DNA of 64,000 bases from Antitrichia curtipendula (lineage: Eukaryota > Streptophyta > Bryopsida > Hypnales > Leucodontaceae). The translations under genes and the position numbers were made by a program. This document shows positions 1 through 64,000 of this stretch, one piece after another. Location of the stretch: the NCBI GenBank assembly GCA_951230915.1, contig OX579636.1:41295912-41359911 (forward strand). Reading direction: 5' to 3'. Position 1 is the stretch's first letter. Every line of letters begins with the position of its first letter. The notes under the pieces were generated by a model. It did no database searches. It saw only the letters and a program-made list of their open reading frames with translations, and was not told where the DNA came from.

Positions 1-497
1 TATTAATTTAAAAGGCACACTCTTCTACATACCCACAAAACTAATCCAAAAGAATTTTTTTTTATCAAAATCTAAAATATGAGGTTGATGTAAATCTTGA
101 TGCAATTCCAATATTGAATTTAATAATTGGAAGGGCAAGTCTTTGTTCCTATGTACAAAAATAGTCTAAATTTGAGATTTAAAAAAAATATTGAATTCAC
201 AACATTCAAACTTAATATACAAAATTGTTTTTTAACAAAGACTCTTATCACGTTGTATTACAAACTATGACAATCAAAAATTCTTAACAAAATTCTTATA
301 CAATAGGTACCAAGTCAAATTTAAATGATAACTCTTGTTTGAATTGAAGATCTATAAAAATATGTTAATTCTAGCAATTAAGAAAAGAATTTATCATTCT
401 TTTATTTTGGAAGAAGAATCTTATGTCACATTGAATGAGTGAGGCTCCCCCCTAAATCAAATTCTTCTATTGGTTTAATTTTTCAAATATCGTTCCC

Positions 498-1023
498 ACT
501 GATGCATTAGCAGCTGTCCCTGCAGAATTTATTTTGGCACCAACCTTCTTTTGGGATTTGCGACTTCAATTTTAACAATCTTGGGGCGTGTAATATACCA
601 TTGGAAAGGTATTTTTAAGACCTTTCTAAAGCTATATTACACGCCTCGAGATTCTCAAAATTGGAATGAAATAGCGTCCCCGCCTAGTCACAACGTCCCC
701 GCCCAAGCGTTCCTGTCCAGTCCTAACGTCCCAGCTCTAGCATCTTTGCCTATACAAGTGTTTGCACCCATATGAAAAAATCCCATTGACCTCAAGGTCC
801 AAGTTTTAGCAAAGCCTCTTCCAAGGAAACTTGACACTCATGCGTTCCCGCCGATGCATTAGCAGCTGTCCCTGCAGAATTTATTTTGGCACCAACCTTC
901 TTTTGGGATTTGCAACTTTAATTTTAACAATCTTGGGGCGTGTAATATACCATTGGAAAGGTATTTTCAAGACCTTTCCAATGGTGTATTACACGCCCAA
1001 GATTGTTAAAATTGAAGTCGCAA
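498..1023. repeat. Pair of related foldback (MITE-like) repeats
   Basis: A segment of roughly 125 bp beginning near 498 recurs almost unchanged near 850, in direct orientation and about 352 bp apart. Each copy runs into an imperfect palindrome. In the better copy, about 912-961 is the reverse complement of about 972-1023, centred on AGGTATTTTCAAGACCT. The first copy (about 557-650) has the same structure with more mismatches. These look like non-autonomous DNA-transposon relics. Terminal duplications were not established. Confidence 0.6.
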
Positions 1024-2629
1024 AACTAAAATGAAAATACCGTTAATTCCAATGGTGAGATTGTTTTAGCAAAAAATGTCCGCGCCCTGACTTCCGTCCG
1101 CACCCTGTCGAACATCCGCGCCCCGGCACAGTCTCGTCCCCGCCCTGGCTTCTGTCTATGCCCATACCGGTGACATCCGCGCCCTGGATCCTACTTGGCA
1201 GCCAGGTGGCGTCAAAATGGCAGCCACATCACTTATTTTTTCAATGGCAAAAAGTCAACTTAGTGTTGACCACATCAGACGGGCAAGACCTCTATCGGAT
1301 GGGCGAACCGGACGTCCGTCTACTATGACAACCCTAGCTTGAATCCATTCTTTAATTTTTTGCATATTCTGGTTTACGTCTTTACAAATAATTATATATT
1401 ATTTTGTATTTACCTCAATTTCATCATACCAAAAGTGTGGTTTTTTAAAAGTCAAAGCATTAGTTTGGATGAATGAGAAGTTTTGCAGTAAAAAAAGCCC
1501 CTAGAACCTCTTGGTTCATTGTATTGAATTAGGACATCATAGTGCTAACATTAGAAAAAAATTGAAGCCCCCACTAGGTCATTTGCCTTTCAATAGCAAT
1601 GCAAATATAGGGAAATAAATAAATAATATTTTTTAAATACTAAATTAATTTTTTTAAAGTATTTTTCTACGTCACTTTAGGTAATAAGGTAATGTGAAAA
1701 AAAATAAATTTAATTGTTTATTTATTTATTTATAGCTTCTATTATATTTGTATTGTTCCCCCAAAGTCAAATGGTCCTATAGAAGTCCAAGTTTTTCTCT
1801 AATGGTGGTTAAACAAGCTAAAGACCTTTTTGTGGTCACTTTTGTGATCTATGAGAATACTACCACATGTGAATCTTTCAATCAATATGCTCTTTTACAT
1901 ATGAATGAAACATGCATGTTCCCTTTAATCTTATAATTTTTTACGAGATTTTAGATTTAAATTATCAAGAATATTTGAAGGAAAAGTGAAGAAATATTAG
2001 TTCAAATCCAAAATGTGTTTTAAGAATATAATGTTTTACAAGAAGTGTGCATTATCATGTTGAACATCCTAGCAAAAAGCAAACTTCCATGTCATTATAT
2101 ATTTATATATTTATAAATGTGACTATGGTTCTCAACTTCAAATTTTTATTTAAAGGCTTGTACTTAGGATTTTTTCCAAAGCTTCAAGTGGAGACATGGC
2201 TAGAGTAGAAATTAGATTAGGAAAGCTTTGCTTTGTTAATTTTATTCAAAAATAGAAAGAAAAAAAAAGTTGTGTCAAAATCAAGTCTTAAGAACAAAAG
2301 GTCAAAAAAATAGCATTTACATTGTATAATGTTGTATATATATTTTAAAATACAAAATCCCATATAAAATCATGAATAACTAATATGACATGAATTCAAT
2401 CTAAAATTCAATTCAAGATGTGATTCCATTAATAAATCTTGAACATAATGCTAGATGAAAATCATCCATTTTTTATTTGAAAATAATGTATTGGACCATT
2501 CATAAGCTACTTTTGCTTTGCCACTTTGTCAATCTTCTAAGGTTAAGATGAAAAAACTTTAAAACATATTTGTTGGTAGATTTTAAGATCCCATTGTTTT
2601 TTCAATTTTCACTATTACTAAATGCTAAC

Positions 2630-2757
2630 ATTAGTAGAAATGTTGGCCCCATAGACCAGAGAAATGTGCCATTAAAAATCAATAACTAGTCTAGTTTGTC
2701 ACATGAGTTGCTCTCATGGGATTTTTTCTGGTCTAAGTAGCTAGCATTTCTACTAGT
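2630..2757. repeat. Foldback repeat, about 37-bp arms
   Basis: The left arm begins ATTAGTAGAAATG and contains ATAGACCAGAGAAA. The right arm contains TTTTTCTGGTCTA and ends CATTTCTACTAGT. The arms are imperfect reverse complements across a spacer of about 50 bp. This is MITE-like, and no clear target-site duplication was found. Confidence 0.5.
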
Positions 2758-5104
2758 GTAATGGTACCAAATGTGGTTAGGATATGTCTACTATTGCCAA
2801 CTTGCTAAAAAATTGACACTTGTTGAAATTTAATTATTCTAATATCTTGAATCAACTTTCACCATTTTTGCCTTTCAAACATGTTTGGAAGAACAAATTC
2901 ATTGGAAAAAATTGAAGTAAGCTTGAAAAGTTGAAAGGGACTTTCTTCAGTTCAATACTCAAGTATTTGTGAGTTATCCTACTTTAAGTCTTTAACTCTT
3001 AAAATTATTTTTGTTATACAAAGATGGCTTTGTATTCATCTACACTATATATTAAGGTATGTAGTTGTACTTAAATATGATGATGTAGTCAAATACATTG
3101 TTTTCAAAATACAAAATTTTGTACGGATGAATACATGATTACAATACATGGATGAAATCATATGCAAATTATGATTTTATTCACTTAATATAAGAGATTG
3201 CATATACTGTGTAGAAATGTGAGCTCTAATAAATTGGATGGACCAATAAATCTCCAAAATCTCAATGCCAATGCTAGTGGAGCTTTTATTCACTTCTAAG
3301 TGTTTCTTCATTTGCAAAATCAAAGTGTCTAGTAGATTGTGGTAATTTTCAAAGGCATTCTATAGCATGCTGAGGAAATTGAATATTGAAAATTGATAAT
3401 AATGAGTACATTCAATAACTTTCAATAGCATTGATTAGTTTATATGAGCATTATTGGGAATCAAAATCAAATCAAATTTTAGAGGCATAGTTCCAAATGC
3501 CCCAATTGAAAGTATACTATCTTTGTGCCTAGCTATTTAGATCTTTATAACCATGCCTTCAAATTGTATTTTGGTACTCCGGAAACTCTTCTCTATTGGT
3601 GTGATGAGAAGATTATTAATATCAAAAGTAACATTACGAAGGTGTAAGAATAGTGAGAATGTGATTCATATTATTAATAACTTCAACTTTTGGAGTTGTT
3701 TTGTGCACATTCAAAACGCTTGACAATAGCCAATTCAATGGGACATTTTCCATTGGTCCTACTTCCAATCTAAAAAACTTGTTTTTGTCCAAAAACAATT
3801 TTGCTAGTATCAAATTTAGGAACTTAGAATGTGCATTTGACTTCCATGCTTCATACTAAAAAAATGAATGCAACTTTATTTCTATAGTATATTGTAATGA
3901 TCATTAACATTGACCAAAGAGACTACAATCATATTCCTTGACTATACTTAACTTGCTTGTATGCAGATATGCTAACAACAAGAAATTGAGAAGACCAATT
4001 CCTAAAGAAATCTTACAATTGCCAAATTTGAAAAACTTGGAAGTACATGCTTTATTATCAAGTTAATTTTGGTAGATAAAATGTCTATTGTATTTGCACA
4101 ATAGTTTTTAGAAAAATAATGTTAGATTTAATTTTTAGCATAGACATATAAAGTATGAAAGATATTATATGTGTATAAAAACTAAAGATAAGTGATGTAA
4201 TGAATTGATAATTTTAAGAATGTGGAGTTTAATGCAAGTATTTGAATGGAAACAACCTTTCCGGTTCAATGGACTTTAGAGCTACATGGATTAATCACAT
4301 GAAATCATTGTAAGAATCATTTTTCATAAATGAACCTCTAGCCTTTTGGAAGTTGCATTATAGATTGGTTTCTTATTCTATTGTAAAGTAATATGGATCA
4401 CAATAAACAAATTTTGAATAGTTTTCAATTTTTTATATTATCTTTATTTTTTTATAAACAATAAGCTTTATAATTTGAATGATTATTTTATTTTATTTTA
4501 TAAATATTTAAATTAAACATTTTTATAATGTTGTAACTTGTAAAATATTTAATATTTTATGTATAGTAATTTATTTAATTAAAAGTTTTACATTAATTAA
4601 ATAAATTATTGATTTTTTAATCCATATTTTTTAATTTTGAATAGTATTAGTTTTATTTATGGCATATTTCAGCTTTAATTTTAGCTTTGTTTACTGTGAA
4701 AACTCACGGTTTTTTCTAGCTTGAAAACATCTATAGAAATAAATTCTATAGATGTTTATAAATGTTTATAAATGTTTATAGATGTTAACCTCTAAAGCCC
4801 TGAGTGTATTTTCTGTCAAAAATCACTCAAAACTACCACTTTTGCTGCATTCATTACAGGAAACCAAAAAATAAAATAAAATAAAGTTTAATCATAGGAT
4901 CTTGTACTTAACTTGTCTGAAATCATGTAGTAAAAATTTCATCCAATTTGATTGTACAGATTGGAAGAGATTAGCATTCAAAGTTGGACAAAAAGTTTTT
5001 TCTTAAGAAGATGCTTAAATTCCCCGAAAAACTAAGATTGTCCATAATTTTCTCATCCCTAGTCCAAATAATGAATCAAATCTTCACGTATAAATAAAAA
5101 CATA

Positions 5105-5677
5105 CTCCCTCTGTCCCACTAAAAAACTCCAAAATTATTCTTTTTGAGGAATTAGTTGTATTTTTAGTCATAGTGCTAGCAATACATGTATTTAAGAACA
5201 AATAAGCTATCATTTAGATCTATGCAAAATCTCTAGCTTAGGCATTGTCGTTTAGGCCCCTACAATCCATGTGGAAAGTACGATATTTGAGCATAATTTG
5301 TAAATACTGCCAACTCTATCATTTTAAATGATTTAAAGGATAGTGGCAACAATAGGATTCTAGAAATGTGTTTCCCAGCCTAAATATGTGCAATAAAAAA
5401 CTTGACTAGCCCACTTTACAACAAATTTTTATAATGTTGAAGTGGTCACTAAATGCATCATCAATACTACTATCTAAAGAAACAATTTGTACAAGGTGCT
5501 TTATATGAACAAGACCAAACTTGCTAGGCCAAAGGAATGCTCCTAGATTGTTTCACTTGCCCCCACAAGATTGTTCAATACAATGAATACTTACTCAAAG
5601 TTCAAATCAAGAAACGGAGCTTTTTAGTGGGACAAAAAAAATTCTTGATTTGGAGGTTATTAGTGGGATAGAGGGAG
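5105..5677. mobile_element. Stowaway/mariner-like non-autonomous element
   Basis: The left end is CTCCCTCTGTCCCACT and the right end is the reverse complement of a near-identical sequence (AGTGGGATAGAGGGAG). It is flanked on both sides by TA (5103-5104 and 5678-5679), the usual Tc1/mariner target duplication. The terminal sequence resembles the CTCCCTC ends typical of plant Stowaway elements. A second copy of the GTCCCACTAAAAA motif lies subterminally near the right end in inverted form. At 573 bp it has no transposase ORF. Confidence 0.75.
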
Positions 5678-5679
5678 TA

Positions 5680-8600
5680 ATACTTTAGGAAAAAAATTCA
5701 AAAAAAATTATTTTGACTTAAATTTATTTTTTGGGGTTGCTCGCCAATCTCCATTTCTTGCATATTGCGCCATAACTTTTTCATACGACATTTGATTGAA
5801 ACAAAAATTATATATCCACAAATATCTCACAAAAATACACAACCTCAAAAAATCTCACAAAATTTCACTTCAAATTGAGACAATAGTAACCTACCCGGAC
5901 CCAAATTATCCCCCAAGGGCACAGACGGTCCCTTAGGAGTTAAGAAATTTGAAAACTTTGTTGTAATCATTCAAAAAACTATATTTTGCTGAAATTGCAC
6001 TAAATTTTTAGAATATAGTTTATTAAATTTATATAGCTTTGAAAAGATATATAGTGTACCAAAATTAGTGTTTTGAAGTTGACATTGATGGAATCCATAG
6101 TCTAAAATCTGTACGGGTTGTGTTTTGTTACATAGTCCAACTTATTAAAACATTTTGATTTTAGACTAAAAGTCACTTGTATATGCATAACATAATAATA
6201 TAGTTATATCAGAAAATATTTTATTTATTATTTAATACATTACTAAAAAGGTGGTATAATTGAAATATCAATTTAAATGAGGTTTTGAAATATGATATAT
6301 ATAGTCAAAGATAATTTGAAATATTTACAAATTTCATATAGATTAATATTTTTTTTCTAGTTCATTATATTTTCACACTACTAAATGCATAAATTTTTAT
6401 TCCTTAAGGACTAGAAATTGTCTAGATTTTCTAAATTGCGAAGGTGTATTATAAAATGCAACTTAGAAGATAATTTAATGATGAATCTCAAAAAATAAAT
6501 AATTCCAAAATATGATTTATGGATCATATCCATATGGAGTTAAATCAACTAGTACACAAACCAATATTTTTCAATAAAATTTGATGTCAAAATTTGAATT
6601 TCTTTTTAATAATCAATTGTAGATTTAAAATTTAAGATTTTAACCCAATAATTTTTTAAAGTTCAAAATATTAAGTTCTAATTATAATGATATTTGAAGA
6701 TATTTATTTCAATTTTTATTCTAGTTGTTTTTTAAGGGTCATTTTTTGAACTAAAAAAGCTATTTAATGAATTAATGAGGCAAAACCTACCTATATCCTT
6801 TGAATTATAGAATATTGTACAAATAAAGCACTAAATAATACAAAAATTTCAAAAAAATTGATGGATGAAAAAATTAATTGTGTTCAAGTGTTGTTTGAAA
6901 CTTGAATGTCTTGTCCTTAAGAAGTTAAGGTATGATTGGTTTGGGACATACATCACTATTAAAAGCAAATTTCAATCAAACTTCAATCATACTTCAATTT
7001 GAATAATAAATTTTGTTCAAATCACACTTAATACTTTGCAAATCATGCGGCACAATAAATTTGTCATACTCTAAACCATGAAACCATGAAATTGGTTAAA
7101 AGTTTAAAACTTTATTTTACAAGGTTTCAAATTATTCAATTGATCATAATTTATGAATATGATTATCTTAAGAATGTTTTTAAGGCAATAGATAATTGCA
7201 AGAAACACCTCTATAGTTTGTTTCATTGTATTGGCATTATAATGATTTGTTCGACTATAGTTGAAGTTTAGAAAATGATTATTGTTATTAAAATATAGAA
7301 CCAATATTTACATGCTTCAAAAGATTTTATTCTAGGAAGATCAAGTATAGAACAATTTGGAAAGTAGGACAATTGTAAATTTATTAAATTTAGAGAAATA
7401 TTTATTTTGTGTTGTAATTTATAAAAACAAAAATAAAAAAAATTTCATTGTTAAAAATTATATTTAAATGTTTAAATATCCCCCTCAAAATGAATTAGTT
7501 ATTCATTGATTAAAATAATATGAGAAAGGGAGCCTATTTTGCAAATATTTTAAATATAATTGTTAAAAATCATTTATTTTCCTTAGACTTCCCTTTCAAT
7601 TTTGGTTTAAGCCTAGTAGAAAAATTCACTTCCCAAAACTGAATTTTTTTAGATATTAAAAAAACACTAGTAATCTAATGCTAGGATTTAGTAGATTAAA
7701 TTTTTTTTTAATGTTTTATTATTATTCTTTTAATTAAAGAAAGTATGAACTACATTTGTAATTGTGAAGTTCATTTTTACTATAAATTTTACCTACATTG
7801 AATCAATATTGCTAAAATTAGTCTTGAGGATGAACTAGTGGCCTCGCTAGTGGCTCAATACATGAGGCCAAATTGGTATAGAACTTCCTTTCAATCACAT
7901 TGGTGAATTCCATTAACCATTTAAAAAGTTATCCATTAAATATTGACTTCAAAAATAGTCAACAAGATAGATTGAATTAGCATTAGATGATTATTTTTTA
8001 AATAATTAATTTGAGCCAAATTTTTGCCAAATTTTAATTGTTGTTTTTATGTAATTTCTATAGAAATTAAGGAGGATATATAAGGATTCATATTTTCCTT
8101 ACATGAAATTTGTCTTGTTTCTACATGAAAATGCATTAAAATAATAAATATCATCCTTAATAAATACATAATGATGTGGAAGAGAAGTTGCATGTATGAT
8201 GTTTAAGAAAAGTTTGTGTGAATTCCTCAAGGTACTTTATCTTTATAGTTTTGATATATAATACATGCAAAAAATATTTAAATGTCAATCCAACTTCATG
8301 CATAAATTTTTAAATATTTCTATGATGAAGGTAATTTGCATGAAACGTAAACAACTTAATTATATATTTTTTAATTAAAAATAATAATAATTGCACTAAT
8401 ATGTCACGTTTGTGAAGTATGATCTTTTGAATATCCACATTTATAAAATTTGAGGTAATATTTTGAATTTAAGTTCTATTAGGCTTACGCCAATGTTTTA
8501 AGATACAGTTAAAGTAAAACTTTCAACATGACCACTTTAAACATTTTTATAAAATTGGATCTTGCGAGTATCCAATTTTTAGAAAAAACTTTAAATTATA

Positions 8601-10100
8601 AAATTATTTCAATTGAATTATTAAAAATGGCCATTTTTATACTATTTTAATTTTAATTATTTAATTATTGATTTTATTCATATCCTTAATTTTCTTAATT
8701 TTCTTAATTATATCATTTTTCTATACTTGTTTTTTTTAGAATAAAATATTTTCAAACATACTGATTGTGTTTATTAAATTCAAAAAAAAAATTATAATTT
8801 CAAAACACATAAGAAATATTTTGGTATTGTGCAAAAAAATAAATAAATATTGGTGTTATTTAGAATACCCCCATTAGAAAATAACATATTCTTCTTGTTT
8901 ATTTTACAATAAGATTTAGAACATGATTTAAATCCAATATACAAACTTGGAGAGTAAAGTTTACTTGTATTGTAGTATTCAATTTTCCTAATGTTCACTT
9001 TCTAAAAAATAAATTGTATGGGATACAATAATAATAAAAAATTCATCTATACAATCAAACTACGATGAAAATCATTGGTTATCTACTTAAAAAAAATCTC
9101 CACAAATAGGGCATTTTCAAATAATAAAATGACATTGAAATATTTACAATATCTTCTACATGGGTAATTGCACTATCTAGTGAAAAGATGCAAACAACAT
9201 GTTTTTGATTAATCCCCCCCCTTTCGATTCTCAAAAATTGCATACCAATGATTTGCTCAAAGAAAAAAAAACTAAAACCGATTCCCACGCCATCGATCTA
9301 AAATAGGAATACAAATATAGTATGAATATATATACACATATGGATACGAATATATAATACAAATACAAAAATATCCCATAAGGATTGCATATTCCATTAT
9401 CAATCTGAAATTACAAATAGGGTGGTGGTGGTTAGAGTTAGGGTTGGGGGATGTTTGGGATTTATAAAAAATATTTAAATTAGATTTAATTGTCACCTTT
9501 GCCTCATTATGCGTTCAAGAGATAGGTACATTATGCGTATATACTCAATGTATTATAATATAATGTGTATAACAATCACACTATCATATGGAGAGTCTCA
9601 TCATGCACTTGGGATGTATAACATGCTTGAATTACATTAGTTTTGCCTCAAAATTGAGTTATTTGTACTAAAATTTGCACTAGCATATTTACTAATTTTC
9701 CTTAGATAATTTATGACCTTCAACAAAAAATTTAAGACAAATCTACTTTCACAATTTTTATAAAATAAACTTTTGAAAAAATAATAATAATTTTTTTTTA
9801 AACCCTTAGAATTGAATCTAAAAATTTGACCTTCAAAGTTGAACATAAAAATTCAAAAAAATCCTAAAATAATATAAACTTAAAATTACAATTATTTCGA
9901 TTGCAATAATTTATATTAAAAATTTGGAAATGATTACAATAGTTCTCAATGAGATCTTTAAATTTATTGTGCACAATGTACCATGATGAAGCACTCTTTC
10001 CCAATTTTGAGCACTTGAAAGACTTTTTAATTTATTTTTTGCTATGGTCAAGTAGCCTTGGTGGCCTTTCTCCTCCAAAAATTGTCCTCCGCTTCAAGTT
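5680..10100. other. AT-rich spacer without recognisable genes
   Basis: Very AT-rich DNA with only short open frames of low complexity. No splice-flanked coding segment, RNA gene or clear element end was recognised. Confidence 0.55.
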
Positions 10101-10230
10101 CAATGTGCATTTATTGTGAACATTTTTCAAGGACACAACATTATAATGGTGCATTGTGACAAAAAAAACTTATGTATCTTGGTGTGCAAACACTCACAAC
10201 TTGGTTATGTTGATTATATTTATAATGCTT
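10101..10230. repeat. Repeat copy resembling the empty target of the 19.9-kb element
   Basis: The sequence GTGCATTGTGACAAAAAA at about 10149 equals the two flanks of the 19.9-kb element joined with a single ATTG. The left flank ends GTGCATTG at 15135, and the right flank starts ATTGTGACAAAAAA at 35034. Similarity continues on the right side into an ACTT-TGTA and GTGCAAAC segment near 35065-35090. A further relative of the region upstream (shared phrase TTCAATGTGCATTTAT) occurs at about 12640. Confidence 0.65.
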
Positions 10231-10500
10231 CATTTTTGTATTGCATTTAATATGAAATCTAATGAAGGTGTTTTTTGCTTTTCAAAAAAAAAAAATCCAT
10301 AAATAATGTATATTAATTGAAGCTAATATTAGAGATTAGTCAATCTTGTCAAATTTCAATATCTAAGAACAAAATTTTAACTATATATACATTTATTGAA
10401 GTTTGAAGTTAGATTTTATAATAGCTCTAAAATTTAATATCTAGCTAGACTGAAATGGTATTAATTTCTATTGCCAATGCATAAAAGTTTGATATTACAC

Positions 10501-11926
10501 TGCATCAATGGAGTATGTTCTACCATCCTACACTAATGGAACTTCTAAGGATTCAATTTTTTATTTAATTCAAAGATTGGGAGTATAGAATAAATAAGAG
10601 ACATGGAGTTGAAAGTTGATTATAAGTTCATCCAAAATTTGGTCTCTGTAACTCTCTATTGGAGGCTCTAAATCACAAACAAAATTTTGAGCCAAAATTG
10701 AGCTTGACTTATCACATTTTCTTTAATTAAATAATTTTTGCAAAAAAATGGATCTACCATGTGTAAATGAGGTCTAAAATTTAGCTCACAACTCAATCAT
10801 TTCTTTTGACTTGACTATACATGGTTGACTTCTTGTTTATCCCATATTGATTGTTATTCCTCCTCCTCCTATTTTGGTATTAAAATCTTGCTTCTTTTCA
10901 CCACATGACAAACACTGAGAGACTAGCAAAGCTTTGAGATATTCATATAGTTTGTTTTGCATGGCAAATGCAAACCAAATTGCTATTAGAACATTATAGA
11001 AGAAATTGGGTCCAGAGATGCCCAATTCGGAATTGGCTAATATCCGAAATGACGTCAAATTTTCCTTAGGCGATGACATCAAATTTTGAAAATGTTGTCA
11101 CTAGTAGCAAAAAGTCATGAAAAAACAATGTAGAACAATGGCAGTATTTGCTTGTCCCTTGGATCTTATAAAACAAACATTATTGCCAATGGTTGTACTG
11201 CACGAGAGGACTTCCCACATGCCAACAGTCATCTCAGTAGCCAAAATGCACTATTTGATTTGACATCTTTATAACTTGAAGTGACAAAGTACCAACATGG
11301 ATTGTGTATGTACATGACAGAGATACACGATTGCTGCTGCATAGCTCAGGTACAAGTGCATGGTTGTCAATTTGGCTTGTACCACCAACATTTGAGTGGG
11401 CCGCATGTTTCATGAAAACAGGTGACACTGACCATATAAATGAAATTATCCCTTTTTACATAGTAAACAATGAATTTCCAAGCAAAAACACCAAATATAT
11501 TGAGATCCCAATTCTCCTCTAATGATATCAAATATAGTATATTTCCTTGAAATTACATGTCAAGTAATGTTTTTTGCTTGAATTAAAACTGTATTAAGGT
11601 GTTGTTTAATTTTACTAATGTCTTCACTCTATTAAGTGTTTATTATAATCAAGGGATTAGATTTATGCCTTCCCCCCTTACTTTGTTTGATGTTTATTAT
11701 AACTAATGAGTCAAGTACATGCTTGACCCATATTCCATTTGGTGTTTATTGTAACCAAGATTTTAAAGAATCAAATTGTAAATTATAGTCTTTTGATGGA
11801 CAATTTTAAACAAATCAAATATATAATATTTCTTGAATTATTTTACACAATTATGCTACGCAATATCCTTCTTTTATGCACATTACTGAACATAATTGAA
11901 CTTTACTCCCCAAAAGAAGCGAACTT
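10501..11926 (+). repeat. 1.4-kb dispersed repeat, copy A
   Basis: This segment is repeated in the same orientation at about 37237-38659, at roughly 85-90% identity judged by eye over several blocks (for example around AAATTTGGTCTCTG, GGCTAATATCCGAAATGA and ACATGGATTGTGTATGTAC). Many differences are C/T or G/A changes. No long ORF is conserved. Similarity stops after AGAAGCGAACTTGG. It could be a solo LTR or an unclassified repeat; no LTR terminal motif was established. Confidence 0.75.
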
Positions 11927-12678
11927 GGAAAAATATCAAGTTCTCAGAAGGTCGTTTGATTGTATGTAGTAGTGTAATTATATCTATAAATAAATTTTTA
12001 AATAATTAAATTAAATAATTAAATAAATAAAATATTTTAAAAAGAATATGTATATATATAGTTAAGCCCGTGAAATCACTACTAGTCCCACATCAAATTG
12101 GCAGGATTTTCTTAGTTTAAAAAAATAATAATAATATAAATATTTTATATTTTTTTATATTTTTGAATTGAAAGAAAATCCCTAAATTTGCACCATTGTC
12201 AGCATTCAAACAACTATTTACAAGGCTTAGATTTTTTGTAATGATAATCTATTCTTTAAATTAGGTTGTTTGTTTGTTTTGTTACAATGAGATCTTCTAA
12301 ACCATGCGCCTTCTGGTCGCGTTCTTAATAATGTCAGAAAACTCTTTTTGCAAGGAGGGATGCACGGACATTGTTTGTGGTGTTTGGACCTACTAATGCT
12401 GAGATAAATACTGAATTGTAAAGCTCTTATGAATTACAAAATTTAGAAAATGACTCTTACTCTTATTTTGGATGTTGGGTCAAACTCGATTCCATAGACT
12501 TTACCACTAACAATGACAGACTGGTTACATGTGGACACTCAATATTGAGCACTTGGATATTTTAATTTATTTCAAGGGTTGTCATGTAGTATAGGTAGTC
12601 CCTCTCTTTTTCACTCAAAAAATGTCTTCCACCTCAAATTCAATGTGCATTTATAGTGAACATTATTTTTAAGTATAG
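11927..12678. other. AT-rich spacer, partly repeat-derived
   Basis: No coding signal. About 12530-12665 resembles 10000-10130 (shared TGAGCACTTG and TTCAATGTGCATTTAT phrases), so this is a second copy of the same repeat family, interrupted on its right by the 12679 foldback. Confidence 0.5.
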
Positions 12679-12792
12679 GGTAATGCCCAAGTCCGAGGGC
12701 ATTCCGTGAAAAAAAGGGGCTGACAAGGAGGGTAGAGCCCAACGAGGGGGTCCGTTTTATTCATGGAATGCCCGAAGCTAGAGGGCATTACC
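12679..12792. mobile_element. Small foldback MITE
   Basis: About 27-bp inverted arms: the left begins GGTAATGCCC and ends GGGCATTCC, and the right begins GGAATGCCC and ends GGGCATTACC. TAG flanks both sides (12676-12678 and 12793-12795), which may be a 3-bp target duplication. It is 114 bp and non-coding. Confidence 0.6.
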
Positions 12793-13002
12793 TAGCGAAA
12801 ACCAAGGGCGGGCAACTAAAAAAAATTGGATAACAGAATTTTTTTGGATGAAAAATCCATAATGCTTGATTATGTAAGCAAAATTGTGTAATCGGGCATT
12901 AAGGGTATCAAACCCCTACTTGCGGCACAGGATCCTCCAGTAGAATGAACGGGACAAATCCCGGCAGTGGTTTATGTTCATCAAAACACTACCAAATATT
13001 TA

Positions 13003-15124
13003 GGGTGGGTTTATACACGCCCTGGGGCTGGATGGAAGGCCGGCCGGATTTGCCTTCAATCCGGCCTTCAATCCGGCCCCAATTCACCACTCCGGCCTTA
13101 GATAATGTAAAGTGGTGAGGCCGGATTTGGGGGCCGGATTGAGGATTCATCACTCCGGCCCCAAGTAATGTAAAGTGGTGAAGTTGAATTCTAGGGCCGG
13201 ATTGAGGATTAATGTGCTCTTGTATTTTCTTAATGTTCAAATAAAAAAACATAAAACATGAATATTTCCTTTCTCTTCTTATTTTTTCTATTTCAAAAGA
13301 ATAAAAGAGAGATTTTTATTTTATTTTTATTTTTAAATTTTTTTTATTTGTTCAATTTCAAACATAGAAAAGATAGTTTTAAGATTTTCTTAAAACCCTT
13401 TTTTTATTCCTACTTTATCTATTTCAAAAATAGAAGAGAGATTTTTTAATATTTTAAAATGTTCTTGTTTTCTTTCCTATCTTCTATTGGGAAAAAAAAA
13501 TTATTTGATTTGAATTTTTTCCTTTCTCTTCTTGTTTTTGTATTCCGAAAGAAAGAATTAAAAACAAAAACAAAAGCTTGGAATTTTTCCTTTCCTTTCT
13601 TATTTTTTCTATTTAATTTTTAATTTTTTTAAAATCATATTTAAATGAAAGTAGACTTCATTTATTATAATATTTTTTTATTATTATTTATATAGTCAAT
13701 GTACATTAAGTCACATTCCCTATTTTCCTACTTTTGTAACATGGTGACTATACAAATGCAGAATGTTTTAAAGTAAACATGCCTATATAAGACATAATGA
13801 GTGTTTTGCCTTTATTACAATTGGCAAAATAATTCAAATTTATTTCCATACAAACATAATAGTGAGAAATAAAGAGAGTAGTTGAATTTTTTATTTACAA
13901 AGTATGAATATTTTATAAATTTTTGAAGTATATTGTCCAATTGGCTTAAAAGAGTCTATACACTATTCCAAAACCAACAAAAAGTTAGTGTATGCTTGAT
14001 GGCTATCCTACTACCTAAAGCAGTTACAATATTTTATAACATGGTCACAACATAAAGGAAGAAAAAAATCAATTACTTTGATGAATTGGTACTAAAAAGG
14101 TAGAAGTTTCTAAATTAATCACTAATAGCTCCATCACCCAAGACATTGATTTTGGCCACTAACCAACCTAATTAAGTCCGAATTTCATCTATTGAATTTT
14201 TTTTGTCATGGGTTGATGTAAGACTCTAATGGGTCATTTCCTAGGTGCATGTCATAGGTGGTTTGCCTATCATATGCAAATTTATCTTAGTATCATTAGT
14301 ATTATTCCTTACTTTCAAGTTCAGTCTCAATTCTATATTGACACTTAATATGCAAATAGCCCTAATTATTTTTTAATTATTTTTTGGGGAAAGAAATGGG
14401 TCTAGACTCAAGGTGCAAAGCATGTGGATTTTAATTATAGAATATTTTAGTGGAAAATAAAAATAAAAATAAAAATTCTAATGTTTTTTCTTGAAGTTTT
14501 TTTCTTATGTTGAAATTCTTTTTTAAATTATTCTTTTTTAGTTTAAAAACAAAAATAATTTTTTTAGAAAATTTCATTACAATTATCTCCAGTGGCTCTG
14601 TTAACAGGGGCTCTATTAACATACTGTATGGCTAGTCACTGCCTTTGTTGCAACTCTGTAATCCCATAAATGAAAAATAATTATTGATTACTAATTAGCA
14701 GTAAAATCAGTGACAGAACGTAAATCTTCAGTTTGACAGAACAAGCAGACCAAAACTCTCTTGTTTCACTTCTTATCTAGTTTATTTGTAAAATCAAAGA
14801 GTTCGTAAATAAAATAAAAAATAAAATTCTTTTCATCAATGGTGGAGATTTGTACAATCTAATGGAGGAGCCCAATTTGGCCCCAATCCGGCCCTAGATG
14901 GGAAATCGGGCCACCCAAAACCTCGTCTCGATTGCTCCTCTGGGGCCGGATGGTTTGGCGCCAAAACTATGCCACCTAAGGCGACACGTAGGATGAGTGG
15001 TGGTTTCAATCCGGCCCTAGTATAAAGCCCTTGGGCCGAATTTGGAGAAATTGAGACATCCTATTGGTTCAAACTTGGAGAGTTCCGGCCGGCCTTCAAT
15101 CTGGCCCCAAGTATAAACCGGCCC
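13003..15124. mobile_element. PIF/Harbinger-like non-autonomous element
   Basis: The left end GGGTGGGTTTATAC and the reverse complement of the right end (GGGCCGGTTTATAC) form inverted termini. Similarity continues inward to a shared GAAGGCCGGCCGGA-like block. Both sides are flanked by TTA (13000-13002 and 15125-15127), matching the TWA duplication of PIF/Harbinger. The subterminal regions contain repeated GGCCGGATT units in both orientations, including two AATGTAAAGTGGTGA-containing repeats at about 13085-13190. No transposase ORF was seen in the 2.1 kb; the interior is AT-rich with long A/T runs. Confidence 0.75.
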
Positions 15125-15131
15125 TTAGTGC

Positions 15132-15135
15132 ATTG
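15132..15135. other. Left ATTG target-site duplication of the 19.9-kb element
   Basis: ATTG lies immediately outside the left terminal inverted repeat and recurs at 35034-35037 immediately outside the right one. A related uninterrupted locus at about 10149 has a single ATTG at the junction. Confidence 0.75.
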
Positions 15136-15161
15136 ATGCCCTATTTAACTACTTTTGGACT
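15136..15161 (+). repeat. Left 26-bp terminal inverted repeat
   Basis: Begins ATGCCCTATTTAACT and is identical over 26 bp to the reverse complement of 35008-35033. Just inside, the sequence diverges, though a second GGACTT occurs about 20 bp further in. It lies only 11 bp from the Harbinger-like element on its left. Confidence 0.85.
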
Positions 15162-15761
15162 TTGGGCCCAATTTCGGACTTTTTGGAAGATATCCCATGA
15201 TGATTACAACCGACATTATGGAAAAAATCACCATCATGATGTTGAAAGTAGCTAGGATAATAGGTAATTGAGCACATATGTATATTAAAAGCCATAAAAC
15301 AGAACGCGCTTTGGCATTGTAAGCGTTTACGGTGCGTTTTTTGCTGTTTTATTCATTGAAACAAATCCATCATCTAGGGATTTCATGATGTAGAGATTGA
15401 AATACTTGTCCACAAATTTACTTCTGGAAATTGCAGACCATGTGTAAATATTGTGAATTCAAATGCTAACATGTCTACATGTTTATTTCGTTAGAAGCAT
15501 TGAGATCCACAACAAAATGGAGGTATGAAATCCATCACTGAAATTGGGAATTGGAGATCAAGAGATCTCCAGATGAAATTCCCATAGCATTATACAGGCA
15601 TATAGGATGACATGTTCAATGCATGCAAATAGAGAGATTTCTGCAAAATAGAGACAATTGTATAGTGAAGTAAGGTGAAATCACCACAATTCATTTGTAA
15701 AGATACACCAAAGCATACTTAGGCGTGCGCCTTCGAAATGAATATGAAATTAGCTTGCATT
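15162..15761. other. Left subterminal region of the element
   Basis: No gene is recognised. It contains one degenerate copy of the element palindrome at about 15556-15575. It lies between the terminal repeat and the 3' end of a possible membrane-protein ORF. Confidence 0.5.
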
Positions 15762-17617
15762 TCAGAGTCTACTATACAAGTAATTGGGGTCATCTCTAAC
15801 ATGTATGACCGGGGGGATTAAATGCATCCGCATGTTCATAGGATCTATATTAAGGAAATGAACCGTTCGATTCCTAAGTACCTCCCTGGCATGAGGATCA
15901 CTAACGAGGGTCTTCAATACATGTCGACGATGAGGATGATGCAGTTGCAACTTGCAATGTAAATCACATCCACAAGTTATCCGCCATAACCTTGAAATAA
16001 GTTTTTGTGGAAGAAAACGTGCAAGAATCTCTTTCAATGACGACCAATGCATATTCAACCAGAGGAAAACGGAAGTCGTTGTCAGCAGAAGACTAATGAA
16101 CGCCTCGAAGCGTGATAATGTCTTCACATTAATCTGGAGATCCGAAGGAGAATCGCCACTGCAGAGAGCACCCGTGAGTACCAGGATCACCACCGCCTGC
16201 AGAGAACAACACCCGCCCAGAGTCAAGGACACAATACCTATAATGAAAGGAAATGTGACCTTAATTATCGAGAGATCTCCTGATGGAATATATCCTATGA
16301 AACTGTCTGTAGCATACCCGAACAAGGGATCAGTGTTCCATGAACTGCAGTAATCAAGCATTCCGATTTACTAATAAAATTATAAAGAAGAACGCAGAAA
16401 ACAATTCGTACTTCCGACGACCCCCAGAAGCTTTGGGAAAAATGTGAGACTTGTGTAATTATGCTCCCATCGGTTCAAAGTAATTCCGAGATGATCGAGA
16501 GAAGTAGGGCTCCATTCTTAAGTGAACTGCTTATGGAGAATGTAGATCATTCATAAACTAAAATGAACTAAAAAACTACCTCCACATGTGGTGGTAGACT
16601 CAGAGGAAAAGAATTCGGACCGAGGTAAACCATGAAGATTCGTATCGTGAAATCCCGTGATGTAGACTGTAAAAGAGTAATACATCCGTACCCGAAAAGC
16701 AGAATTATCGAACATCAGGAGATCTCCGGATGAGGTAATGGACGAGCTTATTACAAAAAAACATCCGAAGAGTTTATGCAGAAGCGAACTGAACCAGTGT
16801 CCATATTACTGATGGACGAATAAGTTGGTAAGAAAAAAAAATATATATTGTAAGAACGAATTCTAAGCGAAAGAAATAAGAAACAAAACAATGATACCAT
16901 ACGCACTCAGAATAAAGATATGACATGTATAAGGAATCATGTAACGGGAGATCTTCTGATGAAGAGTCAGCAGTGGGAAGGCTAGGGGCCCCAACTTACC
17001 ACAATTCAAATACGATTAAAATTATTCCAAAGAAGGTAGAGGGGTAATAGAATACCGAGAGCGTAAATGAAGTATCTGACAAAAACATAATGAAGGACTC
17101 ATAAAACGGAGAGCATTTGTGAGACAAATCAGACATCTACATCTCTTCCGAGAAAATCCTAAAACTACGCAAATTGAACGAACTGAGTCTGCCCGAAGGA
17201 TTATAATTTACATATTACAGGATCATGGAAAATAGACGGCCATACTAAGAAATAAACAACCACATTAGCGAATTCGCTGGAAATTCCCATCATATCGATT
17301 ACAGACATTAGAAAACAGTAACTCACAGAAGGGACGGAAAATAGAGTACTTTAAAGAGAGAACAAGAACAGCTTGGTATTCGACTACAACAACACTGAAG
17401 TAAAAGAAAGCATCGTGAGATATCACGATGATCGCATTACTATGAAGATTACAAGTAAATTTATAAGGTCAACCAGTTTCTCTGTTATGAACATAAGCGT
17501 CGAAGTCAGTTACAGAAGATACATTTACTATGATTATAGTCTGTTCTACCAATATTGTGACACCCACTATCTCTACTTATAAAGAAGTCCCAGATATCAT
17601 CGTGAGATCTCCTGATA
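15556..17617. repeat. Palindrome cluster downstream of gene 1
   Basis: Copies of the 20-bp palindrome lie at 15556-15575, 16266-16285, 16713-16732, 16942-16961, 17411-17430 and 17598-17617. The 17411 copy is perfectly self-complementary (CATCGTGAGATATCACGATG). Others vary mainly at positions 4-6 and 15-17. They lie between the left terminal repeat and the gene 1 stop codon. The stretch 16362-17644 has no other recognised gene. Confidence 0.8.
15762..16361 (-). CDS. Possible small membrane protein inside the element
   Basis: A 199-codon ORF from an ATG, with two hydrophobic stretches (about residues 33-62 and 86-102) separated by a polar loop, then a basic His/Arg-rich tail. I do not recognise a family. 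One copy of the element palindrome (16266-16285) lies inside the ORF and reads PSGDLSII, the same frame in which the palindrome is read in exons of genes 1 and 2, which mildly supports real coding. A degenerate second copy may lie near residue 67. It could be a terminal exon of a longer gene, or chance. Confidence 0.35.
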   Translation of the reverse strand: MLDYCSSWNTDPLFGYATDSFIGYIPSGDLSIIKVTFPFIIGIVSLTLGGCCSLQAVVILVLTGALCSGDSPSDLQINVKTLSRFEAFISLLLTTTSVFLWLNMHWSSLKEILARFLPQKLISRLWRITCGCDLHCKLQLHHPHRRHVLKTLVSDPHAREVLRNRTVHFLNIDPMNMRMHLIPPVIHVRDDPNYLYSRL

Positions 17618-17644
17618 ACGCCTACCGAGTATGAAAAAACAGCC

Positions 17645-18300
17645 CTATTTAGGAATTCCGCCCAGAATACTCTTCGCCAGCCTGGAAAACTTAATCTCCG
17701 ACCTCTGACCACCCGGAAGTGGATGGTTCAAGACGTAGGAGACGACACTCTCGTTTGACTGAAACAGATCCTGAAGCCATGGCTTCAACTGTCCCTCCAA
17801 GAAGTAGTCCCTCAGATCACCGGCCCATGTTTTCGGATGAACGGCGGTGCATGGATCATTCAGGAGGTTCTTAATCGGACTGTCATCAATTAGAAGAACA
17901 TTGTCTAAGGAATTCAAATTCGCGATACTGGCGAAGGTGGTCAAATCCTTCAGAAAGTAGGGCCTATCCGGATTGTTGCGGTCTCTAAAGGACGACACCC
18001 TGCAATCCTCCTGCGAGAGAACAATGACGTCCGCTGCTTTAAATGAGGTGGGCCGCAGAAGGGTATCCAGTAGAGACCTCACATTCCGGCTCAAAGTGCT
18101 GCTCCAGAACGCAACGGCTGCATATCTACGCAACCAGTCAAGGAACTCTACAACACCCGGACGGGGTACATTTTTGCGTCGATTACGATCATCAAAGGAT
18201 CTGTGAAGAAGAAGCCCATTGAGGTCAAGGACCACAGAGTACCGTCTGAAAACTACCTCTCTCGATGAACTCGCCACAGGCAAGGAAGGCATTCCAAGCT
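17645..18300 (-). other. Gene 1 exon 6: FCP1/NLI-type HAD phosphatase domain
   Basis: Acceptor CTTTTGCAG joins in phase to exon 5. HAD motif I is VVLDLNGLL (D1537), where canonical enzymes have DxDxT/V, so the second Asp is Asn here. Motif II is FWSSTLS. A Lys in YFLKDL may serve as motif III, and motif IV is LLIDDSP. The following WAGDLRDYFLEG resembles the C-terminal part of NLI-interacting-factor phosphatases. The family dephosphorylates protein Ser/Thr, such as the Pol II C-terminal domain. Loss of the second Asp suggests altered or no catalysis, although DLNG variants occur in plant homologues. Confidence 0.65.
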
Positions 18301-18397
18301 CTGCAAAAGACAAAAAAAACATGTAGTTAGAGTCAATTCAGGAGACATAGCTTTAAAACAAGATATGATACAAAGAAATAGTACAGCACTCAAGCAC
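18301..18397 (-). other. Gene 1 intron 5 (97 bp), palindrome-free
   Basis: Donor ACAG/GTGCTT and acceptor TTTTGCAG/AG; phase 1 on both sides. One of the two short introns of gene 1 (with 20407-20306) that contain no palindrome. Confidence 0.7.
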
Positions 18398-18872
18398 CTG
18401 TGACGTCTTCCGTCTCATTTCCCCTCTGCTTCGGCGCATCGCTCTCCGGTACTTTCAAAGCATCTTGTGACGGTGCCCCCTGTTCAAGATTCCAGTTAAA
18501 CACCTCTTCGTATATGAAACGATTTGCTTGCCTTACGGCTTCCAGATGCTTTGACTTCGGATTATCTAGTCGTCGATTGGGGTATGAATTTAGACTCGAG
18601 AAATGACATAACTCCTTGAATACATCAAAATTGCTGACCTTCAGAACCTCTGCCCCATCTAAGGGCAAGGCATCCCAAACCCCCGTGTCCACACCTGTAT
18701 CGCTTTCTCGAGCAACCTCACCTGCTGCCTTGAGGGCGATGTTTACTACAGATGCCTCCTCAAGCCTCGACGAGTCCCTACCTAGTACGGGACTGAATAA
18801 GTCCAAATCCGTCATAGCATCCCTTCGAACGTCAACACTCATGTCCACCTGCACGCGCTTTTCTAAAGGCAC

Positions 18873-18892
18873 TATCGTGGGATCCCCCGATG
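18873..18892. repeat. Exonic palindrome copy in gene 1 exon 5
   Basis: On the coding strand this copy reads SSGDPTI in frame, inside the acidic low-complexity exon 5. The codons replacing the TCG-TGA of the canonical palindrome are TCG-GGG, so no stop results. Confidence 0.75.
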
Positions 18893-19190
18893 AAGGAAGG
18901 TTCTCCTCCACCGTCTCTATACCCTTCCCCTTGCATCTAGAAGTAACATAGTCATGGGAGATAACCGGTGTCTCCTTTAGCATCTCACCAGATACCAAAG
19001 TGCCGGTTGCAAGTTCTGATTCCTCCTTCCCTAGGATCCGCGTCTCACTTGCAGGACTCGATAGCAGCTCAGACTCTCCAGTCCTCAACTGATTCACCTC
19101 TTCATGTATGCCGGAAAGCTCCAGCGTGCAGCTAAGTGCAGGGCTAGGTGACTGACCGTCTTGCCCAACGACGACCGGGTCCTCCTGTGC

Positions 19191-19210
19191 CATCGTGAGA
19201 TCCCCCGATG
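19191..19210. repeat. Second exonic palindrome copy in gene 1 exon 5
   Basis: Reads SSGDLTM in frame on the minus strand, in the same frame as the 18873 copy and the gene 2 copy at 30633. The two exon 5 copies lie about 320 bp apart. Confidence 0.75.
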
Positions 19211-20021
19211 ACGGCTGGGCAACTTCCTCCTGCGGTCGTCCTGCCTCCTTCACAGGTGACTGAACGATCGGACCCTCTCCATTTCCCTGCTCCGCATCAG
19301 ACATCTGAGGGTGCTCAGCACCCGAGAGTGTATCGTCGGCGGACTCTAAATGTGACGGTCGAGAGGCGCAGGAAACAAGTGTCTTCGCGGCTTTTGACGC
19401 TTCCGGTGACGGCGAATCCACTGCATCGTCGCCGGAGCCCTTGCCTTGTTGATTTCCGGTTGCCACCATCTCAGGATCTGAGCGACGAACAAACCGGTCC
19501 TTCTCAATCACTTCCACGTCAGGTGACGAGGTGATTCCGTCCTCCAGGAACTTCTCCGCTGCTAGCACTGCGGTGCTCTTGCTCTTCTTCTTAACGATTA
19601 TCTTGTCCTTCATCTTCTCCAGAACATCAGAAAGCTTCTTCTTGATTTCTGGTTTTTTCCGCTTCTCCTGCGTCGACTGCTCTGGACCTCTGACTGACTT
19701 TGAAGAGTTCTTGACGGCTTTCTTACGGAGTTTTCTCTTGTCAGTAAGCGCCGCGTCCGCAGCGTCGTCCTCCAACTCACTATAGTGACGAGCAGCACCT
19801 GAACCAGCTGGTGAATCCTGAACTCCCTCCCCATGCCTTTCCCTCCCGCTCTCCCGCGCTGGACGAACTTCCTTTTCTATCTTGTTGACTAAGGGCGGAG
19901 TCTCGAAGTCACCCGTCTGCCCCCTTCCTCGCGGAGAGTCCTCCTGCGTCGGAACATGCCAACGACACTGGAAATCAGTAAGCCATTGGGATAGCGTATA
20001 TCATTGATGTGCGCTGCCAGG

Positions 20022-20041
20022 CATCCGGAGATCTCACGATG
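20022..20041. repeat. Palindrome in gene 1 intron 4
   Basis: Lies within the 98-bp intron 20065-19968 (donor AAG/GTTAGT, acceptor TTTCCAG/TG). CATCCGGAGATCTCACGATG matches the consensus except at the left arm. Confidence 0.7.
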
Positions 20042-20407
20042 GCTCAACAAGAAGTGTACACTAACCTTATTGTTCCCCTGCAATAATCCGGTTCCTCCTT
20101 CATGTTCTCGTTCACCGGAATTGTCCAATTCCTTATACGCTTCTTCCTCCTCATCCGAGTCCTGCTCCTCGTCGTTCAGTACTTGGTGCTCAGACAGTGG
20201 CTTCGGCTTCAAGTGGAAGTGGTCCCACATTTGTCTCGCAAGGGCTTGACTTTCATATGCAGCCTCCGCGGATTTCACAACTTCGAGGACTTTCACTTTG
20301 GCACTCTACAGCAGATGGGGAAGAAGAGTACGTCAATATCTGCTAGTTTATGGGATCAACATAATATTGGAAGGCGATGAAAAGGAGAGGGACAATCAGT
20401 TGCGTAC

Positions 20408-21757
20408 CATTCCTAGGAATGTGAACTCTGGTCCACCGTTAATGTTGACGAGGATAAGATCGCCATATACGTGCTCGAAGAAGATGATCATGGCCGTCGA
20501 AATCTTCAAGTATGGTACATTCTGCCGTCTCCAATATGTAAAGTCATCCCGATGCTCTTTGGACCTGTACACTTGCTTCATCTTTTTAGATTCTCCCGGG
20601 AAGAAGGTTTTGAAAGACAATTGCGAACCATATTCCTTGTTGTACCCGAAGCAGAACACAATGAAGACGTTGAAGCCCTCCCCGGCGACAGCCTCCGGGA
20701 ATCCGTCCTCTGGTGCCGTCATGTAATTGACGAGGTGCAGGTCCCACACTCTAGTGTTGCCGTTTTCACGTCTTCTCTTCTCCAAATGAAGACACAGCAT
20801 GTGGTATCCCTCTGCATTAGTAAGGAGTACGGCGGCAGACCGGGCTGTGATAAGCTTCGTGAATGGGTCGTAGCACTCCAAAGCGTCGAAGAATAGTCTC
20901 AGTCTTCGATCCTCCAGAAGTTTTGCCCGTGATCCCAAATCCATCTGCTCAAAGAGAAACCAGAAGTACATGTGCGGCTTACTTCCATCCCGCCAAGAAA
21001 CAACGTCGGGGTTCCTCAGAACACTGCTGAGATTCCCGGAGTGGTCGTCCAAGACTCTGTACATGTAGTTCTCGGAGTACCCCTTCTCAAGCGCCTCCTC
21101 CACTCCAATGGTCGCCGTCGAACTGAAGTACGCCTCCTACATGTCCCGCACAAATTGCGGACAGTCAGCCGGGTCGATCGTCTTGTTAAGCCCCGCTATG
21201 CGATCCAGCAGCCACTTTGATCCGGAATGCAAATCCATGGCTTTGTTCACCCAAAGCTCTACTTGCTCGCGATCTATTCCCTTCTCCTTCGCGAAGTCGT
21301 CCCACTCCATTGGGGAGTATGGTTCGTACTCCGGCTTCTTGCTGGGTAGTGGATGCTTCCTGTAGTGAAGCATCAACTCGTTCTTCATCCCCCGAATGAG
21401 GCGCTCCTTGGCGCCTGCCGAAGCAAGAGTCGTGAGGGGTTTCGGGGTCTTGACCTTGCCGCTCTTCACGGTAATTTTTTTCTCTTCCACGAGAGTCGCA
21501 AGGTAGTTGATGTCTTCCGCTCGAAGCCCATACAATGTCTTGAAATCGTTTGCAGTAAGGGGCTTGCGCTTCAGAGATCAGGTCTCATTGACTGACCCTG
21601 CGATGTCCGGCAGCAACCCTGTCATGTACTTCTCCTCGATTTTAATCCATCTGTCAACATCCTTGTCGTCCTCGAGAAAGGCAAGTGGAATCCGCAGCTC
21701 CTTGTTGTCTTTTGGCTTCTGACCCGTGAAGATTGTTACAAGGGACGAATGAAATGC
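20408..21757 (-). other. Gene 1 exon 3: unrecognised 450-codon region with two stops
   Basis: Phase-0 exon between an acceptor at TTGAGTAG and a donor at GTACGC. It has mixed alpha/beta composition with well-formed segments such as YKWLLDRIA-like helices and a Trp/Tyr-rich middle (PHMYFWFLFEQMDL). In-frame TGA (21580-21578) and TAG (21139-21137) occur in otherwise coding-like sequence, with clean reading on both sides. I recognise no family. Confidence 0.5.
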
Positions 21758-21816
21758 CTACTCAAGACCAGAAACACAACGGGACTATTAGTACAGGACC
21801 GTGTACAGCATTGAAG

Positions 21817-21958
21817 CATCAGGGGATCTCACAATAATATACTATTTTGGAGGAAGTCACCGTGTATTTCGACAATCGAAGTGGACATTTCATTCTAGAG
21901 TAAGCGAACTCATGATCCTAGATTGAGAGCTACATTAGCATCAGGGGATCCCACAATA
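21817..21958. repeat. Two palindromes in gene 1 intron 2
   Basis: Copies at 21817-21836 and 21939-21958, both with right arm ending ACAATA, inside the 265-bp intron 22022-21758. The two are close relatives of each other, suggesting local duplication or gene conversion. Confidence 0.7.
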
Positions 21959-22022
21959 TTGAAAATGAAGACTGCATTTAGCAGTGGACCGACCAAATGA
22001 GGGCATTTGACATCACTCATAC

Positions 22023-23343
22023 CAAGTACTTCTTGTCGTGGTGCCTGCCAAAGAGTGCTGGTTGCGGGCTGCCCATGTCTCTCCATTTGATCCTGGCGTT
22101 GATTAGTTGCTTCGTGAAGCACTGCTCTTTCTGTTCGCCAACAAGAGTTTGGTTGAGGGCCCGTGAAAGCAACAACACGTTATCGAAGTTCTCCTTCTTG
22201 GCGAAGATGGGTACTATGTTGAATGTCGTCGCTAACTTCCTGTCCGCCTCTGCTATCTCGCCGTCTTTCACCAGATTCCTGTACGCCCTCACAGTGTGTT
22301 GTCCCCCTATAATGAAGTACTGAGTCTTTGTGCTGAAAACCGCATTGTCGGGCTCCTCTTTGTAGAAGTCGGCCTTCTTCTTGTCCCCATAAGGACCGCG
22401 CTCGACAGGGAGCACCGTTATAACTCTATTATCTGAGTCGAAGTCAGGTGCGATTCTGGCCTTGTTCGTGATCCCTTCAAGGCGGCTTTGCTCTATCCCT
22501 TTGTACACGAAAATTCCGGGGGGAGCCTCGTGCAGGCAATCGTAGTGTACGCGGATGGGATCTCCGGCCATGTTGCAGAATGGTTTCTTCCCCCATCGGT
22601 ACAAGTCCGTGAAATGGGTGTCATACAACTTCTTCATCTTAGTCATGTCCTCCCTTGTCAGCTTCTTGATTTCGCTCTCTTCCATATTCACGCACACGTG
22701 AATAGATAACTCGGTCCCTACCTTTCGCTTTTTCCCAGATGATGTGGCTTCTTCTGCCACCTCTTTGTCACATGGAGCTCCGGCAGCTGACTTGCACTTC
22801 TTGGCCTTCTTCTTCGGAGATGGTTTGGTAGGAGTACCGTGAACAACTGGACGCTCGGGAGCTCCAACGTCGATCTGATCCTCGTCAATCAAATCCCACT
22901 GAGATTTCATTTCAGCCACACTCCAATGGGGTGATGAGGTGCTTCTACAGAACAGCAAGGATCTGTCTGTCATGGACTTGCACTTCGTCATGTTGAGCTT
23001 AGCGTAGTCCAAGATTAAGCCGTAGGTGATGAACTGGTCACTCTTCGGTATCTTTTCCTCCACAACGACAAGAACTGTATGCCCATCAAGGCCCTGCATC
23101 TCCGTGACGTTTAGCCCAGCTGGTTTGTGCACCCTGTCGAGATGTCTCAGCATCGGGACGATGAGAGCCTTGCCTTCCTCTATCACGAACTCCAGCTACC
23201 ACTCCGTGACGCTGAGGTTGCATCGGAAAACTGCCGCCGGATTGTGCTCTCCGATGTACTCGAAGGAATGTATCCAGCAGTCGACAAAGGCTGCAAGCTT
23301 CCTTGGGCTCAAGTCCTCAGGAATGTCCTGCATCTGTGCACCA
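22023..23343 (-). other. Gene 1 exon 2: ParB/Srx or DGQHR-like segment
   Basis: After an N-terminal region rich in Trp/Cys/His (starting about residue 18), a basic linker with KKKAKKCKS and SGKKRKVG (possible nuclear localisation signals) precedes the segment holding YFIIGGQHTVRAYRNL. The GGQHT of residues 364-368 resembles the G-Q-H-R/T core of ParB/sulfiredoxin-like and DGQHR domains, with the following basic helix and a hydrophobic strand (NIVPIF). This fold family includes DNA-binding CTPases and DNA-modification proteins. Assignment rests on a short motif and is tentative. TAG at 23196-23198 interrupts the exon between TEW and LEF. Confidence 0.5.
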
Positions 23344-23410
23344 CTGCAGCATTTCATATCATACGAAGTGTTAGATTAGAGTGTCATCATAGCAGGTCCA
23401 CATCTGGAAT

Positions 23411-24202
23411 CATCGTGAGATCACACGATGTCTGCTTATACAGTAGGGCTTCTATGACAGATTATTACGACACCGCGGCTTCGAATGGAACTGGAGAGTT
23501 CCTACATGAACATCATCAGGGGATCTCACGATGCTAGACTATTACTGGTCGTCATCGTGAGATCTCACGATGTGTCCTCACTCATACATCCGGGTTTATG
23601 GTTTAGACTGAACTACTTATTATTCATGATCTGTTGGTCTACCTTGCTTATCAAGGGATCACACGATGCAATCACTATAAGGGAAGTAGCTCTGGTTGGG
23701 CAAACTACAATAAGCTTTGGTGTTCTGGGATACCACTCATGATCCGTTATCGTGAGATCTCACGGTAATCTCTCTTTTATTCTACAGCTTCAGTCTCAGG
23801 AGTGAGATTTTACGATTATGCGGTTGCTTTTTCAGCTTATTGAGAATCTTATTTCCCTCATTTCTTTTATGTCTCTTGGTTATCAGGGGATCTCACGATG
23901 ATTTGAATGTGAATACAATCATTTACAGGACATCCAATGCAGATTAACTGTCCCAAATTTCCCAGTCGGACTACTCTAATGGATACTTCATTGTGGGATC
24001 TCCTGATAGGGCTGACCCCTTATGCATTTCTCTGGTTGATGCCACGCCACGATGCGCGGTTATAGGGTTTTAACAACCTTAAAACCGTGGGTTCTGAACT
24101 ACAGACCTGTAATTATCGTGCATTCTTCAATCTGCTAATTCTAAAACCTCTGCTGTTCTTGTCTAAAACTCTGTAATGGTAGTATGGTGAGATCTCACAA
24201 CA
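23411..24202. repeat. Dense palindrome cluster in gene 1 intron 1
   Basis: The 879-bp intron 24222-23344 holds copies at 23411-23430, 23514-23533, 23553-23572, 23649-23668, 23748-23767, 23881-23900, 23989-24008 and 24183-24202, about one per 100 bp. A degenerate one lies near 23803. The 23553 copy is the perfect palindrome CATCGTGAGATCTCACGATG. Between copies the sequence is unrelated, so this is dispersion rather than a tandem array. Confidence 0.85.
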
Positions 24203-24275
24203 TACGGTTCAGAGGAACTTACCTGTCATTCCAAATTGGAAGGCCTCCGTTGCGTTGTGATGACGGTCCTGCCAT

Positions 24276-25133
24276 GCTTCGTCTTCAACGTGGTCAAGGC
24301 CACAAAGCAACCTTCAATGTACGAATCGCAGCCTCAACTCCTGATACATGACAGCAAAGATCAACATCAGGAAGCCATAAATTTGAACTATGTATCAAAC
24401 TCAAAGAACCGCAATGGATACAGCTTAAACTTGCACGCCAGTGAGCACAAGAACAAGGTGGGACAAATTTGAACGGAAGCGAGTAGTATTTCTCCGAAAC
24501 TCAATGAAACTACTAATAACATCTACATGCCGTCCAACGTCCACAATGTCAAAGCTACCAACAAGATAGCACAAGCTAACAGCACAATTGTTCTCAACGC
24601 ACAAAATAAAAATCCCGTGATGCATTTCCAAAAGCGAGCAAGTGGGGACACTCAAACGGAGACATTGACTCACCTGCGCAACAACTCTTTCAAGCCCGCT
24701 GCACATCGCAAAGCAGGTACTATTTGCTCCAACTCCTCCAAGGTTGGACGCGCTCCCGGAGTAGTTCCAATGTCCTGCAGCTCCAGCAATCCTCCAATGT
24801 CGGACGCGCCTCGCCGCCAACAACGCCAAGTTCCACTCACTGACGACGAGGGAAGTTGTCCACTCCAGAAGACCAGCGGCACAAAACGCAAAGGATCAAG
24901 ATCGAAGACTGGAACATCGGGAGAGAAAACAGCGTGAGGTTGGGGAAAGGAAGAGTATCGGGAGAGAAAACAACGGGAGGCAGTAAAACTCTCATCGGGG
25001 GAAAGAGAAAACCATCCGGAGGCGACAGAGGCCACGTGGCGCGAGCGGACAGGGCGAGGCGGAAGACCGGCGGCGGATGTACAAGGCCATGATGACCACA
25101 ATTCATCAAAGAACTCAATTCATTAAAAGCCAC
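24276..25133 (-). promoter_or_regulatory. Presumed 5' region of element gene 1
   Basis: Moderately GC-rich DNA upstream of the proposed ATG, with overlapping open frames on both strands but no recognised protein. Near 24915-24975 the phrase ATCGGGAGAGAAAACA occurs twice. No palindrome copy occurs here, unlike the introns. A promoter and 5' leader are inferred from position only; a non-coding upstream exon is possible. Confidence 0.35.
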
Positions 25134-25971
25134 ATCATGAGATTTTTATAAAATCCATGAAATACATATCATGAGATTTTCTGGCTCTTGTAGAGGACGG
25201 AGGTCTAATCAAAATTTATTTAACTTACTACTAACTATTCAAATTTAAATTGATGAACACTCTTTTCCAATAAGTTTTAGAACTACTTTCTTTTTTATAT
25301 AACAAATACTTTCTTAGAACATTATGTGTACTATCCGTGTGTGTACAACCAAGATAAAAGTAAAGAAAAGGTTAACTAATTAGTTCGTAATTGAATTAAA
25401 GTATGTCAATTATTTTTGACACCCTAAGCAACGTATCAAATGTCCAGTTCAACAACGTTGCGAAGGATTATTTCCTACAGTTAAGAAATTGAAAACACTA
25501 AGAATGTTTTCTTCTGGTTAATTTTCCATCAAGATTAGAATTAGTTAAAAAAAAAGGAAGTGTACATTGTCATTCGTCCTATTTCCAATATATAGGAATA
25601 CCTATTTTTCCTAGTGCAAAATCTTAACAACTTTATTAGATGTTACTTCGTCACATTTTCAGAACGTTAAAAAATTGACCACCCTGGTCGAGAGTAGGTA
25701 ACTTTGTCTAATCCAAATTGGATCGTGAGCATCTTACATCTTATAACTTAGAGTAATAATCACAAAATAAATCAATTATTACAATCATACAACCTAAATT
25801 AGATCATGTTTTATTAGGAATACTTGCAATTCAGCAAAACGCTATAAGGTTAGCGAAGTTCAAAGGCCTTTCTTCCATGAACACCATATTCATTCAAATG
25901 AGAGTTTTCCATTGAAATGAAAGATAAATTTAAAAAATTCGGTGAAAAGGTTTTAATGCAATTGAAGTCGA

Positions 25972-26121
25972 GTTTTGACCTGAATTGACATAAAACGTTT
26001 GAGATTTGACCTAATTTTGAAAGGTTTTCTTGCAATTTATGTCGATTCGTCCTAAATTGCAATAAAACCTTTCAAAATTAGGTCAAATCTCAAACGTTTT
26101 ATGTCAATTTCAGGTCAAAAC
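25972..26121. repeat. Near-perfect long hairpin, 68-bp arms
   Basis: Arm 25972-26039 is the reverse complement of 26053-26121 with one mismatch and one single-base indel, around a 13-base loop (TGTCGATTCGTCC). RNA from either strand would fold into a long duplex suitable for small-RNA processing. It may instead be a young foldback MITE. Confidence 0.8.
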
Positions 26122-27864
26122 AAATATTCATTGCTACAAAATACTGCCACAATCATCACTTGCTGGAAATGAAGATAATCTATGTAAATAAAAATCATGT
26201 AATTCATGTGCATAAATTAAATGTACTTGTAGTAAAATTTTGGTAATTGTTGTGAATCATAATTTCAAAATGAAATCCATGTTTTTAGTATACATCATAA
26301 AAAATCATTTACCTATACATCATATGCAATCATATGGCTTGCAATGATGTGCCATGATACATCATAAATTCAGTAAGTGCTAATCCACGTGAGATAATTT
26401 CCATTCATTTGACATGACATGATTTATTACTCCAATCTTCACAATGATAGTGTAACTATTTAATTTTTCTAACAAGTTCAGCTTACAAAAACATAAAAGG
26501 TTATTTGTATTTAACACTAGCAAAAGGGGGCATACATTAATTGCAATCTTCAATTGCCATAAATTTACCATATGCCATTTTACTCTTATATTTTTTTCTC
26601 TTTAATTTTTTTTCAGCTCTAATTTTTTTTCCCACCACTTCCGACTGAAAGTTAGAAACTTCGGTGAAGAATTTAGAGTTCCCAAATATGGTGCTTAAGA
26701 AGAAGTGCCCATTGCAGAAGGATTTAAACGTTACAAAAAGTTGTTGCACTCAGTTGCACTCCATGCAACTAACAAACTCTTCTAAGTAAACCCGTTTTGC
26801 TCCTATTTTTTCTTTTTTAAAATGAACATCCAACTACTATTTGAAGTGGCACTCTATATATTGGTCATCTGGTACATGATTTTCCTGAATTCCTTGTTTT
26901 CATTTTAATAATTTATAAACTTAGCAAAGCTACGGAACACCAAACATTTGCAGCCTTTTGCTAGCTTACGTGAATTAAAAATATAACTGCTAGTATATGA
27001 CATCAATTTCAATTTTATGGTGCGCAATAGTTTTGGGGGAATTCAATAGATTCCATGCCTCTGTTCTTCATTTGATACTAAGTTTTTTTGAGAGTGCCTA
27101 AAGAAATCTATCTAATGATTATTCTACAATTCAATTCAGAATTTAAAAATTTGTGTATATTGCCTACTAGTTACATATGTGGTAGTTGTACTTGCATACA
27201 AACTGAAACAATTACTTTTGATATCTTCAATTACGAATTATAGAACCTTGTTGTAGAAAACATTTAAAATTAAAGTTTGCATAAACGCGAGACATAGGTT
27301 CAATGTCCTTGTTTCAAATTAAAGGCTTGCATTTCGGAAAACAACAACTAGGGACACCATTATTAAATAACAATGTAACTCAACATCAAATTCAATGGAG
27401 AGAGAAATCAACACAAAGGTTGTCTAAGCCACGATCGCTCCTAAACAACATGATCACATAAATTATTGAAAGCTAACCATTACTCAATGTAATTTGAATT
27501 AAAAACATGAACATAAATTACACTTCAATATCGATGGTTCAAATTGTTTTGCAAGATGTGGGCACTTATAGCCCTTCAGTTTTGTGAAATCATAATTTAT
27601 ATTAAGAGCATTCCTCGATTCGACATTTTCTAATTAAGATAAACAAATGATTGGTATAAAAATACCGTCTAAATTTACTACTTTCACTGCCAAAAAACAC
27701 CCTCCAATTTTATATTATCTTGATGTTTGAAATCCTACTATTGTGGACAATATAAACCTATAACTCTAAAGCAAAGGAACCAAAAAACTAAGATTGTGAA
27801 CCCTAAAATCGAAGACCGTGAACCTTGCAGTATAAGATATTGAAACCCTAAATCCTTAAATTCA

Positions 27865-27995
27865 CTTTAATCTAAACCCTAAACCCTAAGCCCTAAAGCC
27901 CTTGAACCCTAAATAACCCTAAAACCTTGAAAACCCTCCCCCCCTAAACTCTAAACCCTAAAACCCTAAAACCCTAAAGAAACCCTAAACCCTAA
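27865..27995 (-). repeat. Interstitial telomere-type repeats
   Basis: A degenerate run of CCCTAAA and variants (CCCTAAAACC, CCCTAAG) in the CCCTAAA orientation, inside the AT-rich central block. This is the plant telomere motif TTTAGGG in reverse. Confidence 0.8.
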
Positions 27996-28430
27996 GAACG
28001 CTGAATTCTGAAATCCTTACCCATAAAAATGCTGAGGAATTTTTTTTTATTACATTAATAATAGATAGTTAATACATTAATACAGGACAGTTTGAAATTT
28101 GCTATTAGAAATAAAAACTAACCCCCAGTATTTATCTAGCAAAACTAGTGCCAACTCTAGCATATGTATTTGAAATGAATATTAATGAACCCGTACTTTT
28201 TGTACCTTCTGCATTTTTTTGATATTCTATTTTTTTTATTTTTTTATTTTCATTTATATTTTTAGCTTATCTTCATTTAAATTTTATTACTATTTTCAGT
28301 GTTTTGAGTTTTTTTATTTTTTTATTTTTTCCTTTTTTTATTTTTTTTTTTATTTTTTTTTTTTGAGAACTGTGAGTTCCTTGCTGTCATGGCATATATT
28401 TCTCATGCTTCTTTCATGAAGAATTATCTT

Positions 28431-29359
28431 AGGACAATAAATTGATCTGCAAATGGCAAAGCGTCAAATATGAATTCGGGATTCCTTGGCTCACTGAGAA
28501 ACTGACAGTGTTCAAAGCTAGGTTCGCTTTGCTAAAAGTATCATTGATCCTCAGAGTCCCTTGCAACGATGCCATCTTTGAATGCAACGAAATTCCACAT
28601 GTCAGTGAGGATTTGAAAGACCGGTCAAGATTCAAATTCTAAATTTTCTGGTAGGAAATCAAGAGACGCACGCCCTCCCTTCAAGTTGTCAGGGCCGTGC
28701 GGATATGGAAAGATCGGTCAACATAAGCGGGAAACGGCAGCACGTAATCCAGCGCCTTGTTGAATGCGGCGCGACATTCAAGAACGCATCCAACATCCGA
28801 AATGAAGGAACGCGCCTCCATTTCAAAATGTCATGGCGGGAATTCGGAGTTCGAGAATCCCAACCCAGTTCAGTCATAAGCTTTGAGGAACCTGAAGCTT
28901 TCTCTTTTCTGCACTTGATTAAGCTGTGGAGGCTTTGGAGTGAGCAAGTCGTGCTGCTTGCTAGTGCCATTTCCTCTTGTTGCTGGCACAGAAGGCTCTC
29001 AACTGATCTAGTCGTTGCAAGGTATGCTACCAAGACTTCCAATTTCATTGCTCATGATTGCTTCGATGATTTTGCTTCGCTCTAGACGACCCAGCTGTTC
29101 CTCAGATGAGAAACAGGCATGTGCGGAGAGAGAGAGAGAGAGGGATAAGATCCGGGAAGAGCAGAGGCTGCATTTAGTTTGTCCATTGTTCTCGACTGCA
29201 GCCGGATTAGATCAAGATTCAGCTCCTGAGAAGGATGGAACAAAGGTCTGGGTGTACGTGGACACAACGATCATGTAGTATGGAGACGACAATGTTGTAT
29301 GTATATGATGTCTTGTATCCACGGCATACGTATACGTATGTTTGAATGTACAGAATGAC
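28431..29359 (+). promoter_or_regulatory. Presumed 5' region of element gene 2
   Basis: Composition returns to that of the genes. Short open frames (for example 28705-29085) have no recognised domain. An untranslated exon may end near a GTATGT donor at about 29296 and join an acceptor such as TATTCGCAG near 30220. If so, the palindrome cluster 29360-29987 lies in a leader intron, mirroring gene 1. This is inference. Confidence 0.3.
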
Positions 29360-29987
29360 TATCGTGTGATCCCATGATAGTTTGCTAGGCTGTTCGACAA
29401 TCCCTATTACGTGTAGTTATTGCAGGATCTTGCGATGTCTACATCATGGGATCCCACGACAGGAGTTCTGGGGCTTCCCTTCAGATTTGGAACAGGAGAC
29501 CTCTACATAGATTAACTTGTGGTGCAGCCTATTGTGTCCTCCGTTTTCATGGAGGTATCGTGGGATCTCACGTTGTCTACATTACGGCATTTGGCAGTCG
29601 GAGCTTTTGGTTCAGAGTTGGATCAGGGGATCTCACGATAGTTAATCTTGGGCTGCAACTTATAGTTTTCACCAAGTATTTTGAGAAATGGGGAATCGTG
29701 GGATCGCACGATAGATGAATCCTGAGGTTTCTCTATCGTCTTATCCATGGATGACTTGATAGCTCCGGCAGAGGATCTCGTGTCAGTCGTATTATGAAGT
29801 TACATGATACCATTTTCCGGGGATGGTAGTCTACATCCATGTTAGGGGCATCGAATGGTGCCTAGTTTGGAATCCTGTACGTGTAATGCTTAGCGCGATT
29901 CCAAATAATGCAAGCGACAATATCGCTTGGTTACAAAAGGAACCATCCCTAGTTCTCTTAGTACATACATCGTGAGATCTCCTGATG
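29360..29987. repeat. Palindrome cluster upstream of gene 2
   Basis: Copies at 29360-29379, 29418-29437, 29442-29461, 29556-29575, 29621-29640, 29694-29713 and 29968-29987, with several more degenerate ones between 29740 and 29815. Density matches intron 1 of gene 1. The stretch from the last copy to 30265 shows nothing else recognised. Confidence 0.85.
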
Positions 29988-30632
29988 AAGAAAACAGATG
30001 GTTGATAATGACCATTCATCTTCTGATCACAAGGTGATGTTGCATTGCATGACCTTGACTATAATGAGATGGTTTCCATATGTTTTGCGCCTTGATTAGC
30101 ATATCTGCTTTCACATGATTCAAAATGTTTGGGCAGATGTCGTATCCTGTACTAGGCAAGTGCTATGAATTCTGTCCCTGCCCTACCTAACTCTGTCTAG
30201 CCTTCATCCTATTCGCAGATAATTGTGCTCCACCAGTTTTCCCTTTTTCAAGAAGTTCATCGTTCATGATGGTCTCAACGCGTCATTCGAATGCTGGTGC
30301 GATAATTCCTCATTTTGAAGGACCAGGCGTGCATGGTGAATCGCATGCCTCCAGTGGTGCACCTGAACCATTCGCCAATGGTGATTGGCTTAGGTTGTTT
30401 GCTTATGGCTTCGGTGAAGTTGGAGCAGGGATGGTAAAGGAGGTTCGTCCAGAGGGTCAGTGGCTTGGTGTGCCCATCCCGTTGGAGCCGTGGACTTACA
30501 TTTTAGTTTGGGTGCAGTCTATCAAACCCGAATTTCAAGGTTTAAGGTGCGCACCCGTTCAGATAGGGGTGAGATTTTTGGGGGACACTCAAGAACGGAT
30601 AGTTCTGTGGAGAGCCGCCGACGTCGTCAGAT

Positions 30633-30652
30633 CATCAGGAGATCCCCCAATG
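30633..30652. repeat. Exonic palindrome copy in gene 2
   Basis: Reads SSGDPPM in frame within exon 1 (about residues 122-128), the same frame as the exonic copies of gene 1. It sits between two well-formed coding segments. Confidence 0.7.
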
Positions 30653-31611
30653 GATGCACGTCCGTATATTCGACAGGGAGTCTGGTGGGGTCTAGATGTG
30701 CATCGAAAAGACTCGAGCGGTGTCGTATTGTCGTTGGGTCGAATATTCACTTGGAGGCCGGATGATCATTTTCAGGATGAAACACTTGGTGAGGACCACG
30801 TGGGTGTGACAATCCGCGAGGTTTTTGTGGGGAATGAAGAAGATGTTATGTCTCACGCTCGGTGGCCACTGTCTGAGTGCTGGTTTCTGAATGGTCGGTC
30901 CTTGGAGGAGACCGTGCATCATTTTTCAGTAGTTCCGGATTTGGACGACCCTCTGGCTTATCTCGGCGGCAGAATGAAAGCTCCGTATCGATTCGTAGTT
31001 TGTAAGCCATGTTTGGACGTGACGGATTCACTGTACGATCGGAAAACTACTGACGATGAGATTCGGGAGGTCACCTTGTTAAAATGCTGCAATTGTTTAT
31101 GTTGCCAGCACTTCAACCAGTTCCAGACACTCCTTGTGAGGCAGAAATACTACTTGAAAGCATTTGAGGACCGCCGCGAGTATGGCAGCTCTGTCGGAGG
31201 ACAACTTCATGAGCTTGACGGGAATCGGAAGAGAAAATTCGTCACATTAATGGGGATGGAGGTTTGTGCCACGGCATGGTACATAATTCACGGTATCTTG
31301 AAGTCGACATACCATAGTTACATAGAGAAGTATAACGAGGGCACTGTATCGGGAACGCACGGAAACAAGGGCATTAAGCGCCCACGGATTCGAACTGTCC
31401 AGGTCACTGGAACTATGAAATCCATCATAGACGAGAACGCGGACCAAATGCCCCATCAAATGCGTGGAATCGGGAACGGGCGAGTGGACACGCTGAAGTT
31501 CTTGCCTGCGGGACGAAACTGGAAACGCGTCCAGGCAGATGCCAACGAGGTATTTGTCTTACTCATTGCTCAATGCGTGGCTGATTGTGATTTCCTACCA
31601 TGGGCTGTGAT

Positions 31612-31631
31612 CATCGTGTGATCTCACGATG
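31612..31631. repeat. Palindrome in the gene 2 intron
   Basis: CATCGTGTGATCTCACGATG lies inside the 167-bp intron 31550-31716, between donor GAG/GTATTT and acceptor CTGTGCAG/CTC. Confidence 0.8.
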
Positions 31632-33683
31632 TTCTCTTGGATGTTGGGTGTTCAACTTTGCAGTTCTTCATTGTCAGTTGTACCCAGGCTAATGTGCGGT
31701 TCTCTTTCCTGTGCAGCTCAATGCGGACTACGGACTTCCTCCTGTCAGTCAGTCCACTATCAGTAGACTGAGGAAGGAGCACTTCAACAATGTTTATATT
31801 AAGCCTGTTGGAAGTTCGTTTGCAAAGTGTAGCACATGCGACCAGCTTCAGCAATTTCTTCTGAAATCACCGAAGGGGTGCCCTCAGTATGTGGAGTCCA
31901 TGAAGCAACGCACTGAACATCTCAATCACCAAGCTTCTTGCCGTCGACTGTATGCGTCTTGGCGTGAGGAATCCAAACAAAATCCTCAGGAGATATTGTG
32001 TATAATTCACGACAAGATGGATACAGCCAAGACGGCTTTACCAAGAATGCGGGTGACCACGAAGGCCACGGCGGGGTTGGGACAACTTCCACTTAGCGTT
32101 ACTGGTATGGTAGCCCATGGTCATGCTGATGGGGCTTACGCCCATTATGCTCCGTCTTGCTGGCCAGGAGATTCCAACTTCACAATTTCGTTGCTGGCCA
32201 GACTGTTGCGCCGGTTGGAGGGTCCACCGATTCGAGAGACAGGCGACCTGTTCCCGTATCCGCCGGCTAATCCGATGTTTGAGGTTCTTCTGAGGGGAAA
32301 GTCTAGATGTTTGGACAGCTTAACCCTTGTTGAACCAGGAGCTCGGGTCGGCTCCACTCCTCTTCCCCGAAATTTGTATCTTCAGCTTGACAACTCTGCT
32401 AAGGATAACAAGAACCAGTACCTCATGGTGTTCTTGTCCCTGCTAACTGCACGAGGTGTCTTTAAAGAAATTCAAGTTGGTTTTCTGCTTGTGGGACACA
32501 CTCATGAAGACATCGATGCATATTTCAGCCATCTCTCGAAGGCCTTGAAGAGCAAAAACACTTTTGTTGTCGCGGACCTCATGAAGGCGTTCATGCAATC
32601 TCAGGAACTGTCATTTATGCCGGAGTTCATACAAGAAGTGCCTGGGGGACTTCAAGTCGTTCATAAAGGGTTACCAGAGCAATGGCTCCGCTAGACTAAT
32701 TGGACTAGAGGAGATGCATCTTTTCAAGTTCTACGTGGATAGTGATGGAGTCGCAGTCATGAAATATAAGAAGTCAGCAGTGGACTCGAAGTGGCTACCG
32801 TCTGATAAGCCATCAACCCGCCTTTGGAAGCGAGACCGCAATGGTCGGCCAATGCTCCCTCATGGGTTTCCAAAGCCTGTTCCATTCAAGCCAATGTGGG
32901 GCAGTGAGGTTCCTAAACCAACGGGAAATCAAGAGAAGGCTAAGGAAATGGCACGAAAGGCAACCGTGAATAAGGGATTCATGCTAATAGGCCTAGAGAA
33001 GTACATTCAGTATTGGCAGAACGGAATGTCCAAATGCGACGGATTTGCGACGGCGTTCGGTTGATACATGGAATATTGGAAGCGCGTGCTGATCGAGTTG
33101 AAGGAACCATTACCTGAATGTGCTGCTGAATTAGTGAAGGGTTTCTGGCCGAAGCACGATTGGAGGGTGCCTCGCACTGAAGGACCTCTCGCGGGGTTTA
33201 CTGGGAATCCCTTCGATGTGATTCCGGAGGAGGAGGATCTCGAACCTTACTGCGGCCCTGCAAATGAAGCGCCTCTGGAAAGCTTCAATCCCTGGCTTGA
33301 CATACGCCCAGGGTCATGGGTGCTTCTGAGACTCGAAAATCCAGCAATCTGTGCTGTATGGCAAGGAAGAGCACTATCTGCCGTATGCAAAGTCAATGGA
33401 GATGCAAATAACGAGAAGTTCTTGATACAGTATTGGCGACCGGATAACTCGGAGAGTACTATGGAATTGAGGTACCGGAATTGCTGGGAGGGTAAGTGGG
33501 TTGTTGAGAGAAGGGCCCCGGAATGGGTGGATGCTACTTGTGTTGTGTATTCGAACTGGTCCAAGATAGTAGATCCAAAGTCACGGACAATTCCAAAGAA
33601 GAGTAGGGAGGCTACCTTAGTAAATTTGAATCGGGCAAACGAGGTTGACCCTTGATGGACTCCCCTGTTCGGATCTTCCCGAT

Positions 33684-34985
33684 CATCGGGAGATCTTCTG
33701 ATCCTTTCTACGGGCCATGCCGCCATCGTGAGATCTCCTGATGAAATCTCCAACCACTTAGCGCAGTCAAGAGTTGTACTTCTGTGTTTGAGTATGACTG
33801 CTTGTAGACACCATTTTCTTGCAGCTGTTGTCTGTGACATGTAATACCGTATGTCGGCATAATGAAAACATCTATTTCGGTATGCTGCGGTTTAATCTCT
33901 GCATGCAACTTAGGATAATTTTGCTTATACCTGAAGTGTGGCTTCGGCTTTCTCTGATGTGTTGCATTGCATGTGGTTCATGTTTGTATTAGATTGAAAG
34001 TGCAGTGCTTGGATTATGCGTGCTTCAGTATTAATCTGTGTCTGCAATTTATTTCCTCTCACATTTAGTGAACGAGGGAATTCTGCTTTCATGGATTTCT
34101 TGATCTTTAGTCTCAAGAAGTAGGCAACCAGGTAGAGACCATTTCTAGTAGTGAGAGAGATTCCATGTTCCTTTCACACAATCTGTTACTATTTCTGATG
34201 GAACAATATGCTTGCCATTATTCATCTGGAGTCAGATTGGCAATGTCTTAGTCTTTACACACTCCTCCAGTTGCCTTCCTACAAATTTCATCGGGGGATC
34301 TCCTGGTGTACCACTGGAGGTCAGCCATGATGTACATTTGCTGCAAAACGGATTCTAGCTACGAACGCAGTCGTGGACCTCCGCGTGAATGAGTGGTTAA
34401 TAATATACAGTGAGTGTTGGCATTTAATCACAAACCATCACTTTGTTATAGATGATTACATTGCTTGACGATGTTAGTACTCTATCGGGGGATCTCACGT
34501 TGAAATCATGACTGCGGGCGTTCTCCCTAAGAGGAAATCCTCATTTGATAATTATGTAATCATCTCCTACTCTTTGAGACAATCTCTTACATCATGTCTT
34601 CTTGTGAATCATATACTGTTTTGGAGGACTGTAAGTATAGCACTCGCATTGTACCACAAGAGTTGAGATAGGGATTCATATGGGTGATGGGAGCTATATT
34701 TGCTTCAAGCACTTTTCATCGGGAGATCTCTCGATACTTTTTGGGACGTTGTTCTACTGCTAATGGGATCCTCAAATATTGGATACCTTGGTCGGATTTC
34801 TCCCAATCCAGTAGTGCAAACTTCTGCACAGTAATTATCGAGCAATGTCTGAAGAATTCGAGTCATTTCTATACAGACAAAGCAGTTCATGCAGTAGTAA
34901 CGACTGCAAAACTTGATGCATGCAACCCCATCATACATGGGGAAATCTCCTGATATAGAGGAAAACATCGGGGGATTTTGCCACT
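33684..34985. repeat. Palindrome cluster downstream of gene 2
   Basis: Copies at 33684-33703, 33724-33743, 34289-34308, 34483-34502, 34717-34736 and 34936-34955, with a decayed one at about 34966-34985. They fill the space from the gene 2 stop to the right terminal repeat. No further gene is seen in 33656-35007. Confidence 0.8.
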
Positions 34986-35007
34986 TCCTTAATTCTGGAC
35001 TACCCCC

Positions 35008-35033
35008 AGTCCAAAAGTAGTTAAATAGGGCAT
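35008..35033 (-). repeat. Right 26-bp terminal inverted repeat
   Basis: Reverse complement of the left terminal repeat without mismatch, followed by ATTG at 35034-35037. Just inside lies a small hairpin (GGACTACCCCCAGTCC, about 34997-35012) that overlaps the repeat. Confidence 0.85.
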
Positions 35034-35037
35034 ATTG

Positions 35038-37236
35038 TGACAAAAAAACAAAAACAAAAAACTTGTGTAGCCTTGCGTGCAAACATACTTCCTACTCACG
35101 AAGATGGAGAAGCTAAAGGTCCTGCAGAAACGAACACAAGACGCTGACAGAGAAGGCAAAGGTCCCCACAAGCCAAAGAGTTGCAGAAAGCTGTTGAGAA
35201 AAACTGTTGAGAAAACCGAATTGCTTGCTGAGCGAGCTGAAGGCAAATTATGTTGATGCAATGGCTACTGTCAAGCTAGGCATCCGCAAAGCCTTCGGAC
35301 ATTGTGGAGTCGTCTAGTACTTCGAGTTTTGAGTGCTAAGAAATTGCAGACTTCCTTTGCATCACACATTCTTCGCCGCAAAAAGGGTGCATTTTTTGTG
35401 TTGGGTTACTTGTATCGAGACTGCAGCAAATACAAATCCTCAACCTCGAAATTGTTCGAACTTGAGATCTTGGCTGCGGAGAAGTTCTTCGACAACCTGT
35501 CTCTTCAATTCTCACTATGGATATCCACTGACTACTCCAAGCACAAAGCTTTCGATTCCAATGGTTGATAGAACTTTCAACTCATTCCAAGATCCGGTAT
35601 GTCTTTTTCAGTCAACTCATTACAGAAGTTGTTACTTGTACAATTGCATCATTGCGGATGCATTCTCGGGTAAATTCTCATCATGTATACCATTTTTTTC
35701 TTTTTCTTTGAAGATTGAGGTCCTAATAATCTCTGACATCTATACACTCTGCAGCACAAAATGGATTAAGCCCATTGATGCCTTCAACTGGATTCCATGA
35801 GCTAGAATGGAATCACCTTGTCTGTCTCCACTCCTTCCTTTGGAATTCATTTAGGGACAATTTTCAATCAAGCTTTGTAGGTTAAGTATGTTTTTGCCTT
35901 GGCAATCAACAATTTGAATGGTGATGGCGTGATCGCATTCTATTTCATGTGAATTGTGAGCAAACAAAGAAAGACATAAGTGGATTTCTTCTAGTCTTAC
36001 CATTTCAAAAGTATGCAAGGCAAGTGGATGGGAATTAATCGACTGCAAATGACGGAGTATGAAGGATTCATTGAAGACAATGAGCTTGTATTGCATTTGT
36101 TATGCTTTCTAATGACTTCCAAATGTTGCTAAGTAGTAGTTGGGTTTCTCTTCATGAATATAGAGCCTTTGCTTATGCATCAAACTTCTTGTGTGGAATC
36201 AACTATGTGTTATGTCCTCTATGTGTTAATTGCTATTAGTTCAAGAATTAGAGGCAATTTAATTGCATTGATCTTGGTGGTGAAAGACTCATAGCTCAAG
36301 AGAAGCAACATTAATTTCATGGCAAGGATCTAGAGGAAATGACCCTTATCAAGCTCTTTATTCATCCAAATGCTAATTGAATCAGTGACATAGGTTGGAG
36401 ACATTGAATTCAACTGCACCATAGCCACATGTAGAACACCTCTCAAACGCAAATGTTTGTTGTTATCATTGCAACAATTCTTTTCATTACTCCATATAAC
36501 TACTTGGTTATGTGCATGCTTGTTGCAAATCGGATAGGCATACCACAATGTACCCTTCAAGGAAGATAAAGACATTTTCAACACCATCCTTGAGCCCTTC
36601 ATCATTGGCACTGGAAGTGTGGTTTTAGGAAGAAGAGTTTTGATAAAAGATCATTGCTCAAGACTTTAAGGAAGCCAATAAGTTAGATAACTTGCCAATC
36701 CTACATATTACGCATGAAAATCAATTGTATAGGAAATTTTGCTAAAATGGTGATATTCCATATGCCATTTTTAAACTATGCAGTCTAAACCATTTAGAAT
36801 AAGTATAGATTTCAGACCGTGCAATCTAAATCATCTAGGATAGGTATAGATTTCAAATTACACAGTCTAAACTATAAAAGTGCCAAAGTTGTAGAATGAC
36901 TGCCGTTTTAATGAAATTTCCCATTTGTGTATTAGAGTTGTCTCATATTGTGTACATTGTAGTTACAATTTCTTTCTAAATTCTTACTTTTTGAAACTAC
37001 ACTTAATTTGAAAAGTTGAGTTTAATTTGTGAACTGAAGCTTAGCTTTGAGGAGTCTGAACATGAAAGCAGTGCATCATGCAATTTTGGCATTTGGATTT
37101 GATTTCAAGCCCTTAGAAACCATTCAAATTGCTTGTTATACATTGGCAATAGAAATTAATACCATTTCACTCCAACTCTAATTTTTATATTTATTTATCC
37201 TTTGATGATCACCTATAAACAAGAATATATAATCAT
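35038..37236. other. Spacer right of the element
   Basis: No secure gene. A 50-codon ORF from ATG 35104 is rich in Lys, Glu and Arg but too short to call. About 36779-36872 holds two copies of a roughly 50-bp tandem unit built on GTCTAAACCAT and GGTATAGATTTCA. A 28-bp segment at 37141-37168 is the exact reverse complement of 10452-10479. Confidence 0.45.
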
Positions 37237-38659
37237 CAATGAAGTATGCTCCACCATCCTACATTGATGGAACTTCTAAGGATTCAATTCTTAATTTAAT
37301 TCAAAGATTGGAGGTATAGAATATTAAGTAAGAGATATGGAGTTTGAAAGTTGCTTATAAGTTCACCCAAAATTTGGTCTCTACAACTCTTGATTGGAGT
37401 CTCTAAATCACAAACAGATTTTTGAGCTAAAATTGAGCTTGACTTATCACATTTTCTTTAATTAAATAATTTTCGCAAAAAAATGGATCTACCATGTGTA
37501 AATGAGGTCTAAAATTTAGCTCACAACTCAATCATTCTTTTTGACTTGACTATACATGGTTGACTTCTTATTTATCCCATATTGATTGTCATTCCTCCTA
37601 CCACTATTTTGGTATTAAAATCTTGCTTCTTTTCACCACATAACAAACATTGAGAGACTAGTGAAGCTCTAAGATATTCATAAAGTTTGATTTATATGGC
37701 AAATGCAAACCAAATTGCTATTAAAACAATATAGAAGAAATCAGGTCCAAAGATACCCAATTTGGAATTGGCTAATATCCGAAATGACATCAAATTTTCC
37801 ATAGGTGATGACATTAAATTCTGAAAATGTTGCCACTAGTAGTAACAAGTCATGAAAAAAAAATGTAGAACAATAGCATTTGTTTCTTGTCCCTTGGATC
37901 TTATAAAACAAACATTATTGCCAATGGTTGTACTACACGAGAAGACTTCCCACATGCCAACAGTCATATCGGTAGCCAAAATGCACTATTCGATTTGACA
38001 TCTTTATGGCTTGAAGTGACAAAGTACCAACATGGATTGTGTATGTACATAACAGAGACACACGGTTGTTGTTGCATAGCTTGGGCACGAGTACATTGTT
38101 GTCAACTCGGCCTGTACTACCAACATTCGAGTGGGCCACATGTTTCATGGAAATAAGTGACACTGATCATATAAATGAAATTATCCCTTTTTTACATAGT
38201 AAACAATTAATTTTCAAGCAAAAACACCAAACATATTGAGATTCCAATTCTTCTCTAATGATATCAAATATAGTATGTTTCCTTGAAATTATATGCCAAA
38301 TAATTTTTTTGCTTGAATTAAAATTGTATTGAGGTGTTGTTTAATTTTACTAATGTCCTCACTAGGTGTTTATTATAATCAAGGGATTAGATTTATGCCT
38401 TCCCCCCTTACTTTATTTGATGTTTATTATAACCAGTGAGTCAGGTACATGCTTGATCCATATTCCATTTGGTGTTTATTGTAACTAAGATTTTAAAGAA
38501 TCAAATTATAAATTATAGTCCTTTGATGGACAATTTAAAACAAATCAAATATATAATATTTCTTGAATTATTTTACACAATTATGATGCACAATATCCTT
38601 CTTTTATGCACATTATTGAACATAGTTGTACTTTACTCCCAAAAGAAGCGAACTTGGCT
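37237..38659 (+). repeat. 1.4-kb dispersed repeat, copy B
   Basis: Direct-orientation partner of 10501-11926, about 26.7 kb away; the 19.9-kb element lies between the copies. Small indels and many transitions separate them. Confidence 0.75.
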
Positions 38660-40142
38660 ATATGCACTTTTATTAAAACCATTATTTCATGTAATAACAA
38701 ATTCTAAATGCTCTACCCTTGTCTTTAGCCTCTAAAGAATATGTTTTGATTATAAATTTTCGAAAGTTTTCTTTTTCAAAAGTTCAAAAGGTTTATTGTT
38801 GAAAGGTCTATGCATTGAGTAAAGACAAAAATATATTTTACAAAAATCTTTAAAAATAATGCACTATGAAAATGTACAAATTTTTTTGGAAAAATTTAAT
38901 ATCATAGGTTGCAAGATTATAGTATTTCAAATTAAAATATTTGTTTTTGCAAGCATGTCCAATAGGATTAGCAAAAGGAAATCTATGCAAAAAATGAACA
39001 ATCTAACAAAGAATGTATGTTATTGTACTTCATGTCAAAAATTTGAAGACATACTATCCAAATTGACTTTGAGGACCTTGCTTGAATTTCTAATTGTCTT
39101 TTTGTTCTTTAGGAGTTAGAACCAAAATCAAGTTGATTTTGCATTTATGTAATAAAAAAAATTTACTTTAGGACTTTTAATCTTACAAATAAATAGTGAA
39201 CTAATTTTACCATCTTAATTGATTCATAAGTTTAGCCTATCATACTAAAATTTGGTTAATTAAATTAAAAATTGGAGACAAAGGCAAGGTTGACGCAACT
39301 CTACCATTATTTCTAATACGAGCATGATGAATTCTAAAAACAGAAAGATTTCACATAATATTTTTGTCCCATAAATTTTTTTGGAATAAATAAGGCTCAC
39401 TTTACAATAGACCTAATTGTTGAATCCATTTCAAAACCACCAAAACCAACCAAGAGGATTATTTCAATCCTAAAATTGGGCCATCAATTGGGCTCCAAAT
39501 CTTTTACATTGAGAATTGGCTCAGTTTGTGTCAACCACATAGCCACTTTAGCAGTACATAGATGGCAATTATTGGACTCCTAAAACTTAAAACAAAGTGA
39601 AAAAATTGAGTCACACTAACCCCGACTTAATTCTTGAACTTGGATCCAATACAAGGTCATCCAATGTTTTATAAATTGAGCCACTTCAACTCCATCTCTA
39701 TCCCTAATTGGGTCTAAAATCTTTACACTATAAGAACTAATTCACTTTGTGTCAACTACATGGCCATTTTAGTGGAACATACATGACGATTATTAGACTC
39801 CAAAAACTTAAACTGAAGTAAAAAAATAAACCACCCTACATACAACCCAATTCTTGAACTTGGACCCAATTTGAGATCACCTAATAACTTATTTGTAAAT
39901 TGAGCCAATTCCAATTCCAATTCCATTTCCATCTCCGGACCCCAATGTACCCACCTATCCACCCACCCAAAAAAGACATTAAATTTATTTACTTTAAAAT
40001 TTTACAAACATCAAAAATTTAAAAATCCCCATTAAAACCATTACCCACCCCCCTTTTTTAAGATTTATTTTACTCCAAACGTACCCGGCAACTGCAACTC
40101 CGGTAATGCAAACTAACTTAGGGCAACGCCAGAGAACAGCGA
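38660..40142. other. AT-rich spacer with a tandem duplication
   Basis: No gene. About 39485-39710 and 39711-39925 are two diverged copies of a unit of about 225 bp (shared phrases TTGTGTCAAC, ATGGCC/ATAGCC and TTCTTGAACTTGGA). Confidence 0.5.
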
Positions 40143-40804
40143 GTGAGTGAAAGTCAGAGTGAGAATCACTCGGGACTCGTCTTTCAAAGCTCTCGATCAG
40201 AATCGTATGTAACTTCGTCCCAATTCGGGGGTGACGAAAATACTACAAGCGGTATGCGCGAAGTGTCCCAGTACCTCAGTGGGGGGTGCCTGCTGCGCGA
40301 CAACCTCCGATCCGCGCTTTGCTTCGCTGTGTCATCTCCAGGTCGCTTGGAGCTTCGGAGCAGGTCCGTCGCTGCCGCGCCTTTTGAAAGCAGCAGCATT
40401 ACTGCCTTCCACCCAAACAAGATCTGCTTTGTATCGTCCCACATTGATCTGGTATTGTGTTCTTTGATCTCAAGAGCTTTCTCTCTCTTTCGTCATCTTC
40501 TACTTCAGGAGCGCTCGCATCTTCGGTCGGTCTGTTAGGTTTTGCATTCCGGAATTAAGTTAGGTGTTGGCATCATCCCCGGCCCTTGTAGATTTTCTGG
40601 AGGAAACCCTAGTTTTGATTGAACGTTTTGAAAACGTGGGCTTTCAAGCTTGATGGAGTGGTTGTGAGATTCAGTGAGGGGAGGCGGGGGCCAAGCTAGG
40701 GCTGGAACGGAGTCATGTGATTGAGTGGACGAGAGCAGCCAGGACACACCGGCGAAATTTGAGTGCGTTCTTGGTTGTGGAGGGTGGTCTTGAGGGAGGC
40801 CACG

Positions 40805-42004
40805 ATGCGGATGAGGGGGAAGGTAGGAGTAGGGAGTAGTAGTGGCATCACATGGAAGGGCGTGCTGGTGCTGTGTGTGGCGAGTTTCTGCGTGGGCTTG
40901 CTGTTCACGAATCGCATGTGGAGTGACCCGGAGTTCGGCGACGATGTGAGAACAGAGTGCAATCCCCAGCCTAGGTCAAGCAACGACAAGACGGAAATTG
41001 TGGACGAAGTGTCGCGGACGCACCAAGTGATCCAGACGCTGGACAAGACGATAGCGTCGCTGGAAGATGAGCTCGCGACTGCCCGCAGGCAGAAGGCCAC
41101 GGGCGGGAATTCGCGGGCGGTGACGACCCGCGCGTCCGAGGGGGTTGGGGTTGGGCTGGCCGGGGCGCCTAGCGAGGGGCGGAAGAAGGCGTTCGTGGTG
41201 ATCGGCATCAACACGGCCTTCAGCAGTCGCAAGCGGCGCGACTCCGTGCGCGAGACGTGGATGGTGCAGGGCGAGAAGCTGCGCAAGCTCGAGGAGGAGA
41301 AGGGCATCGTGATGCGCTTCGTGATCGGGCACAGCGCGACGCCGGGCGGGATCCTGGACCGCGCCATCGAGGCAGAGGCCGCGCAGCACCAGGATTTCCT
41401 GCGCCTGGACCACGTGGAGGGCTACCACGAGCTGTCGATGAAGACGAAGATCTACTTCGCGACGGCGGTGCAGAAGTGGGACGCGGAGTTCTACGTGAAG
41501 GTGGACGACGACGTGCACGTGAATGTGGCCATGCTGGGCGCGACCCTGGCGCGGCACCGCACGAAGCCGCGCGTGTACATCGGGTGCATGAAGTCGGGCC
41601 CCGTGCTGGCGCAGAAGGGCGTGAAGTACCACGAGCCCGAGTACTGGAAGTTCGGCGAGGAGGGCAACAAGTATTTTCGGCACGCGACTGGGCAGATTTA
41701 CGCGATTTCCAAAGACCTGGCGCGCTACATCGCGGCGAACCAGGCGCTGCTGCACCGTTTCGCGAACGAGGACGTGTCGCTGGGCGCGTGGATCATCGGT
41801 CTGGACGTGGACCACATCGACGACCGCAGCATGTGCTGCGGCACTCCGCCGGACTGCGAGTGGAAGGCGCAGGCGGGCAACGTGTGCGTGGCTTCGTTCG
41901 ACTGGACGTGCAGCGGCATCTGCAAGTCCGTGGAGAGACTCAAGGACGTGCACCAGCGGTGCGGGGAAGGCGACGACGCCGTGTGGAGTTCCGATTTCTC
42001 GTAA
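40805..42004 (+). CDS. Beta-1,3-galactosyltransferase (GT31), type II membrane protein
   Basis: 399 residues from ATG 40805; an upstream in-frame GTG is not needed. A short basic tail is followed by one hydrophobic segment (about residues 15-35, [15 protein letters not shown]), a coiled stem (about 55-90) and a GT31 catalytic domain. [20 protein letters not shown] starts the domain, VDDDVH holds the D234-D236 metal-binding motif, and [13 protein letters not shown] is the usual C-terminal signature. Closest in form to plant B3GALT-like enzymes, which add galactose in the Golgi to arabinogalactan-protein or N-glycan chains. It has no introns here although many homologues have several, and its GC3 is far above its flanks, so a retrocopy origin is possible. 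It looks intact. The acceptor sugar cannot be told from the sequence. Confidence 0.9.
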
Positions 42005-45000
42005 CTGACTGCGCACCTGCTCGCCTCCCTGCTGGGTAGGGATCATCCTGCATCCTGTGGGGGCCGCTTCTTCACTTGACTAATGGGTAGGTAGAGAGAG
42101 AGGTGTAAGTATGTCAATAACAAGGATTATAATTACTGAGAGAGAGATTTATTAGAGAGAGACGCGAAGGCTTGCATTGCATTGCAGCTGAGCGTGACGT
42201 TCCACGCTTTTTGTGTCGTGGGAGAGGAACCCAAGCACCCATTGTGCGGAGAGTGTAATGACGAGAAGCCCTTTTGAGCGATGTACCGGTACTAGTGTGT
42301 CTGTGGCCCAAGTGTCTCATTTATTCGTAAGGTAGCTGTACTGTGCATAGGATGACTTCCGCTTATCGGACCGAGTAGTACCAATGTGGCTTTTGATTGA
42401 TTCAAGCGTTTCAGGAATTTTTGTCTGGGCCTCTCAGTCTCTCGGGACATCGATCGGTCCGTAGAATGGAGGCGGGCTTGCGAAGATCCTCGTGAACCTG
42501 GATGCGGCCCTGTCCTCCTCTGCATACTCCCCTGCTTGCCCACAGCGGAGGAAGCCTGTGCACCATTTGTAATTCCTAGTTGATTGATTTTTCTCAATTG
42601 TACATTGTGGCCATTGCTCCGGATCTCTTGATGTTCTTGTGCCCTTTGCTCAATGGGGAGTTGTTTTCTTAGTTGCCTGGTTAATGCGGAGCGGTATCTC
42701 AAAGTAGAGTATTCTAGGGAACTGTTTGATTGTTTTTGGGCAAGGACCTTGGCTTCTTTGGAAGTTAAAACTTGCTGGTACTGTGGGTTTTCTTGCACCT
42801 TAGGTCTAACATTCTTGAGCTGACTATCGACGGTTCTTTTCCATTTCAGAAAGATTCGTCTGATTTTGTGAGTTTTCACCCAACGAGGCAGCATGTCATT
42901 GGAATAGATTTTAAGCTGAACCTCTGCAATCATTTAGGGGAGGAGGGGTACTACTTCTACGCTTACAATGTACTGGCTTGAGTGATCTTTTTAAGAAGTG
43001 TTATGCTTTAATCAGACTTTTTGAGTGTTGGGATCGTTTTTCCTCGCATGACTTATGTGCAGAAACCAATGTTCTAGAAGCATCGCAAGTTGTTATGAAA
43101 ATCCTTTTAGAATTGTTTGTAGTGCCTTGTATTAGAGTATTTGTGGCATAGAAATGATCTATGTGCTCCCCCCTTAATCCTGTAGCAGCTGAATCCTTTA
43201 TCGGGTTTCTGCACAAATTCTGCCTATGTACCTGTTCCAATATTTCCTTCAATTTAACCCCTAAAATGCTTGTTTTGAGCATCTTGAAATTTGCTCTAAA
43301 TTGAACAAAATGCCAACATTTTGATAAGTTGTATCAATTTTTTATAAATTGTACCCATACAAAATTTGAATTAGACATGTTAGAGATCTAATAGGAAAAG
43401 AAAATACAACAATAACACATATGGAGTGAAAGCCTATAATGTTTGACCATGAGGGTGTCAAAATTGCAAAAGTGATTTGAAGTCTTTCAATCTTCTTTTC
43501 ACAAGTTAAATCTAAAAAGTTGGTGACCAAAAAAATATGAGGTTAAAGGGCCTAATATGTATAACCCCATTCAATTTATGGCTTCTTAAAATCTCTTTAC
43601 AAATTTTTGGAATGAATTTTGAATGTGATTTTTTCTCCAAGATCTAGTGTATTTGAGGCTCATTTTCAAGAACTCTCAACACTACAAGAAGTCAAGATTG
43701 CAAGGGGTACCCTTACACAAAATCTTGAATAGAAAAATCACTAAAATTTATTTTTAAGATTGAATTTTTGATGCTAAAATTAGACTTCAAGAACTTTTCA
43801 AAAATATAAAATACTAAAAATGACAACTTGGTTAGGTTTTATTTAACTTCAAAGTTTTGCAAACACCAGATTTGGGTGCCTTGGGCATTTAAGGGTTAAT
43901 GTATTCAGTCATAGAGGAAGATACTTCTAAAAATTCAAGAATTACTCTAGATGAAGAAGATTGAACTTCCACCGAACATATACCTGCAGCACTTTGATTG
44001 TCATCACTTTAGGTTGATGGACTAAAACGGAGTTGAATTTTCTAAATTGTGAAGCTTTATTAGAGTTATCCAAAAAGTCACTCTCCCTCTGTGCACTAGT
44101 TTGCTTCTACTTCTACATTGCATTTGAATTTTCATTTAACCTAAATATTTTTTTGGAGTGACAACAAAGCTTGATTGCATGTAATCTAACAATGGGTTGT
44201 CTGTTTCCTAAATTAGAGACTAAGTCCCACCCTTGCAAAAAGAGGGTGGGAATTCACAGATTTGCTCCGAATTGAGCTATGAGCTTCATATGAGTTTTTT
44301 CGTTGTATCCTCCCACTTGAGCTCGAGGATTCTGTATGGAACCTTGCCATAGTCATTCACAGAGACTAACTAATCCCATGAGCAGCAATTACTCCAGCCC
44401 ATTTAGGGCTGGCGGAAATTAAGAATGTTCATTTCAATCCCCAAGGGCTAACAAGACCCACCTATACACTGTGTCACGTATTCCAGACTGCTGTAAAAAT
44501 TTACATGAATGCTATCAATGAGCATAGATTGTAGCCTTGGGATGACACTTGCCAAATCGGCACAACACAACAATCCCCAAAACAATCTGCAGAACTGTAT
44601 CCCAGAACTGGAAAATGAAAACTCTTTGACACTTGCTTAACAATGGCAATTTCCTCACAGTACACCATGGTGAAATTGTAAACCCTTAATAAATTACAAA
44701 CTCATTGTCACAGCATGACGTCGTATTAACTATTCCCGCACCACATCTTAGAAATTCCCAGACTAGTTATGCTCATAACCCCGCACCTTGAAACATTCTC
44801 AGTGCCTCAAAACGATCACCCAAAAGGGATTGCGAATACTATCAGCTAGATTGCCACTCCTGTTTAGCAAATTGTATAGAAACTCAATACAGAGTGACAC
44901 CTGGTCACAACCAAGGCTAACTGTAAAGAAATACGTAACTCCGCCACTCTCGCTCAGCGCTACGGGAACAAAATCATTCTCAAAGTCGAATCCCTTATGA

Positions 45001-45227
45001 GAAATAAACTGATTGCAAGAGCACGACCACAAAGTAACTATTCCTGGCAAAGTGTGTCACCAAAACTCAGAATTTCCGTTTTCCTCATAAGCCCACATCT
45101 CGAAGCATACTCAACGTCTCCAAATGATCACATGAAGAGAAATGTGAACACTATCACCCAGATTGGCCCTCTCCTGTTAAACAAAATGCGTACACAAAAA
45201 AGGGATGAACCTTACATGTCAAAGGGA
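42005..45227. other. 3' flank of the GT31 gene and AT-rich spacer
   Basis: 42005-43000 is probably a long 3' untranslated region of the GT31 gene. A 213-codon minus-strand frame (42933-42292, ATG) lies opposite it, Gln/Arg/Ser-rich and without motifs, and may be chance. 43.3-44.7 kb is AT-rich without features. About 44768-44885 and 45075-45193 are diverged direct copies (shared CTCATAA-CCC, GATCAC and CTCCTGTT phrases). Confidence 0.45.
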
Positions 45228-46457
45228 TCACAAAAGGAGTTCGGCAATCTGAACAGCATTCAAGGCAGCGCCCTTGCGTATTTGATCTCCGCAGACAAAG
45301 ATATCGAGACCATGGTTGCCTTCCTGCGAAAGGTCTTGTCGAATGCGTCCGACGGCCACGGCGTCCTTCTTCGACACCCCAAGTGGGGTGGGGAATTGGT
45401 TCCCCACACGGTCATCGACAATGATCACCCCCTCGGCGTGAGAGAGAATCTCCTTCGCCTTCTCCTCGTCCAACGGCGTCTCGAATTGGAGGTTGATGCT
45501 CTCCGCGTGTGCCCTCATGACGGGCACCCGAATGCACGTCGCGGTGACCTTCACTTGGTTGTCGTTCCAAATCTTGCGCGTCTCCTTGACGAGCTTCATC
45601 TCCTCTTCGTTGTAGCCGTTCTCCGTCACCGGCGAGTTGTGGGAGAACAAGTTGAATGCGTATTGTCGGTCGAAGATGTTGCACGTCGGCTCCTTGCCTT
45701 CAAGCACTTCCTTCGTTTGAAGCTCCAACTCCGCCATAGCTGCAGCTCCGGCGCCACTCGCCGCCTGGTACGTGCTCACCACCATCCGCTTCACCTTCGC
45801 GTGGCGGTGGAGCGGTGTCGCCGCCATGAGGCAGATGATGGTGGAGCAATTGGGGTTGGCAATCAGTGCGCCCTTCTTGTGGCTCAACTTGATGTGCGAC
45901 ATAGCATCGGGATTGACCTCGGGGACGACTAACGGGACGCCCTCGTCCATTCGGAAGGCGGAGCTGTTGTCCACGACGATAGTCCCTTGCGCGGCCGCCA
46001 AGGGACCGAACTCCTTGCTAATCGAGCCGCCGGCACTGAAGAGCGCGATTTCAACGCCCTTGAAGCTCTCCTCCGTGGTATCCTCGATCACGTACTCCTT
46101 CCCCTCGAACGTCATCTTCTGCCCTGCGGACCTTTTGCTGGCCAACATCTTGATATCTCTGTAAGGAAAATCGCGATCCGACAACACGCTCAAAAACTCT
46201 TGGCCTACAGCGCCCGTCACTCCGACTATCGCCACAGTCGGACCGTTCTCCGTGTACCCCATCCTCACGACTCCCGACCTCCGCGGAGCAGAAGACAACG
46301 AAACAGAGCTACAATCCCTCCCATTCTGGTGCCGCACTCCGGAGTTGATGAATGAGGAGAAACACGCACTTCGGCTGCCACTCTTCACTGCCTGCGACGT
46401 CCTCCCGGCTGGCGAACAAACAACCGCAGTCTGGCTACAATGTAGTGATGCAGCCAT
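45228..46457 (-). CDS. Aspartate-semialdehyde dehydrogenase, chloroplast
   Basis: 409 residues from ATG 46457, intron-free. The first 65 or so residues are Ser/Arg-rich with few acids, as in a chloroplast transit peptide. The enzyme reduces aspartyl phosphate to aspartate semialdehyde with NADPH, the branch point to Lys, Thr, Met and Ile. AIVGVTGAVGQE (about 76-87) is the NADP-binding loop, and NPNCSTI holds the catalytic Cys204. QAASGAGAAA and IRVPVMRAH carry substrate-binding and general-base residues. The C-terminus ALNAVQIAELL is family-typical, so the gene is complete. It diverges from the VIR3-like gene, with 483 bp between the start codons and a telo-box in the leader. Confidence 0.95.
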   Translation of the reverse strand: MAASLHCSQTAVVCSPAGRTSQAVKSGSRSACFSSFINSGVRHQNGRDCSSVSLSSAPRRSGVVRMGYTENGPTVAIVGVTGAVGQEFLSVLSDRDFPYRDIKMLASKRSAGQKMTFEGKEYVIEDTTEESFKGVEIALFSAGGSISKEFGPLAAAQGTIVVDNSSAFRMDEGVPLVVPEVNPDAMSHIKLSHKKGALIANPNCSTIICLMAATPLHRHAKVKRMVVSTYQAASGAGAAAMAELELQTKEVLEGKEPTCNIFDRQYAFNLFSHNSPVTENGYNEEEMKLVKETRKIWNDNQVKVTATCIRVPVMRAHAESINLQFETPLDEEKAKEILSHAEGVIIVDDRVGNQFPTPLGVSKKDAVAVGRIRQDLSQEGNHGLDIFVCGDQIRKGAALNAVQIAELLL

Positions 46458-46940
46458 GGCTATCCGCGAGGTGCACTTCAAAGCGGAAGCAACAATGCTC
46501 CGCAAGAGGAGCAGCAGATGGGAAGAAACAAGTCCCCAGTCGCCTGCTGGAGCTTCATGTGCAACTCCCCAGCTAAGCCAGCCCAGCTCCCTAAAACCCT
46601 AAACCCTGCTTCCTGGACGGATTCCGAACACCCTGGGTCTCTCGTTCGTTATGGCTGCTGGGGAGTTTCGTCTGCTTTGCCTGGCTAAGCTTAGAAGGTA
46701 ACTTAAGTTAACTAAAATCCAAGTGGGCCAATGCTGACTTGACACTGCTGCCGTGGAAACTTTATTAATTATTATTTCATGGGAATATTTTACTTCTGAA
46801 AATTGGCTGCGGCCATAGCCGGTTGTGATCATACGAGCTGGAACGTAACTGGCAGAGGCCAGGTTCGCAACCCCATTGAATGGAGAGGAAGGGGTGTGCT
46901 TATTAGTCCACCGGTAGCGAGTTGCATGTGAGATTGAGAT
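46458..46940. promoter_or_regulatory. Shared divergent promoter with telo-box
   Basis: The 483 bp between two chloroplast-protein start codons must hold both promoters. AAAACCCTAAACCCT at 46593-46607 is a telo-box, common near the start of plant housekeeping and translation-related genes. No clear TATA box was recognised on either strand. Confidence 0.6.
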
Positions 46941-48110
46941 ATGGCCGCCGTGGACGCTCTCTGCAGCGGTACTGCCTGCTGCAACCGCTATTCCAAGGAT
47001 TTCCAGAAATTTCAACCGCTATCCTCTACTCAGGGTTCTGCATCTTGTTTCTCCAAACAATCTTTCTTTTTTGCGCCTCTCTCCTTGAATCGGAAACGTG
47101 CGAAATTGTCGAGGAGAGTAGTTTGCAATTTGAGGTTGAGCGAGAGCGACGAGGGGGAGAGAACTCCGGAGCTGAAGCAGCAGTTGGATGCGGAGCTAAG
47201 CGCTGTGAAGAAAGGGAAGGTCAGCAAACAGGAAGTAGCGAAATTGATCGATGAAGCATTGCGAGAGAATCGAGACAGGGATGCAGTCGCCTTGGCGTCC
47301 ACTTTGCCTGTCTTTGGGAAGGCAGCTATGGTACCGCAGCGGTTATACAGCCTGGAAGAGTTGCGGTTAAATAAGATTGAAGCAACGCAGCTGTTGTCGC
47401 CAACGGACCAAACACTTGGTGGGGTTAAACGGAACTTGCAATTTGCTGCCATTGCCGGTGGCTTGGTGGCCTGGTGGCAGCTAGGGTTAGATCAGTATCA
47501 GCTTCTGGCGGCATCTGTTCTGTTTCTGTTTCTCGGCACGCTCGACCAGATTGCGAATGGCGGAGGCGTCGAAACGCTCTTGCTCGATTCCATTGGACGA
47601 GTTTTGAGTCCGAAGTATCAAGACAGGGTTGCGCAACACGAGTCGGGCCATTTCTTAGTCTCCTATTTGGTGGGGATTCTTCCCAAAAGCTACACGCTGT
47701 CCAGTCTCGACGCCTTTCGCAACTACGGCGCGCTCAACGTCCAGGCGGGTACGACATTTGTGGATTATGATTTCCAGGAAGAGGTGAGCACCGGAAAGCT
47801 TTCTGCGCGAACTTTGAACAAATTCTCCTGCGTGGCTTTAGCTGGAGTTGCAACAGAGTATCTGCGTTACGAAGTTGCAGAGGGAGGTCTCGCCGATATC
47901 CTACAGCTCGACGCCATTTTGAAGGGGTTGACGTTTACACAGAAGAAGGCCGACTCGCAGGTGCGATGGGCAGTTCTCAACACGGTGTCGATTTTGCGAC
48001 GACACTTCGGCCTGCAGGCCAAGCTTGCGGCGGCTATGTCAGCTGGTAAATCCGTGGCCGACTGCATTTTGTTGATTGAGAACGAACTTAGCGGATCCTC
48101 AGACATATAA
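46941..48110 (+). CDS. Chloroplast M41-like membrane metalloprotease (VIR3/At5g27290-like)
   Basis: 389 residues from ATG 46941, no intron. About the first 60 residues resemble a transit peptide. One or two membrane segments lie at about 168-205 (AAIAGGLVAWW, LLAASVLFLFLGTL). The zinc motif H233-E-S-G-H237 is intact, followed by an FtsH-M41-like helical region (AGVATEYLRYEVAEGG). No AAA+ ATPase domain is present, as in plant VIR3 and the so-called stress-regulated relatives of FtsH. Those proteins act in thylakoid or envelope membranes in chloroplast development. Assignment to VIR3 rather than its paralogue is uncertain. It shares a promoter with the ASADH gene. Confidence 0.8.
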   Translation: MAAVDALCSGTACCNRYSKDFQKFQPLSSTQGSASCFSKQSFFFAPLSLNRKRAKLSRRVVCNLRLSESDEGERTPELKQQLDAELSAVKKGKVSKQEVAKLIDEALRENRDRDAVALASTLPVFGKAAMVPQRLYSLEELRLNKIEATQLLSPTDQTLGGVKRNLQFAAIAGGLVAWWQLGLDQYQLLAASVLFLFLGTLDQIANGGGVETLLLDSIGRVLSPKYQDRVAQHESGHFLVSYLVGILPKSYTLSSLDAFRNYGALNVQAGTTFVDYDFQEEVSTGKLSARTLNKFSCVALAGVATEYLRYEVAEGGLADILQLDAILKGLTFTQKKADSQVRWAVLNTVSILRRHFGLQAKLAAAMSAGKSVADCILLIENELSGSSDI

Positions 48111-50031
48111 TAGGATTCCTAATTGTAAAATGTCTGTATACTCCAGTTTGAGATTTGCAACGGTTGGTGCGGAAATTTTCCTCTGAGACAACCTTGTAAC
48201 CCTAATTGTACAAAACCGATTCTTGTCAAGAATATAGTCAACTGCGTTAATAGCGGCGGGCTTTGAATGCCTATTCACAATTGGAGACTCTGATTTGCAC
48301 AAGCCTCAGCAAAGACCTGAACATATCTTGTGCGAACCTTTCGTGGACTGCTGCCTCGTTCAGTGCGAAATCCTTCTTTTACTGTATGATGCATTCATTC
48401 ACCGCAATGGTTTGAATAATGGCATCACAGACATCGATGTTGATTGTCATCTCTACCTTCTCGTTTAGGGTTCTAAGAGAGAACTGTGCTTCTGATTCTG
48501 CTCAGCGTGGGCTTTGAAACTGTGATGCTAATGAGGGAATGTGTTTCCTGCTATTCCTTGCATCATTTGCGAGACAAGACACAATTTATTCGTGTTTCTG
48601 AATGAAAGCGTCCCTGTGGAAAGATTAAAGGCAGATGACAATAGCCTCCATCACAACGATGTCTCAGGGTGAGGTTCTCTGCATCATTCTCGGATAAACG
48701 TAATCTCCATCATGTCAAACCCTAACAACACTCATCTGCGAAACTCGTGCAATCCGAAAAAATTGAGCAGGTAGGAACTCCTTCAAATGTTAGATGAAAC
48801 GTTCAAGTACACCAAGACCTCTTTAATGTCACAGCCCAGAATTCTGCATGCAAAATTGACATTAAAGAAGTACAACTTGCACAAGTACCTTCTTTACACT
48901 AGTAAAACTTTTTATAAGTATGCAACTTCATATGGCATAAAGTACTAGAAAATGTCTTACGTCTTATTTTATCTCATTGTCATTGTGCTATAGTCCTTGG
49001 TGTGGAGTTTTGAACAAACAAATTCTTGATTCATCTTAGTTCTATTAGAATGTGGAATTTTTTTTTCCGGAATGGCTCATTCTACATGAAGAACTCAAGA
49101 AATTGTAAAACTGTACTCAATGTGGTGGCTATGATGGAAGTTATGGCGAGTAAACATTTCTAATATTATACTAGAATTTTAGAAACACTAATTTTTAAAT
49201 TAGGAGATTTGTCATAACTTACTACTTGTATAAAAAATAATTTCAAAACCTATTTCCTAAATCCTACAAGGGAACAAATACTTTGAGGAAATAATAATTT
49301 CATTGTGCTCAAATTGATAGCAATCCAATAAATTACAAATTAGGAATTGAGCCCCTATTTGGCCAAAAATGTCATTACTCACAATTATACTTTATCCCAA
49401 AATGTCAATAGATTCAACAATTCATATGTCGAATGAAATATTTTTGCAACAAATTGGAATTAGACAAATGTCAATTTGTACAAATATTCTTGAAGCTTTT
49501 CTATCATTTATTGAAAATTTTAATTCCTCAATCTTTTGCACCAAAGTGGCTATTAAATATGATTTAAACTACTTATCTAAAAAATGTACTATTCAACATC
49601 AGTTGTAGTGGTGACGTTGTAGCATTAGTGTGCAGGGAAAGTATTGTTAGATTGATCATACTAATTTTCATAATAACCAATTATTCACCCATACTAAATA
49701 ACCATTTCCGTGTAGCAGTCTACGTTCAGATTTGTCGAAGTGAGAGCGTGCCGACGTCTTTCTTACATTTTTCTAAAAGAAAAGGAAACGGGAGGACGGA
49801 TCTCGAGAGCCACGGAAGAGCGACGGAGACGATAGGCCCCACCGGACGCGCAGCTTGTGGCCACCACGCACAACAACATACAGCTCCTTATCCTGTTCTA
49901 TCACGATTTCCCTTCCACTCAATCCTCCCGTCTCCCTTCAATTGCCTCTGCTTCACCCTCGCCTTCCCCTATCTCCCATTCTCTCGCTCTCTCCGCTGTC
50001 TTGCTCCTGATTCGTTTCCCAGCTTCGCACA
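48111..50031. other. Intergenic region upstream of petM
   Basis: No gene recognised; 48.9-49.7 kb is AT-rich. The last 250 bp before petM are pyrimidine-rich with a CCTTATCC (I-box-like GATAAG) at about 49886-49893, a plausible light-response site. Confidence 0.4.
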
Positions 50032-50397
50032 ATGGCAGCGACCATGACGTCCGTATCCACGGCTGCCGTGATGGCGCCCTCGCTCGCCGTGACCTCAACA
50101 GCCAGGAGGACGTCGTCGTCGAAGGTGGCGATGCGGAAGCTGAAGAACTTCGGCGGATTGAAGCCCGAGAGTCGGGTGACGCGGATGGGCATGGCGCAGA
50201 GCACGGAGGAGGCGTTCGCCGTTGTGAAATCTAGGTGCAGCGGTCGTGCTTCCCGCGGCGGAGCCTTGGCGGCCAATATGGACGCCGGCTCCGAGATCTT
50301 CCTCATTGTGCCTATCATGAGCGCGCTCACGCTCGTCGGCATTGCCGTAGGGTTTGTGCTTCTGCGTGTGGAGGCGGCCGTTGAGGAGTCGGAGTAG
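50032..50397 (+). CDS. petM: Cytochrome b6f complex subunit 7 (PetM), nuclear-encoded
   Basis: 121 residues from ATG 50032, no intron. The first 80 or so residues are Ser/Thr/Arg-rich, a chloroplast transit peptide. The mature part begins near [10 protein letters not shown] and has one membrane span (about 89-111). It ends with [12 protein letters not shown] and VEAAVEE, the signature of plant PetM. PetM is a single-span subunit at the periphery of the cytochrome b6f dimer, which passes electrons from plastoquinol to plastocyanin. The tail ends after EESE as in land plants, so the gene is complete. The 5' leader is CT-rich. Confidence 0.9.
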
Positions 50398-50482
50398 AGC
50401 TTTGGAGATGAGCGCCGACCGACCTTCTTGTTGCCTTCGCCTTTTCTTGTATAATGTATAACCAATTTCTGAGATTGATTTG

Positions 50483-52080
50483 TCGAATTTTCACTCTATG
50501 TTGGCAGCAGCGCTACTTACTTCCAGGGTAGACTGTGGTGTAACTCTGTTGCGATTCCTCCCCGTGGCAGAAGTCGCGGGGAGTGTTAAGGAATTTTTTA
50601 GCTTTCGTTACGACGTCTATATTTCGCATCTTTCAAATTGCCTCTGTTTAGGGTTGGAATGTTCAGTCTCTGTCTTTGTTTCTTGGAATGTTTAGTGTAT
50701 TGTAACGCAGAAACCTCATGTATTTTGTATCTGGCCATTGGAATCTAAGTGGTGTTCTCAGTATGTAAGCTTCTTGATAGGATAAGGCTGCGACCTCATG
50801 GTTGAACCGACATTAGCTTCTTTGAACACGAGCTTTCATCAATTGGAGTCTACCGTTTAGGAGTCGGAATAGAACTGAGCTCCTTTTCTTTTTCCGCGAC
50901 TTCTTGGACAATGTTGAACCCTTATTGAGTTTTTTTTGTCGAATTATCTCGTTACTCTACTTCCAGATTGGACTGTGATGTTATTCTGTGTGAGATTCCT
51001 TCCCGTGTGTGAAATCATGGGGAGTCTAAGGAATTTTAGCTTCCATTGGTGTCTGGTCAGGGTAAGAAGTCGGCTTTGTGAATAGAATTAGGGAGTCCTA
51101 AAAGGTGCAAGAGGAAGCTTACAGTGAGGGAGATAAAGCCATATTTACAATTCTACTCTCCTGAAGGCAATGAACCCCCCTGGGTATTAGTGAGAAGCAA
51201 GCTATTGTCTCTTTTTCTCAATCCGCCTGTGAATGAATCACCGACACTAACAAACGACATTACGTTTTTTGCAGCGTCCTCTTGTGTCTTTCCAATTTAC
51301 CTCCTCTTACGGTTGACATGCTTAATTGAATGCTTAGTGTATTTAAACGTAGAAACATTGCGCATGGCCATTTGTCTAACGCAGTGTATGAGGTTTACTT
51401 CACCGGTCAGCTCCTTCCGAGTTAATCTCATGGTCGATTTCTGAGATTCATATGACGAAATTTCATGCTTTTTTGGCTGCAACGCTACGTCCAGACTAGA
51501 TTGTGATGTAATTCTTTGCATATTTGTTACGGCTCGTCCCCGTCGCAGATGTTACGGGGAGTGTCAGGAATTTTTAGGTTTCATTATATGTTCGGCATAT
51601 CCTCCATTTCTGCATCTTTCAGATTGGCTCGTCTTAGGGTCGGAATATTCGTTCTGTTCATTTTATTAAAAAAATGCTTAGTGTATTCAAACGCAGAAAG
51701 ATTGTGCAAGTCTATTTGCCGGATGCTCTTATCCGTATGTAATCTTCTTGTGAGAATAAGGCATCAACCTCCTGCTCGAACTGACACTAGAATTCATCAA
51801 ACGTCAAATTCTGTTTGCTTTCATCATGTAAAAATGATATCTATGAATCTTAAACTAATTTTGTCCATTTTGTCTAGTGTCGTTTGCCTGGCTTTCACCG
51901 GTAACAGTAACTGCTGCTGAACTTATTTTTCAATCATGTGCAGGCTGCTGTTCATTGTTTAATCACAGGGTTGGAATGCTCTATCTCTGTCCCCAGTTTT
52001 TTCAGTCAAACCATCAACATTAAGCATGTCTATTTGCGTAATGCAATCTGAATGCTCTTCTCCGTAATTTAGGTTCTTAC
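50483..52080. repeat. Degenerate tandem array downstream of petM
   Basis: Three to four diverged copies of a unit of about 450-510 bp, starting near 50483, 50939 and 51456 with a partial one near 51960. Shared phrases in order: GTCGAATT or GACGAAATTTCA, TTCCAGA-T-GACTGTGATGT, GGGGAGTGT-AGGAATTTT, GGAATGTTTAGTGTATT and ACGCAGAAA. The first copy starts right after the petM 3' end. No coding signal is conserved. Confidence 0.7.
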
Positions 52081-54657
52081 CAAAACAATCCCATAGTCTA
52101 GGCTGAAGTTTGCTGAGGCCCGCTGTCGTCTGCTGCTACTCATGCGACTTAGAGAATCAGTATTTTTACGCCAATTTCGTTCACTCGCCTAGGCTTCACC
52201 AGAAACAGGAGGGGTCGCCAAACTTTTCTTGTCAACAGCTTAGAATATCATGAAAGTACGTTTGAGTGACTCCAACCTCTAGCATATGTGCCGTTGTCGG
52301 AGAATACCTATAAGCAGGGGGGAGCTATTTACTGATGCAGCGAATGTTTTATTGATGTGCACGTGCTCCCCACACCCCGCGAAGCTGAAGCACATAATCT
52401 TTTTCAGCACCAACTTATTCGTTGCCTCCTGTGTTTACATCTGGTCATCTTCGATACTATTAGGGAGCATGGGACTCGTATTCCCTTCATAATCAATGTT
52501 TTTGAACTTAAAGTGCATTTCGCAAACCATTTACGCAGCTATCTCTAGCGGATTATTTGAGATCTGGTCAATTTTGTCTCCGTACATGACTAGAACCTGT
52601 GAACCGTTTACTTTATGTCTCCAATCGTTGATAGGAAAAATTACTTGGGAACCAGGATTTCTTTTCCGTGAACAACTTATTCAGTAACCAATTCTCTTCC
52701 ATTCCATCCTTGGGGGAGTTCCCACAAACTTATTAGCGCTTTTCATGGAAGGTGGGCAATTGGGTTATAAATATTCTCAAACGAGACAAAACAAAAAGCG
52801 GTTATTCTTGCCTGATCAACGATGCGTGAAACCCACTGTTGATGCCAGCTGACAGACAGTCCCAGAATGCCGGCTGGAGGTGAAGACTTGGAGATCCTTG
52901 GCAACACAAGTAGGGTGCAAAACTGCAAATAAGTTATTCTACTCTCTACAGGGTTCTGAAAAATGCCTCTGAACATGCTGTTGCCGTCAATAAATTATTG
53001 CTGCTTCTCGGTTTTCAAGAGCTGCTCTGACATCGTCCACGGCTGCAGTACCATTGTTTACCACCAAAGCTTGGACTTAGAGAGCTACCAAAATGGAGCT
53101 TGATGTCGTACGCTTAGTTCTCAAGTTCCCAGATTTGCGGATTTTTGAGACCACTACAATAGTGCAAGTTATATGCTCATATTGCCTACAATAAGGTGGG
53201 CACCCCCAAAATGCGTCACTGGCCCTAAACCGCCATCTTCATGCTGTGTACATCTCCAAAACCAATTATGTATCTATGTGGAAGAAATCAAACTTCTTTA
53301 GAACCAAACTTTGTTCCTTCATAACTTTTGCATACGGTATCCAAATGCCACGTTCTTTTGGTGCGTTGGAACCTCGTTTCACTTGTCCACAAGAAAATCA
53401 ACGAAAATTTGACCAGTCTATTAATACTTAGTAACTAGGCAAAGTAGCAAAGAGTGGCAGTTTTGGGGGCACCCACCTTACTAGCAAAGAACTTTGCAAA
53501 TTTCTGTTTGTGTTCTGATGGGCTTACTTGTGAAAATTCCATCCTGGGTAGCGAACTTGAGAACAGGTGGATCATACGACATGAATCGCACTACTTACAT
53601 GTCAGACTTCTTCGTGTAAATGACTACTTTCCGCACAGGAAGCAACTAGGGCATGGAGTGTAGGGGAATTCCTCGAAAGATGTGAGAGAGTCATGGAGTG
53701 CTGCCTGCCTCCAACTGAACCTCTAGGTCCTGCAAAAGTGCAAGTCAATAATATCCTCTCTAATTCCCAAAACCAACCTCGTTTACACAGCGCAGTACAG
53801 TCGTTCCCGTATACAACACTGTGATACATTGTCACCGACCTAAGAAAGCATTAATTCCGCAAGAATCGCTCGTATTCCAGGCACTGAGGAAGTTGGAACT
53901 GCTTTTTATTAACAGGGTGTATGGAATGTGGATTGGAGCAGCAGCCAATTATCTAATACAAATTGCGGGTTTGTGGACGCCTTGGTGTGAGGTATCCAAG
54001 TCACGTAGACCCTGGACTTTTTGTTTTTTTAATCCAAAATCTTGTGGGAGACACACGACTGGCCAAGAATGCGCACTGTCGTAGTCGAAACGGTCAGAAA
54101 AAGATTGAAAGGATGTTCCAAGGTCGGCTATGAATATACTTCAAGAGTCTTTACACTTTTTACCACGGATGACAGTGCCAGAATACAATACAACGACCTA
54201 CACGGCAACACAAATACAATTGCATTTCAGTGCGCCATAATTCCGTTTCATGCTATAACCAAAGCATGAGGAAAGAGGGTGCTTTTCTTGTTTACAAAGA
54301 CAGCAGTCAGCGTTTGCACTGGGTGTGTGCAGGCTGACTGTTATTGCTGAAGTGTACATTGAATCTATATTACATACTATTTACACAATGTACAGAATTC
54401 AAGAGTTTGACATTATCTGGGAGTGCACAAAAGAAGGCCATTCGAACGAGCATGTAACGAAGAAGAAGAAGATGATGATCTGCATTCCCGCCAATTGGGT
54501 GTGTCCGCACTCCTAAACCTAGGGAGGAGCCTACCAATGTAACAAGATCTCTTGCAAATATTCCTCCTAGCTACTTCTACATATTCCACAAGGGTAGGAA
54601 TCGACTACAATATATATGATATTGTGTGCATTGAAGTAGAAGCCCACTCGCGTCAAG
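52081..54657. other. Intergenic region without secure genes
   Basis: Only short frames without motifs. The 3' untranslated region of the ACR gene probably extends below 54658. Nothing else is recognised. Confidence 0.45.
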
Positions 54658-56545
54658 TCACCCGATCAGCACCTCTTGCACACACCTCTTGATCAGGTTG
54701 CGGTTCCTGTCGCATCTCAAGTTGAAATCTTCCTTCTCGGAGAGTAGGAAGCGGTACACTTCCCACTGTTGGTCGTTCACACGGTGCCGATTTATATCAG
54801 CCTGCACGCAAGCCACAACCAAAACACACTGTTACAAAGCAAAACCAACAGTTTGTGACAACCAAAATTTGAGTTCGTAAGCAAAAATTTCACAGCCTCC
54901 ACCGAGCTCAGGAGCTAGCAGCACCACGACCAAGACCACGACGTCGAGGAATTGATGGGGAGTATAAACCTGAAAGATGCAGATATCCATCTTCCTGAGA
55001 GCCAGAGTGACATCATACACAACGCGAGGGCGGCCTCGTCCACAATTCTCAATGGGAGAGGAAACAAAGAGCTCGGTATCTTCCCCTCGAGTGACAATCT
55101 TGATGCGGAGTGGATTCTCCACGGCTTTGCGTACACAAGCACGAATCTCATCTTGTCTGACTTTGTCTTCGATTCTTTGACCTTGAGGGTCCAGGAAAAA
55201 GACACTGATCTCGCTGTTCCCATTCTCCAGGGTCGCAATTCGCATGTGCGCCACCTGCAAGTGCATATCCTTCACGCATCGGAGCGTGTCGTACAACAGG
55301 CCTTTGCGCTTCTTGCACGTCACTCGGAGGAGGGTGTGCAAAGGGCTGTCAATGTCGTGCTTCACGTCAATCTCCGCCGAACTGAGAGTCCTGTATCCTC
55401 GATTGTGGTCTTTGTCGAAGGGAGACGACTCTTCAAAGAACAAGTCCTCCGTGACTTTGGCAGGCGGTGGAAGAATGTCCAAACCTCGATGCTCAGGGTC
55501 AGACGAGCTCATTTCACAGTGCAGACAGTTGGACCCTAGCAACTCCTTCACTTGCTGCACCACTTGCTCCCATCGTTTCGTCCATGGCGTCTTGTTTCTG
55601 TACACCAACTGTAAATTTAAATACAAATACATTGCCAGTGCATGAGTCGCACGACATACACATTGTTGAAAAGCCTCAGCAGTTGAATGGAGGAATGAAC
55701 ATTTGGCAGAACCTATAAAGCCTCTGGTGAAGGTCAAAGAGAGTACACACTTATTATCAGTGATGAAGAAAAAATTGATAGACCTCTCTTCAGGACTTGT
55801 CGACACCTTCAATTTGTGAATGGTAAACTCAAGCTCCCAAAGCTTCTGAGCAACATCTGCAGTGGGGAACAACAGCAGCAAGATGTAAAGATTTGATCGA
55901 TTTCGTCACTAATTCCCCCCGAAAAGCCTCGAATTGTGGTAGTTGAAGTTTCTGTTCTAAACTAAAGTTGCAACAAAGACAATCCGTGGCTAATTCAAAC
56001 AAGGGCCAAAAGCTGGAACTTGAGTTGCTGAAAATTCTAGTCACCGTTGAGAAGCCCCGTGCGGTCGATCGAGCAGACTTGGAGCAGCATTAATCTCTCT
56101 AACAAGTGGACGGGAGGAGGAGGGGGAGGTAACAGTGATGAGACAACAGAAGGGCACACTTCTTCCAACCGTTCCTTGAGCAGTGCCCAGGTACTGGGCG
56201 TGAGCATTTCAGCACTCCTTGGACGCAGCCAAAGCGCCACGAAACACCACCGACCGTCTGTAACTAAATCTGCATCGCCCATGACTGCTCAGAAACGTGC
56301 ACAACAGAAACAATTTCCGGCATTTATCAAGGAAAGCTTAAATATAATGGGCATCATCTGTGGATAGCTGCGTCCCCATTACCTCCTCTTATGGTGCTCA
56401 GACTGAACTCGAACACAACACGAGCGATGTCGCAGCCCATTCCCACTCTGTCAGGGCAATTGATGGTTACTTCTGTGAGATCTTCGGGTTGTGTTCCTAC
56501 ATTCACAACCACGAACTCATCTCCAAAGGACCTCATAGCCCTCAT
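54658..56545 (-). CDS. ACT-domain repeat protein, ACR9/ACR10-like
   Basis: Five exons: 56545-56383, 56269-56045, 55856-55751, 55597-54970 and 54801-54658. All are GT-AG, phases close, and the total is 1,266 nt = 421 residues plus stop. The first ACT repeat starts VTINCPDRVGMGCDIARVV and runs over the first splice into VTDGRWCFVALWL. A second follows with DRTGLLNDVAQKLWELEFTI and FFFITDN. A third has KKRKGLLYDTLRCVKDMHLQ. The last is GRGRPRVVYDVTLALRKM, closing with QWEVYRFLL. This order matches plant ACR9/ACR10, cytosolic or nuclear proteins thought to sense amino acids; ligands are not established. The start is ATG 56545; an upstream untranslated exon is possible. No breaks were seen. Confidence 0.85.
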
Positions 56546-59005
56546 TTCGAGGAGTTACAAGTGGGGAGCCGGCAGACAGGAAACGATCTGCCGACTTGAC
56601 AGTGGCCAGTCTCAAAATGTAGGACTTTCAAAGTGAAAATAGTGCTTTTATGTACACTTGTCCATCTGCACAGAAGCCACCACCACGGGTGAGAGTGAAA
56701 TTCGTTTCAAATCAAAATAGCAACGTCGCACGGGATTTTTTTTTTTTTGGTGAACACAAGTGCTATTGACTAGCTATGTCAATGGCGGCGGCTCTGACAC
56801 TAATCCTTACGAATAGCGGTGCCATCCGAAAACGAATGCAACACAAACTCTAACCTCCAAGAGACTGGGCAAGGACTCTGGTCACTCCGTAATGTACTGG
56901 AAGGTTCAAACTTCTTTAGAAGAAGTGGATTTTGCCAAAACCAAGAGCAAGTGGATAGGTCGAGCAAGAAGTTGTTTTGAGGATGGAGCAGGAAAGCATG
57001 CTCAGAAAGAATGAGCTCTCTAATACTCGACAATGCTACCCCACCCACCCACAAAAAAAGGTTAACCAAAACTCACCTTACGGAGAAAGCAAGAGCTGCC
57101 ATGGCAGTGACGACTCTCCGGGGCTACTAGCAGCCAACTCCATGCCCAAAGGATTGTACATGCTCCCCGACCTGCACCTACACCAGGCGACTATGAACTC
57201 CAATCCCTGGAAGCTCTGGTCAATTTCACTGCTTTGGAACAAACTGATCCTCCACTTGTACTCCCTGCCAGAAGCAGAACCCTGCACTTCCATAGCCAAC
57301 TCACCACGAACCTCGTTGCCTAGCACGTTCGGCACACGAGTGAACGCACATCCTCAGCACGGTAACGAGCGCTCAGAACCAAAGAGAAAAGACCATCACA
57401 GACCAATCTCAACAGGACTGAATGACCCTCACCCCCGCCAAATCTAGAGGCTCCCCACACTTTGAACAGTCCGATCACCCTCAGTCCTGTTGCTCGCTCG
57501 TTCACAAGATCTGGCGCTATGCTTCCGACGCAGTTATGTAAGACCTTCGCAACAGAAGGGGTGTGCGAGTCATGACAGTTGTGGCCGCCCGCTCTCCCTC
57601 GCCGACTGCCCGAATTCAAGCAACTCCTGTCTGCGTCGACTAAGATACACCCAACAAAAAAAAATGCAGTCCACAGTAGTCGTGGCCACAATTTCAAGCC
57701 AACTCGTCCGCCTTGACGGAATCTTCAGTTGCGTTCCAGTGAAATCTTGCTCCAATAAAGGGATAAAAAAAAGGGAAAAAAAAAAGAAAAAAAACTTCAG
57801 TCGCCTACTGGAATTGAAAAATTCTAAAGCAATCTCCGCCAGATTCACAGACAGTAGTGAGGTTCCCCCCGCGCCCGCTCTTCTCCTCCGCTCGTGAGGC
57901 TCCTTCCCAGCAAGCAAGCAAGCAAGCATCCGAGGTGAGATCCCCCGCCAGTGGCGTCTCCGACAACCCCAACTGATGTTCCAACCTTTTCGCTACGGTA
58001 GCTGCGCACCCCTGCAGGAAGCCAAAAATTCAGGATCTACCCTCTCTCTCTCTCTCCCCCCCTCTCTTTCTCTTTCCCTTTTCTTTTTCTTTTTTTTTTT
58101 TTTTTGGACACAGCTGAAAATTTCATTGCAAAGAAAAAGAGAACAGAGGACCAAGCCCCCACCCACCAAAACCCGGCACTCCCCTCCTTTCCAATCCCTC
58201 ATCAGTCCCCTGACTCCCCTCTGGCCTAAAGAAGCGAACGTTCCTGCCACACCTAGCCTCTGTCTGTCCCGCATCTGAACGACAGGCCTATATTCACCCC
58301 CACCTCAATCTAAGTTATCCCATAGATCTAGATCCTATTAAGATCTAGACATCCACAAGCTGCATGTTCTGTGGCAACCTGCATCATGTCCACCACGCAA
58401 GTCAGGTTCTCTCTGCAATGAATCATTTTCATTTGCGCAAAAATTTAAAATCTTTTAAATTAGAAACCTTTGAGTCAGGTTTGATCGAAGGTAGAGGATA
58501 CTAAGTTATTTGCTTCACTTTAAGCTTAATACGTACGGAGTTTGCAGGAGTGTGGGTTTTGGGGTACAAGAATTCAAATTTGCATCACTATTTATGAATT
58601 TCTTATGCAATTCTTGAAGTGAGAGGTTGGAACCGCTGTTGAAGGGATTGTAGACCCTTAACCCTAAAACCCTAAACCCTAAACCGCTGAAACCGCTGAT
58701 TCCACTCAAAGTGGAGTGGCCGTGGAAATTTAGCCAGTCATATTAATTTACACCCAACTTCCTTATTGAGGGCCAACCAAGTGTTGTGCAGTGGAAGAGA
58801 TGAGTTGCTGTTGGTAAAAAGGTATACAGTATATGAGGCGGAATCAGGTCCGTAATGGTTTCACTACCTCTACTGAACTTACATGACCTAATCTTGAACT
58901 GGTAATGGTTGAGGATACTAAAATCGTGAGGGTATAAGCGTTGCGTGCACCGAAAGTATGATATCGCCTGATTTGGTGCTTTGACTAGAAGACCGTGGCA
59001 TTTGA
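56546..59005. other. ACR gene 5' flank and low-complexity region
   Basis: Overlapping frames on both strands (for example 57697-57320) have no family signature and are likely untranslated leader or promoter. A CT-rich microsatellite and T-tract lie at about 58038-58105. A short telomere-type run (CCCTAAACCCTAAACC) lies at about 58658-58685. Confidence 0.4.
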
Positions 59006-61308
59006 AGCCAAACACAAAGAAAGTTGTTCTTATCTTCACGAAACAGCGTTGCTAGCTGGGAAGAACTCCGAAAAGAACGTGACAGAGAGATCGAGGACCT
59101 TGACATTGATCAAGTAGGACTCCCGCGTCCTCCCGGGGTTTCTGGAAACTCACTTCAGGTGTGGATTTCCAAGAGCACTTTTTAGGGCTCACTATGTATT
59201 TTTGCTGTTGTGCATTCAAGACAGGACTGCTGCTTTTATGGAAATTTCATACCTGAGGAAGTTGTGGTAAATGCATTCGCTTTTTGTAGAAATGCTTGAT
59301 TGTCAGCCGCTGAAAACTGGAAATGTGAAGTCTGTTTTGGGAGGCATTTATTAGGGTAAGGTACGCCCTGAATTGTCTGAAACCTTGCGTTTCAACTGGG
59401 AAGATACAGTATTATACTCAGTTGTGTAGACATTACTAGACCAATTACAATAGAGAGATCGACTGCAAGAAAATATTACTGATTACAGTACTCGTGGGCC
59501 GTGGGGGCCGGCGGGGGCACAAGTTGCTTTATCACATTGTTCGAGAAAAGCCACGTTTCAGACAGAGAAACTCATTGGTGTAGAAACAGAAGATTCCTGA
59601 GTTTTCCAGTGGCGATGGCTTTCTTGGGATGCTTACAACATGACAAAAGGTGCACGCAACAGGCGCGAAGCTTTTGAGCCAACCCTAGTTCCAGATTCGT
59701 TCCCGGGCGATACAAAAAAATCAGTGAGAATTACAGGGCTACATGACTACATGAGTGAGATCAGCAGGTTAACCTAAACCCTAAACCCTAAACCCTAAAA
59801 CCCTAAAAAAACTTCAAACTGGGACGTAGACGTTTATGAAGCTGCACTGGTATGATGTCGAAACCTGATTAAGGGAACTTGATGGTAAACAAGGTGCCCA
59901 ATTGAAAGCTGGAAATTAAATTTTCTAGCAAAGAGCGTAATCAGATTCAAGTGACAATTTTCTCAACTGTAGAACAAGCTCATGAGCACATTATGTGTTT
60001 GCGTGTGGATCTTCATATCTTCACCTTCAGCTAACATTCTGGGACTGTTTCTGTTTTCAGCTGATAACAATCGTTTGGAGAACTCTCGTTGATACTACAA
60101 GAGAGTATGGCATGAGAGTGTCATCAAGTAGAATTATTACAACGACTTAAGGTCAGTCATATTGAACTGCAGACTCGGAATTCAGAACTCTATCCAAACG
60201 TCAGATTGTTTGCATCGGATTGTTCACACTCCATCATCAATCAGTAGAAGCTATCCAGCGCATAGACCCGGCTCTAAAACCAGGGAGTTGTTGGAGGGTC
60301 TAATGGTTCAGTAACAACAGCCTGGGCTAAACTGTGAAATTCTCCTCGTGGAATGTGGATTGCTTCTCACTCCGGAGAGCATTTATTTTTCAAATACCAA
60401 TTGCAGCAGTATCTGAAGCCAATTAGAGAAACATACTCAGCCCACGGGGACGGTGCGGCTTGCTCAAGAAATTAGTGTATGTTTCTGGGAAATTGTGGTT
60501 GCAGGATTGTCATGAACTCTGAGGTTGAGAAGTAAGCGCATCGTGGATGCACAGAATCTGGTTATGGGCTTATGCTCGGTTTGCAGTTTCAGATGTGGGG
60601 AGCATTGTCATTGTGCTCATACGCAGTGCACTAATAATGGCAATGTCGTTATCGGTTTATGCTTGGTTTTGTAGTTGTAGATGTGGATAGTATTTTTCAT
60701 TGTTCATATATGCAGTACACTAATGACAATGTGGTTTTTAAGGCTCCTTTAGATTATTTTTGTGCATTACACTAGTTCAGCTTACAAGAGTGAACATGAA
60801 GAGATAAAAAGTTTCAAACTACCTCTTTGAGGTGGATGGTACAGTACTCTTGATATCTCAATGTGTCTTAAATACAGTGAATTGTTTTAAACTTGTTTTC
60901 TTTTTCGTTGGTTCTAATATTATGCTTAGTATCTCAAGCTGGTTGCTTCAACCTGTGCAATCCAAAGTGACCCGTAGAGAGTGTTGAAATCTGTCGATTG
61001 CTACATCTAAACTAAAAAAAGAAAGAAGTTGTCATTGGTGTAGTGCATACATGCAGATTGATAGTTCTACCCAAATCTGGATAACAGCTGCTAAAGTTTA
61101 GAACTTTCTTCAGTACTCTCGTGATGAAGGATTGAATTCTCTGCTGTTTCAGGACATTGGTGCAGATTGCGAAGTAAGATGCAACGATGAAGACTCACCG
61201 CACAACTCCCCAGTCTCTCAAGGTGGTCAAGAGGAGGAGGTTGCCAGTTGGAGACGCTTTGGTGAAGGCTCACAGCATGCCCATGAAACCAATACCTCTG
61301 GTACATGA
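59006..61308 (+). CDS. Exon-like segments of an unidentified gene
   Basis: Two segments look coding. One is about 59010-59158, open through NSVASWEELRKERDREIED and PRPPGVSGNSLQ, ending at a donor CAG/GTGTGG. The other is 61153-61308, after acceptor TTTCAG, 51 acidic/Ser-rich residues (CNDEDSPHNSPVSQGGQEEE) ending at TGA. Both are phase 0 at the facing ends, so they could belong to one gene, but intermediate exons were not identified. I do not recognise the product. The first has a charged helical character. Confidence 0.3.
59773..59808. repeat. Short telomere-type repeat run
   Basis: About five CCCTAAA units (AACCCTAAACCCTAAACCCT and a variant). A similar run recurs at about 61755-61790 with mixed CCCTAAA/CCCTAA units. 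Around that one, two diverged copies of a stretch of about 105 bp, with AAGCAAAACAAATC, lie at 61553 and 61675. Confidence 0.75.
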
Positions 61309-61544
61309 AGTCATAATATCAAAAGGGTTACCTACACCAGTGAATCCGTAAGTAAGAAAATTCCTTAAGACTGCCAGCGCCGTATTTCTTGCCGATAATG
61401 TGGGTGTGAGCGGTGGTGTGACTGATGTGTGCTTCCACTAAATGAAAGTGGAAGCAAGAAGTGTGACCAACCATTTTGTGTAGAACCTTCATGTATTCCA
61501 GACTATGAGTAGAAAGGATCGTCTACTACAAATGAAAAAGAGTA

Positions 61545-61800
61545 TGCGAGTGTGTCTGGAAGCAAAACAAATCACGAAAATGAGCACGACGTAGCAACAT
61601 GCAGCCCTAAGCCTTGAATATGAGCCAGAAATCTTAAATCCTAAACCCTAAATGAAAAGGAGAATGCCAGTGTGTCTGGAAGCAAAACAAATCGCGAAAA
61701 TGAGCATGAGGTAGCAAAATGCAACCCTAAGCATTGAATATGGGCCAGAAACCTTAAACCCTAAACCCTAACCCTAACCCTAAATCCTAAAAAAAACGCC
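61545..61800. repeat. Tandem duplication ending in telomere-type repeats
   Basis: The stretch beginning near GTGTCTGGAAGCAAAACAAA (about 61552) is repeated about 120 bp downstream (about 61672). Both copies run through GAGCA, GAGGTAGCAA or GTAGCAACATGCA, ATATG-GCCAGAAA and into CCTAAACCCTAAA. The unit therefore includes the telomere-type tail. Confidence 0.65.
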
Positions 61801-62179
61801 CTACGATACAAAACCCCAGCCTTGAATATGGGTATGAGATAGCAAAATGCAACATGTCGAATATGTTGAAGAGAATAATTCTACATTGTCATTGGGGTAA
61901 TTACAGGTGCACCTATAACTGCCAACTGAGCTTACTTACTATTGTATGACAAAATTCATTTTTATTTTTATTAGATCTTTTTATTAAGGGTCCCATCTAA
62001 AAAGGGTGATGCTCCCCATATTGGGAAATTTGGCATTGCTAGGGAATGTTACGAACACAATGTGAGAGGGAGAATTCAATTTGAGCATTGTAGAAACAAT
62101 TAAGTGATGCAAGATGGTAAGGGGTTTGGGTTTTGTCATAGCTCGATTTCTAAAGGTTATTTTTCCCCTATGATGATAG

Positions 62180-62503
62180 AAATTGAAATTTGAAGATGTG
62201 GAGGTTGGAAAGCCCAACCATGGACAAGTTAGATTGAAGCATACCGCAACTAGCTTGAACATGATTGATGCCTCCTTTAAAAGCGGCATGTACAAAATGG
62301 AGCTTCCCTGTATTCCAGGTATTTGCTTTGATTTCATATCCTAGGATCTTGATTCTATTAAATTTTTGTATTTCTAATTTCTTTCTTTTGTGATCGGTGA
62401 TGACATGGACAATGGGTGATATCATGTCCACATAGGCATGGAGGCCGTAGGTGTTGTGGAAGAAGTGGCATCAAATATTACAGAAGTTCATATTGGAGAC
62501 AAG
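62180..62503 (+). CDS. Quinone oxidoreductase (MDR/zeta-crystallin)-like, two exons, partial
   Basis: Exon 62180-62318 (after acceptor GATGATAG, before donor CAG/GTATTT) reads KFEDVEVGKPNHGQVRL and on through MIDASFKSGMYKMELPCIP. It joins in phase to 62436-62503, GMEAVGVVEEVASNITEV then HIGDK. This is the N-terminal GroES-like part of NADPH:quinone oxidoreductases of the medium-chain dehydrogenase family, where GMEAVG and GD(R/K)V are typical. The start exon and the cofactor-binding half were not found in the window. The second exon may read on to a nearby stop. It could be a fragment or a gene continuing off the window. Confidence 0.6.
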
Positions 62504-64000
62504 GTTTGCTATGCAGATATAATATCGACCTAGCTCTCTCAACATCTTTAGCTTTGATTTGAAATGGGCATCAATTTTCTGATTCAAACAATAACTTGTT
62601 GTTAGATCTCTATACAAGACAATTGTTACTTATGTCCACTTTGTATCAACGCTATAAATTCCTTCTAGTGGTGATCTTAGAGCTTAGCATCATAGTTCTC
62701 AAATTCACATCTCAAACTTAAGAAAGGATGATTTTTTTAACAGATATCATACTGATTCAGTGGCTTCATACCTGCGTACTATAATCGTACATATTACGTA
62801 TATTTAGACGCACTGAATTAGTGCCAAAATAATGAATATCAATAACGTATGATTCTTGTACTATTATCAGTATAGTTTAGGTGCATTTTGGATATTACAT
62901 TTGTATAATTAAAGTACATCAATCGTACGCTTTTGGAAAACTTTTTAACGACACTGATTCAGTGCGTCTAAATACACGTAATATGTACAATTATAGCAAT
63001 AGCGTCTATGTAGAAGTAAGCAAATATTTACATCTACATGTTTTTGTACCTGTGCATTGTCTATATATGGTCTTTCCTTACGCCTTACAGTAAAGGGAAG
63101 TAGTAATTTTCCAACTGATTCAACTATAGGCCTACATATTGTTTGACAATCAATTAAAGTTTGGTTCTTTACACTTCACTTTTTATAATATCTCTAAATG
63201 TTAGTGACACAGTTGTTATGAAGGTTCGCTTGTTGCATCTTGATATATCTATTTTTACTATACTCTTTGATTTTACATGATGATGCAAAGAAACAAGACA
63301 AAAGTGCCAAAAACAGATACATTGTTTAGAGATTCGGACTTACTTGTATCACCTATGTTTAGACTACCAACTTATTATGGTTGGGTCATTTTTGTGGACA
63401 TCGATATATGTTCATCAACTATGGTGGCTATCGGGTTTGTTTATTATAGAAAATGGAAGAGTTGCAAGGTATGTATAAAGACAGCCTGTTGGCACTTCTA
63501 TTGTTTTTGTACCTTAAGATTGTAAAACTATCTTTGGTATTATTCATATCTTATTATTTACATGAGTAGATTGAGACATCATAGTGTCAAGGAGAGTTTT
63601 CCTAGTGCTTATGTGTTGGTAACAACTATCAATTGGTTTGATTCATAAGCAACATCCTTGTCCTGAATCCTTAACACTAGCGAGAGTGTTTGTTTTCCTT
63701 CTCCTACGATTAGAAGTTTGAATGCAATTCATGCAACATTTGGAATTATTTTCTTAATTTCGTCTCAAAGTTGTATTCCGTCTTTATTGAGTTATTTGTG
63801 AAATGTGTACACAAGTTCCAAGTGAGCTATAAAATATATTCTTCACATGCTCAAATGTACTGTACATTTTAACAAATTCATTCATGTTGACTAGTTTTGG
63901 AATCTATGAATAATGTCAACACCTAGAAGACAAATTTTGGGATTCTATTTCAAATGAAATCTGCAATTCCCATTTACTTCTTGGATCCAACTTTTCACAT
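62504..64000. other. AT-rich right end of the window
   Basis: No further exon of the oxidoreductase was recognised. About 62754-62825 and 62915-62990 are inverted relatives (shared GACACTGATTCAGTG and TACGTATATTTAGACGCACTG-like phrases), a foldback. Nothing else is seen. Confidence 0.4.

Follow-up and report, generated by a model that had tools for sequence, protein, structure and literature searches.

A giant, probably Sola-like transposon of the moss Antitrichia curtipendula and its private palindrome

Based on the analysis of a 64,000-nucleotide stretch of the Antitrichia curtipendula genome (hereafter, the window), it was concluded that positions 15136-35033 were occupied by a transposon with 26-bp terminal inverted repeats (TIRs) and an ATTG duplication. 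The element was probably a giant Sola(1)-like cut-and-paste transposon, and the protein encoded by its accessory gene (gene 1) probably docked on a 20-bp palindrome private to the element. Sola transposons and a ParB-like accessory gene were known before; what would be unusual here is a palindrome-based self-recognition system.

For giant algal transposons, it was proposed that their ParB-like accessory proteins bind and modify or mark the transposon that encodes them (PMC12477816), and the accessible text of that source did not name the binding site of these proteins. The moss palindrome is a candidate for such a site. It was well defined, occurred in the examined DNA only within the element and was present 34-35 times per well-preserved copy, hence the self-binding proposal can be tested directly. 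If the proposal is true, element-coded self-recognition, as in the VANDAL/VANC system, would then also be represented in mosses and in a further superfamily of transposons.

Boundaries, copies and superfamily of the element

The perfect 26-bp TIRs were located at 15136..15161 (plus strand) and 35008..35033 (minus strand), and the unstranded ATTG duplications at 15132..15135 and 35034..35037 matched each other. The TIR matched only these two places in the window at up to 3 mismatches and none in 100 shuffles. The first 125 bases of the left end matched 40 scored places in the genome, and at least 40 left ends of 98-100% identity were present in the same 400-Mb genome (scored among 97 candidates). 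From 17 copies examined, 14 were covered at both ends, the window copy included, and all 14 were flanked by an exact 4-bp duplication. The duplicated sequences varied (ATTG, TTGG, TTGT, GGTG, GTGA, CTTT, ACAT, CCAT, GTTT, ATTT, TCTA, AAAG, GTAT and TCTT) and the lengths of these 14 copies ranged from 19.1 to 24.6 kb. The element thus belonged to a real, multiplied transposon family.

The original prediction of a complete two-gene TIR transposon proved to be the right reading. Its boundaries were settled by the 13 other copies, which also supplied the further inverted pairs with 4-bp duplications that it had proposed to seek in the genome. The related uninterrupted target that it had placed at 10149 turned out to be weak. 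There, the right flank aligned with a score of 38 against no more than 31 in 20 controls, but on the left side the match extended just 4 bases past the duplication. This empty site was dropped as boundary evidence, its support coming from the right side alone. Scans of IMG/VR with the TIR, gene 1 and the transposase returned nothing, and the same was true of Rfam and tRNA scans.

The duplications are 8 bp long in hAT, about 9 bp in Mutator and 3 bp in CACTA and Harbinger transposons, and TA in mariner. The 4-bp duplication in 14/14 copies differed from all of these, and the five superfamilies were rejected, as had been predicted; the TA of mariner is also given in PMC10741241. The further claim that the element fitted no superfamily was not supported, because the list of excluded superfamilies omitted Sola, with the description of which the element agreed as far as could be tested. 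Sola transposons are described as having 4-bp duplications, a DDD transposase and TIRs of 11-1124 bp, with some members above 15 kb, and they occur in Physcomitrella (PMC10741241); their size is mostly 2-9 kb and sometimes more than 15 kb (PMC10741241, PMC9033089, PMC3627910). The 4-bp duplications, the 26-bp TIRs and the copy length observed here all lay within that description, and the 4-bp duplication, the TIRs, the moss host and the occasional size above 15 kb were common to the element and Sola, Physcomitrella Sola1 included. The accessory gene and the palindromes were not part of the Sola description in the accessible text of the same three sources. The element was assigned to Sola/Sola1 as its likely superfamily, placed by published description rather than by transposase sequence.

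It is unlikely that the element represents a transposon superfamily of its own with nothing but the 4-bp duplication in common with Sola. Such a reading draws on the link to Sola being one of description rather than of transposase sequence, and on the term DUF7869, the domain of the gene 2 product, which was not found in the literature searched. However, the element agrees with published Sola/Sola1 in how long its duplication and TIRs are, in its overall size and host group, and in having a divergent accessory gene. Two other placements were rejected. Ginger transposons have a retroviral-type integrase core (Pfam rve), whereas Pfam found just DUF7869 and no rve in the core region of gene 2 and in its relatives. 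Kolobok and piggyBac duplicate TTAA, with the exception of the KolobokP lineage, which duplicates 3-5 bp instead (PMC9587614); none of the 14 duplications was TTAA, an exclusion that does not cover KolobokP.

An AT-rich, palindrome-free central block was located at 25181..28640. Its GC content was 30%, similar to the flanks, compared with 46-48%. The block was found in six other fetched copies, nearly whole in four and in part in two, and therefore belonged to the family. A nested insert private to the window copy was rejected, since the block was common to these copies and had no clean ends; the block may nevertheless be an ancient insertion that became fixed in the family.

Distribution of the private palindrome

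The expectation of dozens of private palindromes was borne out. At up to 3 mismatches, 35 copies of the palindrome were found, all within the element, and none in the other 44,102 bases of the window. Allowing 4 mismatches added a single weak site outside the element (58955), which was within chance. A weight-matrix scan gave extra weak sites, 4 inside and 3 outside the element, at a threshold that yielded 3-9 sites in shuffled windows. The palindrome consisted of 20 informative positions with sharp edges and uninformative flanks.

Four other well-preserved copies carried 34, 35, 35 and 34 palindromes with none in their 11,451 flank bases, and none were found in 31,134 bases past nine further right ends. 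Small mobile elements can leave short symmetric repeats, and the palindromes might be what is left of a small mobile repeat, or be artefactual, and have no function. This explanation was considered highly improbable, as the palindromes occurred at the same places in other copies, their flanks were unconserved and none was seen elsewhere in the DNA examined. Among copies, the palindromes changed no slower than their flanks (0.037 against 0.034 and 0.049), the GATC core being the sole slow part (0.0125).

Eight palindromes lay 3' of gene 1 (15372..17616; at 15372, 15557, 16267, 16644, 16714, 16943, 17412 and 17599). Inside gene 1 there were five (18874..21957), two of them in coding DNA (18874 and 19192) and three in introns (20023, 21818 and 21940), and intron 1 of this gene contained eight more (23412..24201; at 23412, 23515, 23554, 23650, 23749, 23882, 23990 and 24184). 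A further six were found upstream of gene 2 (29361..29986; at 29361, 29443, 29557, 29622, 29695 and 29969), two inside it (30634..31630; 30634 coding, 31613 in the intron) and six 3' of it (33685..34954; at 33685, 33725, 34290, 34484, 34718 and 34937). Coding DNA held only 3 of the 35 palindromes though it made up 42% of the bases (p 2e-5), and the spacing was irregular.

Subterminal repeats of CACTA transposons serve the assembly or regulation of the transposition complex. By analogy, the palindromes could be binding sites of the transposase that assemble or regulate such a complex, in which case gene 1 would do something else. The eight sites in the left terminal 2.5 kb, the six in the right terminal 1.4 kb and a conserved CxxC...H segment preceding the gene 2 core point in this direction. 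On the other hand, the TIR itself was without the palindrome, and 21 of the 35 sites were internal, including the eight in gene 1 intron 1 and the six upstream of gene 2, which makes them resemble regulatory rather than end-binding sites. Transposase binding was therefore judged somewhat unlikely.

Gene 2 and gene 1

Two large divergent spliced genes had been predicted. The divergent two-gene layout and the introns were upheld, but both reading frames were broken in the window copy. Gene 2 (30266..33655, plus strand; exons 30266-31549 and 31717-33655, predicted from open frames and GT-AG junctions) encoded the putative transposase. The DUF7869-like nature of the gene was confirmed by Pfam with an E value of 1.5e-38. 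One frameshift and one in-frame stop were present in this copy, and relatives of the transposase were found in Physcomitrium and Ceratodon. In the DUF7869 alignment, D225, E264, D265 and D267 were invariant in 11/11 rows, and D99 and D102 were conserved in at least 90%. The candidate catalytic triad consists of D99/D102, D225 and E264/D265/D267, the third residue being ambiguous among the last three. The structure model of the transposase was of low confidence, solved structures in the PDB gave no match to it, the DUF7869 profile included, and a sequence comparison of P0001 with solved structures gave one meaningless match (E 0.99).

Gene 1 (17645..24275, minus strand) was assembled from open frames and GT-AG junctions as six exons (24223-24275, 22023-23343, 20408-21757, 20066-20305, 18398-19967 and 17645-18300) with 1729 codons and a stop. 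Three in-frame stops interrupted it in the window copy, and stops were present in each of the six compared copies, the window included. Its exon 6 (17645..18300) encoded an FCP1/NIF-type HAD domain. The predicted HAD phosphatase part was recognized by the NIF phosphatase profile PF03031 (E 6e-16; 59 bits against a cut-off of 21.8), while the dullard-like NCBIfam model reached 25 bits against a cut-off of 139 and TIM50 matches of exon 6 were weak. The catalytic motif I of FCP1/NIF HAD phosphatases is DxDx(T/V). This motif was absent from the HAD domain of gene 1, which reads DLNGL, and because Asn replaces the second Asp the domain may not be an active phosphatase.

A GGxHT motif at the end of exon 2 (22023..22360) was read as ParB/Srx-like by eye only, and no profile found ParB: the ParB profiles of Pfam, PHROGs and NCBIfam did not match gene 1. 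An underpowered profile comparison with 9 SopB proteins did not rise above the reversed control, a phage tblastn search gave one match (E 4), and exon 2 matched no solved structure by sequence. A relative of exon 2, P0011, was 49% identical and had the same exon end. It was the sole match of a shorter gene 1 query (7990 candidates scored), when exons 2-3 as a single query gave none at E 0.001 (7996 candidates scored).

Proposed docking of the gene 1 product and selection on both genes

We proposed that the gene 2 product would act as a DDE/D transposase that binds the 26-bp ends and inserts the element via a 4-bp staggered cut. The gene 1 protein would dock, as a dimer, on the approximately 35 palindromes across the noncoding DNA, by which the copies of the element would be recognized as "self". 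Once docked, it might act on chromatin or transcription via its FCP1-type HAD domain, and the element could, for example, be kept expressed against host silencing. The chances that the gene 1 product binds the palindromes were considered even, and an anti-silencing or self-marking role somewhat below that. More tentative still is the complete self-recognition system, in which a ParB-like reader with an FCP1-type HAD domain, placed on the approximately 35 palindromes, would keep the element transcribed or self-marked in a VANC- or ParB/parS-like manner, separately evolved and independent of a methyltransferase.

In bacterial ParB/parS partition, a ParB protein acts with palindromic sites carried by the mobile DNA to which it belongs. 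The ParB-like motif and the palindromes of the moss element resemble this arrangement, but here no ParB profile matched and the moss element resides within a chromosome. In VANC-type anti-silencing, an element-coded protein recognizes the motif and demethylates the DNA. In Arabidopsis, VANC21 is an element-coded accessory protein that binds a motif dense in the introns, intergenic and terminal noncoding DNA of its own VANDAL21 element (PMC5735166, PMC10398659). The moss palindrome was likewise element-specific and enriched in noncoding DNA. However, VANDAL21 is a Mutator-like element and its VANC motif, a 9-mer, forms arrays of a single orientation (PMC5735166), whereas the moss element carried a dispersed 20-bp palindrome and same-orientation tandem arrays were absent from it, the motif being palindromic and irregularly spaced with uninformative flanks.

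Sola1-1_Ec32 of Ectocarpus (21.5 kb) is also a giant DNA transposon, which encodes a transposase and, on the opposite strand, a single accessory protein of 1104 aa. This protein is called ParB-like and has a DNA methyltransferase domain; the accessible text did not mention private palindromes (PMC12477816). Gene 1, in contrast, ended in the FCP1/NIF-type HAD domain, and the methyltransferase motif [DNS]PP[YFWH] was absent from both gene 1 and P0011, so a methyltransferase like the Ectocarpus protein was rejected. With neither this motif nor a ParB profile match, the likeness of gene 1 to that protein was one of layout only.

The pooled dN/dS was 0.437 for gene 1 and 0.414 for gene 2 (six copies, the window included), compared with 0.63-0.83 when the wrong frames were read and 0.52-0.72 for noncoding stretches; the values were pooled over non-independent copy pairs and are given without a significance level. 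Both genes were under modest purifying selection among copies. FCP1-type domains are common in plants, and the last exon of gene 1, a separate one, is such a domain, as it would be if gene 1 had been captured from the host and were carried as a passenger that plays no role in the life of the element. This was considered quite improbable, as gene 1 was constrained about as much as the transposase, was present at least partly in all six other fetched copies and had the exon 2 relative with the identical exon end. The modest purifying selection was seen among copies even though the frames of the window copy were broken.

Copies and boundaries of the transposon

The element at 15136-35033 carried the predicted 26-bp terminal inverted repeats (TIRs) and ATTG duplication, which were present in the sequence as described, and the ends were beyond chance. 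A search of its own genome (400,189,583 bases, 303 contigs) with the first 125 bases gave at least 40 scored matches of 98-100% identity, the 40 places scored and the 97 candidates both being lower bounds. Six copies and the ends of ten others were retrieved (16 beyond the window); these were chosen from the top-scoring left ends, resulting in a bias towards well-preserved copies. The right end was found in 13 of the 16, and the remaining three, C5a, C6a and C9c, had none in the retrieved DNA. The same 4 bases stood on either side of all 13 two-ended copies (14/14 counting the window copy), the right TIR being perfect in 12 and bearing a single mismatch in the remaining one. No fixed sequence was found when the 4-bp duplications of the two-ended copies were compared. 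The element boundaries are thus supported by copies besides that of the window, and the proposed check for other inverted pairs with 4-bp duplications found them in 13 further copies. It was concluded that the multiplied giant transposon family is real.

The copies were 19.1-24.6 kb long. Three of them (C9b, C10b and C1a, 23.0-24.6 kb) contained additional DNA, probably nested insertions. A 3.5-kb AT-rich block with the composition of the host flanks separated the two genes; it was found in the other retrieved copies too, therefore the length of ~19.9 kb is a family trait. The block included a 150-bp near-perfect palindrome (25972-26121, 94%), also seen in the six other retrieved copies. At 27872-27995 the transposon contained an array of degenerate repeats of AAACCCTA, a plant telomere-like unit.

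Transposase and accessory gene

Gene 2 (30266..33655, plus strand) consisted of two exons and matched DUF7869 at E 1.5e-38, in line with the predicted DUF7869-like gene. A search for relatives of the transposase gave ten, the closest being a metagenome protein (72%); the two assigned to a species were moss proteins, at 39% from Physcomitrium patens and at 41% from Ceratodon purpureus. Acidic residues D99/D102, D225 and E264/D265/D267 were common to the eleven sequences including that of the window, with the spacing of a DDE/D core. In a low-confidence predicted structure of P0001, a protein whose residues correspond to the gene 2 transposase, strands terminated at D115 and D241 or immediately ahead of them, and the GHTHEDID motif contained the start of a helix, an arrangement that would suit an RNase-H-like enzyme; the model gave no match against solved structures. 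Residues 539-639 of P0001 (window about 33,290-33,600), in the C-terminal part, showed a chromo-barrel/BAH/SH3-like fold likeness at a low Z of 6.7, and this part is possibly a chromatin reader.

Gene 1 (17645..24275), with six exons, lay on the opposite strand. It was predicted to combine ParB/Srx-like and HAD parts; the HAD domain held, being of NIF/FCP1 type at the gene end with DLNGL as motif I; the ParB/Srx part amounted to a likeness by eye of the GGxHT segment in exon 2, for which no ParB/Srx profile match was obtained. The first exons had one relative among 7990 candidates scored (P0011, 49% across exon 2), which stopped at the identical splice point.

The window copy carried three in-frame stops in gene 1, and one stop and one frameshift in gene 2. 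Each of six copies (window and five others) had one to six gene 1 stops, insertions relative to the window being left out of the count; one copy lacked part of gene 2. Pooled between-copy dN/dS, calculated after removal of stop- or gap-containing codons from non-independent copy pairs and carrying no significance value, showed silent changes to be favoured: gene 1 had a value of 0.437 and gene 2 one of 0.414; wrong frames gave 0.63-0.83 and noncoding stretches read as codons 0.52-0.72. By these values gene 1 was constrained about as well as the transposase, which makes it improbable that it is a passenger.

Private palindromes

The anticipated dozens of palindromes were borne out: the element had 35 sites (18-base consensus, up to 3 mismatches), the remaining 44,102 bases of the window had none, and five Markov-shuffled elements held 0 or 1. 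Site-anchored alignment gave 20 informative positions (CATCRKGRGATCYCMYGATG) with uninformative flanks. Only 3 of the 35 fell in coding exons, although these account for 42% of its length (p 2e-5); clusters occurred in gene 1 intron 1 (8) and upstream of gene 2 (6), and the terminal regions held 8 and 6.

In four further well-preserved copies 34, 35, 35 and 34 palindromes were counted, and in the two copies without a right end 31 and 19 within the retrieved DNA; the sites coincided in position between copies. None was found across 11,451 bases flanking the four copies or 31,134 bases past nine further right ends. Among copies, the palindromes were substituted at the rate of their flanks, the GATC core excepted, hence their conservation is not evidence in itself. 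The evidence is that 35 otherwise unrelated places resemble one palindrome.

Family assignment and surrounding DNA

The original prediction that the element fits no superfamily was not supported, as its list left out Sola, whose published description gives a DDD transposase, TIRs of 11-1124 bp and 4-bp duplications (PMC10741241), the last being the duplication length seen here. Sola elements are described as usually 2-9 kb, sometimes >15 kb, and as occurring in Physcomitrella (PMC10741241), for which Sola1 was named (PMC9033089). By description, the size and layout also matched Sola1-1_Ec32, a 21.5-kb Ectocarpus element with an opposite-strand ParB-like accessory gene (PMC12477816); as a difference, gene 1 here carries a HAD domain and lacks a methyltransferase motif. 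The family is most probably Sola(1), as assigned by published description, and what varies on this known transposon kind is an accessory gene under constraint with a private palindrome system.

For function, the closest tested system is VANC21, which is reported to bind a motif of 9 bases that is concentrated in the noncoding portions of VANDAL21 (PMC5735166) and to strip silent marks there (PMC10398659). The palindromes and the accessory protein are the interesting part, making the idea put forward in PMC12477816, that such proteins bind their own transposon, directly testable.

The right flank contained ordinary plant genes for a galactosyltransferase with DUF4094 (40763-42004), aspartate-semialdehyde dehydrogenase (45228-46598), PetM (50011-50397) and an ACR9-like ACT protein (54832-55905). 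Taken with the moss relatives of the transposase, these genes indicate that the host is most likely a moss. The transposon was bracketed by a 1.43-kb direct repeat of 91% identity (10503-11928 and 37234-38657), probably two copies of another repeat.
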